Under the pieces are notes generated by a model. The model had not been told where the DNA came from and searched no databases. It worked only from the letters and a program-made list of their open reading frames with translations. Shown piece after piece: positions 1 through 64,000 of a stretch of 64,000 bases of DNA (positions are counted from its first letter, which is position 1; every line of letters starts with the position of its first letter). The translations under genes and the position numbers were made by a program. Origin of the DNA: Asparagopsis taxiformis (lineage: Eukaryota > Rhodophyta > Florideophyceae > Bonnemaisoniales > Bonnemaisoniaceae); NCBI GenBank assembly GCA_030407315.1, contig JALQPE010002768.1, positions 1 to 64,000 on the forward strand, read 5' to 3'.

Positions 1-879
1 TTTCAGGCTGGAGCTATTTTGGGCAACAGTTGGAAGGAATATGTCTGTGAATGGGAATACTTGAAAACTAATAGAAATCTGACCATTAAGTAGAACATTG
101 ACAATCGTATCCATACCCGTTCGCTCTTCTTTTTTCTCGTAGTTCCAGTCTTTTCACAGAAAATATGACTTTTCCTTTCTTCCCAGTTCGGCCGTCTGCT
201 CTGAGGGTCACGAAAATCAGCTAGGAAGGTACAGAAAGTTGCTCCAAGTCCTCAGAATCCTGTATTTTCGCCTCGAAAGTCAAAACACCATATTCTCTGG
301 AGAATTGGTTCTGCCGAGGATGCAGGATTCGGAATGTTTCTGTTTTGCGGTGCCGTTTCATTTTCAACCAGGTAAATTGCTCTGAAACATGCCACGTGGA
401 AAATTTGTTCACGTGGGAAAAATAGCATCCTTCCTTCCCATACATTCCATAGCGAATACATCCTTTATCAGAATCAAACACGCTGTTCTTTGTGCCGTGT
501 AGGCGGAAAGCTGGAGAGAGAAATTCAGACGGATGGATATCCCATTTTTGATCGACAATCCAGTCGTTTTTCTTCTGCTAGAAGCACGCTTTTTGTCGGA
601 TGCAAAGATATTTGGCCCTTCACGCAAAGACTGCGCCTTCGAACCGCAAGTTCAATTCCTATACATATCACAAGAAGTAGAATACTGGACATGATGGAGC
701 TGAATTTTCTCCCTCCATAGACAGGCACGGATTGTTTGGCGAGAAGCTGTCTTCGAAATGAGGCATTGGTGTATTCTCGATAAACGTGATGGCCGAACAT
801 CATCACAAATAATTCCCAGGACGACAATAAGAACAGAGTTGAGGAAATAGCTCGGAAGTGGCACGGCCAGCTGAGCCAT
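1..879 (-). pseudogene. Tandem membrane-protein family, broken copy A (cut by window edge)
   Basis: This is a degenerate copy of the protein encoded intact at 8181-9674. It starts with an ATG at 879 (MAQLAVPL), and a frame change near 820 leads into a stretch with FGHHVYREYTNASFRRQLL, matching FGQHIYCEFINASCRRKLL of the intact copy, then a second hydrophobic segment. Further downstream, in other frames, YGMYGKEGCYF and EYGVLTF match YGTEGCYR and DRGVLTF of the intact protein. The reading frame changes at least twice, so no continuous product is possible without splicing. The copy runs off the left edge, so its 3' half is not seen. Function of the family is unknown. Confidence 0.7.
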
Positions 880-2134
880 TTAACAGACAGTTTCCATGAG
901 AGTGCTAGAGAATGATCGTCTGCAATCTATTTAACTTGAAATGTTTCCATGGCTTTCCTTGGCCAGAAGCAAATATGCATATCATCAGCGAAGAGTGTAG
1001 AATAGTTGAGCTTTCATTGTTGAAATTGGGTGCATGAGGATATCTGACTTTTACAACATGACTTTCCATGGAAGAAGAAGCGATTATGAGACGGAGAGCG
1101 CATACAGAAGAAGAGTTACAAAGTAACTTACCGCCAATAAGTGTCACTTACGAAAGGTGGGTTTACAGAAAACGAGGAGGATCGCAACGTCTCGTCGATT
1201 GGTCAACTGTCAAATGAAGCCGCTGAGAAGCATACCTGTCACATTATGCTTTGGACAGATACCATTGGTCGGGCTTGACCGAACATCAAGTGTTTATGAC
1301 GCGCAACTCATCCTCTTCAGACTGTAATGTATGAGCTGTAAGTTTGTGCTCTTACAGTACATCTCATATACCAAACTAGATTCGAGTTGAATTTAATTGA
1401 GGCTCAATCAATAAACAGATCAACATGTTCACTATGCAGATGAAGCATTGGATGGAGACAGTCCACCAGTCAAGTTAGCAACGTTCTCGTAACACAGGTA
1501 CTATTCCCCACACTACCAGGTCCCCTGCGTACCATGACACTTCTTCCTTCAGGAAATATTCCACAGGTGTGCCATGAAACGGCAAACGCAAAGTTGATCC
1601 ATCGATTCTGTTTGACATGATGATCAAGTTTTTCAAACCGAGTCAGCATGGTTGCAGCAGCTGTCGTAATTTAATTCTGCGACACAGTTTGCTCGAATGT
1701 TCGACGCATACAAACTGGAAATGATCGTGTGACTAACATCGTGAATAAATCACCCTGAATGATCTTGCGGTGTGATTTTGTAAAGTGCATTTCAGAGGAT
1801 ATTATCGTCAGCTTTTCTCGCCCAGATTTGCAGAATTAGTTTGATTTGGGTTGGGAATGGTTGATTCATAGCCTTTAATCACCGCCATGCTTACGATGCG
1901 AAAGTTTGTTGTGACATGAAGTGACAAGCATGAAATGTCAACTCGCAATACTCTTCAACTAAATTGAAACACAAATCCCACCACACCGGCAGTTCTCAAT
2001 CTCAAGGAACCAGGTTCCAACAAAATGGCTTTCTAGTTAACGTTTATACATGATCAGCTATGATACCACTTACGAAACAAAATTAAGACTCGGTGTCGTT
2101 CTGCTCATCCCCCCTCCCCCATTCTTTTATCTTT
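880..2134. other. Intergenic, no gene seen
   Basis: Spacer between tandem copies A and B. I see only short open frames without family resemblance, no tRNA-like or repeat structure, and an AT-rich composition. Confidence 0.5.
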
Positions 2135-3553
2135 TCACCGGTGAACCGAATCAGATAAATGAATTTTCTCTTTCCGTTCTTTCAGCATTATGAGGCCCTT
2201 TTCTGTATCATACTCCAGGTACACTTGGCTTCCATCCTCCAAACCTTCATCTGCGATATCGTTCGCATCAAAATGAATAGAACCAACGAAGCGAGGGTCG
2301 AACATGCGCAAACTGAAACAGCATTCTTACTATGAATAAAAAGAATGAATCGCAGGGTGAGTAGAACTTATAACCGCCAAGATAAAACATATCGGTGCAA
2401 AGGTTGGATTACTGTAAAGTTCTTGTCCGGTACTTCTAATCGAACTCGGTATGGTACCGTCTTTTCCGATCTTCGCTTGCCAAGTTGTTCAACTAGTTTC
2501 GGTCCGATTTCAGACGATCTCCTGTTGTAAGGGAGATATCGAAATGGACTTGAGAAAGTGCAAAATATGTTTTGTACGCTGTTACCTCTGCGTCGTCCAG
2601 AATCAGCTTCCCTCTATCCTTGTCAGGTGATTCTTCTTTTCGCATAGAATATGTAACTGCTCGAAGAACGGAAGTCTCGTTCGTCTCAAACGAGGTATGA
2701 GACTCGTAGGGCCCTCCGCTTCGTCCGTGCGAAATATATCTGTCAATCCGATGATTTGAAAGAACACAGATCCTGACATTTGTAGAATGACGACTTGTGA
2801 GTTGAGCATATCACTCCTCTGGATTCAGAGTATTTGAATTCATTCAGCAGACAGAAACGTAGCCAGTCCGGAGCAATTCAATACCTGTTCTGAACCTTCC
2901 AATAGTTCGTATTCAGCTGAACATTATATGATGCAGAAAGTTGTTCAAATGTGCTGATGGCTCCATCTGATATGTTCCAGGATCCAAACGCATGGGAAAA
3001 ATTTGTTCCCATGGTCCCTTAAACTCAATATCAATAACCTTGTCCGCTCCGAGATTCGGACAAAGTCTAGACTCGTGTAGGACGAAAAATCATTGAAACA
3101 TTGGTTGTCATTATACAAATGGTACCGGGTATATCCATCAGATTCCTGTGACGAACATTGCGTTATGTTACTCAGGGTGGATACCACGGACCGCGAGGAA
3201 TTGAATGGGTTGAAAGCTTTGGTTTCATGAACCACCCAGTCCTCTTTCTTCGACAACTCCACACTCGGGAATAGTTCTAGCTCCTCATATCGTTTACTAT
3301 TCACTTGTCCATCTATCCCCAGTTCGATCCCGACACATAGCATCACAAAAGAAGATATGTCAATATGGAAAATATCGTTCGACCTTCTTCGATACACACG
3401 AACCCTTTTTCCCCTGTGAAGCTGACGGGAACAATATGCCGATACGAAACTTTGGTAGACATCCTGACCTAGGAGCACGATGAAAAGCTCCAAAGCGATT
3501 GCGAGTATGGAGTTTACGATGCGACTTGATAGGGTGATAGTCAGGAGTTTCAT
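2135..3553 (-). pseudogene. Tandem membrane-protein family, broken copy B
   Basis: A second broken copy of the family at 8181-9674. The first about 200 residues are open (start MKLLTITLSSRIVNSILAIALELF, then GQDVYQSFVSAYCSRQLHRGKRV). The frame is lost near 2920 because one A is missing relative to copy C. The next segment (cell-surface-like region, ...FFQIIGLTDIF) and the C-terminal tail (LRMFDPRFVG...VYLEYDTEKG) follow in other frames to a TGA at 2135-2137. It is much closer to copy C (5060-6596) than to the intact gene, so B and C come from a recent duplication with a unit of about 3.0 kb. Copy B keeps a GG where copy C has lost a G near the same place, so the two were disabled by different lesions. 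Confidence 0.75.
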
Positions 3554-3683
3554 GCGTAACGGGATTTCTGAGGAAGCTTGTATATGGTCTAGGAAGAAAA
3601 GACGAGGTACGGATTCCCTGAGCTGAACCTAGCATGATGTATAGGTCTATCCGATACTATGAATGATTACATTTTGTAGAGCT

Positions 3684-4053
3684 TCAGATCTCTGATGGTC
3701 GATGAAGAACTGATATCGTAAGGCTGAGCTGCTCCTCTTTAGATGAAAAATCATAGTCACCATGAGAAGAGGATTGTATGTTTCTATTGCCATTGTCAAT
3801 ATGAATGTATATAATAACTAGAAGAAATAGTAGAATCAGTCTCGTCACTGCAACCACTGTTGACAAGGCACTGGTATCTAGGCACGTCATCGCTAATAGC
3901 TGACATGAAAATGTTGAGAGCAGTGGCACAGTTTGAAACATATGTGCCCTTTCCTTTGAGGACAGAGATGCTGCAGATGGAAACTGTAATAAGCAGTAAG
4001 GGGATTTCACTATACGCCAAGTCGGAGAGAAAGATGACAAGGATATCCAACAA
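3684..4053 (-). pseudogene. Possible strongly decayed remnant of the same membrane-protein family
   Basis: Two overlapping minus-strand open frames resemble the N-terminal region of the family weakly. LDILVIFLSDLAYSE lines up with LDIVLVLFGQHIYCE of the intact gene, and in another frame a segment with FSCQLLA and a long hydrophobic run (LILLFLLVIIYIHID) lines up with ASCRRKLLAG and FLVLIIGIAIEL. Spacing is right but identity is low and frames differ. Chance similarity between hydrophobic segments is a real alternative. Confidence 0.25.
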
Positions 4054-5059
4054 GAACCAGAAGAGAATAAACTTGACTACTTATGTTAGTGCTACCACGT
4101 AGCACATTTGAAAGAGTATTAAAACTTATTGATGAACTTGGAACGAACGAAAAATAGCAGGGGTGTGACAGGAACAGCTGAAAACCGTTGGGAACCTTTC
4201 CAACGCATGCGTGTTTTAAAAATGAGACGAATAATTGATTGGGCTTCTTTATAAAATAAAATATTAGAAAAAACTCAATTAAAACCCCTCAAAAAAGCTA
4301 TATAATAACACACTGCATACGTGAGCTTCAAATTATAACCACCTGTGCACAATCAGAGTCTTAATCTCCGTTCCAAGTCTGCAATTGCTTGTCTACTATA
4401 TCGCATACACTGTTACGCTTTTGTTTGCATGGTGTAAATATTCGTCTTCGTTCATTGCCAATGCTGCACAGGAAGAAACGATGCCAGACTAATGTCATGT
4501 CCTTGCCATATTTTTCAACGTGCTCCAACATATATCATCTGGATTGCTAGGACTGTTGAAGTTGCTTGGACACAAAAATCCACAAGCCGAATTGTCTTGA
4601 CTCTGCCATGCTACTTGAAACACATCATATATGATTCCGCAGGGTAGGAATTCAAGCGTTTTCAGTGCGAATACCTGTGAAGTACCATTGATCAAGTTGA
4701 TTACACGTGCATGACGATTCCGTTTGTCCCTTCGCCCATCAGTCCTATCACATGGCTTGAGAAAAGCCAATGTTGTAATATGCGCCCACAGAAATCAACC
4801 TATAAATATATGACAAGAGACGAAAACCGATTATCATGTTCTGTCGAATGGTAGCGCTAGATATAATTTCGACGTTGTGAACTGAAAAGTTACAACACTT
4901 GCGCAGCTCTCTTTGCTGAGAAGTTCCAGAAATGGACATGGCGTGTAGTCTGGTTGTCAAAACATTCGAGTTTGGTCACGCAATGCTACCAAGGTGAATG
5001 TATCAAGGTGTCAAATTTATGTTAATTCAACAATATCCCTTTATCCCGATCCGGATAGC
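4054..5059. other. Intergenic, no gene seen
   Basis: AT-rich spacer upstream of copy B and downstream of copy C. Only short open frames with no recognisable domain are present. Confidence 0.5.
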
Positions 5060-6596
5060 TCAATTAGCTGCAGCAACTCCAAATCTTTGATTTTTTTTTG
5101 ATGGAGTTCCTTCAGCCTCAGTTTCGATATTTTCTTCCTCTGGTCTTTTCCAACTTTCATTCTTTCTCAGATGAACTAAATTGGGAATACATGGATCCTC
5201 TTCCCGTTCTTTCCGCAAGACAAGACCACGTTCTCCATCGTATCCCAAAAATATTTGTCTTTGATCCACAGTATCTTCATCTGTGGAACGCTGCTCGTCG
5301 AACCTGAGAGTAGCAATAAAGCGGGGATCGAACATGCGCAAATTGACATTCGCATTTCTGTTATGAAAATACAGCACCAGTCGCGCCGTTAGCAGAATGA
5401 GTATAGCTACACCAAAACATATTGGTGCAAAAGGTTGGATTACTGTAAAGTTCTTGTCCGGTACCTCTAGTCGAACTCGGTATGGTACCGTCTTTTCCGA
5501 GCTTCGCTTGTCAAGTTGTTCAACCAGTTTCGGTCCGATTTCAGACGATCTCCTGTTGTCAGGGGAGATATCGAAATGGATCTTAGAAAGTGCAAAATAT
5601 ATTTTGTGCGCTGTTACCTCTGCGTCGTCCAGAACAAGCTTCCATCTCTCCTCCCCAGATGATTCTTCTTTCGCACAGAATATGTAACTGCCTCGAAGAA
5701 CGGAAGTCTCGTTTTTTTCAACCGAGGTCTGAGACTCGTAGGGCCCTCCGCTTCGATCGGTTGAAATATATCGGTGAATCTAATGATTTGGAAGAATACA
5801 GATCCAGACATTTGCAGAATGACGACTTGTGAGTTGAGCAAATCATCTCCTCTGGATTCAGAGTATTTGAATTCATTCAGCACAGAAAACGTAGCCAGTC
5901 CGGAGCAATTCAATACCTGTTCTGAACTTCCAATAGTTCGTATTCAGCTGAAACATTATATGATGCAGAAAGTTGTTCAAATGTGCTGATGACTCCATCT
6001 GATATGTTCCAGGATCCAAACGCATTGGAAAACACTTTTCCCAGTGCTTCCCTAAACTCAATATCCATAAACCTTGTCCGCTCCGAGATTCGAACAAAGT
6101 CCAAACTCGTGTAGGACGACAGCTCATTGTAACATTGGTTGCCACTGTACAAATGGTACCGGATGTATCCATCAGATTCCCGTGACACGCACTCTTTTCT
6201 CTTCTGGGGGGCGAGAGATTTATCGATATTATTTTTCAATGGTTGTAAAGGTTCCATTCCATGAACCACCCAGTCCTCTTTCTTCGACAACTCCACACTC
6301 GGGAATAGTTCTAGCTCCTCATAATCGGTTTTACTATTCACTTGTCCATCTATCCCCAGTTCGATCCCGACACATAGCATCACAAAAAGAAGATATGTCA
6401 ATATGGAAAATATCGTTCGGCTTCTTCGATACACACGAACCCTTTTTCCCCTGTGAAGCTGACGGGAACAATATGCCGATACGAGACTTTGGTAGACATC
6501 CTGACCTAGGAGCACGATGAAAAGCTCCAAAGCGATTGCGAGTATGGAGTTTACGATGCGACTTGATAGGGTGATAGTCAGGAGTTTCATGTGCAA
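5060..6596 (-). pseudogene. Tandem membrane-protein family, broken copy C
   Basis: This copy spans the whole length of the family. It opens with MHMKLLTITLSSRIVNSILA (first membrane segment), FGQ-type GQDVYQSLVSAYCSRQ, a second hydrophobic segment, and an extracellular-like region with SDGYIRYHLYSGNQCYNEL. The frame is lost near 5925 through a 1-bp deletion (GGAAGTT where copy B has GGAAGGTT). It continues in another frame as LNCSGLATFSVLNEF, changes again near 5614, and ends with a third hydrophobic segment and the tail LRMFDPRFIATLRFDEQ to the stop at 5060. A splice explanation is unlikely because copy B reads through the same spot in frame. About 170 bp upstream of the start is also shared with copy B. 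Confidence 0.78.
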
Positions 6597-8180
6597 AGAG
6601 ATGTTACAAATAGCTTATTCATGGTCTGTGAGGAGGAACACGATGGGATACAGAATCTCTGACTTTCGCCCATCGAGAAGTTTCAGTTCTCCTTGCCCTA
6701 TAGAAGTAATAACAAGAACTGCCACGAGAGTAAAATCATTCCTGTGGTCGAGGGAGAATTGATATAGTAAGGCTGTGTTGCTTCTGACCTGTATTTAATC
6801 GTTTTTCCTATTTAGGGGGGGGGGGGCTAGAGCGTCTCTAATGTCACCATGATGAAGTGTTTATGAGATTGTTAGTCTTGAATGTTGATGGAAACTGTTG
6901 GCTTGCCACCGCGGAGCAGATTTTGATATACTGCCCCCTGTTGATTGTCTCGGAGAGCATTGATTGAATTTCATTGTAGGTACCGTCAGATACAACAAGG
7001 ACGCGGCGAACCTGTGTCGATCATTGGTCTGTTCAACTGAGCGTACGGATGATACTCGGCATGATGCAGCAATGACGGTAACAATAAAGAGCTTTTGAGT
7101 AAAAAATTACAATTTGAAGACAATATCTCGTCCTAGGCATTTATTCCGAATTGAACAAGCCTGTCACCTTACTACTTTGTAAAACCTCACGATACAGTTG
7201 TTCTTTCATGCCTTTCGGTTATGCAGGTGTGATGACACATCTCGGAACAAAATAAATACCGTGGCTTATGGAAGTTAAAGGCACTAGTTCAATGAGTAGT
7301 GTTGTAAAAACTGAATGTAAAATTGTCGATGCAGAGCATGATTGCGTAATATAGTCTCGTCTTCAAGTTCTGTTCAGGAAGCGGCGTATGCTGAGCTCAG
7401 CACGTATGCGAGGAAAAATTCGCAGACGAACATTGGATGATTGTATGGCACAGAAAGAGACGATTGATTGAGTCGAAATTGAAAGTCCTTACGAACGAGC
7501 TAAAAATTGGGTTCTCAAGAAGCCTTAAAGGGATTGTGTAATGCTGTTAGCCCGGTTTTTCTTTCAAGGCCTTGTCGGCATTTACAACAGACAAGCTATA
7601 CAGCGAACAACCACAGTACAGTCGACCATTGGATAGTAACCTACTAAACTTCATCTTGTGCCGCAAGCGGTCTACTCCATCAGATTGTTATTTCCTTTTT
7701 TGAACCATCTACATGACGATGCGAAGAATGGCGGCATTAAATTTAACAGTAGTATGGATCTGAGACTTCATTTAACACTGAACATGAGGAATAGATACAA
7801 ATGGCAGACGGATACAAGAGGCGAGGCGCAAACCGAAGCTTTACGCGTACAACTCATGTGTTTCTGCTTTGATATATGATATTTTGCGACTTATATACCC
7901 ACCACCCAGAGCGTCAAGAATGTGGATGAAACCAGAGTTGACTTCGACGGGGACAGATGTTCTGCTTATAGCACTGCTGAATTACTTCCTTTCTATAAGT
8001 TGCTGTACAATGCACCCGATCAGCATATTCACCCAGATAGTTGTTTCTAAGCATCCCTATGCTGTTTGTGTTTACTATATGTACCGAAAATATATACATC
8101 GCAGTAGTCTAAAGGGGAATAAGACTCTGGAAAAATAAGTTGAGTTTCCATGTGCAAAACTTTCTGATGTTAAAATAGAA
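6597..8180. other. Intergenic with a G12 run
   Basis: Spacer between copy C and the intact gene. It contains an uninterrupted run of 12 G at 6815-6826. No gene or repeat is recognised. Confidence 0.5.
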
Positions 8181-9674
8181 CTAAGATTTGGTCGTTAGTG
8201 TTGAAAATGACGCTTCAGTACCATGTTGACGATAGTCTCTGAGATTCAAAGTGGGGCGGCGACCTTCTTCGAGCTTGAGAAGAACGTCATATCCAGGTTT
8301 GCAATACATCCTCTTCATCTGTTTGTGCGATACTCTCAACATAGAAATGTAGCGAAGGTCGAAAACTTGAACTGAGATTGGAGCACTTCTGCGCAGAATG
8401 AGGAAGTATAATTTGACCAATATCAGTACGGCAACAGAGAAGGCAAGACAGACGACGGCGTACAATTGAATTTCAGTGATGTTCGAATCTGCCAGCGGTA
8501 TTTTAACGTTGACTTCCGGAGCGCTCTCCGAAGACAGTCGTTCGTCGATTGAACTCATCATATGGAAACCAAACGAAAGCGATTTATTCGATTGCTTTCC
8601 CATGAAGAAGTGAAGTTTCGACAATGCATGATACACTTTCGCTGCCGCAAGCTCCGGTAGATCTTCCGCAATTTCCACCCTTGGCACATTTGACTCTGCT
8701 GCTCGTGTGTCAGATAACTGACCCTCCTCTACCATTGAATATGTTTCAATCTCAAAGAGATTGAGAATTTGCGATGGAAAGCGCGGAGTAAGAACATCCG
8801 TGTCATCCTCGAGACGTGTCGGAGAGAACACATCGGAGAAATGAAAGACTTGGAAAAAAATGCGTCCTATTTTTCCGTCCCCTTGAAAAAGCATGAAAAT
8901 TGATTCCAGTTGTTCCTCATTGTCCGAGTACTGCCAGTCTCTCAAGATGGAGAATGTCGCGGTGCCCTGCATTCTACCCGTTGAACCATCAGGATTACTT
9001 TGCGAGTCAGGTCGTTCCACAATGGCAGAAAACCTCACTGAGAGCTGTTCTATGCTATCATTTCCATTCCGGAACGTCAACACACCTCTGTCCCGCGACA
9101 GTTTTTCATCGAGAACCTCACCCAACTGAACGGTGTATTTCTCTGAATCCAGAGACATATCTACGAATTTCACGTTGCTCCCCAAATTGTTCGCCGACCC
9201 TGTCAATGGTAACAATCTGTAGCATCCTTCTGTGCCATAGATCGGAAAAGTCAGTCGAGATTTTCCAGTCTGAAAACAACCTTTTCTCTGTTGCGCGGGC
9301 TCAAAGTCTTCGAGCGAAACATCAGCAATATTGACATCCCATCGTTCGTCAACTGTCCAGTTGGCTGGTCGCGTAAGCATCGCGCTTTTTAACGGTCTGA
9401 CGACTGTGTAGAGGGCTCCAATGGACTGGCCCTCGAAGCCAAGTTCAATAGCAATGCCGATTATGAGCACCAAAAAACTGAAAACAACAAAGCTATACTT
9501 GCGTTCTTGTCCTGACACGGGGACATTCTGTCCGGCAAGAAGTTTCCTTCTACATGAGGCGTTGATGAATTCACAGTAGATATGTTGACCAAAGAGCACG
9601 AGCACAATGTCCAAGACGAGTGCCAAAGCGGCGTTAACCTGAAAGCTAGAAAACTTGGCCTCAAGTGGTCTCAT
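8181..9674 (-). CDS. Intact member of a tandem three-TM membrane-protein family, function unknown
   Basis: A 497-residue protein starting at the ATG at 9674-9672. I see three hydrophobic segments: residues about 13-31 (ALALVLDIVLVLFG), about 62-80 (VVFSFLVLIIGIAIELG), and about 425-448 (AVVCLAFSVAVLILVKLYFLIL). Between segments 2 and 3 lie about 340 polar residues with Asn-X-Ser/Thr sites and a GTEGCYR motif, likely lumenal or extracellular. The last about 50 residues after segment 3 are basic and probably cytoplasmic (VQVFDLRYISMLR is the conserved tail motif). Three broken relatives lie downstream on the same strand. I recognise no known family. No splice signals interrupt the frame. Confidence 0.8.
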   Translation of the reverse strand: MRPLEAKFSSFQVNAALALVLDIVLVLFGQHIYCEFINASCRRKLLAGQNVPVSGQERKYSFVVFSFLVLIIGIAIELGFEGQSIGALYTVVRPLKSAMLTRPANWTVDERWDVNIADVSLEDFEPAQQRKGCFQTGKSRLTFPIYGTEGCYRLLPLTGSANNLGSNVKFVDMSLDSEKYTVQLGEVLDEKLSRDRGVLTFRNGNDSIEQLSVRFSAIVERPDSQSNPDGSTGRMQGTATFSILRDWQYSDNEEQLESIFMLFQGDGKIGRIFFQVFHFSDVFSPTRLEDDTDVLTPRFPSQILNLFEIETYSMVEEGQLSDTRAAESNVPRVEIAEDLPELAAAKVYHALSKLHFFMGKQSNKSLSFGFHMMSSIDERLSSESAPEVNVKIPLADSNITEIQLYAVVCLAFSVAVLILVKLYFLILRRSAPISVQVFDLRYISMLRVSHKQMKRMYCKPGYDVLLKLEEGRRPTLNLRDYRQHGTEASFSTLTTKS

Positions 9675-11231
9675 TCTCTACGCAGCGTCTCATTCCAGGT
9701 CGGCGCGTTTAATAGCAGGCTGACATAAGACCGATGTGGATGCCGGCGAAGAGCGAAGCTGGGAAACGGCGCAGGACATGGGAGGGAAGACTCCCTGTAG
9801 CATACGTGTGGTATTGTGCTAGGTGCAATGTCGATGTGTTTTGAGCAGAATGTTATGGAGTGGGATCGCGCGGCATATGAACGACGAGGTTTGGAAATGA
9901 TTTTGGTGTATGGCTCGTTTTCTATCACTTGTGTAGACAGATTTCCTACGGTGAACTACAGCTGGTAAACTGACTGGTCCTGAATGCGCTTGGAAAGTAC
10001 TGTTGGGAATTGGAATACTGACAGTTCTGCAGCTGCGATCGATGTTTTGACTGTATTGTGCAGCATATGGCTTCTACAGTGACGCGTCTGCGCAACATCC
10101 CTGACAATTCTTGCGAAATGCGTCAGACTTGCGCGTCTAAATATAACTTGGGTGTGTTTGCTGCGATTATGCATGTCTAGTTCACATGAGATATAATGCC
10201 ATTTTTATTCCCTCATCATGCATCGTTGTATTGCTCTGTGCGCTCTGTGTAGGTTGATTTGGTTGCTGTTCGAAGAAGGCCAATTGGTGCCATGGGGGTT
10301 GAAGTATGTCTACCACATATTTCTGTTTTCTTTTCTCCTCCAGCAATATTAATGGCAGGCAGGATACAGTGTATCAAAGTGTGGAGACTCCACACTAGAG
10401 ACTGCCATCCACATTGCTCATATCTCCTCGGTGGAGACTGTTCCATGAATATCGAAGAAAGGGCAGTATAAATGTGCTAACGGCATTTGGTCCTCTGCAA
10501 ATCGTGCGAGGGCTGCATCTCAGGTTTGATGCTTTGTCCAGGCCAGTCGCTGGCCGCAATCAAAGTTTTTCTTTGCGCATTGTCAGAGAAATATGCGTGC
10601 GTAGCGTGCGTTTCAATAGAAGAGGTGGTAAAGTTTGGGCACTGGTTTGGTGGTAGGTTTTCGTGGACGCAGATTTGATCTTTGATAACAACAGAGTTCT
10701 TTGAGCACTGCACTTCGGGGGCCCTGAACGATTCGTGATTTGTGATGTAAACACGTTGGTGACACTCAAAGGCCGCCCAAAATGATCGAACGTTTTTAAT
10801 ATTTAAAATATGGTTAGAAGCACGGGGTTCAAAACTGCGCAATATGCCCTGAAGTTGTGCTCATACACATCACCTTCAGTTGCGCAAGTCAGGCTGATCA
10901 TGAAGTGCGTCTGACCAATGAAAAAGATACACTACACGCTTCGAGATCGGTTGACAGCTCAACGCAGAAGGGTATTCTCGTTGCAGTTCTGCTCAACTGT
11001 CAGCTTGGAGGCACCACCCCTCTTCGGAAAGATAACATAAAATTGTTTGACGATCGCCTGAAAATGGGTAATCTGAGTTGGTCCCAACTCAAATCACATC
11101 GGTACCCGCTAGTTTTCACACCGAGTATATGGTGAACAAGTTTTACTGCTCCGACAGGGAGCTTGCGTAATACGTCTCTACAGTGGCATGATAAATTGGG
11201 AGCGATGAGTTGCACAACGTTTTTCGCTCTT
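9675..11231. other. Intergenic, no gene seen
   Basis: Region between the membrane-protein array and the retrotransposon nest. Short open frames on both strands have no family resemblance and no promoter or RNA gene is apparent. Confidence 0.45.
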
Positions 11232-11236
11232 GAAAC
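11232..11236. repeat. Target-site duplication GAAAC, left copy, of the Gypsy element
   Basis: GAAAC lies directly before the TGTTGTACG start of the left Gypsy LTR. The same five bases follow the CCACA end of the right LTR at 24966-24970. A 5-bp duplication flanking TG...CA ends is the signature of LTR-element integration. Confidence 0.9.
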
Positions 11237-11377
11237 TGTTGTACGTGGCCACGGGACGGGGAGTGAAACGGTGTAAAATGTAGAAACGTAGATAGATTGA
11301 TTTTTACTAAGTCTAGCTTATCTCCCTCTAGGTTATTCCGACCGCTGGGAGCTGTATTTAGCTTCCTACGGTTGGAC
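11237..11377 (-). repeat. Gypsy 3' LTR, first part (interrupted)
   Basis: First 141 bp of the LTR as read on the plus strand, starting TGTTGTACGTGG and ending with TGGAC, where the Copia element entered. It is identical to 24734-24874. Confidence 0.92.
11373..11377. repeat. Target-site duplication TGGAC, left copy, of the Copia element
   Basis: TGGAC precedes the Copia 5' LTR (TGTCAGTC) and recurs at 18074-18078 right after the Copia 3' LTR end (TTCCCACA). Removing the Copia element and one copy restores the exact intact Gypsy LTR seen at 24734-24965. Confidence 0.93.
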
Positions 11378-11859
11378 TGTCAGTCTCCCGACCGATCATA
11401 CGGTTCGGTATGAATTCTAGTCACGCAAATTGATTGATTCTTTTAATTCTAACCTTCTTCTAATTACTATCTGGATGGAATTACTATACCTAGTCTAATT
11501 GATGCTATCGTAGTTGAATTGTTCGATTACCGGCTTTGTACTCACTTTCTACTTCGAATTAGTCCTAATCCTTCATATTACTATGCTAGAGATAGGTACT
11601 AAGCAGTATAAGAAGGGAGTAGGATAGGGTAGTTTTCACTTTTCAGACACAGACAACAACTACCAGCATTTGATAAAGTGTTCTGTCAACTAAAGCACCC
11701 CTCGTGCCCCGACCCCATTCACCCAGACCTGGTGTGGCCCTGTCGGACATCATTTCTGGACCAACCGGTCCCAAAGCATCTGGCCTCTGAAAGGCCAAAA
11801 TCAAGTGGAAAAATCAACTTTTATTTCTGAATTTGTTTTTTTTTGGAAATTTTCCCACA
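11378..11859 (+). repeat. Copia 5' LTR
   Basis: TGTCAGTCTCCC to TTTTCCCACA, 482 bp, with TG...CA ends. It matches 17593-18073 except for one extra T in the T run near 11836-11844. Confidence 0.92.
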
Positions 11860-12105
11860 GTCTAGACTTACAAGAAATTTCGAACAAATTTCAGTAAATT
11901 GCTTCCTGATAATTTTACCATACTTGGCACTACGTCTAAAACGTTTGTTAGGGTGGTAAATTACAGCGGACTTCTAGTCTGGCCAATTTATTTTGGCAAA
12001 GCCAATTATACTTGAAAAGTGCGTATTTTGAAAACAACAATTTTTGGCGCCATTTTTTTTTGAAATCAAATTTGCTAACTGGCTCAACTGTAACTCGACA
12101 TACAG
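11860..12105 (+). other. Copia leader with possible intron 3' end
   Basis: Untranslated leader after the 5' LTR. I could not match the bases after the LTR to a full-length tRNA primer site. A CTAAC branch-point-like motif at 12075-12079 and an ACAG acceptor-like end at 12102-12105 lie just before the conserved part of the zinc-finger frame, suggesting the 3' end of an intron. The donor is not identified. Confidence 0.35.
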
Positions 12106-12764
12106 TGCCATACAAACGCGCCGCCAACGACCCTGCTGTACTGCGCGAAAAGGCCAACCGGGCCGCTTTACAGCGCGCGCAAACTGAAGCAGCCCGCAAG
12201 GAATTTGAAAAATACTCGTCTCCCGAGGAATCCGAAAGCGAATACGAAAGTGCATCAGAAAGTGACTCAGAAAACGGATCTGAGAGTGAATGCGAGATCC
12301 AGCCAAACAAAGTACCACACAGCTCTATTAGGATCCCACGTGTCAGTCAGCCACCGCCACCCACTACAAAATCCACCAAGCCCAATACTGCGCAGGCCTC
12401 TGACACGTACCGCCGTATAGCCTCCGCCAATCAACCGTCGACAAGAAGCCTGGAGTTTATGCCGGACAACCCGTCCGTAAATACCCACCGTGTTGCCACT
12501 GCGCGAGTACAACGTCAACGTCGCCAAAATAACACACGTATATACTCCTGCGATCTTTGCGTGCGCCAGTTTAGCTCTTCATACCAGTTAAATCAGCACC
12601 TTGCTGGACAGAAGCATAAACGTGTCGAAGCTGCTAGGGAAGCTGCCCAAGCCAACTTACAGTGCCGTCTCTGTAAGATCAAGTTTCTAGATCGTAACAC
12701 ATACGACGTACACTTTGTGTCAAACAAGCACCGTGTTGCTTTGGCCAAGTCCAAACGCAAATAA
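12106..12764 (+). CDS. Copia accessory protein with two U1-type C2H2 zinc fingers
   Basis: The frame is open from 11952 to the stop at 12764 but has no ATG before 12459. Features in order: a basic/alanine-rich segment (KRAAND...REKANRAALQRAQ), an acidic serine-glutamate stretch (SPEESESEYESASESDSE), a proline-rich stretch, and two zinc fingers near the C-terminus. Finger 1 is CDLC...HLAGQKH and finger 2 is CRLC...HFVSNKH. Both have the long His spacing of U1C/JAZ-type fingers, known from double-stranded RNA and DNA binding proteins. If an intron ends at 12105, an upstream exon ending in A would create ATG with the following TG; otherwise translation could start at 12459 and still include both fingers. 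It lies 31 bp before gag. Role in the element is inferred only. Confidence 0.7.
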
Positions 12765-12795
12765 ATTCTCGTTGACTCGGCTTTATTGAAGAAAA

Positions 12796-14337
12796 ATGCC
12801 TACTTTGGACAATATTAGAGCATCATTGAATAATCTGGATCCTAGCTCTGAAATACAAATTGGTATAAAAGCTGTACTAGCCGTACACGTAAACGCAGAC
12901 CCACAACCTGAAGATGCTGACGTCATCAACGACCTGCGGAGCGACCTTCCAGCTGATGTATTGTATTCAACCGATGCACTCAATGGCCCGCACATGCTCC
13001 ACCGTTTAATCAGAGACTACTTAGCCTTAAAGGGGCTCCAGTATAATCCACACCCAGATAGCAACCGAGTTGTACTGGGTTTACCAGCAATGTTCTATGA
13101 TAATCAGAGAGAAATTGACAGTGCTGTCGCCGCGGTTAAGAACATTGGGAAGACGAACCAAGTCACCGGTGGAAACGGAGAGAATCCAATTAACCGGAAC
13201 GGTGATCAATTCTCCCACTGGAAAATCGCTCACAACATGGCTACTCGCTTCAAGACATCGGAAAAGTTCTCTGGAAAACTCGGAGAAGACTTCACTGAAT
13301 ACCTCAACAATTACTTGGATGCGGCGAACGACTACGAGATGACTCAAGATCAAAGATTCCAACTACTCCACCACCTATTCGACGGAGAAGCAAGAAGGTT
13401 CTTCCGCCAAACAGTTCTTGCCAGAGCACAGACGTTCCCAGTCGCCGTACAAATGATGCAGGAAGAGTTTAACAACATCACCCGTCAGAATAGAATCAGG
13501 AAACATCTACAGCAACTACGCCTGTCAGAGATTGTCAGGATCCGCAAATGCTCTCCCTCGATAGCTCTGGAAGAACTCCGAGATACAATATGTAGACTTG
13601 CTCCTCAAGGACCTCAGATATATCGTAATGAAGAAGCCCAAATTGAATATCTCCAAAAGGCTGTTATCGGACACCAATGGGCTAAAGCCCCTCTATCCCA
13701 GTCTCAATCTGCTATTCCCCGTTGGAACTTTCATCAACTTTTCACTGCACTTGATGCAGCTTGGCTTCAGGAACAGGAAGAAATTGAGGCGAGGAAGCGA
13801 GATAATATCTCTACTTATGGCCATACATCTGATCACCTACCTCCCAGAGTATATTTCCAAGGTCAAGGAATATATGGTCGTCCTCGCAAACCCGGTTCCA
13901 AATCATCAGCTCCTCGAGGATTTTTCAAAAATGACAATACAGTAAGAAGGAGTTCATACACTGATGCTGAGGGTAAGAATGGAATTGACAAGTTTGGAAA
14001 CCCACGCAAATGTCATAACTGCGGAAGCAAAGAACATTTCATCCGGGATTGCACCAAGCCTCGCAACATCATTAACAATGTCGGGAAAATGATTCAAGCG
14101 GACCCACACAATGTTAAGGGCATTCTTTACGAGCTATGCGTACAAGCAGAAGACATAATAGGGAACAATAGTGGAAGTCCTGATGATACCAATATGGATA
14201 ATAACTCTGAGTCAAGTTTTAACAACGAAATAGAAGTAAAACAAGAAGAAGAACTCGTAGAAAACTTCTACAATGAGGACGATTCCAATCTCATGATGGA
14301 AGGATTCCCGGATGTACTGAATCCTGATGATTTTTAG
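12796..14337 (+). CDS. gag: Copia Gag polyprotein
   Basis: A 513-residue protein starting at the ATG at 12796. The central part (about residues 135-330) has the helical, aromatic-rich character of a retrotransposon capsid (FSHWKIAHNMATRFKTSEKFSG, DQRFQLLHHLFDGEARRFF). A single CCHC zinc knuckle CHNCGSKEHFIRDC sits at about residues 406-419, typical of nucleocapsid, which binds the element RNA. The C-terminal about 90 residues are acidic. The protein ends TTT TAG at 14332-14337. Pol continues in the -1 frame from the same place, so Gag is probably made in excess and Gag-Pol by frameshifting. Confidence 0.9.
   Translation: MPTLDNIRASLNNLDPSSEIQIGIKAVLAVHVNADPQPEDADVINDLRSDLPADVLYSTDALNGPHMLHRLIRDYLALKGLQYNPHPDSNRVVLGLPAMFYDNQREIDSAVAAVKNIGKTNQVTGGNGENPINRNGDQFSHWKIAHNMATRFKTSEKFSGKLGEDFTEYLNNYLDAANDYEMTQDQRFQLLHHLFDGEARRFFRQTVLARAQTFPVAVQMMQEEFNNITRQNRIRKHLQQLRLSEIVRIRKCSPSIALEELRDTICRLAPQGPQIYRNEEAQIEYLQKAVIGHQWAKAPLSQSQSAIPRWNFHQLFTALDAAWLQEQEEIEARKRDNISTYGHTSDHLPPRVYFQGQGIYGRPRKPGSKSSAPRGFFKNDNTVRRSSYTDAEGKNGIDKFGNPRKCHNCGSKEHFIRDCTKPRNIINNVGKMIQADPHNVKGILYELCVQAEDIIGNNSGSPDDTNMDNNSESSFNNEIEVKQEEELVENFYNEDDSNLMMEGFPDVLNPDDF
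14331..14337 (+). promoter_or_regulatory. Probable -1 frameshift site at the gag stop codon
   Basis: The gag frame reads GAT GAT TTT TAG. The -1 frame is closed by two TGA codons just upstream (14325-14330) and opens as TTT TTA GAA GGA at 14331. A ribosome must therefore slip back on the TTTTT run at or next to the stop to enter pol. This is not a classical X XXY YYZ heptamer. Slippage of the Phe codon in the P site with the stop in the A site is the simplest reading. Confidence 0.55.
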
Positions 14338-17300
14338 AAGGAGGCAGTTCCCACCATCGTTTTCAAGTACTAGCCAATGAAGAAAACGTTACTGTCCTCC
14401 GGAAAGATCGGTGTAACTCAAATCAAAGCCAAAAAACTAACATAAGCAAGTCAGAGAAGAGTTCCCGAACATATTTCGTTGTTTTTAATCAATCGTTTGT
14501 CAAGAGAAGTGCAGTAAACCACAACAACAAGTATCGTAAAGGAATTACACACCAGAATACTTGGAATGGTGCTTGCATTGATACTGGTGCCCAGAAGACC
14601 GTAATAGGGCGACAGCAAGCACAAGCTTACTGTCGCTTTAAAGGGACCAAGTTTAAAACAGATAATAATAACAACGTTTATAAGTTCGGAACGGACTTAC
14701 AGAAATCATTTGGATCTCTTCAGATCCGAATCCCAACCCCCAACGGATCATTCATCCCAATCCAGGCTGACATAGTCCAAGCTGATGTTCCACTACTTCT
14801 TGGACTAGACATACTAGACAAATTCAAACTCTCAGTTGATACTGTCGAAAATGTTCTAAGATGCAAGGGAACTGACTGGAAGATTCCCCTAACTAGAAAG
14901 CTTGGCCATATCTACTTGGAATGGGATATGCCGAATGAAATTCTGTTCACTAAAAGTGAACTTACCAAACTCCATCGTGGTTTTCGACACCCCGCGACGG
15001 ATAAAATACTTGATTTGATAAAAAGAGCTCGACCTGATGAGCTCAATGAAAATACAAAAAAGATGTTAGAAGAAATTTCCCTTTCATGTGAGACGTGCCA
15101 AAGATTCGGCCCCGCACCTATGCGTCTCAAAGTATCCCTCCCGTCAGAAGACGATCTAGTTTTCGGAGATGAAGTCTCACTAGATCTAATGTTTATCAAC
15201 GGAAAGGCAATATTACACGTAGTTGACACCGCAACCAGATTTTCAACCGCCACCTTCCTGGATGCACATGGCAAGACTTACGGGCAAACCGTAGAAGGGG
15301 TTTGGCTAGCATTCCTAGAATGTTGGTGTACCCTGTACACCGGATATCCTAATCGACTTAGAACTGATTTCGGTTCATTATTCACCTCACCACGTTGGAA
15401 GAATTTCACCGATGAGAATGGCATTACTCTACGAATATCTGGCATCGAAGCTCATAACTCACTAGGGATTGGAGAACGACTCCACGATCCACTAAGGAGA
15501 ATTTATCGTAAGGTACAAGCTGACTTCCCTCAATTGAAAGAAGAAATTATACTTAGACTTGCGGTGAAAGCCATGAATGACACGATAGGAGAAAACGGTC
15601 TGGTTCCATCTCTGCTGGTATTTGGAGTCATTCCACGATTCCCAATTATAAGCAGTAATCTTCCAACCCAAATAGAGAGAATGAAAGCCCTCACCGTAGC
15701 CCAGAAGGAAATGAACTCTATAATTGCAGAAAGAAAGATTAAGACAGCATTACAGAAGAATGTCCCGGCATCATCCGATAGGCACTACTCGATTGGTGAC
15801 GAAGTCCTAGTATATCGAGAAAAGGAGAAACAATGGATGGGACCTTTCCACGTGGTATTCATAGATGACAAACTGATTACTGTACAGAACGCAAGTAGGA
15901 CATATGAAGGGATATTCAATATACAGCAAGTGAAACCATACCAAAGTAATAATTCAGAATCACCTGCTGAAGGAACACCGGAAAGTAATCAGTCCAGTGG
16001 ATCTCTATCCAGCATTGAACCAAGAAATGAGCCTATCGCAACCAATATCACAGAATTGATAAAACATGGTGACCCTCGAGCTAGTAAGTTCTTAGAGGCT
16101 AAAAGAAAGGAAATACAAGGATTGTTGGACCGAAGAACATGGAAAGTGGTGAACAAAGAGAACGTTCCAAAAGATGCCAATATTCTCGGTGGAAGATTCG
16201 TACTCTCCATCAAGGACGAAGGGACAAATAAGGAAGTGTGGAAGGCTAGGTACGTAGTGCAAGGTTTCCGGGATAAAATGAAAACATCCCTTGTACACGA
16301 CAACGCCACCGCAAGACCACATTCAACAAGAATCCTGGTTGGACTGGCGTCATCTTTTGGATTCCGTCTATTCTCTACTGATGTGACCCAAGCATACCTC
16401 CAAAGTTCAGAGAATCTTACCCGTGACGTTTATATCAGGCCTTCCAAAGAATTCGGTTTAAAACCGGACACTATGCTTAAACTCCTGAAACCACTTTACG
16501 GACTTTCCGATAGCGGAGACTATTGGGGGAAAACCATAAGAGATCACATTGTCAATGACCTCGGTATGAAACCCACAACTGTTGACAGTGCGTTCTTTTT
16601 CAAAAGGGGCCACGGGAAACTTTCAGGATTGTGTGTCAGTTACGTGGACGACTCACTACAGGCTGGAGACGAGTCTTTCGCATTACTTTCCCAGAAGACA
16701 GCTCAGAAATTTCAATGCAGAGAACGAGAATGGGATAACACAAATTTCCTAGGAGTACAAATCGAAACGAAACATCCGGAAATCCGAATCCACCAGTACA
16801 AGTACATTCAGAAACTGAAACCCATCTCTACAGATTCTGAATTTCAGATGTTCCGATCATTCCGAGCTAAGCTAGCCTGGATAACTCAGACACGCCCAGA
16901 TATTTCATGTTCAGTGGCCCAATCTACCCAAGTCACTGAAGCAATATTCAAGGCGAATTCCGAAAAGATCATTAAGTCCCTTAATTCGGTATTGAAGCAT
17001 TTACAAAAGACACCATCTTTACCTCTAAGATACCCAAAGCTTCAGATCAATTCTATGAGAATACAGGTATACTCAGATGCATCATTTGCAAATAACCGTG
17101 ACTTATCATCCCAACTCGGATACATCATTTTTCTCACAGATAATTTTTCCCGATGTCAACCTATAATTTGGTCTTCTCATAAGGCTAAAAGAGTCACAAG
17201 ATCAGTCCTTGGGAGTGAGACCTTAGCATTTGCGGATGCATTTGATGCAGCACTTGCCTTACGCCATGACCTTCACAAAATGACGGATATAACATTCCCT

Positions 17301-17564
17301 ATCTTCATGTTAACAGATAGCCTATCTCTCTTCGATGTAATCACCAAATCATCCGTGACTACTGAAAAACGCTTGATGATCGACTTAGAAGTCTTGAAGG
17401 ATGCGTATTCCTCTAGAACGCTGGAGAAAGTTGGATTCATTAAGTCGGAATACAACCCCGCTGACAATTTAACCAAAGTCTCACGTGGGAACTTCCTAGA
17501 ATCAATCCTGAGAACTGCGAACATACAACACCCTGTAGAGCAATGGGTGGATCGTTCATTGTGA
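14331..17564 (+). CDS. pol: Copia Pol polyprotein (protease, integrase, reverse transcriptase, RNase H)
   Basis: About 1077 residues, open from 14331 without an ATG of its own. Aspartic protease: IDTGAQKTVIG at 14578-14610 and LLLGLDILD downstream. Integrase: zinc-binding H...H...C..C (HRGFRHPATD, CETC) then the D-D-E core with DLMFI, RTDFGSLF and GIEAHNSLGIGERLH. Reverse transcriptase: VWKARYVVQGF, DVTQAYLQ, LKPLYGL and the catalytic YVDD at about 16640. RNase H: VYSDASFA and SETLAFADAFDA near the end. The integrase-before-RT order identifies Copia. No stop or frameshift breaks the frame, so the enzyme set looks intact. It ends 28 bp before the 3' LTR. Confidence 0.93.
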   Translation, partial: FLEGGSSHHRFQVLANEENVTVLRKDRCNSNQSQKTNISKSEKSSRTYFVVFNQSFVKRSAVNHNNKYRKGITHQNTWNGACIDTGAQKTVIGRQQAQAYCRFKGTKFKTDNNNNVYKFGTDLQKSFGSLQIRIPTPNGSFIPIQADIVQADVPLLLGLDILDKFKLSVDTVENVLRCKGTDWKIPLTRKLGHIYLEWDMPNEILFTKSELTKLHRGFRHPATDKILDLIKRARPDELNENTKKMLEEISLSCETCQRFGPAPMRLKVSLPSEDDLVFGDEVSLDLMFINGKAILHVVDTATRFSTATFLDAHGKTYGQTVEGVWLAFLECWCTLYTGYPNRLRTDFGSLFTSPRWKNFTDENGITLRISGIEAHNSLGIGERLHDPLRRIYRKVQADFPQLKEEIILRLAVKAMNDTIGENGLVPSLLVFGVIPRFPIISSNLPTQIERMKALTVAQKEMNSIIAERKIKTALQKNVPASSDRHYSIGDEVLVYREKEKQWMGPFHVVFIDDKLITVQNASRTYEGIFNIQQVKPYQSNNSESPAEGTPESNQSSGSLSSIEPRNEPIATNITELIKHGDPRASKFLEAKRKEIQGLLDRRTWKVVNKENVPKDANILGGRFVLSIKDEGTNKEVWKARYVVQGFRDKMKTSLVHDNATARPHSTRILVGLASSFGFRLFSTDVTQAYLQSSENLTRDVYIRPSKEFGLKPDTMLKLLKPLYGLSDSGDYWGKTIRDHIVNDLGMKPTTVDSAFFFKRGHGKLSGLCVSYVDDSLQAGDESFALLSQKTAQKFQCREREWDNTNFLGVQIETKHPEIRIHQYKYIQKLKPISTDSEFQMFRSFRAKLAWITQTRPDISCSVAQSTQVTEAIFKANSEKIIKSLNSVLKHLQKTPSLPLRYPKLQINSMRIQVYSDASFANNRDLSSQLGYIIFLTDNFSRCQPIIWSSHKAKRVTRSVLGSETLAFADAFDAALALRHDLHKMTDITFPIFMLTDSLSLFDVITKSSVTTEKRLMIDLEVLKDAYSSRTLEKVGFIKSEYNPADNLTKVSRGNFLESILRTANIQHPVEQWVDRSL

Positions 17565-17592
17565 CCAAAATTCAACCGATAGAACCTGGGAG

Positions 17593-18073
17593 TGTCAGTC
17601 TCCCGACCGATCATACGGTTCGGTATGAATTCTAGTCACGCAAATTGATTGATTCTTTTAATTCTAACCTTCTTCTAATTACTATCTGGATGGAATTACT
17701 ATACCTAGTCTAATTGATGCTATCGTAGTTGAATTGTTCGATTACCGGCTTTGTACTCACTTTCTACTTCGAATTAGTCCTAATCCTTCATATTACTATG
17801 CTAGAGATAGGTACTAAGCAGTATAAGAAGGGAGTAGGATAGGGTAGTTTTCACTTTTCAGACACAGACAACAACTACCAGCATTTGATAAAGTGTTCTG
17901 TCAACTAAAGCACCCCTCGTGCCCCGACCCCATTCACCCAGACCTGGTGTGGCCCTGTCGGACATCATTTCTGGACCAACCGGTCCCAAAGCATCTGGCC
18001 TCTGAAAGGCCAAAATCAAGTGGAAAAATCAACTTTTATTTCTGAATTTGTTTTTTTTGGAAATTTTCCCACA
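17593..18073 (+). repeat. Copia 3' LTR
   Basis: 481-bp copy of the 5' LTR, starting 28 bp after the pol stop. A short purine stretch, GGGAG, just before it is the only polypurine-tract candidate. Confidence 0.92.
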
Positions 18074-18078
18074 TGGAC

Positions 18079-18169
18079 GACTGGAAACTTCCAGACGTCT
18101 ACCTAACCCTAAATTAAAATTCTGGTAGAAATTACCTGTAGAATTTTTCTTGTAAAAGTCATTTCCACA
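18079..18169 (-). repeat. Gypsy 3' LTR, second part (after the Copia insertion)
   Basis: The remaining 91 bp of the LTR, from GACTGGAAAC to TTTCCACA, identical to 24875-24965. It includes the palindrome CTGGAAACTTCCAG immediately beside the Copia insertion point and a telomere-like CCTAACCCTAAA at 18102-18113. Confidence 0.92.
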
Positions 18170-18182
18170 TGACCCCCCGGCC
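18170..18182 (-). other. Gypsy polypurine-tract-like bases
   Basis: Directly inside the 3' LTR, read on the minus strand, lies GGCCGGGGGGTCA, a G-rich run in the position where plus-strand synthesis is normally primed. It is short and interrupted, so the call is tentative. Confidence 0.4.
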
Positions 18183-18233
18183 AGACCGAGGCACCGAGGA
18201 GGTCTAATTTCGCAGGTTCTGGGCCGCGCTCGG

Positions 18234-18240
18234 TATAAAA
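18234..18240 (+). promoter_or_regulatory. TATA box for the antisense accessory gene
   Basis: TATAAAA sits in the GC-rich context GGCCGCGCTCGGTATAAAAGC, 263 bp before the ATG of the histone-tail-like gene and pointing the same way. The LTR promoters face the other strand, so this gene needs its own promoter. Confidence 0.6.
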
Positions 18241-18300
18241 GCCGGCAGTACTTCCGCGTGGGTCTGGACTCCAGACCCTCTTCCACCGCTGACCCCTTCC

Positions 18301-18381
18301 TTACTGTAAGCACCGTAAGTACTTTACAGTAGTTGGTAGCTTACTGTAGTGCGATATCTTACAGTAAACGTCTGTTTGCAG
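18301..18381 (+). promoter_or_regulatory. Leader with four TACTGTA/TACAGTA repeats and a possible 5' UTR intron
   Basis: TTACTGTAAG at 18301-18310 is the exact reverse complement of CTTACAGTAA at 18358-18367. Between them TTTACAGTAG and CTTACTGTAG form a second inverted pair. The RNA could fold as a nested hairpin, or the repeats could be binding sites. The same stretch has a good intron donor (CACC|GTAAGT, 18315) and acceptor (TGTTTGCAG, ending 18381), which would give a 67-nt intron before the ATG at 18503. Confidence 0.45.
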
Positions 18382-18502
18382 CCATCCCACTTCCCGCCTT
18401 CCCTTCGGTCGTCTCTCCGAGCACCCTGCGTAGTCGCGGTCATCGATTTGTTGAGATCTTGCTTACGTGGGCCTTTCGGTACCTGGTGGGTGATCCATTG
18501 AG

Positions 18503-19963
18503 ATGGCCAAGACGAAACAGACCGCAAAGAAGTCGACTGGGGGGACTGCCCCTCGGCAGGAGCTAGCTGCTCGGGCGGCGCGGATTCCCAGACGAGACCC
18601 TCCCGCGGCTCCTGGCACCTACCGTCGCGAGGGCGGCCAGGAGGTACGCTATCGCCCCGGGGAAGCCGTCCCCGCGCGGGCCAACGAGGTTAACTTCGAC
18701 GACAAATCCCATCGGGGAATTCGTCAGAACCTCTTCCGTTGGTTCGGACGTGAAGACGTCCAGAACATCCGCCGCTCCTCCGACCACCGTGGTCGTTTCG
18801 TCGTCGACTTTGGCCGAAATCGTCGCGATCCGTGCCAAGTGACGGCCAGGGAACTAGAGTTCCTCTTCGGGCCTCAGATCGTCGAATTCGCCTCCGATCC
18901 GGCCATCTCCATCCTTACCGCGGAGATGGCTTGTCGTCTCGGTCTCACTGAATCCCACGGTGACACCGAGAAGTACGCCGAATGCCCCGACGACACCGAT
19001 TGGATCATCGAGAAGATCTGGTTGTCGAAGGGAGGTGAGAACGGCGAACTGGAAGGCTGCTTCTATGCCTCCGCCGAAGGGGAGCGAACCGGCCATCGAA
19101 TCGATCTGTATACCATGGTTTTCCGTCAGGTCTCCGAACCGGCGGAGCGCGACGCGGCACTCCAGGAGCAGGATAACCCCTCTCCTGTGACCAGAGGGAA
19201 TGGTCAACCCTCGCGGGTGAGTTTAATAGCCAGTATCGACGCTTGGTGTTACAAGAAACCTGGGAAGAAGAAACGAGTCAATGTCGCCATGGCTCGGGTG
19301 CCCTCCCTCGAAGCCCCCCCATTCTTCGTGGGGACTCCTCGGAACCGCGTGGTGGTACCTGTGCAGGACTTCACCAACAACTGCCTGCGTGCCGCGGCCG
19401 CCAATGGGATCGCTCTCGTGTGCGATTTTAACACGGCCGATAGGTTTTTCCGTCGGGAGCTGGCTCGGGACGAAGAAGAACGCCTTGTTCGAGGTTATTA
19501 TACTAGTGTCGTGGACTTTGGTTCTGTCTCGAAGGCCATCGATGATCGTGCTCCTTCAACGGTGACTCTGCCCCGGGTGGCGATCCCCCATTTCGACCTA
19601 GGAGCCCCAGATTCGCGCTCTAGGCAATGGGCGTGGTTACGGGAGAAACTTTCGAGGGAGCCGGACGTATACGTGGTGCAGGTTTGGAGTCGAGATGGCC
19701 TGAAACACGCCATATGTATCGACTCTCGTACCTGGCCTGGTCTCATCTACGACTCCTCTGAAGCCTTTGTGATGAGTCTAGAGCCTCGGGCATTCTTCTT
19801 ATGTTGTAGCACCAGTAAGTCGTCGGATTTCTCCTCCTTCAACGATCTTCGACGCGTCCAACGGGAGGGTTCGAATCCAGAGGAGAAGCGTGCTAAGCGA
19901 CAGCGCATGAGGAAGCGCGAGAAGGTTCGCAAAGCGAAGATCGACGGTGAGGGGTTGTCTTAG
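18503..19963 (+). CDS. Histone H3 tail-like protein with putative cysteine protease domain, antisense in a Gypsy element
   Basis: A 486-residue protein from the ATG at 18503. After the Met it reads AKTKQTAKKSTGG, against ARTKQTARKSTGG of histone H3. APR and LA.RAAR also match, and YRPG aligns with H3 residues 41-44, so similarity spans about H3 1-50. K4, K9, S10, T11, R17 and R26 positions are kept; R2 and R8 are Lys; K14, K18, K23 and K27 are replaced. The H3 globular fold is absent. From about residue 280 the sequence has QDFTNNC (Cys294), KHAICID (His402) and LIYDSSE (Asp417), an order and spacing fitting a papain-like or transglutaminase-like cysteine protease. The last 30 residues are strongly basic. 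The gene converges on gag-pol with 166 bp between stops. Function as chromatin mimic or protease is inference. Confidence 0.8.
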   Translation: MAKTKQTAKKSTGGTAPRQELAARAARIPRRDPPAAPGTYRREGGQEVRYRPGEAVPARANEVNFDDKSHRGIRQNLFRWFGREDVQNIRRSSDHRGRFVVDFGRNRRDPCQVTARELEFLFGPQIVEFASDPAISILTAEMACRLGLTESHGDTEKYAECPDDTDWIIEKIWLSKGGENGELEGCFYASAEGERTGHRIDLYTMVFRQVSEPAERDAALQEQDNPSPVTRGNGQPSRVSLIASIDAWCYKKPGKKKRVNVAMARVPSLEAPPFFVGTPRNRVVVPVQDFTNNCLRAAAANGIALVCDFNTADRFFRRELARDEEERLVRGYYTSVVDFGSVSKAIDDRAPSTVTLPRVAIPHFDLGAPDSRSRQWAWLREKLSREPDVYVVQVWSRDGLKHAICIDSRTWPGLIYDSSEAFVMSLEPRAFFLCCSTSKSSDFSSFNDLRRVQREGSNPEEKRAKRQRMRKREKVRKAKIDGEGLS

Positions 19964-20129
19964 CACAGAACGATTTGATAGAGAAGGAAATGAATCGTAT
20001 TGAGTAGACTAGCTAGTAATGGGTAGAGAGATCTAGAATTGAAATGAATGCGTAGACAAGGGTTGAATGATTAAAAAGGGATTATGCATAAAAGGGAGTG
20101 TGCAAGCGAAGGGTTTCCCTAATGGAAGC
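19964..20129. other. Convergent 3' spacer between the accessory gene and gag-pol
   Basis: 166 bp separating two facing stop codons. Both transcripts probably end or overlap here. No clear terminator motif is seen. Confidence 0.4.
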
Positions 20130-23100
20130 TTAATGCAGTAGATGTAGTGGACGCCTACGGAAGAGAAGTAGACGTCTCGCATGGATGGGGCGACGTGATA
20201 CCTTCGCTTGGTCGGAAGCGAGTAGGTATCGGGGGTGGCTAGCTTGGATGACCTTAAACGGTCCGTACCACTTGGTTTCGAACAACGACAACTTCGTCGC
20301 TCCGAAAGCTTTCCCTTTCGCCACAAGGACCTCGTCGCCTACCTCGAACCGACGTTCTGGTAGATGAGCTCGAGCTTGGGTATTGCGTAGATGCATTTCT
20401 ACCCTGCTCGCTCGTTGCGACTGGAGAGCTAACATCTCAAACAGTCGGGATTGAGGGTCCAGCGGACGGTCCAGAAGCGGTGACGGGTCGTGGGCGACTA
20501 CCCTTGGTACCACTCCGTACATCAGTTCGAAGGGTGAGGTGCCGCCTGTCATGCAACGACGGCGGTAACCGTAGAGCACGTGCGGGAGTAGGATGTCCCA
20601 TTCGACCGAGTCCCTGCCTTTAACTTTGGCTAAGGACCTCTTGATGGTCCCTACCATTCGCTCGGCTCGCCCATTAGACATGGGGGAGTACTCAAGCACG
20701 GTCTTCCAATCGATCCCGTTGCTCTTCATGAAACTCGCGAGTGTCGCAGCTGTGAAACACCCCGCATTGTCGGATACAATGGTAGTTGGGGGGCCGAACG
20801 AGTAGATGATCTCATCCTTCACGAAATTGAGTACGACATCCGCGGTACTAGCTGCGGTGGCCCTGGCGATAGGCCAGCCAGTGAGGTGTTCCACAGCGAT
20901 GAGAAGGAATCGGTTACCTTTGGCCGTGCGCGGGAGCGGCCCCGCAAAGTCGATGGAAAACGTGTGGAAAAGGCCTGTCAACGGCTGACTCAGGGTAGTC
21001 CGATAGCGGGGTACCGGTTTATTCTTCTGACACCCCTCACAACTCCGAACGTAGTCGTGAATGTCCTTGCCCATACGCGGCCACCAGTAACGTTCCACAA
21101 TAAACTGGCGGGTCGAGGCAGCGTCCCAATGACCGATGTTGTCGTGGAACATTTGCAGGATCTTGATTCGGAGCGGAATCGGTGCGACTACCTTGGGTCC
21201 CAACGCGGTGCGGCGAAAGAGCTGGTCTTCCCAGACTAAGAAATCCTTGGAACTCCGTCGAACCTTTTGTCGAGCTAGGCCCTCTACTTCGGGTTCAGCT
21301 CCACCCCGTAAGTATTGGAACACTGTGACTAGGTCAGGTTCTATGCGGAGGGCTTCTGGAATAGCAAGCAGGGCGAGGTCGCCCTCATCTTCTCCTGACC
21401 CCGGAGCGGTATGGGTTTGTTCTAGACGGGACAGAAAGTCTGCAGCGGAGTTCTGTTTTCCCGGCCTGAACGATATGACGAAGTCGTATTCCGCGAGGAA
21501 GTCGAGCCAACGGGCAAGTCGCCCGTGTATATCTTTCTTCTGGAATGCGTATTGCAACGCTTGGTGATCCGTCATCAACTTGAAGGGCTGGGTGGACAGA
21601 AGGTAGAGTCGGAATTTCTTCAGTGCAAAGATAACTGCTAGGGCTTCCCGTTCGCATGCCGAATATTTTCTTTCAGCCGTATTCATCGTCCTACTCGCGA
21701 ATTGAATAGGATGAATACGCCCGTCTTCCTTCTTCTGCGCTAGTACAGCTCCGACGGATACGGAGGAGGCATCTGTCTCGACTAAGAAGGGAGTATCGAA
21801 GTCAGGGAAGGAAAGGACGGGAGCCGAAGTTAGTTTTTCCTTCAGCGTCCCGAAGGCTTGATTCATCTCCTCTGTCCATTCGAAGGAACGTCCAGAAGAG
21901 GTATATGGGAATAGAGAAGCCGAGATGTCAGCAAACCCCTTAATGAACCGGCGATAGTAGCCCGCCAAACCGAGGAAGCTGCGGAGCTCGGAAGCGGTTT
22001 GCGGCGGAGCTACATCTCTAATGGCAGAAATCTTGGCGGGGTCTACTGACACCCCATCGTGGCTAACGATGTGACCAAGCAACTCGACTTTAGGTTGAGC
22101 GAAGAAGCATTTGACGACCTTCAGCTTCAAACCCCTCTGACTTAGGGACTCGAAAAGGATACGAAGGTGGGAAACGTGTTCTCCCATGTTTTTAGAGAAT
22201 ACCACAACATCGTCGAGATACGCTCGGACGAATGGTAGATCCTTGACCATCTCATCCATCATCCTCTGGAAGGTGGACGGGGCATTCATTAGTCCAAACG
22301 GCATAACTTCGAACTTGTAGGTACCGTAACGGGTGACGAAAGTCGTCATCTCCTTGCAAGCGGTATCCATTCGAATCTGCCAATACCCAGAGAAGAGATC
22401 GAGAGTGGTGAAGAGGGAATTTCCTCCCAATTCATCGAAAATCTCTTCGATCCTGGGTAAGGGCCAACGATCGGGTTTGATCTTCCGATTCAGGATGCGG
22501 TAGTCGACGCAGAAACGAGGTTTCCCGTCCTTCTTCGTAGCAATGACCACCGGGAAGGACCATGCTGATGAGGCCGGGGTGATGATTCCCGCTTCCAGCA
22601 TGCGATCGATTTCGGATCGTACTACCTCGTTGTGTTTCGGCGACAACCGACGAGGTTGGTGGTAGACAGGGGTGTCGTCTTCCAGCTCAAAAGAGTGTTT
22701 AACAGGGACGTCGGCTTTCCTGAGATCGTGAAAGGACCAAGCTACGATTCCGTAGTCCTTCAACGACTCCGATATAACTCGTCTATCCGAGGGTGATAGA
22801 TGCACGAGTTTTTCTTCGATGAGCTTGTCATGCTCTTCGGTCTCAGAGAGGTCGCTCTCCTCTTCGACCGCTAATTGCGGCTTGGCGAAATCAACGTGGG
22901 CGACAATTAGCGTACCTTCGTCTTCTTCGCCTGAAGAAGTCGTCGAGGCTCCTTCATCGGTGCTGAGAGACGTGAAGTCTTCGCTTTCACTACCACCCTG
23001 AGGAAGGAAGTGGAGGCCGTTATCGGGTTCTAGCCCAATCCGCGCCGATTCTTCGCCGAGTTGTATCTCAACGACTCGACTCCCAATATCCAGTTTAGCC

Positions 23101-24674
23101 TGTAGATCTTCCATGGCCGGTAAGCCGATGATGAGGCCGATAGGTGCCTTTTCAATGGTGAGGAAATCCATGGAAGCTGTGAGGTTTCCAAAGGTTATGG
23201 GCACATCTTTGACACGGCCAATGCAGTTGGCGCTCGACCCATCTGCGACCGTAATCCTCTGCTTGGTACGCTTCGGCAGGAGGCACAACTGACGGGCGAG
23301 ATCAGCAGAGATGATATTGGGTATAGCCCCAGTATCCAGGAGCGCGCGAATCTCTCGACCATAGATACGAACTGGCGCGACCATCAGAACTCGTTTGTTC
23401 TGAACGTTTAAGGCTGGCGCAGCCTTACTCGGTCGGCGATTCTTAAGAGGCGAGAAGAGACGTCGCATCTCTTTGGCGGCTTCGGCGGCGTCTCCACGAA
23501 GGAGTTGGCCGAAAGTGAGGCCTGTGGACGCATTAGCGAGCTCTCCAACAACGTCGTACTTTCCGACGTGATCTTGAAGAACCTTCTTGGAAGTGTTCTT
23601 TTTCTTCGCCTTGCGGTTTTTCTTCCCTCGGATGGGAAGAGGCTCCAGTTGCAAGGGAGGTAGGATACGACCAGGCGTTGGGTGCATCAGGTTTTCAGTG
23701 TTGATCCCCTCAGCTCGACGTTGCTTCGGAACCGCTTCTCCCGTCATGGTACGTTTCGTAGTACCGACAACATCGGGAGTTGTGGTTACAACGGTAACTT
23801 GATTCGAACGGGAGGAATCGTCCCTGCCGGTAGAGGGGCTCCTCTGCTTCTCCGTGCCCTTCTGGCGACTATAGCAAGTCGCGACAGAATGACCCAGACG
23901 ACCACATTTCGAGCAACGGGTGTCTCGGTGAGGGTTTTCGGGGCAGGAGTTAGCCCCATGTCCCGGTTTCTGACAGAAGGAGCAAGGACGAGGCGTTTCG
24001 CGCCTATCCGATGAGGATGCTCCTGTCTGCTTGCGGACGATGAGGGAGAGCTCAGCGAGTTGCTCCGCTAGCTTGTCCACCTTGTTCTCCACCTGTGACG
24101 TTCGTGCGTCGGGACGGTTCAGGACCCGCTTAGATCCAAAGGTGGAATCGAGCGGGTGCTGTTTCCCTGTATCGTGATATGGGACGGAAGAGAGGAAGTC
24201 CTTGCGACCCTGGTCGAAGTCACGCACCACTTTCTTGAGGTCGGTGTAGTGCGTGGCACCGCGATAGATCGCGAACTGGGCCAGTTCTGGGAAGCGGGAG
24301 AGTGCATTCCTCAGAAGGCCAAACTTAGCTTCATCATTGAAAGATGCCTTTTCGAACAGACGATCCATAGTTTTGAGCGAGCCGACAAGATCCTCGGGAT
24401 CCAGTACCGCGTTGATGGCACTGCGGATATCGTCACTCGGCTCTGTCTTGACTCCGAAACGATCGATGAAGGCCTTCTTGACGAGGGCGTAGTTCATAGC
24501 CTCTTCCGTCAGCGCTCCATCCTTGGCGAACGTTTCGTAGTAGAAGTCGAATGCCTCGCCCTCGAGGTGGGCGAGGAGTTCGAGAGCTTTCTCCTCGTCG
24601 GACTTGCCGCGCATAGCGACGTTCTCGAAGAAGAAGAAGAACTTCTTGACGTCGGAAGAGAGAGAGCCGTCCAT
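20130..24674 (-). CDS. gag-pol: Gypsy Gag-Pol polyprotein
   Basis: One open frame of about 1514 residues counted from the ATG at 24674 (MDGSLSSDVKKFF); an ATG at 24734 straddling the LTR end would add 20 residues. Capsid-like Gag fills roughly residues 1-190. Two CCHC knuckles follow at about 230-266 (CSFCQKPGHGANSC, CSKCGRLGHSVATC). Aspartic protease: LLDTGAIPNII near 445. Reverse transcriptase: about 690-860 with YLDDVVVFS near 818. RNase H: ETDASSVSVGAVLAQ near 960. Integrase: zinc motif (H...H...C..C, HDNIGHW, CEGCQKNK) near 1180-1215 and D-D-E residues in SIDFAGPLP, VSDNAGCF and NGRAERM. The C-terminus has the WYGPFKVI core of a GPY/F module, with no chromodomain recognised. RT before integrase defines Gypsy. 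No stop or frameshift separates Gag from Pol. Confidence 0.92.
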   Translation of the reverse strand: MDGSLSSDVKKFFFFFENVAMRGKSDEEKALELLAHLEGEAFDFYYETFAKDGALTEEAMNYALVKKAFIDRFGVKTEPSDDIRSAINAVLDPEDLVGSLKTMDRLFEKASFNDEAKFGLLRNALSRFPELAQFAIYRGATHYTDLKKVVRDFDQGRKDFLSSVPYHDTGKQHPLDSTFGSKRVLNRPDARTSQVENKVDKLAEQLAELSLIVRKQTGASSSDRRETPRPCSFCQKPGHGANSCPENPHRDTRCSKCGRLGHSVATCYSRQKGTEKQRSPSTGRDDSSRSNQVTVVTTTPDVVGTTKRTMTGEAVPKQRRAEGINTENLMHPTPGRILPPLQLEPLPIRGKKNRKAKKKNTSKKVLQDHVGKYDVVGELANASTGLTFGQLLRGDAAEAAKEMRRLFSPLKNRRPSKAAPALNVQNKRVLMVAPVRIYGREIRALLDTGAIPNIISADLARQLCLLPKRTKQRITVADGSSANCIGRVKDVPITFGNLTASMDFLTIEKAPIGLIIGLPAMEDLQAKLDIGSRVVEIQLGEESARIGLEPDNGLHFLPQGGSESEDFTSLSTDEGASTTSSGEEDEGTLIVAHVDFAKPQLAVEEESDLSETEEHDKLIEEKLVHLSPSDRRVISESLKDYGIVAWSFHDLRKADVPVKHSFELEDDTPVYHQPRRLSPKHNEVVRSEIDRMLEAGIITPASSAWSFPVVIATKKDGKPRFCVDYRILNRKIKPDRWPLPRIEEIFDELGGNSLFTTLDLFSGYWQIRMDTACKEMTTFVTRYGTYKFEVMPFGLMNAPSTFQRMMDEMVKDLPFVRAYLDDVVVFSKNMGEHVSHLRILFESLSQRGLKLKVVKCFFAQPKVELLGHIVSHDGVSVDPAKISAIRDVAPPQTASELRSFLGLAGYYRRFIKGFADISASLFPYTSSGRSFEWTEEMNQAFGTLKEKLTSAPVLSFPDFDTPFLVETDASSVSVGAVLAQKKEDGRIHPIQFASRTMNTAERKYSACEREALAVIFALKKFRLYLLSTQPFKLMTDHQALQYAFQKKDIHGRLARWLDFLAEYDFVISFRPGKQNSAADFLSRLEQTHTAPGSGEDEGDLALLAIPEALRIEPDLVTVFQYLRGGAEPEVEGLARQKVRRSSKDFLVWEDQLFRRTALGPKVVAPIPLRIKILQMFHDNIGHWDAASTRQFIVERYWWPRMGKDIHDYVRSCEGCQKNKPVPRYRTTLSQPLTGLFHTFSIDFAGPLPRTAKGNRFLLIAVEHLTGWPIARATAASTADVVLNFVKDEIIYSFGPPTTIVSDNAGCFTAATLASFMKSNGIDWKTVLEYSPMSNGRAERMVGTIKRSLAKVKGRDSVEWDILLPHVLYGYRRRCMTGGTSPFELMYGVVPRVVAHDPSPLLDRPLDPQSRLFEMLALQSQRASRVEMHLRNTQARAHLPERRFEVGDEVLVAKGKAFGATKLSLFETKWYGPFKVIQASHPRYLLASDQAKVSRRPIHARRLLLFRRRPLHLLH

Positions 24675-24715
24675 CTTAGCAGTGGATGGACCCGCCTGCT
24701 GGTTCGGGTCGTCGG

Positions 24716-24733
24716 CCCTCCACAAGAGTACCA
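24716..24733 (-). other. Gypsy primer-binding-site candidate
   Basis: Immediately inside the 5' LTR the minus strand reads TGGTACTCTTGTGGAGGG. The TGG start fits pairing with the CCA end of a tRNA. I cannot assign the tRNA; TGGTA is shared with initiator-Met sites but the rest is not a clear match. The last A of the LTR plus TG of this site form an ATG in the gag-pol frame. Confidence 0.45.
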
Positions 24734-24965
24734 TGTTGTACGTGGCCACGGGACGGGGAGTGAAACGGTGTAAAATGTAGAAACGTAGATAGATTGATTT
24801 TTACTAAGTCTAGCTTATCTCCCTCTAGGTTATTCCGACCGCTGGGAGCTGTATTTAGCTTCCTACGGTTGGACGACTGGAAACTTCCAGACGTCTACCT
24901 AACCCTAAATTAAAATTCTGGTAGAAATTACCTGTAGAATTTTTCTTGTAAAAGTCATTTCCACA
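24734..24965 (-). repeat. Gypsy 5' LTR, intact 232 bp
   Basis: Begins TGTTGTACG and ends TTTCCACA on the plus strand (TG...CA). This uninterrupted copy proves how the left LTR looked before the Copia insertion. In the element's orientation this is the 5' LTR from which gag-pol would be transcribed. The followed GAAAC at 24966-24970 is the target duplication. Confidence 0.92.
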
Positions 24966-24970
24966 GAAAC

Positions 24971-27080
24971 TCGCAATTTTCTTCCGCTGTACTCAGTAGT
25001 GTAAGCAGATTCAGGAACATGTTTGCTTCTGTCAGCAATCGCTGTCTGAATTGGATCCAATTTGGGGAAATATTTCCGTAAAATTTTGTAGATTATTTCA
25101 GTATATCTTTCGTTATATTATGCAAGTTCTATACAGTTGCTAATCCGCTTGGAAACCAAAACATACAAAGTGCAGATGTGCGACTCTCTGACCTCCATCT
25201 CGACCACGGCGGGATACTCTTCTAAACTCATGGACAACGCGACATTCAAGCTCTACCTCCATTTTCACGCTTCTTTTGCTCGACATCAGCAACACGATGC
25301 ATTGTACAATTCACTACATCCAACACCGGAACAACTAGTCCAATTAATCTGAACGCAAGCGACATTCCACAGTATCCGTACAGGTTATTTCACGCATGCA
25401 ATACGGCGAAAATATGTTGCAAATCGGCCTCTTCGACATTGCGATAGATGGAGCACCCCTCACGTAATATAGAACGGTAAAAGTGAAGAAATCATCATCA
25501 CAATAGTCATTACCATGAGGGTGAAAATGGACAAGGCCATCGTTCTTGTGTTCTGTTTGGTTGCTTACTGCGCCGGCCGAAAAGTAGCGGTGGAAACATG
25601 CTAGAGGTTTAAACTGGTTTTCCTTTCCCATTTCATTCTACGTGAGTGTATCGTCAACATTTGCGCCCCTTCTGTCATGGATGTGGAGATGGTTCAGCTG
25701 GAACTAACCGACGGTCTGAAAGTGCGCAATCAATTAAGACACTCACGTCTAGATCCAGGATGTTCGCTAGAGGCTAATGAAGTCATTCATTCCACTTTAG
25801 AACGTCCTACAGCGAACAGATGCCCCATTCTTCCTTTTCGAATGAGGGTTTCTACTTTAAGTATTCATGACATTCGCGGCTGGAAATTCCACCACGAAAC
25901 TCCGCCGGACATACTTGGTTTCTGATGGTGATGAACAATCTAGGTGCATGTGCACGTCGAAAACTTTGCAAACATACAAATGACGTATGAAAAACTTATG
26001 TTCGCCATTCATGACTGATTGGCTTACGTGATCAGAACTATCGTCTTGGCCAGATTTCAGTGATCGAACGGTGGCTTTCTTCCACCGTTGAATACTATTG
26101 GTCCTGTCTTAGTCAATTCAACACCTTACTCCACGCATATTCTAGCAATTTCAGTCATACACACATATCTCACCTATCGATACATACATTTGCCTCCGAG
26201 ATTATTCCTTATATATCGATAATAGCGGCGTGAACCAGTCGCAATTGGAATACAGAATATAGAAAAGTTTTGCAATCTAGATCGCCGAAAACATGCCACC
26301 AGCTCTGGGCTGGAAACGTACGTAGTACTTGGAATGCAACTATATATACTTAATACTGTGTTCCACTAGCAATTAAACAAAGCTAACATATAGTTCTTAA
26401 CGTAATGTAGACCAAATTATCCCTAATTTATGACGATAATCTCTAATATCTCCCAGATTCTAGCGCACCATCTAAATAGCATATGGGAGATTAGGTGTTT
26501 GCAAAAACAACTTGGAATATATACAGTTCCCCTTTAGGATTGCAAATATCGTTTGGACTTTCACAGAAGACCAGTTTGGCCAAGTTCATGAAAGCTCATA
26601 TCAGCTAGAAATGCAGCCTTAGTACTCTGCGAAAATCAGTGTTGACCAGAGCATTCATCTCAGCAAATTGGACGAATCAATCACGTGATTCAGACAGCAA
26701 GATGTACCAGGATCTACACTACTTCAACAAAATCATCCATCACGCACTATTTCTCGTTTTATCAGTGCATCTGCACGCCTTTCGACGGATCGAATCGATT
26801 TGCTTACTTCCCTCCTCCAGGATTATGACAAAAAATTTGTATCCTTTCTGCCTGTTCAGTGGTCTCTTTCATGGGTATTGACTTTTTGCCACACAATCGA
26901 CATTTGATATCGAACCGTCATCATTTCACATGCGCTGAAAGAGCCTCTCAGCCACACAAAAAAATCTTTGACACTTCGCACTCCATCCGACACGTCAACT
27001 CCATGTTGTTAGAATCATCATACATTGATCCTAATCCCATCCCTCTTCCTCAACCGTCGCCTCGGACTTCATGCTCGAAT
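24971..27080. other. Intergenic, no gene seen
   Basis: Host sequence between the Gypsy element and the inverted duplication. AT-rich, with only short open frames of no recognisable kind. No RNA gene or repeat structure was recognised. Confidence 0.45.
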
Positions 27081-27082
27081 TC

Positions 27083-27089
27083 TATAAAA
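27083..27089 (+). promoter_or_regulatory. TATA box of the left secreted-protein gene
   Basis: TATAAAA 111 bp before the ATG at 27200, at the very edge of the duplicated segment. The same box occurs on the minus strand at 30923-30917 before the right copy. Confidence 0.6.
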
Positions 27090-27199
27090 CGCCACCCTCA
27101 CCGCCTCCATCTCTCCCACCCCACCTCCCCATCTCCACAATACACTCCTATCTCACTATCATTCACTTCGAATACTTTTCACACTCTTCCTCACACATC

Positions 27200-27796
27200 A
27201 TGGTTTCCAAATTCTTCTCCATCACCACTATAGCCCTCTTCGTCGCTGCCACTGCTGCAGCTCCCTCACACCACTCCGTCTCGATCCCCAGAAACACCCT
27301 ACCCTCACACATCTCCGCCGAAACTACTCCATCCAAGAGACTCTCCTCCTACCTCTCCCACATCGCTCTCACTGAGCGTAATATCGCTTCTGGAAACGTT
27401 GATGCCGATTCTCTTGACACCTTCCACTCGTTCATCTCTTCGTTCGCTTCCAAGGCTTTCTCCGTCCGTGACCAGAAATCCGGTGTCCTCCATGCCTGTG
27501 CATCGGTCCGCATCGAGTCTGAGATGCCTCGCATGTCCTTCTGCTCTCGTATGGCTGCGAGGAATGATGTTGGTGAGAGGGGACCAATCAAGGCTGTTCA
27601 TGCGGATGTTTCCAAGTTGAATGCTGGTGTGCGCCAGGATGATGAAAGTGATTTTATATTTGTTGATCTGTTTGACGATGATGGGACGACGCTAGAGGAC
27701 CTGGAGAACTGTATGGAGTGCTTTGTGTTCTGTTGTACGAATACGGGACGGGGATCACCGTTCTGTTTGTCTCAGTTTGCGAACCAATGCACGTAA
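27200..27796 (+). CDS. Secreted cysteine-containing protein of unknown function, left copy
   Basis: 198 residues from the ATG at 27200. This start is preferred over upstream in-frame ATGs because it opens a clean signal peptide (MVSKFFSITTIALFVAATAAA) and sits at normal distance from a TATA box. The mature protein has a Ser/His-rich start, a helical middle and a C-terminal cluster with six Cys (ENCMECFVFCC...SPFC...NQCT) plus two earlier Cys, an even number suited to disulphides. The upstream ATGs would make a low-complexity proline-serine extension, which looks non-coding. I recognise no family. A near-identical copy faces it at 30210-30806. Confidence 0.75.
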   Translation: MVSKFFSITTIALFVAATAAAPSHHSVSIPRNTLPSHISAETTPSKRLSSYLSHIALTERNIASGNVDADSLDTFHSFISSFASKAFSVRDQKSGVLHACASVRIESEMPRMSFCSRMAARNDVGERGPIKAVHADVSKLNAGVRQDDESDFIFVDLFDDDGTTLEDLENCMECFVFCCTNTGRGSPFCLSQFANQCT

Positions 27797-28015
27797 ACTG
27801 GAATGGAGAGAAGGGATGTTTGATTCTGTTGGTCCGTCCTGTCGCGTGAGTGGTAGAATATTGAATGCTTTCCACATAGCTAGCTAGAGTGGGAAGGAAT
27901 GTTTGTTTTGATTTGATGTAATGAGGGGATTTACTTTGTAGAGTAGCTGAGATGAATGGGAAGTTGAAACGACGATAAGCTTGGCAGAATGAAGTAAATC
28001 ACCCATTGAATTGTT

Positions 28016-29990
28016 TTACAAGGAAACTTGAAGATAGACGAAACGTGCTGAAGTATGGAGTCCAACGAAGTAGAGAGGGTAGAAATAATATAGAGAACAT
28101 GGAAAAGGAGTAGCAGATTTTCCAGATGGATAGCGTCAGGGGTGAAGAGCTTCAAACGGGACCATACTTTTAACGAGAAACAGCCGAGAGGGTATGTCGA
28201 ACCTACTATTTCATATACTTCAAATTTGTCCTGAGCTATTGGAAGCCATTTCTCCCTCCATAGAGCAAAGTAGTATCATCTCGAAAAGCTGAGTTTGGAA
28301 ACAAAAAAGGATACTTGGGAAAGTGCCGAAAAGGCGAGGAAATAACCGATGCGGAATGGAGGGACCAGTCTCTTGCGTGATCCAACGTGCACCCCTCTAC
28401 TGTAGCTGGATTTTCAGAAAAAGGAGATAGCTGCTTTCATGTAGATGGAAAAAAACAACAGTGATAACGGACTACATATGTAGCTGTGAGCACCAAAATT
28501 GAAAGCTCTTGTGACACATCGACCACCACAAGGTGGACAGGCAGCATTTCAAAACAAGCAAACAGAAGTGTGCTCGTAAAAAGCGAGTGTAGCATCGCAC
28601 AACTGTACGCCTTAAATCGGACTTGCATTGAGCTCGATGGCATTATCACATATACAGATACGCGACGACAGTAGTGTTGGTGAGAGACATGGAAATCTTA
28701 TGAAAAACACCTTGAATGAGCTATTAAATTTAATTGATGACGGTATGCATGTGGTCTTGTGCGGCTGTGAGCTACTGAATATTACTTCACTTGCTGAAAT
28801 TACGCGTGAAGACTCATCACTCATGGAAAGAGGAATTGCTTGCACAATCTGCGAATGACTTCCTGCGGCCATGATGCATGCGAAATGACATTCAGTCGTT
28901 TTGACCAATAGATATGATGCAATATTTTACTTGGCGTGAGATGTGGAATATCTTAACGTATATTGACGTCGCCGATTGCGCGTGGATGGAATTAGATCTC
29001 GTTGAAGTAGAGCTTTTGTCATCAGCCGTTCCAATCTGCGAATACACATGTATCGGACAGTGATGCCCTTTTCGCCGTCTGTGGTTGATCTAGTCAATCG
29101 TCCGACCCAATGCTCCAGTCATGTTACTCATCGTGGAATTAACAAGTTGAATTGGGCAGTTTTCTGTGGTAGTGTGAGCTGAAGACTGACGAGATGTATC
29201 AAGTATGATTTATGTGTTTTCTTGCGTGTCATCGAGATAGTTGAGAAGCGTCATGGGATTGTTTCTCTAAGCAGCGTACGCCGTCGAATCAAGCCCTCAG
29301 GATTAAAGTATTTTCGACATGAGACTTGCATAGAACGCAAGTTTCATCATACCTCGTCCACTCAAAGCCCCAGAGTAACGCAGGTCAGACATAGTGGCAA
29401 ATACAAACAACAGATTTGCATCAGAATGGAAGATTTACGCTCCGGTGTGTGATGGTGAACGGATGGATCTCAAGCAGTTTGACGCTTTCCTGTAATGATA
29501 TTCTGCTTGTTTCAGTCACAACGGTCAAGTAATCCGTTTCCAAACGTCGTGAACTTCATCATTGAGACAAATTGGAAGGGTTCGGGCATATGTTATATTC
29601 ACTTTTTGCAAATGTGGATAAGAACAATGAATGAACTGCACAGCTGATGCGACTTGATACAGCAGCACAGCGATTTATCTCGCACATCCGGAACACACGA
29701 TATAATTTTTTGTCCATACCTCCACATTGGCGGTCCATCATCTCATCTCAGCAGTTCTGCCCCTCACGTGTACGATGATGATTTGTCTCTCACTACTTCC
29801 ACTTCTCTTCAAACGCCAGAAACAATACATTCATTTCTCGCTTCGCAAATTAAGCGACGTCAACCTTTTTGCGTCTTCAGAGGACCGTATACGGAAAAAA
29901 AGCCCCTGGAAAGCTTTTTCAGAATACTTGAGTGCTACATCAAACATCTTCAGTCCTCTCAATCTTCGCACCCTCAAATTTCAATACAAC
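28016..29990. other. Spacer between the inverted arms
   Basis: 1975 bp of single-copy-looking sequence. Short open frames are not convincing. If the arms pair in a transcript or in single-stranded DNA, this would be the loop. Confidence 0.5.
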
Positions 29991-30924
29991 AACAATTCAA
30001 TAGGTGATTTACTTCATTTTGCCAAGCTTATCGTCGTTTCAACTTCCCATTCATCTTAGCTACTCTACAAAGTAAATCCCCTCATTACATCAAATCAAAA
30101 CAAACATTCCTTCCCACTCTAGCTAGCTATGTGGAAAGCATTCAATATTCTACCACTCACGCGACAGGACGGACTAACAGAATCAAACATCCCTTCTCTC
30201 CATTCCAGTTTACGTGCATTGGTTCGCAAACTGAGACAAACAGAACGGTGATCCCCGTCCCGTATTCGTACAACAGAACACAAAGCACTCCATACAGTTC
30301 TCCAGGTCCTCTAGCGTCGTCCCATCATCGTCAAACAGATCAACAAATATAAAATCACTTTCATTATCCTGGCGCACACCAGCATTCAACTTGGAAACAT
30401 CCGCATGAACAGCCTTGATTGGTCCCCTCTCACCAACATCATTCCTCGCAGCCATACGAGAGCAGAAGGACATGCGAGGCGTCTCAGACTCGATGCGGAC
30501 CGATGCACAGGCATGGAGGACACCGGATTTCTGGTCACGGACGGAGAAAGCCTTGGAAGCGAACGAAGAGATGAACGAGTGGAAGGCGTCAAGAGAATCG
30601 GCATCAACGTGTCCAGAAGCGATATTACGCTCAGTGAGAGCGATGTGGGAGAGGTAGGAGGAGAGTCTCTTGGATGGAGTAGTTTCGGCGGAGATGTGTG
30701 AGGGTAGGGTGTTTCTGGGGATCGAGACGGAGTGGTGTGAGGGAGCTGCAGCAGTGGCAGCGACGAAGAGGGCTATAGTGGTGATGGAGAAGAATTTGGA
30801 AACCATGATGTGTGAGGAAGAGTGTGAAAAGTATTCGAAGTGAATGATAGTGAGATAGGAGTGTATTGTGGAGATGGGGAGGTGGGGTGGGAGAGATGGA
30901 GGCGGTGAGGGTGGCGTTTTATAG
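29991..30924 (-). repeat. Right arm of the inverted duplication
   Basis: Reverse complement of 27081-28015. The two encoded proteins differ at four of 198 positions, so the duplication is young or kept uniform by gene conversion. Confidence 0.9.
30210..30806 (-). CDS. Secreted cysteine-containing protein of unknown function, right copy
   Basis: 198 residues from the ATG at 30806, with the same signal peptide and C-terminal six-Cys cluster as the left copy. Differences are Asn/His and Thr/Ala in GHVDADSLDAF, Met/Thr in SETPRM and Asp/Asn in RQDNESD. All eight cysteines are unchanged, which suggests both copies are still under constraint, though with so few changes this is weak. The gene is transcribed toward its twin (tail to tail), each with its own TATA box. 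Confidence 0.75.
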   Translation of the reverse strand: MVSKFFSITTIALFVAATAAAPSHHSVSIPRNTLPSHISAETTPSKRLSSYLSHIALTERNIASGHVDADSLDAFHSFISSFASKAFSVRDQKSGVLHACASVRIESETPRMSFCSRMAARNDVGERGPIKAVHADVSKLNAGVRQDNESDFIFVDLFDDDGTTLEDLENCMECFVFCCTNTGRGSPFCLSQFANQCT

Positions 30925-33534
30925 ATTTTGGAGAGCAGGGAAAGAGAGTGAGAGGAGAGGGTTATGGGGGAAATTGCTGAATGGTTGAAGGCATGAACTG
31001 AAGGAGGAAGACGTGTGGCTAGGAGAGTGGGAACAAATGAAGTTCTGTGGTAGAAAAGCGATACAGAGGCTAGGAGGGTGAGTGTGTGTTGAGAAACATC
31101 GGTCAAGCTTCACAAAGAAGGAATGTGAGGTACATGTGGAGCTTTAGAGTCATGACAGATGCGAAAGTTGCAGTGGAGGAATGGGAGTTTGGTCAAGTGG
31201 GTGTCAAAATACTACGGTATTGGTGTATGTGATAGGAGGGAATACCATGAATTCGTACAGATTGATAACAATGATGTCCTGTCACAGGACATAGATTGAT
31301 TTTTGGTGGTAACATTTCTGTGGCCGGGATGGGATTGTTGGATGTGGAACTGAGACATGACATTGCTGATGATGATAATCGCCTCGTGTGAAATTGAATG
31401 TTGAGGTGTACAAATTGTCAGATCAACTATAGAGAAGTAGGGTCTAAGCACACGTTCTACCCAAGATGACAGGGATTTTTTTGTCAAGTTAATCTGAATT
31501 GGTGACATGCGTTCATGTATATCAAAAAGTTTTTATCTAAGCGCGTTCCGTGCCAATATATCCGGTGAGATGGTACTGAATATAATCTTTTCACTCTCTA
31601 ACAGCCACACGCAGACCGACTGGGTACCGCGATGGACTGCATTTGAGGTCCAATAGAGCTGAAGTTTGGTGTGTGATCTACGACAAGTGGCAGCAATATT
31701 TGCTTTTTGATGTACCGTGACCTGATGTTTGCGCGCTTTGAGACATCTGCTCTGTTTAAAATAATATTTTCGGTGGAAGTTGAGCATACGATCAAGACGT
31801 CGCAAAATGAACACGGTCATTTGTGCAATTTTGTTTGAAACCATGCGCGATAGATGCGCCTTGGCAGAAAGCCACAACTCGTCTAGCTGAGGTGTTTTCT
31901 CGAGAAAACAGCTATGAGCTGATACGTGCTATTCCATTTGATTGAGACAGGTGATATTTTACGCCGACCTGATGAGTACAAACGAGCCGAATCGTTGAAC
32001 ATCGCAAGTGAATGTGTGTAACATCGAAATTTGTGCTTGCCAGTGAGGCCGATGGTTGCTCTCTGAGATGTGTAACACACAACCTAACCACTCGAAAGCA
32101 ATCGACACAAATCGGCGTCAAGGCGGTTCAAGTTGAAATGGCTTCCTCGCTGAGAATCAACGAATTTTCAACCGGAGAGTGCAGGAGCACAAAATTATGT
32201 AATTCAAGCATCCTAACCAGTAAAATTGCATCACTACGTCCAAGTGGACCAACAAAAACGAAACTAAAAAGAAACAGGTGTCCTTTTTGGAAACGACAAA
32301 TTCGGTCTGAAACGAGCAACGCAGAGGACAAGTCGAACGCATGCACGTCACAGCAAGCACTTTACTACAAACCTAGCACATCTAGCTCAAAAACGCGTGG
32401 CAATACACGCTAAAGTCGGGGAGGAACGGGGGCGAAAACATGATGAAACAGCGCGCACGAAACGCGGGCCACCGGCTATGACAACGGGTTGGGCGGGGCG
32501 AAATCCGACGACGATTGGGCGGAACGGGGGCGCGAGGCGGCTCTGTCAATATTCTCGAGGCCGAGTAGGAAGTGTAGATACTCTTCGGACAAGGTGAGCA
32601 GGTTGTCGAGACATTTTGTGCAAAATTGTTCGAGGAAACGCATGGTGTGGACGGGCGGTCTGGGACGACGGGTGACGGGGACGGAAGAATCGAGGGCTTA
32701 AATAGCGGGCGGTTTCGAATACAGAGGGATATGGGATGAGTGAATTTGTACGGTTGTATAGAACGGTGAGGAAATGTGGCCGATGTGCGGTATCAATCAT
32801 GGCGTCCAATCGTGGTATGAAAGACTAATTGCTACGTGTCATGAGGTTGGTGAAGGTAACGTGGTGGCGTACAAGTGCGCGGGTGTATGATGCACACGGC
32901 TGTTTGGCACAGGTCTGAGATGCGGGCGGTGTGGGACGGGCGGATGCAGGATGGGATAGCGTCGCGGGAGTTTTAGGGGTGGTTGACAGATCGGTGCAGA
33001 TATTTTGGTTTGCTTCCATGCGGTATGACTATTGGGCCAATTGTATGGCGCTACGTGCGCTGCTCGCCGCTGACAGGCGCGATTGAGCAAGTGCGCGGCA
33101 TTGGTGGATGTTGATTGGTTGGGGTCGAAATATCACGCCGTGCTTTTTGGTTGAGTAGGCGGCATTGCTGACACTGGCACACAGCGGTTTTACACTTGTA
33201 TAATATTTACTCAAGTGTAGATGGTACGAGTGTACCGAACCTTCTTGAGCGAGGCGTCATACACAGCAGGGATCAACGATGAATGATTTGTCACAAGCAG
33301 CATCCAATACACGTGTGCTGAAATATATTTTTAGCGCATACACGTGCCATGCAGCTCGGCGATGAAAATTATAAGCGCCAAATAAAACGGGCGTAAATGC
33401 ATATACCAACGATGACACGCCCGACAATAATCGTCAAGGGCGCGTCGCGCAGCAACACAATGAATGCAGCGCATTGCGCCACATAAAACCGGCCATGACA
33501 GCAGCCGAGATCGTCGTCACAGCGTCGTTTCATC
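30925..33534. other. Intergenic, no convincing gene
   Basis: The first about 600 bp are purine-rich on the plus strand, and from about 32400 the base composition becomes GC-rich toward the host gene cluster. Open frames at 32012-32413 and on the minus strand are short, without domains, and in composition-biased sequence. Confidence 0.45.
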
Positions 33535-33867
33535 ATGGACGTTCGACCCGCCGCTTACTCGTACGTTTCCACACACGCAAACTCCATTCTCGAAGTCTCC
33601 CTCCCCGAAGTCGAAAAGACAGACATCTCCGTCCGACTCGACTCCTCCACTCGCATCCTCTACATCATCGGCGACATCTTCGCCCTCGACTGCGACACCG
33701 GTCTGCGCATCCCGCTCGTGTCCTACCACCAGCAAATCCCGCTCACCCCGCTCGTAGATCTCGACTCCATCAAGATGCATCTCGTCGAGAAAGGTCTCGT
33801 CGCCATCCACATACCATTCCACCAGCCTTCAAACTGCCAGCCCGCCAAGACGATAATCGCCTTCTAA
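33535..33867 (+). CDS. Small alpha-crystallin/HSP20-like or CS-fold protein
   Basis: 110 residues from the ATG at 33535. The pattern ANSILEVSLPEVEKTDISVRL, then a strand ending in LYIIGDIF, then IPLVSYHQQIPLTPLVDLDSIKMHLVEKGLVAIHIPF follows the beta-sandwich layout of the alpha-crystallin domain: LP..VD...I.....GLL.I.IP near the end is the family hallmark. There is little sequence before or after the domain, and the classical C-terminal I-X-I motif is not seen. A chaperone role is plausible from family knowledge. It lies 107 bp before ALG2 on the same strand. Confidence 0.6.
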   Translation: MDVRPAAYSYVSTHANSILEVSLPEVEKTDISVRLDSSTRILYIIGDIFALDCDTGLRIPLVSYHQQIPLTPLVDLDSIKMHLVEKGLVAIHIPFHQPSNCQPAKTIIAF

Positions 33868-33974
33868 CACCAACCATCGCACCGCTTAATTTCAATTTCC
33901 ACTAAAAAATAAATCCATCATGTCCAAAACGCCAATCCACCAACCACCCCAACCCACCGACTCCCGCCCACTCC

Positions 33975-35150
33975 ATGCGCGTCGCAATCATCCACCCAGA
34001 CCTCGGTCTCGGCGGCGCCGAACGTCTCGTCCTCGACATCTCCCTCTCGCTAACCGCCAACCACACGCCGACGATCTACACGCCTCATTTCGACGCGACG
34101 CGCTGTTTCAGCGAGCTCAAATCCGCCACACATCGTCCCGTACCAGTACGACACATCCGGCCGCCGATCCCGCGCGCAATCTTCGGCAAATTCCACGCGA
34201 TTCTCGCCGCGCTCCGCGCCGTCTACGTCGCCTTCTACGTCGCACTTTTCGCGACCCCGGACATCGCCATCGTCGACATCGTTTCGTTACCCCTACTCGT
34301 GCTCTACATCTTCCGCATCCCCGCCGTCTTCTACTGCCATTTCCCAGACGTTCTCCTCGCCAAATCCCTCCGTCCCCGTCCCGCCTCCCCGCTCCGCGCC
34401 CTCTACCGCTGCGTCGTCGACCGCCTCGAATACCTCTCGCTAATCGCCGCGCGCAGCGTCGCGTGTAATAGCCAATTCACCGCCGATGCGTATCGTCGCC
34501 AATTCCCCCTGCTCCCCGCCCCCGTCGTGATACATCCCGCCGTCCGGACCAAATCCCCCCGCCCCAGCCCCCAGCCCCGCCCCGCAGACACCCTGCTCAG
34601 TCTCAACCGCTACGAGCGCAAGAAGGCGCACACGCTCGCCGTGGAGACCCTGCGCTTGTTGGACAAACCGCCGGTGCGCGATCTACGTCTCGTGATCGCC
34701 GGCGGGTTTGACCAGCGTCTACGGGAAAACGTGCAGCATTTTGACGAGCTGCAACAGTTGGTGCAGAGCTACGCGTTGGATCGTCGCGTGGATTTGCGAA
34801 AGAATGTGTCCGATGTGGAGAGGGATGCGTTGTTGGCCAGTTGTTTAGCCGTTTTGTATACGCCGTCGGATGAGCATTTCGGTATCGTGCCGCTGGAAGC
34901 CATGGCCGCTGGTGTGCCGGTTATTGCAGTTCGCTCCGGTGGCCCGTGTGAGACCGTCGAGCATGCTGTCACAGGCTTGTTGTGCGAGGCGCAGCCGCGC
35001 GCTTTTGCTGATGCGGTGCGCGAATTGAGAAGGGGTGATGTGGCGATTGAGATGGGACAACGCGGACGCGAGAGGGTGCAGCGGTTGTTCTCGCCAGATG
35101 CGCTTCGATTGCAGGTGGAGAATTGGATTCAAAGTGCTGTTGGTCATTGA
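33975..35150 (+). CDS. ALG2: ALG2-type alpha-1,3/1,6-mannosyltransferase of N-glycan precursor synthesis
   Basis: 391 residues, GT4-family glycosyltransferase with GT-B fold. The N-terminus MRVAIIHPDLGLGGAERLVLD carries the GGAERLV motif characteristic of ALG2. Hydrophobic stretches at about 65-120 (AALRAVYVAFYVALF, SLPLLVLYIF) fit membrane contact at the endoplasmic reticulum. FYCHFPDVLLA follows, and the EX7E motif is EHFGIVPLE (Glu300, Glu308), followed by AMAAGVPVIAVRSGGPCET. Known ALG2 adds the second and third mannoses to dolichol-linked Man1GlcNAc2 from GDP-mannose. Slightly short compared with animal forms. The stop is 20 bp from the convergent glutaredoxin gene. Confidence 0.88.
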   Translation: MRVAIIHPDLGLGGAERLVLDISLSLTANHTPTIYTPHFDATRCFSELKSATHRPVPVRHIRPPIPRAIFGKFHAILAALRAVYVAFYVALFATPDIAIVDIVSLPLLVLYIFRIPAVFYCHFPDVLLAKSLRPRPASPLRALYRCVVDRLEYLSLIAARSVACNSQFTADAYRRQFPLLPAPVVIHPAVRTKSPRPSPQPRPADTLLSLNRYERKKAHTLAVETLRLLDKPPVRDLRLVIAGGFDQRLRENVQHFDELQQLVQSYALDRRVDLRKNVSDVERDALLASCLAVLYTPSDEHFGIVPLEAMAAGVPVIAVRSGGPCETVEHAVTGLLCEAQPRAFADAVRELRRGDVAIEMGQRGRERVQRLFSPDALRLQVENWIQSAVGH

Positions 35151-35170
35151 TGATGGTGATATGAATCGTT

Positions 35171-36043
35171 TTATTTGGGCTCGACAAACTCTTGCTTCGA
35201 TTCGGTATCCGCTATAATCGCTTCAACCATGGTGTCCAACTCGCCGGATTCGTAGTAATCGCGTACTATTTCCGCACCGCCGATAAATTCACCATCGATG
35301 TATAACTGTGGAAGCGTCGGCCATTTTGAAAACGCCTTGATTCCTTCGCGTAGATTCGTGTTTCTTTCCTCGTCCAGCACATTGACACACACATATTCAA
35401 CGCCAGTATCATCCATGATTTGAACAACCGCATCGCTAAACCCGCACAAAGGCTCCGATTTCACTCCCTTCATAAATAACACTACTCGATTCTCACGCAG
35501 CACTCTTCGAATCTCCATCTCAATAAACTCCATCGGTGTGTCAGGCATCAAATACACATCCGACAAAGGCACACGTTCCTCCAGTCTCCAATCCGGATCT
35601 ATGTCCGAATTCCCCGGCGGAACACCGGGGCCATCTGTAAAGTGTGCCACAACCCAGTTTTCGGCAAGCTGACCCAGCGGCGCATCATCTTCATGATCCA
35701 CAGTGAGCATGCGCACCGCAAAGCGCTTCTCCGACTGTTGAATCACCTTTATATGTGTCGCAATGGCGTTACCGACATCTGTCACTGCCGCGACATATTG
35801 AAGTTCCTTCTGTGTATCGTATACCCCGTACACCCCCGGTCGATGCCAATACTCTGGGATTTCGTCCACTGATTGCGGGATTTTTTCCGCCGGAACACTC
35901 TCGATGCCGCCTACTTGCGCTGTTAGCACCGCTCGACGCATCGGGGCCACCCGCCCGGGGAGCCGTGGTCGAGTACTGCGGATCACATGCTGCGCTTGTG
36001 CGAGACAGGGGTGAACTGCTGGCGAGATGAATGTCGGTATCAT
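35171..36043 (-). CDS. GRXS16: Plastid-type CGFS monothiol glutaredoxin with N-terminal GIY-YIG-like domain (GRXS16-like)
   Basis: 290 residues from the ATG at 36043-36041. Residues 1 to about 45 are basic and low in acids, like a plastid transit peptide. Residues about 68-160 begin GVYGVYD and contain VPPGN, matching the GIY-YIG-type domain fused to glutaredoxin in plant GRXS16. Residues about 180-285 are glutaredoxin: VVLFMKGVKSEPLCGFSDAVVQIM with the CGFS active site at Cys200, then WPTLPQLYIDGEFIGGAEIV. Such proteins coordinate 2Fe-2S clusters with glutathione and serve iron-sulphur delivery and redox control in chloroplasts. It is the strongest hint that the organism has a plastid. Confidence 0.88.
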   Translation of the reverse strand: MIPTFISPAVHPCLAQAQHVIRSTRPRLPGRVAPMRRAVLTAQVGGIESVPAEKIPQSVDEIPEYWHRPGVYGVYDTQKELQYVAAVTDVGNAIATHIKVIQQSEKRFAVRMLTVDHEDDAPLGQLAENWVVAHFTDGPGVPPGNSDIDPDWRLEERVPLSDVYLMPDTPMEFIEMEIRRVLRENRVVLFMKGVKSEPLCGFSDAVVQIMDDTGVEYVCVNVLDEERNTNLREGIKAFSKWPTLPQLYIDGEFIGGAEIVRDYYESGELDTMVEAIIADTESKQEFVEPK

Positions 36044-36318
36044 TGTTTCAGATGCGCTGGTTGGAGACTGAACCAGCTGCGAGATGTCACTCTTTCAAAG
36101 AGCAGCGAACCTCTTTGTTCTGGGAGGACATGATCACAGCAGCGTTAATAAATAATATCAGACAAGTTTTTATATTTTATTAACACCAGCAATGATATTG
36201 CAGCTCTGTTACCTTACTCGACCGATTGAGTTGGCATACGCAACGGCGATCAAAACGTAGAGTGGACTCCATCCGAGGTGATGTTGCATTCCCCATCAAC
36301 CCGTTATCGTCCCTCGAA
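36044..36318. promoter_or_regulatory. Divergent promoter region
   Basis: About 275 bp between the glutaredoxin ATG and the probable first exon of the methyltransferase gene on the other strand. The two genes probably share it. No TATA box with clear spacing is seen. Confidence 0.4.
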
Positions 36319-36552
36319 ATGTCACCGCCACTTCGACGACCCGCCCGACCAGAACGTAAGCAGGGCATTGATTTAAAACATGCCGAAACACTAACAAGAC
36401 GTCTTCTTCTAACCGCCAACACAACGCCAACATACCATCTACCACCGCCCGTATCCACAAATCTGCCCATTCCATTACAAACCTTTCTCAAAACCGGCTT
36501 CGACGCTCTCCCCCCTCCCTAGACCCCGGCCATCGCAACAATGGCGCACCAG

Positions 36553-38120
36553 TGCCATCAGCCCGCGCGAGCAAAAAGCGCGCCCAAATATCCGCACTGC
36601 TACGCATCGTCGCCGCATTATTATCCGACAATCGCATGGACGCCGCCGGCCAAATCTTCGATCTATGCGGCGGATGCGGACACACAGCCCTCGTACTCGC
36701 ATACGCGCTACCGTCATGCCGCGTCACACTCGTCGACGCCAATAAAACCGCACTCTCCGTCGCTGCGTCGCGCGCCGCTGCAGCCAGACTCGGCAATTTC
36801 GCGACACTCAATGCGACAATCGAGACGCTCCGTCCACGAAAAGCCGCTCTGGTGCTCGCATTGCACGCGTGCGGCGGCGCTTCCGACATCGCGCTTGCAT
36901 ATGCCGCGCGTTGTAATGCTGCTTTCGTCGTTACCCCGTGCTGTGTGGGCGGCCTCGTGTCCTCGAAGACCGCTGTGAGTGGGGCCGGTGCCGCAACGCC
37001 GGCAACCGGCCCCGATGGCTCCCAGATTGATTGGCAGAAACCGCGTAGTGAGCTGTTTCGTGCCCTGTTGACGGACGATGAGTACGTGCGACTCGCGCGA
37101 GCGGCAGATTATGCAGAGTTGCTTTCGGGGCGTGATGCGTGGCGGGGTGTTGCGAAAGCTATGCTGGAGCAGGATAGAATGTTGTGGTTGCTTGCGCAGC
37201 GGTACTGCGTGCGTTTGGTGAAGATTCCCGCCGAATGTACTCCGAAGAATGATGTGCTTGTTGGGTGGGATGGTGCCGCTATGGATGCTTTGCTGGACGC
37301 GCAGTGGTTGTTGGATGATGCTGCCAATGCTGTTATACGCGACGTGCGTGAAGGGAGTGTGATTCGTGGGTTTAGTGTGGAGGAAATACGAACCGTTGAA
37401 GCAGTGTTGAAGGAACATGTTTTGAATAATCCATCTGGCAGTTATGCTTTCCCAGAGACCCTTGGGTCGCGAGAAAGAAAGGTTGTTCATGCGGTCGCAG
37501 AATCACTTGGATTGTATCATATCAGCTCCGGCAAGGGATCGAGTCGGTTCGTCAGCGTGAGTCGCACAGAATTCTGGCCTGTGTTTTTCGACGGATTCGT
37601 CGGGATAGGCGGTCAAGTTGTTGAACAGCTGTGCGCGTCGTTGAATAAATTTGTTCCAAAAGCGTGCCGTGAAAGAAGAGAAGAGCTACGCGGCGACTCA
37701 CACCACGTGACAATTGTGTCGCCTCGAGAGATTCCACAATTGGCTTATCGGTATAAACATGATACAATCGCGTTGCTGCGTAAAGTATATGAGCGATTGC
37801 AAGGCACGTCGTTTTGTGTGCATGGAATTGGTCGCGTGGCAAAATCGGTGCGTCGACATGGAGATGTGTCCATCGACGGTTCGCTATATGACGAACGATT
37901 TGTGCGTGAAAGCGAGTTGGAGCACGTAGACAACGAGGCGTATTTCGCGGTGGTTACCTGGCCGGAGGCTGACCAGTTGCGGACGGACTTGGGATTGGGT
38001 CTGGCAGATTTACACATCACACTCGGATTTTCTGAGAAGGACATTTACAATGTTGCCAAAGATCAGAGCACAATTTTACACAGAAAGGAAGGCTTCTGTT
38101 CGCCATGGAAGACTTCATAA
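36553..38120 (+). CDS. Methyltransferase fused to a 2H phosphoesterase domain
   Basis: Main exon of about 522 codons. Residues about 1-210 form an S-adenosylmethionine methyltransferase: SKKRAQISALLRIV, motif I IFDLCGGCGHTALVLA, and VLALHACGGASDIALAYA with TPCCVG, as in the METTL25/GSTCD-like group. The C-terminal part has two H-X-T motifs, HHVTIV (His385) and LHITLGF (His488), the paired signature of 2H phosphoesterases, which cut or seal RNA or cyclic phosphates. The frame has no ATG near its start. A proposed exon 1 at 36319-36355 (ATG TCA CCG..., donor AAC|GTAAGC) joined to 36553 (acceptor CCAG) restores the frame and removes a 197-nt intron containing CTAAC. RNA modification or repair is inferred. 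Confidence 0.72.
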
Positions 38121-38279
38121 AGTTGCACGTCAAAGCATTTGCACAAACTCATATTCGCACCAGCTGTTTCCCACTTTAATGAAAATCAAAACGTTCCCAA
38201 CGCCCATACAGTTTCCCCAATTCTATCACATAGTTCAACCCACTGACTATTTTGTTGCTACAAACCCACACAATATTTT

Positions 38280-41200
38280 CTAGGGTTGTTGAGCAGCAAT
38301 GCCTTCCAATGGAGGTCTTGCACCCTCCGGCATGATATCCGAAATTCTTATCAATCGGCCAGTTCCATCCTTATCGAGGCCTCGGCCGAACATATCGCGC
38401 TCCAGATATTCCCAATTTGTTGCAACAGGTTCATCAACGCTAGACACAACACAAAAGTTTGTCACAGTCAACCATGTCGCGACGGTGGCAACGACAGCAA
38501 ATGCAGCAACGATTCCTAGAACACGGGCAATTGCTCCCCCACTACGACCACCAACTCCGCTGATCGAATCGTTTTCATCAATTGGATTACCATCGGGAAC
38601 TGGAGCAGCAATTCTCGTCAAATTCCCAGCGACAAATAGACCTTCATTACTTGTTCTCATAATGATGACATTTTCTTCCGACGTAAAATCAACAGAATCT
38701 TTTTCATCAAGAGCCAAGTTATAACATGTCGTTGGTGAACATGTGGGTTGTTCCAGTGAAATGGGATTCACAAGTCTTCCCGCAACAATTTGGTCGAATG
38801 GAGTTGAATCAAAACTTGAAGAATTCCACCTAGTGCGAAGTTCCAGGCACTGTTCGGGAAGAGATTCGTTATCGCCCTTCATGAGTATATACGGAAACAC
38901 GTCGGCGTAATTTTCAACTTCAGTCACAAAGCCCGTGTCGATGATAGATTTTTTCGGCACTTCAGCAAGCATGATTTCGAGACGATTTGGCTGCGAGAAA
39001 GCCTCCGTACACACCTTGAGAGTAGTAACATCACCAACCATTGCTTCGGATGCTTGTGCAGCATTGCACATAATCCCCACGTTTATATCGATTGGGGCAA
39101 TAGTAGTTCCGTCAGAACCAGTGGTTGGACGCCCAGCACCATCGAATGAATCTGGATAACTTGTTGATTCGCGGCCCACATATCCGCATAGTTCTTGTTG
39201 CACCCTCATCTGCGCAATATACTGCGGAAGTTCTTGAACCGTAACGGCATACGCACTTCGCGTCACCTCGTTTTGTTTCAAAAGCCGGGATCGTGAAGAA
39301 CCTCCCTGAGAAAGGCTATACGACACAGACAGCGTCAAGTTTGCAACAGCAGAAATCTTCTGAATGATTTCGATGCTGATAATCGGTTGTGCCGATTCGG
39401 TCGAAGCAAAATTGACAGCGATTTGCGTCGGCTTGAGTACGTTGAAGATTGTGCTGTCGACTACGAATAGATCACTCGGAACTTCAACAAGGCTCAAAGT
39501 CTGATCAATAGAATTCTCAACTTGATTAGGCCTGAACACCGTTCTTTCAGCCAGCCTTTCACTGATTCCGCTCAGCCTTACAAGGTATTCTCCTGCAGCT
39601 TCCTTCAAAGCCACAGCCTCAGGGGAGGAGTCTGAACTGACGGCCTGCGATATCTCAACGGTGATATCTACCGCCACAGCGATGAGCCTTTCGATGCATT
39701 TGTGATCCCTAGCAGCTTGGCATTGGGTCACTTCGTTATCGAGGCCCTGCAGGCGAAGCTTGAGTATTTCAATGGTAGATAAGCCGGGTGCCGGCGTTGG
39801 CGTTGCGAGGACAAGGCTTGTACCCAATGAAACAACTTCAATGAGACCCCCACTGGCCGTCTTCGCGTGACATTCAATGCCATAGCTACCCGCAGCAGGG
39901 AATGTGAATGTAGCGAAAGGAACGGAGCTGCAGCCCTTTCCAACTGCAAATCTCTTTGTCGGGGAACCCACAAGGTAAAAGCAATACTCTATTCCTTGCG
40001 TTTCAAAAGAAAGTTGGGCAGTAATCGTGAATTGCGTTTCAGATGTCGTCCCAGTAGTGACTTCCGGAGCCGTGCAAGTAAGCTTGGGAACATCGGCGGT
40101 AGTGAATGACAGTTCATAGTCCGAGTTGATGCTTGCATCGGATGCTGAAACAGTTATACGAACCACGTATTGAGTGGAAGGCTTCAAACTATTTCGAGAG
40201 AATCCAAGCAGAAGACGGGATTGCTGTCTCGCTGAGCTGACAAAACCAGGGCCTGTTCTAAGAACTCCAGTTGTTGAGAACAGGAATCTCTGGTTCAGGT
40301 TAACCATTTCAAATGTCCATGAAGCCAATGGATCTGAAACAGCTGATGGTCGGATGATGATTTCAGAATGAGTGTCCACTGAGGTCCGATCAAGCACATT
40401 TCCTCTCAAGTCCACGAGCTCGAGAGAGTCTAATCTTGGGACCTTTTGAGCTGGCAGAGTTTGTACTTCAAAGTATAAATAGACTTCTGCCGAACGTCTG
40501 TCCTTCCTCACTCTCAATCCGAAGGAAATGTATGTCGGATCCGGGTCCGAAGAATTATCGATAGTCTCCCTTTGCAAGTCAGAAGCCGCTACGATAAAAC
40601 TTGAGACCCCGCGGTCGGCTGGTAAAATGGAGCTGCAGTTCTCAACACCATTGCGGAAACTAGAAAGCAATGATTTTCTGCAGCTTATCCATTCATACAC
40701 AATACCAGCTCTGTTATCGCCTTCTCCACTCAGAATATCCGGATCCGAAGATTTGTCAGCTGATAGAGCTAGATCGCTCGATGACAAGACCAAAGAACCA
40801 TTAATGCCATCATTCAGAAATGCTTTCAGAGGGCTTGAAACAACGGTGAGCAAGACTGTATCCGTTGCGCCCACATCACGATTCGAAGAGAGATAAGCTT
40901 CCAGACTTAATTCCTGCGTGCCAATCTGCAAGTCAGCCTGAGCGATGTTAAATTCCAACCCCAATTGAGTAGGGCCGGTGACAGCACTGTTCACAGAACC
41001 TTGGTCAGCTGTAGTATCCACCTTGAATCGTTCGCCTCTATAAGTCCATTCTAGGATAAGATCAGAATCCTGAAGGGCAACGACTGCGCCGGATGCCGTC
41101 AAAATCGTGACGGTAGCTTGAACAAGGGTAAGCACCTCAGATGAACGATGCAACTCTTCGACAGGATAAATTTTCACGATTACAATTTCCGTAGTTGAAG

Positions 41201-43148
41201 AAGCTTCCCTAATTCTCACTTGTTTTGAATCTCGCAGATCCAACGAGTTGCGTACTTCAACTTTGACAGTATACGTCTCGGAAGCTGAAGGGAGCTCATT
41301 CGTTCCAATGGTGAAAATCTGTGCATTTGACGTCCGGTCCGAAGCGGTTATGTCCTGCCCGGCAGAATCAAACACATTCCATATATACTGAAGACCTTGA
41401 TTATTCCCGGAGACTTCCGCAATGAAAGAGAGACTTCCTCCAGGGGGTACAACATGGTGCCCTGTTTCATCGGGGCTGCTGTCAATAACCGTCAGCGTAA
41501 GTGACGGAGGAACCGCGTATATCAATGTCTGCGAACCAGAAGTTTCAGCACAGATCGAGATTGTAACAGGATAGTTGAATTCCTGTCCAAGATCAGTAAG
41601 GGCTGGTGAAGTGAATGAGATCGTCCCTGTGCCATCTAGTACAACATCATTCGCATTGATGGGAAACCCACCAACGAAAACATAAGAATTATCAGTTTCA
41701 CCAAAGCCATCAAAGGAGCCCGATAGTACTATAGTCTCACCACCACTTTCTCGAGTTCTGGGAGGATTAATTGCATTAAGAACTGGTGGTGCAGTAAAAG
41801 AAAGTGTCAATGAAAGAGAAGGATCAAGAACAATAGATGTTCTCTCCTCTGTACCAAATATTCCCTTGATCGTGAAAGGTACATCTGTTCCCAGGCCACC
41901 TGCACTTTCAAAAGTTAAGGAAGAAATATCAAATGGAGCATTGTATGTGAAGCCACCAACTTGTTGAGACCAGATTGAAGTAGTTGCGTCAGAGTTCTGA
42001 ACGACAAGTTGCCTTGTGTCAGCAAATCGCAAGTTGAACCCTGTCAACGTTAAAGTCTCTACCTCACATGGAACACTCCTGTATCTCTCGGAGCGCCCTG
42101 TTACACCAGTAATAACTGGAGGTGCTGGTTCGGTAATATTCAGATTAAGAACTTGCTCATATTCTTCTGTTGATGTTCCAAACGAACTCCATCTCAGACG
42201 GACGGATAGTCCTCCAGACTTGTAGGTTCTGAACTGGAGTCCAATTCTAGGAGGGCTCTCATCGTCTGGTGCTGCAATTCCTATGCCGCAAGAGGTTGGA
42301 TTGCGAAGTGTTACAGCATTGTCAATAATGTCAGCACCGACTAGCGTGCATGAACCTACATTATAGCGCAAAATCTGATCGCCAACTGTGGTGGATACTG
42401 CAGCCGCTGCGAAGAATGAAATAGCAGGGGAACCTGCGACTGCTGTGCCCCCAGGAAAAGTGCCCGCAATAGAAAGTTCACGAACACCCGCATTGGTCCT
42501 ATCAAAGGCATTCAGCGTATAGGAATTATCGTCTCCAGAAACAATAGTGGAATTCTCTGAAAGTGCGCCAGATGCATCTGGAATATAAAACACAATCCCG
42601 AAAACATCATTCTGGATAGCCTGTGATTCAAACGACGGCAATGGCTGCCTATTCGACAAGATTTCATTCGGCATACCCATCCCTTGTCTAACCACAACTG
42701 TAGGAGTTGCAAGAAGCTGGCATGAAGTCGACCCTGGAAACTGATTAAAAGCACATGTAACAGTAGTATTGAATGCCGTCGAGTCACTTCCAGTAATAGG
42801 CACTTCAACATTATTAACCATACAGGAGTCGGTGGATACAACAACACCAGAATCGCAAACGAATTCAATGGTGTACTGATTCAAGGTAGCTCCGGCCGGG
42901 GGTAGGAACGTGAAAGTGAGAACAGTCTCATCAGTCTCACCATTGACAAGAAATGATTCGAATGGACCAGCAGAAGAAACCAGCGTGATTCCCACATCGG
43001 GGGTAGAAGTGAACTGGCGTGAAGAATCATAGAAAACGGCGAGGACGTCATCAGGAGAGTCGTGATAGCCCATCACTGTCGATAAAACAGAGAGAAAAAC
43101 CCCAGCGCGAAGGGCGCAGCGTATAAAGTTTGGATGGGAAAGCGTCAT
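38280..43148 (-). CDS. Large type I membrane protein with IPT/TIG repeats and a PKD/REJ-like region
   Basis: 1622 residues from the ATG at 43148. It starts with a signal peptide-like segment ending near residue 27 (FLSVLSTVMG). Two IPT/TIG-like beta domains are visible at about 345-460 (PPVITGVTGRS..., TLTGFNL) and 460-550 (PVLNAINPPRTRESGGETIVLSGSF). PKD/REJ-like sequence runs from about 555 to 1100 (WNVFDSAGQDITA, YTVKVEVRNSLDL, YVVRITVSA). A Cys-containing region precedes one membrane span near 1540 (VLGIVAAFAVVATVATWLTV) and a cytoplasmic tail of about 70 residues. IPT plus REJ architecture is known in large cell-surface receptors and polycystin-related proteins of algae. It has no channel domain. 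Uninterrupted by introns. It faces the methyltransferase gene with 159 bp between stops. Confidence 0.82.
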   Translation of the reverse strand: MTLSHPNFIRCALRAGVFLSVLSTVMGYHDSPDDVLAVFYDSSRQFTSTPDVGITLVSSAGPFESFLVNGETDETVLTFTFLPPAGATLNQYTIEFVCDSGVVVSTDSCMVNNVEVPITGSDSTAFNTTVTCAFNQFPGSTSCQLLATPTVVVRQGMGMPNEILSNRQPLPSFESQAIQNDVFGIVFYIPDASGALSENSTIVSGDDNSYTLNAFDRTNAGVRELSIAGTFPGGTAVAGSPAISFFAAAAVSTTVGDQILRYNVGSCTLVGADIIDNAVTLRNPTSCGIGIAAPDDESPPRIGLQFRTYKSGGLSVRLRWSSFGTSTEEYEQVLNLNITEPAPPVITGVTGRSERYRSVPCEVETLTLTGFNLRFADTRQLVVQNSDATTSIWSQQVGGFTYNAPFDISSLTFESAGGLGTDVPFTIKGIFGTEERTSIVLDPSLSLTLSFTAPPVLNAINPPRTRESGGETIVLSGSFDGFGETDNSYVFVGGFPINANDVVLDGTGTISFTSPALTDLGQEFNYPVTISICAETSGSQTLIYAVPPSLTLTVIDSSPDETGHHVVPPGGSLSFIAEVSGNNQGLQYIWNVFDSAGQDITASDRTSNAQIFTIGTNELPSASETYTVKVEVRNSLDLRDSKQVRIREASSTTEIVIVKIYPVEELHRSSEVLTLVQATVTILTASGAVVALQDSDLILEWTYRGERFKVDTTADQGSVNSAVTGPTQLGLEFNIAQADLQIGTQELSLEAYLSSNRDVGATDTVLLTVVSSPLKAFLNDGINGSLVLSSSDLALSADKSSDPDILSGEGDNRAGIVYEWISCRKSLLSSFRNGVENCSSILPADRGVSSFIVAASDLQRETIDNSSDPDPTYISFGLRVRKDRRSAEVYLYFEVQTLPAQKVPRLDSLELVDLRGNVLDRTSVDTHSEIIIRPSAVSDPLASWTFEMVNLNQRFLFSTTGVLRTGPGFVSSARQQSRLLLGFSRNSLKPSTQYVVRITVSASDASINSDYELSFTTADVPKLTCTAPEVTTGTTSETQFTITAQLSFETQGIEYCFYLVGSPTKRFAVGKGCSSVPFATFTFPAAGSYGIECHAKTASGGLIEVVSLGTSLVLATPTPAPGLSTIEILKLRLQGLDNEVTQCQAARDHKCIERLIAVAVDITVEISQAVSSDSSPEAVALKEAAGEYLVRLSGISERLAERTVFRPNQVENSIDQTLSLVEVPSDLFVVDSTIFNVLKPTQIAVNFASTESAQPIISIEIIQKISAVANLTLSVSYSLSQGGSSRSRLLKQNEVTRSAYAVTVQELPQYIAQMRVQQELCGYVGRESTSYPDSFDGAGRPTTGSDGTTIAPIDINVGIMCNAAQASEAMVGDVTTLKVCTEAFSQPNRLEIMLAEVPKKSIIDTGFVTEVENYADVFPYILMKGDNESLPEQCLELRTRWNSSSFDSTPFDQIVAGRLVNPISLEQPTCSPTTCYNLALDEKDSVDFTSEENVIIMRTSNEGLFVAGNLTRIAAPVPDGNPIDENDSISGVGGRSGGAIARVLGIVAAFAVVATVATWLTVTNFCVVSSVDEPVATNWEYLERDMFGRGLDKDGTGRLIRISDIMPEGARPPLEGIAAQQP

Positions 43149-44015
43149 ATTGATTCGATTTCGTCGTTATTTGCGCCGAGCGTAGCAATAAAGAGTGCGA
43201 GTTGACTTCTGGACACAGCTCGGCGACTGGATGCGTTTTGCGACTGCGAAGTATCGATAACGGTTGTTTAAAAGGGAAGATACGCATGCCATGAAGATGC
43301 TTGCTTCGCTTGTGAGGAGAAAGAATGGAGCGTATTTGCATTAATATTGCATAGATGAATGAGGTTTGATGTGAAAGCTGCCACAGAGACGAGCTGACAA
43401 CCGCAACAATGCTCATGATTGTTACTGAGAGGCAATTGATGAAGAGTTTGCACAGTAGCGTGGTGGGCCTACAGAGCGATTTGTTTCAACAGTGGAGAAT
43501 GGACGATGCATGAAAATTGTGCGCTTGATCGTGACGGAAACAAACGTTGCATCTAGACTGACAACGACGGTTGTCATCCAGTTTCATGTTGAATTGTTGT
43601 CAATCCAACCAAATAGAATATTAGCGAGCTAGTCGTCGTCTGGGACCATTCAGATGCGCCGAGCTCTAAAGATTCACATCGTATCTACAGTCAAGGGTCT
43701 TATCGATGTACATAAGCTCCAATGCGCCTGCACTGCTGCTGACAGACTGCAAAAATAAACACCAAGAATACAAGCATTGATCCGACCCCACAAATAAATT
43801 TCAGTGCTCGCTACTGTTAGCACCGACAAAGTTTGCGCGCTGACGATCTTCAATTGTGCCATCAACTAGTCATCTTTAGCTTCGATTCTCATCCGCGCCA
43901 ATCGCGCAGGCCAACTAAATACAAAACTCCAAGCAGGCTTTGCACAGATCGTAGACGACCGACAAAACCACCAGTCTATTCAACCATTTTACAATTAAGA
44001 CTGCATTATGGACAT
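43149..44015. promoter_or_regulatory. Upstream region of the IPT/REJ gene, 3' side of RPS3A
   Basis: 867 bp holding the promoter of the minus-strand IPT/REJ gene and the 3' end of RPS3A. No distinct motif is recognised. Confidence 0.35.
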
Positions 44016-45026
44016 CTATTCAACTGGGTCATCTCCCGGGATAGGTTCCTGTGGCGCCTTTGGCTCCTCAGGCGCAGCCACAGGTGCTCCGACATCCTCA
44101 CTCGCACCACCAGCCTCATGCAACTCCATCAGTTTGGTAATATCAAACTTGGGCGACTTGAGAATCTTCACCTTACGCACATGCACGTCACGCAATGGAT
44201 AGATACCCGACGTGGCCTTTTCAATTTCCTTGCCGATAACCTCTGGAATGAACTTACGCACGAGTTCTTTGAGATCGCAAACTGAAGCGTCACGCGCCAT
44301 AATCTCGACCATCTTTGCGCGAATCTCCCTAATCTGGCTCGACTGCGCGTACGTGGTCTTCTTGACCTGTCCCTCGCGGCGCTTAGTGAAGCCAATGGCA
44401 AACATACGCAACAGATAGCCGTCCGTCGTCTTGACGTCCACATGCGCCTCGATGATGGTCTGCCACTTGCGCACAAGGGAGCACAGCTTATCGCGGGTGA
44501 GATCCATGCCGTAGAAATTTGTCAAACAGCTGCGTCCCTGCACCTCTTCGCACTTGAGACGAATCTTACGGTAGGCCTCATTTTCAGACTTTTGCAGATC
44601 GGCCAGAGATACTTCGTAGATGCGACCCTTGAGCGCTTCCGAAGCGATCTTCGTACCCTGTGTGCGCGACACAAGCGTCTTTCCGACCTGGCGGACGGTA
44701 AATACTGACGGCGCCTTAATGTCGTACCATTCTTTTCGCAGGAAGGGGTCCATCGCCTTCTTGCGTGACCCCTTGCCCTTCTTTGAAAGCCGCTTATTCT
44801 TGCCGACCGCCTGTAGATCACATAGAGAGTTTCAGAGTCAGTATGCTGGTTTTCGCAGTGGCTGGCTGGGAATAGATGAGTGGCAGCGCTTTGGCAATTG
44901 GATAGGAATTGACTCCAAAAGTTGCCTCGGTTCGGTACATGGTCTGAGAATGGGTTCACAGATATGACGCAGAGGGATGCTGAACGATCGCTGGTATAGC
45001 GGAGATTGAGACTATGAACTTACCAT
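44016..45026 (-). CDS. RPS3A: 40S ribosomal protein S3a (eS1), two exons
   Basis: Exon 1 coding part is only the ATG at 45026-45024. A 213-nt intron (45023-44811, GTAAGT...CTACAG) follows. Exon 2 runs 44810-44016. The product is 265 residues starting [24 protein letters not shown], with TRGTK-like [32 protein letters not shown] and [14 protein letters not shown], all hallmark eS1 sequence. Length is as usual for the family (about 260). It is a component of the small cytosolic ribosomal subunit near the mRNA exit. The intron directly after the start codon was placed because exon 2 lacks an ATG before MDPF and the conserved [14 protein letters not shown] block lies upstream of it. Confidence 0.95.
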
Positions 45027-48000
45027 GTTGAGAGTTTAGGTGACGGGCGAGTTTGATCGACGGGTAGTCGGTTCGGAGAGATGCTAAATTAGTTTGCAAT
45101 GCGGAGAACGGGATTGAAGGGGCTTAGCGTCGATCGGCACGGTGGCAACGGGCGACGGAGTTGTTGAAAGATCTTTAGAAATTTTGTGAAAATTAATGTG
45201 TTGCATTGGGCGCCGGCGATCGACGCCTTTTAGAATCTAGGGTTGTTGTCGAACTCGCTCGAATTTTATTGATAATGTTGAATAGTTTTAAAAGCATTTT
45301 AAAATATGCAATACTTTGCCTACTTCCGCATTGTTGGCAGTGATTTCATTAATTACATCCTCCTCAAAGAAATGAAGACACTTCAATTTGTTCGAACAAC
45401 ACCAGTCTTGTGTACAGAACCAAGCAACATACAACTGAATCCTGGAAACATCGCAAGACAACCGAAGAAACACCGTTGACAAGAAATCCCACAACTCGTG
45501 CGAATCCATCACACACAATCCAACAAAGCCAAATCATGGCAAGCAACTCACCTCAAACACCATGCCGTGCGCGTCGTTCCCGCCCCTCCCCCGTCCCTAC
45601 CGCGGCAGAAGCGCTCCGACGATGACGTGAAACAACTCCACTCCATGGCACGGTGGTCAGTAGCACCCATAACGCGCCAGTAAACGACACGAACCATAAC
45701 GCACCATCCTCCATAACCAAACCTCGGCCACTAGCACATCACGCCCACAAATCATGACGTACACATCATCCCCCGTCTTCTCTCGCACTAGCCGCACCAC
45801 AAATAGCTCGGCAATAACGTAATGCATCGCCACCCCATGGCACAACACCAGCGCACACAACGCGCACTTGCTACCTACCACGGCGGACCTACCACGGCGA
45901 ACAGTTTCGTGTGCAGACCAGTATTCTGCTCACGGATGAGTTGGACATGCAGACACGCGCGCCATGGCTGAACTGCGTTGGCGCACGCGCGCGACACAGG
46001 GAGCGCGAAAGATGAGCTCCTGTGCCGATTGGTAGCGGGAGAGGAAGAGGAAGAACAAATTCTTGTACACGTGTTGCTTTGTACATGGTTGACAAGCGCC
46101 GTGGGTTTTGTCTACATACATACACGCGTTCATGAGCGTATTCGATGTTTCCATGGCTGTAATGTGTGCTGATACCTGTTCTTCTGGGGGGTTTTGTGTG
46201 TTTCAGGAGACTTAAGGTACTATGCCTTTTGGACAGTATCATTGACAAAGCTGTATACTCACTCGCATGTCGGAATATTGTTCGCAGACCGGGGTAATTT
46301 ATTCGAAAGGTATGTTGAAACAATGGTGTTTTAAGCACGCCAAGTATGTTGCTCTGTGCCGTTACGATGGTGCGACTTTCTACTGCGTCATAAACACCCA
46401 ATTCTAAAAGGAAATGCAGACACCGCGCGGCCCTTCCACTGAATACTCTGGTTCACGATGGATTCCACTCGCGTCGCTCGAAATCTTTGCGAGACCTAAC
46501 GTGCTCATTGGAGAATGCCTCTGAAACACTCACAAGAGTCGTTCTGAATTATCACGTCTAATCATTGATAGAATTGAAATCTAATCGATGTACGGATCGC
46601 ACCAAGCTGTGAGACTTAAAGAAAGCCTTCACATCTATGCAAATTCGGTGCACTGCGTGTAGAAATCGGAGCTGAGTTGCCGGACAATTTGATTGGAGAT
46701 TATGTTCAAGTTCGGAGAAAATTGAGGACGATTGAGCCGCATTCTTCGTGTGTTGTGCCTGCAGAAGATAGCTGTCAGAATAAAAGTACCCTCGCTTCCA
46801 AACGACCCAATTTCAATGTGGTGTAGGTGATGATGGGCATCTATCTGTTCACATCCTACCCAGCATTACATCATAAAAAAAATTGACACTGAACTTTCCA
46901 GCCCATCGCTAACTGAAGACGGACGTTGCAGCTGGTCCCAACAGTTCGCACCATGTGGCAGGGCTTCGTGCAGAAATCTGTCCGCGACGGCGGCGGATTT
47001 AGGTTTACCAGATATTAACGTCTCAGTGATGACTTGGCAGAACTGCTTATCAGACGTAGAATGGAGCCCCGTTGTCATGACGTATGGGCAAATGTGTACA
47101 TTATAGCACACTGTGAGTTCGCCAACATCAGCCGTTCAAATTTCCACACTCCGATGTATGTGGATAACCAAAGTACTGAGGAATATCTGATGTCCACCCA
47201 AATGCGGTGACCATATCTAAGATACCAAGCGTTCAATAACCCTTCGGTGTCTTGTCTGAGTGGAATCTCGCTGCCCCAAATCACTTTCTTCTGTTCCAAT
47301 GGCATCACTCGTTGGGCAGGATGTGTGGTGAATGAACCTTGATACCTCTCGCTCAGCGAAAATAAGTTCTCAGTAGTTGCAACCTGTTCTGACGAAAAAA
47401 TTGGGCTCTGAGTCAGAGCAGGAATGTTTTTTCTCAGACAATTTTAATGACAATGGAAAAGCGAAATATGTCGGTTGATAAGAAAAGCAGCATTCAACAT
47501 GATGCTAGAGAGTAGTAACGGAAATGTTCTTTACTTGTATACAACAATGAGCGCTGAAGGAGAGTGGAAATGTTCCCAAACTCTGTACATGCACCTGTTA
47601 AACTTGACATGTCTGATGCAATTGCTCACTGTACAGGGGAAACAGTGGAGGTATGGCTGCCGGAGAACAGGCCGGAAAAAAAACCATGGCGGTGTCCATG
47701 TTCACGGTCCTTTTGTCGATTTCTGGCACGTTCATCTGCCACGACTTGTTTAATCACTCTACTCGACTTTCCACCGACATTGAACAAGAGTGTTCTACTC
47801 GGGGCTTTGGCGTGTGGTGATGGGGAATACATGAAGAGGCTGTTGAGATAGTTGAGTTCGGAGGTGTGATGTGAAAGTGAAATGTGAGCAGGTGAAGCAC
47901 GAGTTGTGAGACAGGCATGGGATTGTCAATTTATATAGGAACGTCCTTAACATGCATTTGCACTATATGACAAAGGATGCAAAGAGCGGTGTAACAGCTA

Positions 48001-51000
48001 TGCTTTAAAAGGAGATGCCTTTTCGCCATGTCATCCCTCGAGTCTGGTGAGCTGGGAAATTTTGCCACCACAATTCAAGTTGAAACTCGACCACTAGGAT
48101 TACTGGGACCACATCGAGTAACCAGGCAATCTGGTCATACCGAGCACTTCAACTTGGGAAGTTGTACGAAAGACTACTATCCTCCTGAATACATGTAAAG
48201 ATGGTCCATTTAACAGCAATGCTCCACTGTCAGCCAACTATTGGATAACAACGGTACAATATTGAAAGAAGTCACGTTTGTTGTGTTGCGTTGGAAAGTG
48301 GTTATGTGCACAGTATACCAATCAACAAAATGAGCCCAGAATCTATGCTTCACGAACAACAATGCAAGATAACGCGTAATGAGCGGGACGATTGCAACCA
48401 GGATTGGTAAGTTGTTGAACGATGTGCAGGTGCATAGGGAGTGACAAAAGGGTCGAACAGTTGGCGAGCTACACTTGTGTTGGAGCAACGATGGTGTTGT
48501 GATGAATGAGCATGTAGAGCAGTTGAACTCGAGTGATGGATATAGGACCGGGGTGCTGTTGGGATGTGATGAAGGGCAAGAAAGTGTAGCAGAGTGATGT
48601 GCGCTGGTGTGCCATGGGACCAGATTGTCACCGACTAGTCAACAAAAACATAGTTGGGAAAGCCAAGCTTTCCTCGAGTGATTTCTGAGCGCTGGAAGAC
48701 AGGTGGCAACGATATGGTGGTTTGTCAACATGAGGATAGGACAGGTGAACAACATGTATGACAGAGCTGAAAATGACAACAGTATTGCATTCTCGGAAAG
48801 TTGTTTCCAAATGAAAAATGGGGTAGTGGTTGAGAATAGGTGCTTTCAATCCTATCACCTGCAGTATTGTATTTGTTACTTGTCTGCCATGGAAAATGCC
48901 CCGAGAATATACAGCTGTACTTGCCAGTTTCGTACGTGTTGTCAACGCATGTACACAGTGTCCAGTCGTTGAATGAAACAATCTGCAAAAAGACACGTCG
49001 TTTCAATTGGGAAAAACTGACGTTTGGCAGGTGAATATGTGGCGGGTTGTTTCTGCCACGTTATGGAGTCTCCTCCCGACCTCATCAAGCTTGTCGAATT
49101 TGAGACAAGCACGACAAACATGAAAGCCCTAAATGAGGAAAAATCGCCACATGCAGCATGTTGGCCCGTGGACCAGGGCCACCATCTATGTGTTCCCCTC
49201 GGATTGAATATCAAGTAGTACTCCCAAACGAGATGTCTCCTCCCAGGGTTATTCAAGTTGAATGTCATATCAAAATCAGGTGGAAAGTGATTTCATTGGC
49301 CTGGGATGAATTTATTCAATGTGATTGCAGGTATGAGTTTGCCGCCTAGTCAATCAAATGTCATACAGAGCACCTCTTCCTAATCGTTTTTTCCCCAAAC
49401 GCCATGTGAGCCAGTCGCAAGCGTAGTACTTTCGAAAGGCACCGTGCGAGCGGAGGCTCGGAAATTGCGCACTCGAACGCTCGCATGAGTTGCGTTTCCA
49501 TACGGGAAAGGACGGCGTTCGAAAGACGCCAGTGGCACGCCAGTTTATTTTTGGTCACTCTCAAGACGAATCACAATAGGCCGATGGAATAGGATGGGTT
49601 GATTCATCGGTAACAACACTGATGTGGAAGAAATCGGAGATATGCAAAAATCACGTTTGAGACACACTGTAAACAAACATTCGTTCTATGGACCGTGTAT
49701 GGGCGGGAGAGCAAGTCGAGACCGCCAATTGTCATGCGACGCTCGGCCTTTCTGTCGGAAATGCTCGTTATGGATGCAAGCGGATGTGGGCAAATCTTGT
49801 GATTTGTCGGTTTTCTGACGTTGCTGAAGGTTAGAATGGGGTACGTGTAATCACATCACTGGTAGCTAGCTGGTGAAAGTTGCAGTACCAGATCGGCACA
49901 CTTGCTTGAGTATGCCCGGCAACCCAAGTGTGCTACTGGTATGATTCCTTGTGCTTCGTAGACGAAAGGCAAAATCTGCGCCATTCTCGCGTGTCGACAC
50001 GCTGTCCTAGACTTTTCAACAAATAACCGATTCAGTTGCCCTCCAGAGAGAGAATACGAGCGATGCAACCGGTTTGTTCTGATGATCCAATGCGTTTCGA
50101 CTGCATTCTAGCCTGACGGATACCCAAGTTTACGTCAGTTCCACAGAATGAAAGACAAGTGTCGATGCACGCGTTGTCTCACAATCACATTGTTTGTCTT
50201 CATTTTCCGTGGACCATCAGAACGGCCCTCAATTGCAACTGAAACTGTGGGGCGTTTGCGGCAGTTTCCACAATGAGACGACACTTGGCATTCTGCAGTG
50301 CGGCTTCGATGACATCGCGCACGATAGGTTACATGGGGGATACGATGTGCGCAAGTTACGTTGCTGGGGTATCGTAACGTTGTGAAAGTCCACAAAAGCT
50401 TTCATCATTGCCCAGTTTTCGAGCTCGACGTGGTCTCTTTCATACGTTGAAATCGAAAAGGGGTTCCGAAATGGCGGTGAGATGTGCAAAACATTTGATT
50501 TTCTTTCATCAACGCCTGAGATCGACATCCATTTCACCATGGAATAAGCACCGCTGTCGTATACACCGCCGCCCCCGTGCAGCACGCTGTCTGAGAGATT
50601 ATATGAGCTTGGTTTTGCTTACAGGTTGCACGTACCACACGAGTTTTTGACGCAGAAATTGCAAAGTTTGCGCAAGTCCTCCTGCGAACAGCAAGTGATG
50701 TGTTGCTCCAGATTCTCAACAAGCATATAGAGCGCGAAATAGTACAATTCTCACGGGGCGTTCACACATGTAATCAGGTAGTTTGTAACGGTTATGGCAA
50801 ATATTTTTTCACGTGTGACGATCACGGAGAATGGTGCGCAAAATGTCAATTATCCCATGTTGTCAACAACTAGTGGACACAACATGGCATATAAGACGCC
50901 AGGTTGTTGCCACACTCCCACTAAAACGCGTCGGTTGACAAGCAGCGCATCCAAATCCGATTTCACGTACAGTTTCCACTAGGAACTGATCACACGACGC

Positions 51001-51522
51001 CATACTTTAATACATGCCTGTTTTTACAAACTCTTTCCAGTGTAAATGATTGAGTTTTCATATTTCATCCTCGCCAACTCTCGTATCATCGAGCAATGGG
51101 AGAAGGGCCTCTGTTGCCCAGGTTCCCCTTTGCCAACGGCAATCAAAAAAATTTTTTTTGGAGACGCAACAAGGCTTGAAACTGCAATAAAATTGTATTT
51201 TTGATTATTCACCAGATTTGTTCAATCGCTCACTGTTGTATCGATGATGGGAGTTTGACTGAGATTGTTGCTCCCACCACATGATAACATGTAGCCTAGT
51301 CAATTTGTGTTCAGCGTTTTGGCATACAACAAGACAGGTAGAAAGAGTAGACGCAGCTCGTTGTGCCAGTGGCGGTAGGCAATCAAACGAGGTTCGAGTC
51401 TTGCGTTACGCACTGTCGATGTTCAGAGATATGCTATGTTTTCGTAGTGCAAAGTTAACACTGTACAAATCATGACATTTACACGCGTATCGAAATGTCA
51501 ATGCATGCTAGACATCAACAAA
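45027..51522. other. 6.5-kb region with no recognised gene
   Basis: The first about 200 bp must hold the RPS3A promoter. Beyond that, no open frame shows a domain or consistent coding character. The longest (45889-46401, minus) has a low-complexity composition and an arbitrary start. Local composition varies. I see no tRNA, rRNA, LTR or terminal inverted repeat. Confidence 0.45.
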
Positions 51523-51525
51523 TCA

Positions 51526-51578
51526 GGGCCTTCTTCAAAAGAAATGAATGTGGATGTATGAACGTGCATGCACGTGTA
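51526..51578 (+). repeat. Left terminal inverted repeat of the Harbinger element
   Basis: Starts GGGCCTTCTTCAAAAGAAAT and includes AACGTGCATGCACG near 51561. The right end read inward starts GGGCCTTCAAAGGAAATGAA and includes AACGTGCATGCATG. The first 8 bases match exactly, then matches continue with gaps. Confidence 0.5.
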
Positions 51579-52037
51579 AGGGCGAAATAGAGGCAGATGA
51601 TAGGCGGAGAGGAGGTCAAATCTGTCAGTGAGAATGAAAGGTCGAACGAAAGTGAGGGACAAATTAAACTCTCAAAACTGGGAATCTTCGCCACTTGGCT
51701 GCTAGACAATGGAACTTTCATACTAATCGACGGCTTCCTCGGAGTATCACCTGGCGTGTAAATTTGGATCAGCGACCTAATATGGGTCATCTTTTTCATT
51801 ATATTTTGAGCACTTTGCTCTAAACTTTCCCGCGAAACATGAGAATCACCGTATATCGCCGAAACGGTAATAGATAGATGGTTTTTGAGCTCGCCAATCG
51901 TTCTAACGGCCTTTCTTTCATATACACTCACCCCATTCTTGATGGAACACTGCAGGGTAGGTGGAATATCCCTCCCGTCCTTACCAAACATCCCATTCTT
52001 TCGTTTCGGTTGCCTCGGATAAATTCACGGTTACTGA

Positions 52038-53380
52038 ATGGCTCAAAAAAAATCTGCAGCATCGCAAGCGCCATTATTTCGTGCAGCAGCGCTTGCAATA
52101 TGCGAGCAAAACTACTCGATTCGAAAAGCAGCTCTTTCATTCAGTGTGTCGAGCTCGCAGCTTCAAAGGTATTTGCGGGGAGAACTTTGTTTGGACAGGG
52201 AGCGGAGAGGGCGGAAGCCGCTTCTTCAAGAGGATGAGGTATCACGCGCTGTGAGGGAGTTCTCCAGGAAAAGTACTCCATTATCAAGACAGTGTTTCAA
52301 GGAGATGGTCGGTGTATTTGTACGCAACCTAGCTTCATCAAGACGTGAGCGTATTGGTTGGAAAAACGGGTACAGATGATGTGTTGATGTGTTTGTACGT
52401 AATTTTCTCAAGCGTCATGAATGCTTGGCGTTGAAACGAAGAGCAAATCTAGAGTGCCTCAAAGCACGTGCAATGTCACCACAGAACATTGCAGAACATT
52501 TCGCTCGGATGAATCAAATCTACACGGAATATCATATCTGTAGTGCAGAGCAGATATTCAACCTAGATGGGAGTGGGATTAGTACCCAGAGTCGGAGAAG
52601 GGGAAGAGCAAAGGCTATTTTTGAACATATGAAAGGTTTGAGAAGCAATTAAATGAAGCTTCAGTGGGCTGCAAACGCACAACATGTCACTATCATGCCG
52701 GTTGTTTCTGCAGATGGAAATTCATGGAGCCCAGTTGTCATTCGGCAAGGAAAGAGGGCAAAGTTTCGTGTCCTGCCAGACGGTACAAAACAAATAACAA
52801 CAGACTTCCTTCCATTCAATGCTATGGTGTGCTACCGGGATCCTGCTGGAATGGATTCCAACATATTTTTCCAATGGGCAATGCACTTTGTTGACGAAAA
52901 AAAGCACTACGACGCCGGTACCGCAATATTGTGCTGACACTGGACGGTTACGGGGCTCATGTATGCTACAAAGCGCTACAAATATTGCATCAGAATAGAA
53001 TTGTGGTAGTTGGACTGCCATCCCACACAAGTCATCGTACGCAAGTATTCGATTATGCAGTCTTTTCGCCATTAAAAACTTTTTTCGGGAATGAGTTCAA
53101 CGAAAGGTCACTATCTACCTCTACAGAGCAGAGAAAAGACGTTTACACGCTCTGTGAGATTCTTCATGAGGCTTACAAGAAGTCTGTGACGTACAAAATC
53201 ATAGTGAACGGATTTCGTGGTGTCGGTTTGTGGTGTCAGCAAAGGAAAGATGTTATTCATGACGTAATTTCCTGTCCAGACATATCTAACTATGACGGAT
53301 ACAGTGATCAACAAGATGCGTTTATTTCATTCAAATCTTTGGTTGAGGAGATGAAAATCAGTCTCAATTTACTCCGGTAG
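52038..53380 (+). pseudogene. pogo/Tigger-like DDE transposase, broken
   Basis: The ATG at 52038 opens a Psq-type helix-turn-helix region (IRKAALSFSVSSSQLQRYLRG). The same frame continues through stops at 52377-52379 and 52650-52652, then changes frame near 52925. Family marks survive: FVRNFLKRHECLALKRR (CENP-B-like second DNA-binding part), first catalytic Asp in FNLDGSGIST, second in LTLDGYGAHV, third in QVFDYAVFSPLK. Two stops and one frameshift make it non-functional. A separate basic frame at 53503-53706 (REKRAEQANYRKM) may be its C-terminal tail. No clear pogo inverted repeats were found around it. Confidence 0.75.
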
Positions 53381-54464
53381 GATGGAGAGGTACTTTATAA
53401 CGGCACAATAAACAGTAAAAGCGGTTTCTTGCTTACTGGCATTGATGTGATGAATCACTTAGAGATCGTGAACGGCAGAGGGCGATAACATTTGAAGCAC
53501 GAATGGCGCGGGCGAAGGATGTCGTGTTGCGACGTGAGAAGAGGGCAGAACAAGCTAACTACCGTAAGATGTGCAGGGAAAGGGAGGAAGAGGATAAAGA
53601 GAGACATGAGAAGTGGCTAACACTACGACATTCACGTCTCCGGTTACTGAACGAGACGAGGGGATTGCGTCGGATGCGGGCACGGCTAAAATCCAACGTA
53701 CATTGAACGGCTAGTAATGAGCTCTCTTCAGAATTAGTAGAAAATAAAGATTTCTTGAATTGCAGGCATCAACTATGAACCAGTATTTGCTCCACTGATG
53801 ATCACCAAGGGGATACTGGATGCCAACTTATTTGGTGGAACTGAGCCAGTTCCCAAGCTTCTCTTTCAATAAAAAGGGTTGGAAACGACGTGCGATCGTA
53901 TGGTGAACTGCATCCTGGAAGCACGAGGTCGAGTGAGGCTTCAATCTTTGTTTTTTCTTTAAATTTCCGTTTTGACCCACTATTAGCAACACGGATGATA
54001 GACTTCGCGCCAATCGCCACATCACAGTTCTCAGTATGCGGGCAGACCCCACACACCGTATATGACACAAATTGTTTGGAACTCACTCTCAGCCGTGAAC
54101 CTTATTTTGCATTCTCGAGTACAAGTGAGGAGGGCCGCGTTCGGAGCCATTGCCTTCTCTCGCTTTGTATTATGCGTCATTCCATAACTCTGATCTAGTC
54201 TCGAATGAAATCTGACTCTCGATGCTTCCGGGCGGAATTCGCTCAGTACGAAACAATTCAAAGTTGCAGTCATTAAAGCGATCCAAATGAACCGGTGACG
54301 AACTTCAATATCCACGAATTTCTATCGATACCAGTCTAAGTCTTGGAGAAATTCGTACTAACCCTTTCTCCAATTTGGAACTATGCGATGTGATTGATCC
54401 ACCAAACACCCAAGACACCTTGACCGAGCGAAAATTGAGGATTGAAAACTCTTCATGTTATTCA
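53381..54464. other. Transposon interior without recognised gene
   Basis: Holds the basic 67-codon frame at 53503-53706 (possible tail of the pogo-like transposase) and short frames on the minus strand with no known domain. Confidence 0.4.
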
Positions 54465-55916
54465 TAGAATTCAGAAGAGCGTCGTGATTTCGGTGATCCA
54501 CTGAACGACTCTGACTTCCTCTTCTCATTCTTTCGTCACTGCACTGTTCAGGAATTGCGAGGTATCGACAAAAAGTGGAATATGCGTGTGTCAGGTAACA
54601 AAACATCCCTCATTTCTCGTGCTCTCTTGAGAGCTAAGATAATGAAAGGGCCTTCAAGGAGTTTGAAAGATTTTCTCATGAAAGTAAAGGGGAGCAGAGA
54701 GAAAGTTCATGCATTTGGAAAGCAAATCGAACGCAGTCCGGAGATGATGTTCACAGCTCCCAAAAATGATACGTTGTTGGCACAACTGAGCAAAGAAGAG
54801 GCAGTTAAATTTCAGAATGTGTTGCGCAAAATGGATGACGGTAACTTTGGAAGTGTGCCAAATGCTCAGGCTCGAGTGGTACATGATTTGGATGATACAA
54901 GATATGAAACCAACGAATACCAAGGTGTTACAATTCCTTTCTCTGTTAATGAGTTTTCAGGGCTGGTTGTCATTCTGAGAGATGACCAAAGGGCAAAATC
55001 TGCTGCTCAACAAGCTACTCAATAAAGTTTGACCCGTTCACAGCTAGATCAGGGTCAATCAAGGGATTCTTTTTGAACAATTGTTGCTGAGAGGTATAAT
55101 AATGCAAATATAGTCTATGGAATTGATCTTCGTGGCAGGATTGATGACGTCGATTGTACAGCTCTTCCCAAAGTCCATCGAAGTGCACCTAGGCTCCGTA
55201 AAGCGTTTAGGGACGGACGGAAAGCATTCAGTGTGCATCTTTTCCTGTGGCAAAAGTCTGTAGAAAATGATCCTGATCGCTTCCCCGTATTCTTGAAGTA
55301 TACGGCAAACGGAGGGCTCACATCGGAGTCTATGAGAGCCTATATTGATTTCACTGCCAGCAAGCTTGGTTTACCAGAGAAAGACGACTCTTTCATCCGC
55401 CTAGTGACCAAAACTATTGACATAGGAGAAGATGAAAATGGATACGATGAGTTTGGTGGTGGCTCTGGACTGACTCACAAGAAAATTTCGCTCAATAATG
55501 GAAGTGCATCCCGAGATTCTCACTTCATGAACATATCAGACGTCAAATACAATGAAAAGGAAGAAAGTGTGGATTTGGAAGGTGGAATGTTCATGCAGAC
55601 ATGTGAAAAAATTGGTAGTATACTCGACATGAAAAAGCAGGAGTTTGGGTCTTAATTTGCTCCGAATAGGGGTGTCACAGACGCAGGGGATAAGGCAATC
55701 GAGCAGAGTGGGATCGGTAAAATGCTGCGAATGGCGGTGAGACAAGAAGAGTTTATTCCTCTGCTTGAGAAGGCTACCAAGCGTCTTCAAAACGCAGAGA
55801 AGACAGGGAATGAAAGATTAATCTTTTTTGGAAGGAAAAATGTCAATATGATGGAAGCTCGATGCTTGAAAGTATTGGAACAAGATGCAGAGAAGGAAAC
55901 GTCTGATTGCGTATAG
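54465..55916 (+). pseudogene. SAP-like DNA-binding protein gene of the transposon, broken
   Basis: Open from about 54465 as DPLNDSDFLFSFFRH, with TVQELRGIDKKWNMRVSGNK and LISRAL, a SAP-domain-like pattern (L...L...W.VSGNK..LI.R). The frame stops at 55023-55025, is open again from about 55085 (VAERYNNANIVYGIDLRGRI...FSVHLFLWQKS), stops at 55655 and resumes in another frame to 55916 (EEFIPLLEKATKRL). These breaks could be mutations or unrecognised introns. It faces the Harbinger transposase with 6 bp between the stops. PIF/Harbinger elements commonly carry a second DNA-binding protein gene besides the transposase, usually Myb/SANT; here it seems SAP-like. No catalytic motif is seen. Confidence 0.5.
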
Positions 55917-55922
55917 ATGATC

Positions 55923-58568
55923 CTATTGATGCACCAATCCATTTGATCGCGGTCTACGTCGACCGCTTTCCCAAACAATATCTCTTAGTAAATCTCTATT
56001 CTGTGAAACAGATTTTGTACTGTGATTGTCTGGAAAAAATACAGAACCTTGTAGACTGTTTGACATCTTGACCATTTCACGCTTCCACTCTTCAGTTTCG
56101 ACTTCGATTTCCAAATTATCTGCACTTGTGCTAGGATGTGCATCTCCAAACCTATCGGTGCGATCAATACAAAAGTTGTGCAATTTCATACATACACGAA
56201 CTATTCTTGCGTAAGACTGTAGCGAATAACGAAGTGCACTATTCAGTATTCCCAGCTATTCACAAGCTTTCCAAATGCTTGCTCCACATGTACTCTCATC
56301 ACAGACAAAAAGTAATTGAATACATCTTCTTTTTCTCCACTTTGCGACCTTGCATATGGTGTCAATAGAAATTCAGAGCATACATAAGCTTCGTCTCCAC
56401 AGATCCAGAATTCTGATGGTAGTTTCCCTTCACTCAAGTACGTACTTAAACTAGAAACCGAGTGCGCGAATGCATCGTGTGTCGAACCAACGCACCTAGA
56501 AGAATAAGATAAAAATCGATAGTCAGAATCCACTAACGCTTGCACAGGAAGTGCATAATAACCTTTCCGACAGAAGTACGCTGCAGGACGTTGATCTCTT
56601 TTTGGCTTCATAATTTCGATTGTTATTGTAGGACCTTAGCCCTTGTAGATGGATTATACCTCCGAGGAGGATTAGAGGATAGGGATAAGGCTTCGAACTC
56701 ACGAGTGAGAGCACCGATTCAACGAGGTTGGTGCCTCGTGCGATCCTAGTAGCCCGAGGGCTGTGTCGGGTGGATCGATCCCTCGGAGCCCGGACACCTG
56801 TCTCCCAACCCGGTAGCGGGTGGTAGAGCGGGGTCCAGGACGGCTGGATTTAACCTGCCGGAGGGATCTATCAGCCGTGGCCGTCCTCAACCCACTGAAG
56901 GGTTAACTAGGCACTTAGCGCGATGGATCCCCGCGGGGATTGTGGTCGCCTCCACGCGTGGTTTTCACACGTCGTAGTCCGCAACTGTGATACCACTGAC
57001 GGCAGCGGTCGGGACCGTTTGAAAAGCCTGCGGGCGTTGGCTTCGGTTGACCGGCTGGGGGTGCCAACCGACAGCACTCCCAGTCGGTGGCCTTGTCCCG
57101 GTGGGCGGAAGGCCCCTCCCGGTCGCCTAGCGGCGTTAAAAGAAGCGGGAAGGTTCTCCACTACCGTGGAGACGAAATGCCCTAGTGTAATCCACGTGCA
57201 CTCCCGCCGGAGGGGGCTCGCAGCGGGCAATTGGGGAAATGTGCGAGCGATCCCCAATTGGAGATCGAAACGGAGCAGCGGGTATCCGGTAAGGGAACTG
57301 CCGCCGCCGTTTAGTTGTAAGTTAAACGACCACGGTCGAAAGATTTGGAACCGAGACGATCTGCCTTTATTGTAGCTTAGTGGTCAATCCGTTGACCTTA
57401 AATGGTCAACGAGACTGCCGGGACTGGACCAGGACCAATGGTCCCGGTCCGGCGTCCAATGGACCTTTTGGGGTGTTTATGCGGCCCAGGGGCCTTACAG
57501 AGTAAGGTGCTACGTTGCTACGTGTAAACTAATAGAAACGGCTAGCCGGAACATACACGTGCACAACTGTAACGGGAGAATCCCCCCGCTCGCACACGGG
57601 TGTGACTAATCGCGCCTATATCGCTACACGTTGCGCGCTCGCCGAAGGGTCCCGCGCAAGCAATGTGGCCCGGTGCCAATGAAAGGCGGCACGCGCCCAT
57701 TCGCCCTTGGGCGACAATTGCCTTGCCACGTCACCGCGGCCATTGATTCCCAACGCGGCTCTTCACGACTGATTCCTTATCGAACACCCACTCACGCTCT
57801 CGAGCGTACCGCTAACGCGACCCCTCCTGGCGCCCATTCCAGACGCCTGGAATTATCCTCCCGCGACCGCTCGCAGCGCAATACGGGACGAGTCCCACAG
57901 TTATTCCATCCAATGCACCAACACAGCCAGTGAGTGGATTGAGATACCTTCGTAACGTCTGGAACCTTCTCGAAATATCCTGCAGCTCTTCGTGTCTATT
58001 GGGAAGTCCAGGGAGCTTCAATGTATGCATTAGCATACCACGTACTTCATGGAAGTACTTATATAATTATGGATTTGAAACTTTGAACGAAACAGTTAGG
58101 TATAAGTAATTTGCGCCTGCAAGCATACGAATACATATTGCTATTTTGATTGGAATTGGAACTGTTGTGCAGCCGCTATAGTTTCTTTGCTCTCCGCTGT
58201 TTGCACTTTTTTTCGTTCTCCAGAATCGCAACCAGGTCTGCGAATGTCTTTCTTGGCATCCGATAAAGCGCACAGAAGGCAGGGTCGCTAAGGAGATTGG
58301 TGACATGATCGAATGGCACTATTGGCCTCGACACAGGTTGCGTATTCCCTGCAGATAAAATTTTCCTCCTCTTCCTCCTTCGTCGCATCCATATCAATAC
58401 AACAAAGGCAAAGTAATCTGTGATGGAAAGCTCGGAATTGATCTGACCTACAATTTCGTCTTTTGCAATTTGGTGCGACGTTTGCGTGGTGTCCATTACA
58501 GACCACCTGGACTCTGGCGAAGGGATGATGTGCTTTTCTGACTGCGTGATGGAATTGATGAGATTCAT
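55923..58568 (-). pseudogene. PIF/Harbinger transposase, broken and interrupted by a solo LTR
   Basis: From the ATG at 58568 the N-terminal part includes FCALYRMPRKTFADLVAIL. The frame shifts near 58180 and again near 58065 (IPIKIAICIRMLAGANYL, then YKYFHEVRGMLMHTLKLP). The first catalytic Asp is in GCVGALDGIT, directly followed by the 1273-bp solo LTR. Past it the frame resumes as IEIMKPKRDQRPAAYFCRKGYYALPVQALVD (second Asp). EFWICGDEAYVCSEFLLTPY and the catalytic Glu in HVEQAFGKLVNSW follow. A 1-bp deletion near 56245 shifts the last part (VCMKLHNFCID). Cutting out the insert and one GTTAT copy restores continuity across the joint exactly, so the insertion hit a coding sequence. Confidence 0.85.
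56627..57899. mobile_element. Solo LTR, 1273 bp, inserted in the Harbinger transposase
   Basis: Begins TGTAGGACC and ends GAGTCCCACA (TG...CA with an 8-bp imperfect terminal inverted repeat TGTAGGAC/GTCCCACA). It is flanked by the 5-bp duplication GTTAT (56622-56626 and 57900-57904). It contains no reverse transcriptase and no second LTR, so it fits a solo LTR left by recombination. It is clearly more GC-rich than its surroundings and rich in short hairpins, for example TTGACC/GGTCAA near 57395 and GGGACGAGTCCC at the 3' end. A non-autonomous DNA element is the alternative. It does not resemble the Copia or Gypsy LTR of this window, and its orientation is unknown. Confidence 0.7.
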
Positions 58569-58839
58569 TCTTCACAACGGGGGGATCAGTTATCCAAAGA
58601 TAGTTTCGAATGATACGATTTGCTTGGAGATGTGCCGATTTGGAGTTCAATGAATTCACCCCGCGAATGATAACAGGGATGTGAAAAGGCTCCTGAGGAT
58701 ACTGTTTCAGTTGACGATTGCGGCGCTGATAGCTTACAAATCTGTCCAGTCACGAACGTACAAGTACTTTCGAACTTACGTCTTGGTCATTCAAGATTTA
58801 GTTTAATGACTGACACAAAATACCACAAAACAGCCCAGT

Positions 58840-58888
58840 TTTCGTTCATGCATGTCCATGCATGCACGTTCATTTCCTTTGAAGGCCC
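58840..58888 (-). repeat. Right terminal inverted repeat of the Harbinger element
   Basis: Partner of 51526-51578 on the other strand. It contains the small internal palindrome CATGCATGTCCATGCATG near 58847. Confidence 0.5.
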
Positions 58889-58891
58889 TCA

Positions 58892-61050
58892 CTACCGCTG
58901 TATCGCCTGATGACCACCTGGGGAGCTTCGTTGAATGTTTTTCTACCCGGTGAGACTGGTCTAATGTAGAAATCATCAGTACTCAGAAGATCCAATAGTT
59001 GATTACCAGACGACCTTGACAATCTACAGCAAGCAATGAACAAAACATTACGTCAGGCGAGACTTGCGGACGCCAACCATCAAAGTCGCCAGCATTTTGC
59101 TGAGATAGTCCTGAAATTGATACAATATTGTACACCTGTATTCCGCGTGTACTGCACACGCACTTCATCGCGAGCAGACCGGTTTGTTGGAGAGGATACA
59201 ACTATGCCTCACGTCGGCAAAATAAGTACCTGACAATGGCGGGGTTCTGCTGTCCGTCCGAGAATCGGATCGATATTTCAGCGCGGGATGGGATAGAATA
59301 CCATCCAGTTTCGGGGAAGGCTGCAGCAACTACCATCCAGTCGTGACGTCCGAGGATCGTTTTGCGTTCTAGACGTGTGGTATTCTAGAAGATGGAGCAG
59401 AAACTCCGCATGCCACCGGCTGTATAAAACATGGCATTTCCACACACCCTCACACGCTGTGTGGCTTATCGCTCCACAATAGCCTCATACCGATCTTTCC
59501 ACGCAAATTGGATTCCGGACGTCACAATTGGACAACTTGCACATAGATGTCCGTCAAACTCCCGGCCACAACTTAAATACCCATGACCACATTCCAAACC
59601 CAGACTTATTTCCATCCCCACAGTGCCGCAGCTCGAGTACAATCAGCCCCTATGTACAATCTACACAAAGCATATACCGCAGGAAATCACCAGACAACCC
59701 ATTCCGCTTGCAGCGGAACATAAACCATGTCATACCAACCAACCGCGGTCACTACGCACCCATTCGTTCCCCGGGAAAACCATAGTATTCTCCCCACCCG
59801 CCACACCAGGAATCCACAATCCACCACGCGCATTACAGCTGGAGTGCCGCCCGCACGTCGGACAGCGCAAGTCCCGATCAAGACCGCTGCCTCCACAGGC
59901 ATCCCAAAGCCCCGCATCCGACGCAGGCGCCATCTCAGTCGGCAGTGCTAACAGCCGGTCTGCACGGTCCGAGCCACGCGCATCGCGCACGGGGCAGCAG
60001 ATTCGACCGGGATAGCGCGTTGCAATGTATCGCGTCCAGCGCGGGGATGCACAACGCGTCGTGTGCATCGGCGCATTTGTACCGCGACGACAAACTGACG
60101 GTGCAGCGCGCCGTAACGTGGCGATGTGTCCGCGTGGACACGACGACACGGACGCACTGCGCGACGCAGCATTTCGGATTCCACGTGTGAGGATTTGAAA
60201 AATATTTGTGCGCGCTGAATAATTGGCGCGGCTATCGTTGCGGGAAAGCTGGCAGCGCTCGGTGCTATGGCCGTGTGGGTGCAGATGGATCTGGCGCGGT
60301 ATCGTAGCTGCTACGTTCGAGATTTGTACGACTCGGGTTCCGCAGGCTCTTCGGGCACTGGATGGTTTATTGTTTTATATACGGAGGTGTTAGGCGTTGC
60401 AGCGTTGCCGCTAGGTGTTGGTTTTACTAGCAATGATAGATCGTTTTATACTTCTCGGCAGTGCGCATTGTACTGTTGAGCGATTTTCTTGCTAATTTTC
60501 CTAGTTGTATAGTGCCATGTTGGCGATTTGCGTTTGTAGAGTAGATGCGATTCATTGCGAACAGATTGGTTTCACGTTTCTGTCAGTGTTACGTTGTCGT
60601 ATTCTAAACCGCACGAATCAAAAGACGATGAGCGCAAACAAGAACAAATCCACCCCTTTGTTCTCCAGCCAATACACATCCGGTAAAACAGATAAAACAA
60701 CTTCCTGTGGTACGCGTCCATCAATGTCATCCATCCATAACTGCAGCATTCATTGAAGCCATTTCGATGTCCTAAAAAGGTCTAGATAACTTTCGCATGT
60801 TTTCATCATCCACTGCCCGGGTCATGCCTCACCTTGTGACGTAGAGGGCCGTATCATCTCTGTCAGCGCACCATGTCACCAGTTCTTATATCATTTTGGT
60901 CAAACTTAAAACAGATAAAGAGCACTGTGTATATGTCGCTGATTTCACTCGCCTCGTCCTCAAATCCTCTTAATGAGGCTCGTATCCGCGCAGTGTCATC
61001 TCGCGTCTGGCACCTCTCAACGAGCATCATTTGTCTAGTACGTCGCTAAC
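58892..61050. other. Intergenic, GC-rich stretch, no convincing gene
   Basis: Region upstream of the alginate-lyase-like gene. 59800-60200 is GC-rich with several overlapping open frames on both strands, none with a recognisable domain; the overlap on all frames points to composition bias. The last few hundred bases should hold the promoter for 61051. Confidence 0.45.
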
Positions 61051-63417
61051 ATGGCCGGTCAGTTCGTGATGGCCTTTCTTCGAAAAAAATCAGAGGCGCT
61101 TTCAACACGACGTCTGCGCAAGAGCATTTACATGCATTCAATGCATCATTTTCTCAGCAAGCGCGGCTTTCGAAAAGTACTTTCAATTGTCATCTTTGCG
61201 ATGTTCTGTTTCTTCCATCTTGTGTACTTCCGCTCGATCGACGACCGCGCCAGCCAAACTATCCCCGAAGACATTTACAGCCTTCCGACCACGACCAAGA
61301 AGTTTATTCTCTTCCGATCGATCGGAAACGATCTTCCGCCGCGTCACGAGAGGGGTCAGTCGTATACCAACCTCAAATTTATCCTCGAGAATGAGAGACA
61401 CTTTCCGGACATGGACGTGCGATGGCTGGTCAACAGAATTCTCGATGAGAAGACGGAGCGAAAGATCATCAAACTGCTTAAAAAACACAAGCAGCATTTC
61501 CTTGTGGACCGCGTCAATCTCACAGAGTATTCTGCCATTCCTATGAATCTCGATCGAAAGGACGAGTTGGACATTCTGCATTTGCGATCGCTCCCTTATG
61601 CCGGCTATGGAGGCTTCTACCTCGATGAAGTGCACCATGACAGGAACTTGTACATAATGAACAACAATGGCGCACGTAATAAAATGTTGTTCGCTGGAAA
61701 AGCCTCGGGTGCACAGTACATCCTTCCGTGGGATGGAAATTGTTTTCTGACTGAAAACGCCTGGGATGCCATCGTCAAAGGCGTTGAGAGGGTGGAGAAA
61801 GAGTGGAAGACCAAAAAATGTCTCTCGTACAAGTACTTTTCCGTTCCGATGGCTCGAATGAAGAATAACACTGCTCTTCTAGATGCAAACTATAAAAAAG
61901 AAGCAAAGGAAGAACCACAATTAATTTTCCACACAGATGCCAAAGAAATCTTTGATCCAACCAAGCGCTACGGCCGAATTCCAAAAGTCGACCTACTGCA
62001 GCGCATAGGCGTGCCAGGATGGTGGGACGGCAAATGGTTTCCACAGGCCGAACTTTCCAACGATGTGCCCTGCAAACGGTCGGTGCAGTCTGTCGGGTGG
62101 GTGGCTCGTCTCTTTTCCGGCAAGGCGAAACTAGAATATTCGACGTCGAAAGCAAAACGAGCCAACGCGAGAACCTCGGGCGTGTGGAATGCACTGGCAA
62201 CTGCTGATAGTCTTGTCGCGAAGAGGCTTCACAAGTTTTCGAATCAGACACTGTTGTTCTACGACAAAAAAGGATTGGAGGAACACAAAAGCGAGTTTCG
62301 ACAGGATCCCAATTCAGCAGCTTTTGCCGTGGTGAAGCATTTGATCTATCTTGGAGAGGCGGAACTGTCGCGAAAGGCAGTTTATTCCGTTGTACAGGAC
62401 GAAAAAGATGAGCAAGGGAAACAGCAACTTGAAGTGGAAAGCCTTGAGGATGTTCAGGACTTTTTCGCATTTTCGGAACGTTGCGGTCTTGACGAAGAGA
62501 CTTTGAGACGGGATTGGGAAAGAAGCGCTCCCAATTTAGATCGCATTGCCATGACGGACTTTGCAAGGAACACTACTATTCTTGCGTTGACCAGTTTTAT
62601 GACGGATGACTTGAAGTACGCCAAGAAAGCATCGAAACTGTTCAAACAATGGTTCGTCGACGAGGACACTCGCATGAACCCGCATATGCAGAGCGCCGGC
62701 ATCAAATTCCAGAATCGCTCCGAGGAGGGTACCTCAGCTGCGTTCTTGGACACGGTCGATTTAGGTTATCTGCTCGACGCGTTCCGAATCATCGATGATA
62801 TGGGCGCTGTTGACGCGTCGGAGCGACGCGAAGTGATGCGATGGTTTAAAGAATTTTCACAATACTTGGAGAAATCGTCACAGGGATCATCCGGGTTTAG
62901 GAATCCTGGATACATTGGAACGTACTATGACCTGCAGTTGGGTTCAATCTACGCTTTCCTCAACGACGTGAAACGACTCACTGTGTTGGTTCAACAGAGC
63001 GCCGGCAGAATATTCAACCAGTTTGACCGGTCTAAAGAGAAGGAATATAGCGCGTGTAGCGAAATACATACGTTCAACTCCTGGGGAAGGCTTGTCACGC
63101 TCGGGCGAAAGATGGGTATTATGCTTCACGAAACGTCCAGGAAGAAGGAAAACATGCCGTTGCTACAGAGAGCTGTGGATGTACGATTGAAGCCACTTAT
63201 TAGAAAACTATCAGAGTATGGCGGTGGCGAAAGTGCATCGTTAGGACACGAAGTTGGGCCGTACTTATATTGGCTTTATAAGACGATCTATTCGGATTTC
63301 GAAGTACCCGGTTTGGACGCTCCGACCGCTCATTATTTGAAGGCATCGCCTGTGTTGCACAGAGTTTTCAGAGTTCCGCCATTTTGGAATCTTGGGCTAG
63401 TGGAGGTAAAGAGGTGA
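61051..63417 (+). CDS. Type II membrane protein: glycosyltransferase-like region plus alginate-lyase-like domain
   Basis: 788 residues from the ATG at 61051. A basic N-terminal tail precedes one membrane anchor at about 43-60 (VLSIVIFAMFCFFHLVYF), as in Golgi type II enzymes. Residues about 85-300 (FILFRSIGNDLPPRHE, RWLVNRILDE, NNGARNKML, LPWDGNCF near 228) look like a nucleotide-sugar glycosyltransferase of GT-A type, but DGN replaces the usual DXD. Residues about 490-740 resemble the alginate lyase family (FARNTTILALTSFMTDD..A, FKEFSQYL, GTYYDLQLGSIYAFL near 625). In bacterial relatives NNHGXWYD contains the catalytic Asn-His; here it is PGYIGTYYD, so the His is missing and lyase activity is doubtful. 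A role in cell-wall or matrix polysaccharide making is inferred. No intron is needed. Confidence 0.75.
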   Translation: MAGQFVMAFLRKKSEALSTRRLRKSIYMHSMHHFLSKRGFRKVLSIVIFAMFCFFHLVYFRSIDDRASQTIPEDIYSLPTTTKKFILFRSIGNDLPPRHERGQSYTNLKFILENERHFPDMDVRWLVNRILDEKTERKIIKLLKKHKQHFLVDRVNLTEYSAIPMNLDRKDELDILHLRSLPYAGYGGFYLDEVHHDRNLYIMNNNGARNKMLFAGKASGAQYILPWDGNCFLTENAWDAIVKGVERVEKEWKTKKCLSYKYFSVPMARMKNNTALLDANYKKEAKEEPQLIFHTDAKEIFDPTKRYGRIPKVDLLQRIGVPGWWDGKWFPQAELSNDVPCKRSVQSVGWVARLFSGKAKLEYSTSKAKRANARTSGVWNALATADSLVAKRLHKFSNQTLLFYDKKGLEEHKSEFRQDPNSAAFAVVKHLIYLGEAELSRKAVYSVVQDEKDEQGKQQLEVESLEDVQDFFAFSERCGLDEETLRRDWERSAPNLDRIAMTDFARNTTILALTSFMTDDLKYAKKASKLFKQWFVDEDTRMNPHMQSAGIKFQNRSEEGTSAAFLDTVDLGYLLDAFRIIDDMGAVDASERREVMRWFKEFSQYLEKSSQGSSGFRNPGYIGTYYDLQLGSIYAFLNDVKRLTVLVQQSAGRIFNQFDRSKEKEYSACSEIHTFNSWGRLVTLGRKMGIMLHETSRKKENMPLLQRAVDVRLKPLIRKLSEYGGGESASLGHEVGPYLYWLYKTIYSDFEVPGLDAPTAHYLKASPVLHRVFRVPPFWNLGLVEVKR

Positions 63418-63833
63418 GCTACATTGGTGAAGGAAAACATACAGAAACAGATGCGAGTTGCGCCGGTTCTAAAAATTATAGCCTTACTGGTTTTGCGTGT
63501 GTTTGTCTTTTCATTGTTTGCTCTTCAGCATGTATGCAAACTTTCAGTTTGTTGTTTTGTCTTTCAATCTCCAGACCCGATGAAGAGAGGAAAAGAGATG
63601 CGAAAAGGATTTGTCCAATAGACACATAGTAAGGATCAAACAGTGTAATAAAAAATGACATGCTGCTGTGGAGGAATAGCCAATACTAGAGATACTACAT
63701 CGATGTAATCGAAGGGTGCAAAGCATAGTTATCTTTGACCAGATGACAACAACATCTACTCAACACAAAACAAGGTACAGTATCTCATGAGTCTAGGAAA
63801 AGTATGACCGAAGGGAACAAATGACGTACTTCC
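63418..63833. other. 3' intergenic spacer
   Basis: About 415 bp between two convergent stop codons, AT-rich with short frames only. Confidence 0.4.
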
Positions 63834-64000
63834 CTACAAATCGTAGGCGTCGTCATCGACTTCCGCTGTGACGCAAGCCCAGTATAAAGTAGTCGTCTCA
63901 TCTTCCTTAAAGTCACCATGGCCACCTGAAACAGCATTACCCTCATCGATAAAGCTAACCGGTACAAACAATAATATCGTCAGAGTCTGGAAAGAAATCA
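63834..64000 (-). CDS. Possible C-terminal end of a gene cut by the right edge
   Basis: The minus strand is open for 54 codons from the window edge to a TAG at 63836-63834, ending TLYWACVTAEVDDDAYDL. The acidic, non-repetitive end looks protein-like and a TTTCCAG acceptor-like motif lies near 63988. Too short to identify a family; a chance frame is possible. Confidence 0.3.
   Translation of the reverse strand, partial: ISFQTLTILLFVPVSFIDEGNAVSGGHGDFKEDETTTLYWACVTAEVDDDAYDL

Follow-up and report, generated by a model that had tools for sequence, protein, structure and literature searches.

Introduction

Plant LTR retrotransposons such as Grande, RIRE2, Retand and PvRetro13 carry, between pol and the 3′ LTR, an antisense open reading frame (ORF) termed aORF-3R, which in Grande (gene23) is reported to have its own promoter and to encode a nuclear protein (PMC7264820, PMC11963269). 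According to a 2020 account, the aORF proteins have no clear similarity except for an SMC domain, and the same account calls the function of such antisense accessory genes unknown (PMC7264820); a 2025 account names TRP28, SMC and a few others (PMC11963269). The word "histone" is absent from the main texts of both papers. The ORF described here, from the red alga Asparagopsis taxiformis, resembles the plant aORF-3R, which are ancient, in its antisense orientation, its position between pol and the 3′ LTR and its many copies, but differs from them in starting with a histone H3 tail and in having no Pfam match.

Mimicry of the H3 tail has been described in viruses, with influenza NS1 (ARSK), SARS-CoV-2 ORF8 (ARKS) and adenovirus protein VII given as examples, and in these cases, as in the present element, the protein of a selfish element copies an H3-tail motif (PMC10208167). 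The viral motifs given there comprise 4–5 residues, whereas the likeness described below covers 17–26 tail residues, is located at the N-terminus, belongs to a retrotransposon and is conserved over deep divergence. The SNAG domain of SNAIL and GFI1 is likewise an N-terminal H3 mimic, docking in LSD1, but shows little literal identity with H3 and sits on transcription factors. Chromodomain integrases of the Ty3 chromoviruses read the H3 tail; those elements are thus tied to the H3-tail system by reading the tail, whereas the present element supplies one. None of the literature matches listed reports a transposable-element protein bearing an H3 tail.

Results

Antisense accessory ORF of a Ty3/gypsy element

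The DNA analyzed is a stretch of 64,000 nucleotides (positions 1 to 64,000 of contig JALQPE010002768.1; hereafter designated the window). A minus-strand gag-pol ORF of 1539 amino acids (20130..24749) contains, in the order of its Pfam domains, CCHC (weak), aspartic protease, RVT_1, RNase H, H2C2 and rve integrase, and is flanked by two 96-bp LTRs, the 3′ LTR (18074..18169, minus strand, TG..CA) being 100% identical to the 5′ LTR (24870..24965, minus strand). With these LTRs and the PR-RT-RH-INT order, the element is a Ty3/gypsy LTR retrotransposon; its gag-pol has no chromodomain match in Pfam up to E 1, and no clear target-site duplication was seen by eye in its flanks. An ORF of 486 amino acids (18503–19963, plus strand) runs antisense to gag-pol in the interval separating the end of pol from the 3′ LTR, and by this position and its multiple copies it is an aORF-3R. 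The "retrotransposon gene" recognized in an earlier, sequence-only reading of this DNA thus does lie in a Ty3/gypsy element, but as an antisense accessory ORF and not as a part of gag-pol. An in-frame TGA stop (18491..18493, plus strand) precedes the ORF, separated from its ATG by three codons containing no other ATG, so that translation from an ATG cannot begin before this Met. A TATAAA sequence 269 nt before the ATG (18234..18239, plus strand) is, by consensus match only, a candidate for a promoter of the antisense gene.

Other ORFs of the window were also noted. A plus-strand C2H2 zinc-finger ORF (12012–12764; zf-met, E 2.9e-9) lies immediately upstream of a CCHC gag-like ORF (12796–14337) and a Ty1/copia-type pol (14916–17564; rve, RVT_2), and is possibly an extra ORF of that adjoining element. 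An inverted repeat (27078–28015 and 29991–30928) has 938-nt arms, 99% complementary and spaced by 1975 nt, which overlap near-identical ORFs resembling small secreted proteins. Three minus-strand ORFs with a membrane-protein look (2945–3553, 5910–6596 and 8181–9674) adjoin one another; judged by eye, the first two have near-identical starts and the third is alike in layout.

H3-like N-terminus and its occurrence in the genome

The accessory protein begins MAKTKQTAKKSTGGTAPRQELAARAAR, in which the initiator Met is followed by equivalents of H3 residues 1–26 (18503..18583, plus strand). In a phmmer search of PDB sequences, its residues 1–90 aligned to H3 with an E value of 2.7e-7, and residues 2–18 are identical to H3 residues 1–17 at 14 of 17 positions. 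At the sequence level, this likeness is beyond chance, in agreement with the sequence-only reading that the ORF starts with an H3 tail. The absence of a histone fold after the tail, also proposed there, was borne out as well, the H3 match being confined to the N-terminal 90 residues and the protein matching no Pfam family up to E 1. A proposed extension of the likeness to a YRPG motif is present in lineage A, the lineage of the window copy, but adds little, because it is confined to this lineage and has no counterpart in the three other tail-bearing lineages described below.

A search of the host assembly (141.5 Mb in 3156 contigs), whose RuBisCO large subunit looks red-algal, gave at least 93 segments matching the accessory protein, and six copies, including that of the window, are identical at all 486 residues. 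We examined 29 pol loci, and in 22 of them an accessory ORF lies convergent to pol, no more than 3.5 kb away (the others being C2436, C2802, C706, C1967, C61, C2018 and C704). Among the 52 A- and B-type loci fetched (L001–L030 and L061–L082), 51 retain the tail or a mutated remnant of it. L030 has no tail match and matches residues 194–485 only; L009, L073 and L077 have only the later part of the tail in frame, and a lost Met, stops or substitutions occur in single copies (L015, L068, L069, L074, L078 and others).

Lineage B (contig C436 and others) encodes a protein that begins MARTNQTAKRSTGGRAPRK and has a body 40% identical to that of lineage A. On C436, its ORF is antisense to and adjoins a Ty3 pol sharing 55% identity with that of the window over 913 residues, and the long repeats there are 99.2% identical over 253 columns; the integrase piece has no chromodomain match. 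The LTR length differs between the two elements, the repeats of the lineage B element (L061/L084) being about 253 bp and those of the window element 96 bp. Two proteins from ENA contigs, P0002 and P0003, carry the tails AKTKQTAQKSTGGRIPRKQVATKAAR and AKTKQTARRSTGGRQAR after 16 and 27 predicted residues, respectively, although the first Met in each may not be the true start. After removal of the tails, the body of P0002 matched a profile of A and B with an E value of 6.1e-24 (best of 1000 shuffles, 0.089), and that of P0003 matched a profile of A, B and P0002 with an E value of 1.3e-9 (best of 1000 shuffles, 1.4). The bodies of all four are homologous even without their tails. Their C-terminal domains are highly diverged, those of P0002 and P0003 sharing 21–26% identity with one another and with those of A and B (21–36% over all four lineages).

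With P0002 as a query, we found a further family in the host genome, designated family C (e.g., L097 on C2376 and L098 on C194), which consists of multi-copy ORFs that share the C-terminal domain and do not encode an H3 tail; seven of the copies are free of stops and match at 97–100% along the full 385 residues. Thus, tail-less relatives, which would speak against a functional tail, do exist as a paralogous family, while the A and B loci nearly all keep the tail or its remnant. In a six-sequence tree, family C, P0002 and P0003 form one group and are separated from A and B (support 97; only 43 for the pairing of P0002 with C), a topology that would fit either a loss of the tail in family C or more than one gain.

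Tail residues conserved among four lineages

In lineages A, B, P0002 and P0003, to which the comparison is limited, ten tail residues are identical (H3 numbering): A1, T3, Q5, T6, A7, S10, T11, G12, G13 and R17. Position 4 is occupied by K, N, K and K in this order, position 9 by K, R, K and R, and position 14 by T, R, R and R, K14 being lost in all four. Conservation reaches R17 in the four lineages and about A25–R26 in A, B and P0002. The earlier proposal that K4 and K9, and the first 12 residues as a whole, are the part that matters is not supported on either point, since lineage B has N4 and R9, P0003 has R9, and the agreement continues to R17. The agreed positions are nevertheless broken in single copies: L014 has G12E in an ORF that is otherwise intact, G12 is altered also in L067, L070, L080 and L082, and changes affect Q5 in L022, A1 in L027 and L065, and A7 in L071 and L079. 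The tails are identical to H3 at 12–14 of 17 positions and to each other at 12–14 of 17, equally near, which would be expected if the tails are matched to H3 itself.

The pattern of agreement bears on the kind of partner. A simple methyl-lysine decoy for K4 and K9 is disfavoured, both positions varying between lineages and K14 being lost. With A1, T3, Q5–A7 and S10–G13 agreeing, a partner that recognizes either Thr/Ser residues or the backbone together with the free N-terminus would be likelier than a methyl-lysine reader. The same pattern makes it improbable that the tail is only a nuclear import signal, as in H3. Importins bind H3 tails, which would suit such a role, but it is the uncharged residues T3, Q5, T6, A7 and S10–G13 that are kept, while basic residues vary and K14 is missing throughout. 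The protein, moreover, already has a basic C-terminus, a Lys/Arg-rich segment (19871..19939, plus strand) that is NLS-like by composition, and similar basic ends occur in P0002, P0003 and family C. A nuclear location as such has a precedent in the antisense protein of maize Grande, documented as nuclear (PMC7264820).

Selection on the tail

Substitutions between lineage A and five B copies were counted by the NG86 method. The proportion of nonsynonymous differences (pN) was 0.16–0.19 for codons 2–18 and 0.18–0.20 for codons 2–27, as against 0.56–0.61 for the next 34 codons (28–61) and 0.40–0.50 for the rest of the ORF, whereas synonymous differences (pS) were saturated throughout (0.67–0.84; 0.67–0.83 in the tail and 0.78–0.83 for codons 2–27). 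In the alignment of A with L061, the tail is the window of lowest pN (rank 1 of 427 for 26 codons and 1 of 436 for 17 codons). Between these lineages, the H3 tail has thus been preserved by selection while the remaining protein changed almost beyond recognition, and the earlier suggestion that a retroelement captured the 5′ end of an H3 gene is supported. Comparison with two of the three canonical H3 loci of the host gave a pN of 0.20–0.21 and a pS of 0.68–0.99; synonymous sites are saturated here too, which argues against a recent recapture and for an old capture kept at the protein level.

Conservation of the DNA rather than of the protein, for example, because the gag-pol transcript carries a regulatory signal at its 3′ end, might be considered, the ORF lying inside the 3′ region of the element and perhaps belonging to that transcript; the saturated synonymous sites of the tail (pS 0.67–0.83) contradict this explanation and leave it hardly credible. 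A one-off chance capture or chance resemblance having no function would agree with family C doing without the tail. It would also agree with the recent A copies, which, taken alone, show no extra constraint on the tail: pN/pS was 0.42 in the tail and 0.19 in codons 28–486 (28 pairwise comparisons among 8 distinct copies with an intact ORF; only 8 tail codons vary, 4 of these nonsynonymously), contrary to the expectation that selection among such copies would favour the tail. Nevertheless, chance is contradicted by the presence of the tail in four deeply diverged lineages and by its lowest pN at saturated pS, and we regard it as very improbable.

C-terminal domain

The C-terminal domain (19367..19822, plus strand) contains Cys294 (19382–19384), His402 (19706–19708) and Asp417 (19751–19753), all encoded on the plus strand and invariant in the window ORF, P0001, P0002 and P0003; the three residues align in family C too. 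Structural matches to papain-like proteases were weak and came from a low-confidence model (mean pLDDT of the models, 35 and 38). The proteins of this domain that we searched gave no match above noise in Pfam, NCBIfam or PDB sequences, an absence from libraries that does not exclude a papain-like family, and the best PHROG match for L098 (E 0.027) was to a PHROG of unknown function. The domain is possibly papain-like.

If so, the tail might be a substrate or pseudosubstrate of its own protein, the domain clipping, deamidating or transamidating H3 tails and the protein's own start being self-processed or autoinhibitory. Consistent with this are the conservation of Cys294, His402 and Asp417 along with the tail in A, P0002 and P0003, the identity of Q5, T6 and A7 in the four lineages, and the weak protease-like matches just described. 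We nevertheless consider it unlikely, given the lack of library matches above noise, the low pLDDT, the Phe found at the Cys position in L061, the longest open B copy, and family C, which has the domain without the tail; the domain, accordingly, does not require the tail, and the two are separable.

Discussion

Taken together, the conserved N-terminus suggests, with a probability of roughly 60%, that the accessory protein uses H3 mimicry to dock on host factors that bind the H3 tail. Presumably, the initiator Met preceding Ala would be removed, exposing Ala1, and the protein would enter the nucleus, where the exposed tail could dock on factors reading or modifying the H3 N-terminus; the body might then act on the docked factors or on chromatin to the benefit of the element, through escape from silencing or through positioning. 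As proposed in the sequence-only reading, the tail may serve as a decoy or tether. PHD-, LSD1-, haspin- and Aurora-type proteins recognize the free N-terminus and backbone of H3 or its Thr/Ser sites, and partners of these types would be the likelier ones. The host genome has three matches to SWIRM, which occurs in LSD1-type and other proteins. Of the alternatives, an own-substrate role of the tail or an H3-modifying enzyme comes first, followed in falling order by the import signal, chance and constraint on the DNA.

More tentatively, the docking may be part of a counter-silencing weapon, in which the retrotransposon lineage has kept the captured H3 tail over very long periods as an address label and the fake N-terminus of a papain-like enzyme draws readers, writers and erasers, disabling or redirecting them. 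Elements that read the H3 tail probably coexist with the H3-tailed element in the host genome, because chromodomain matches are numerous there (1826 candidates, with many of the 150 scored lying in open frames of more than 1100 amino acids).

The accessory gene described here carries a built-in functional clue, copying the part of H3 where silencing marks are written. If its protein binds H3-tail factors, a retrotransposon would, like viruses, fight or use chromatin by histone mimicry, and the fixed and free positions of the tail would then constitute a natural mutational scan of the H3 residues that the partner needs.
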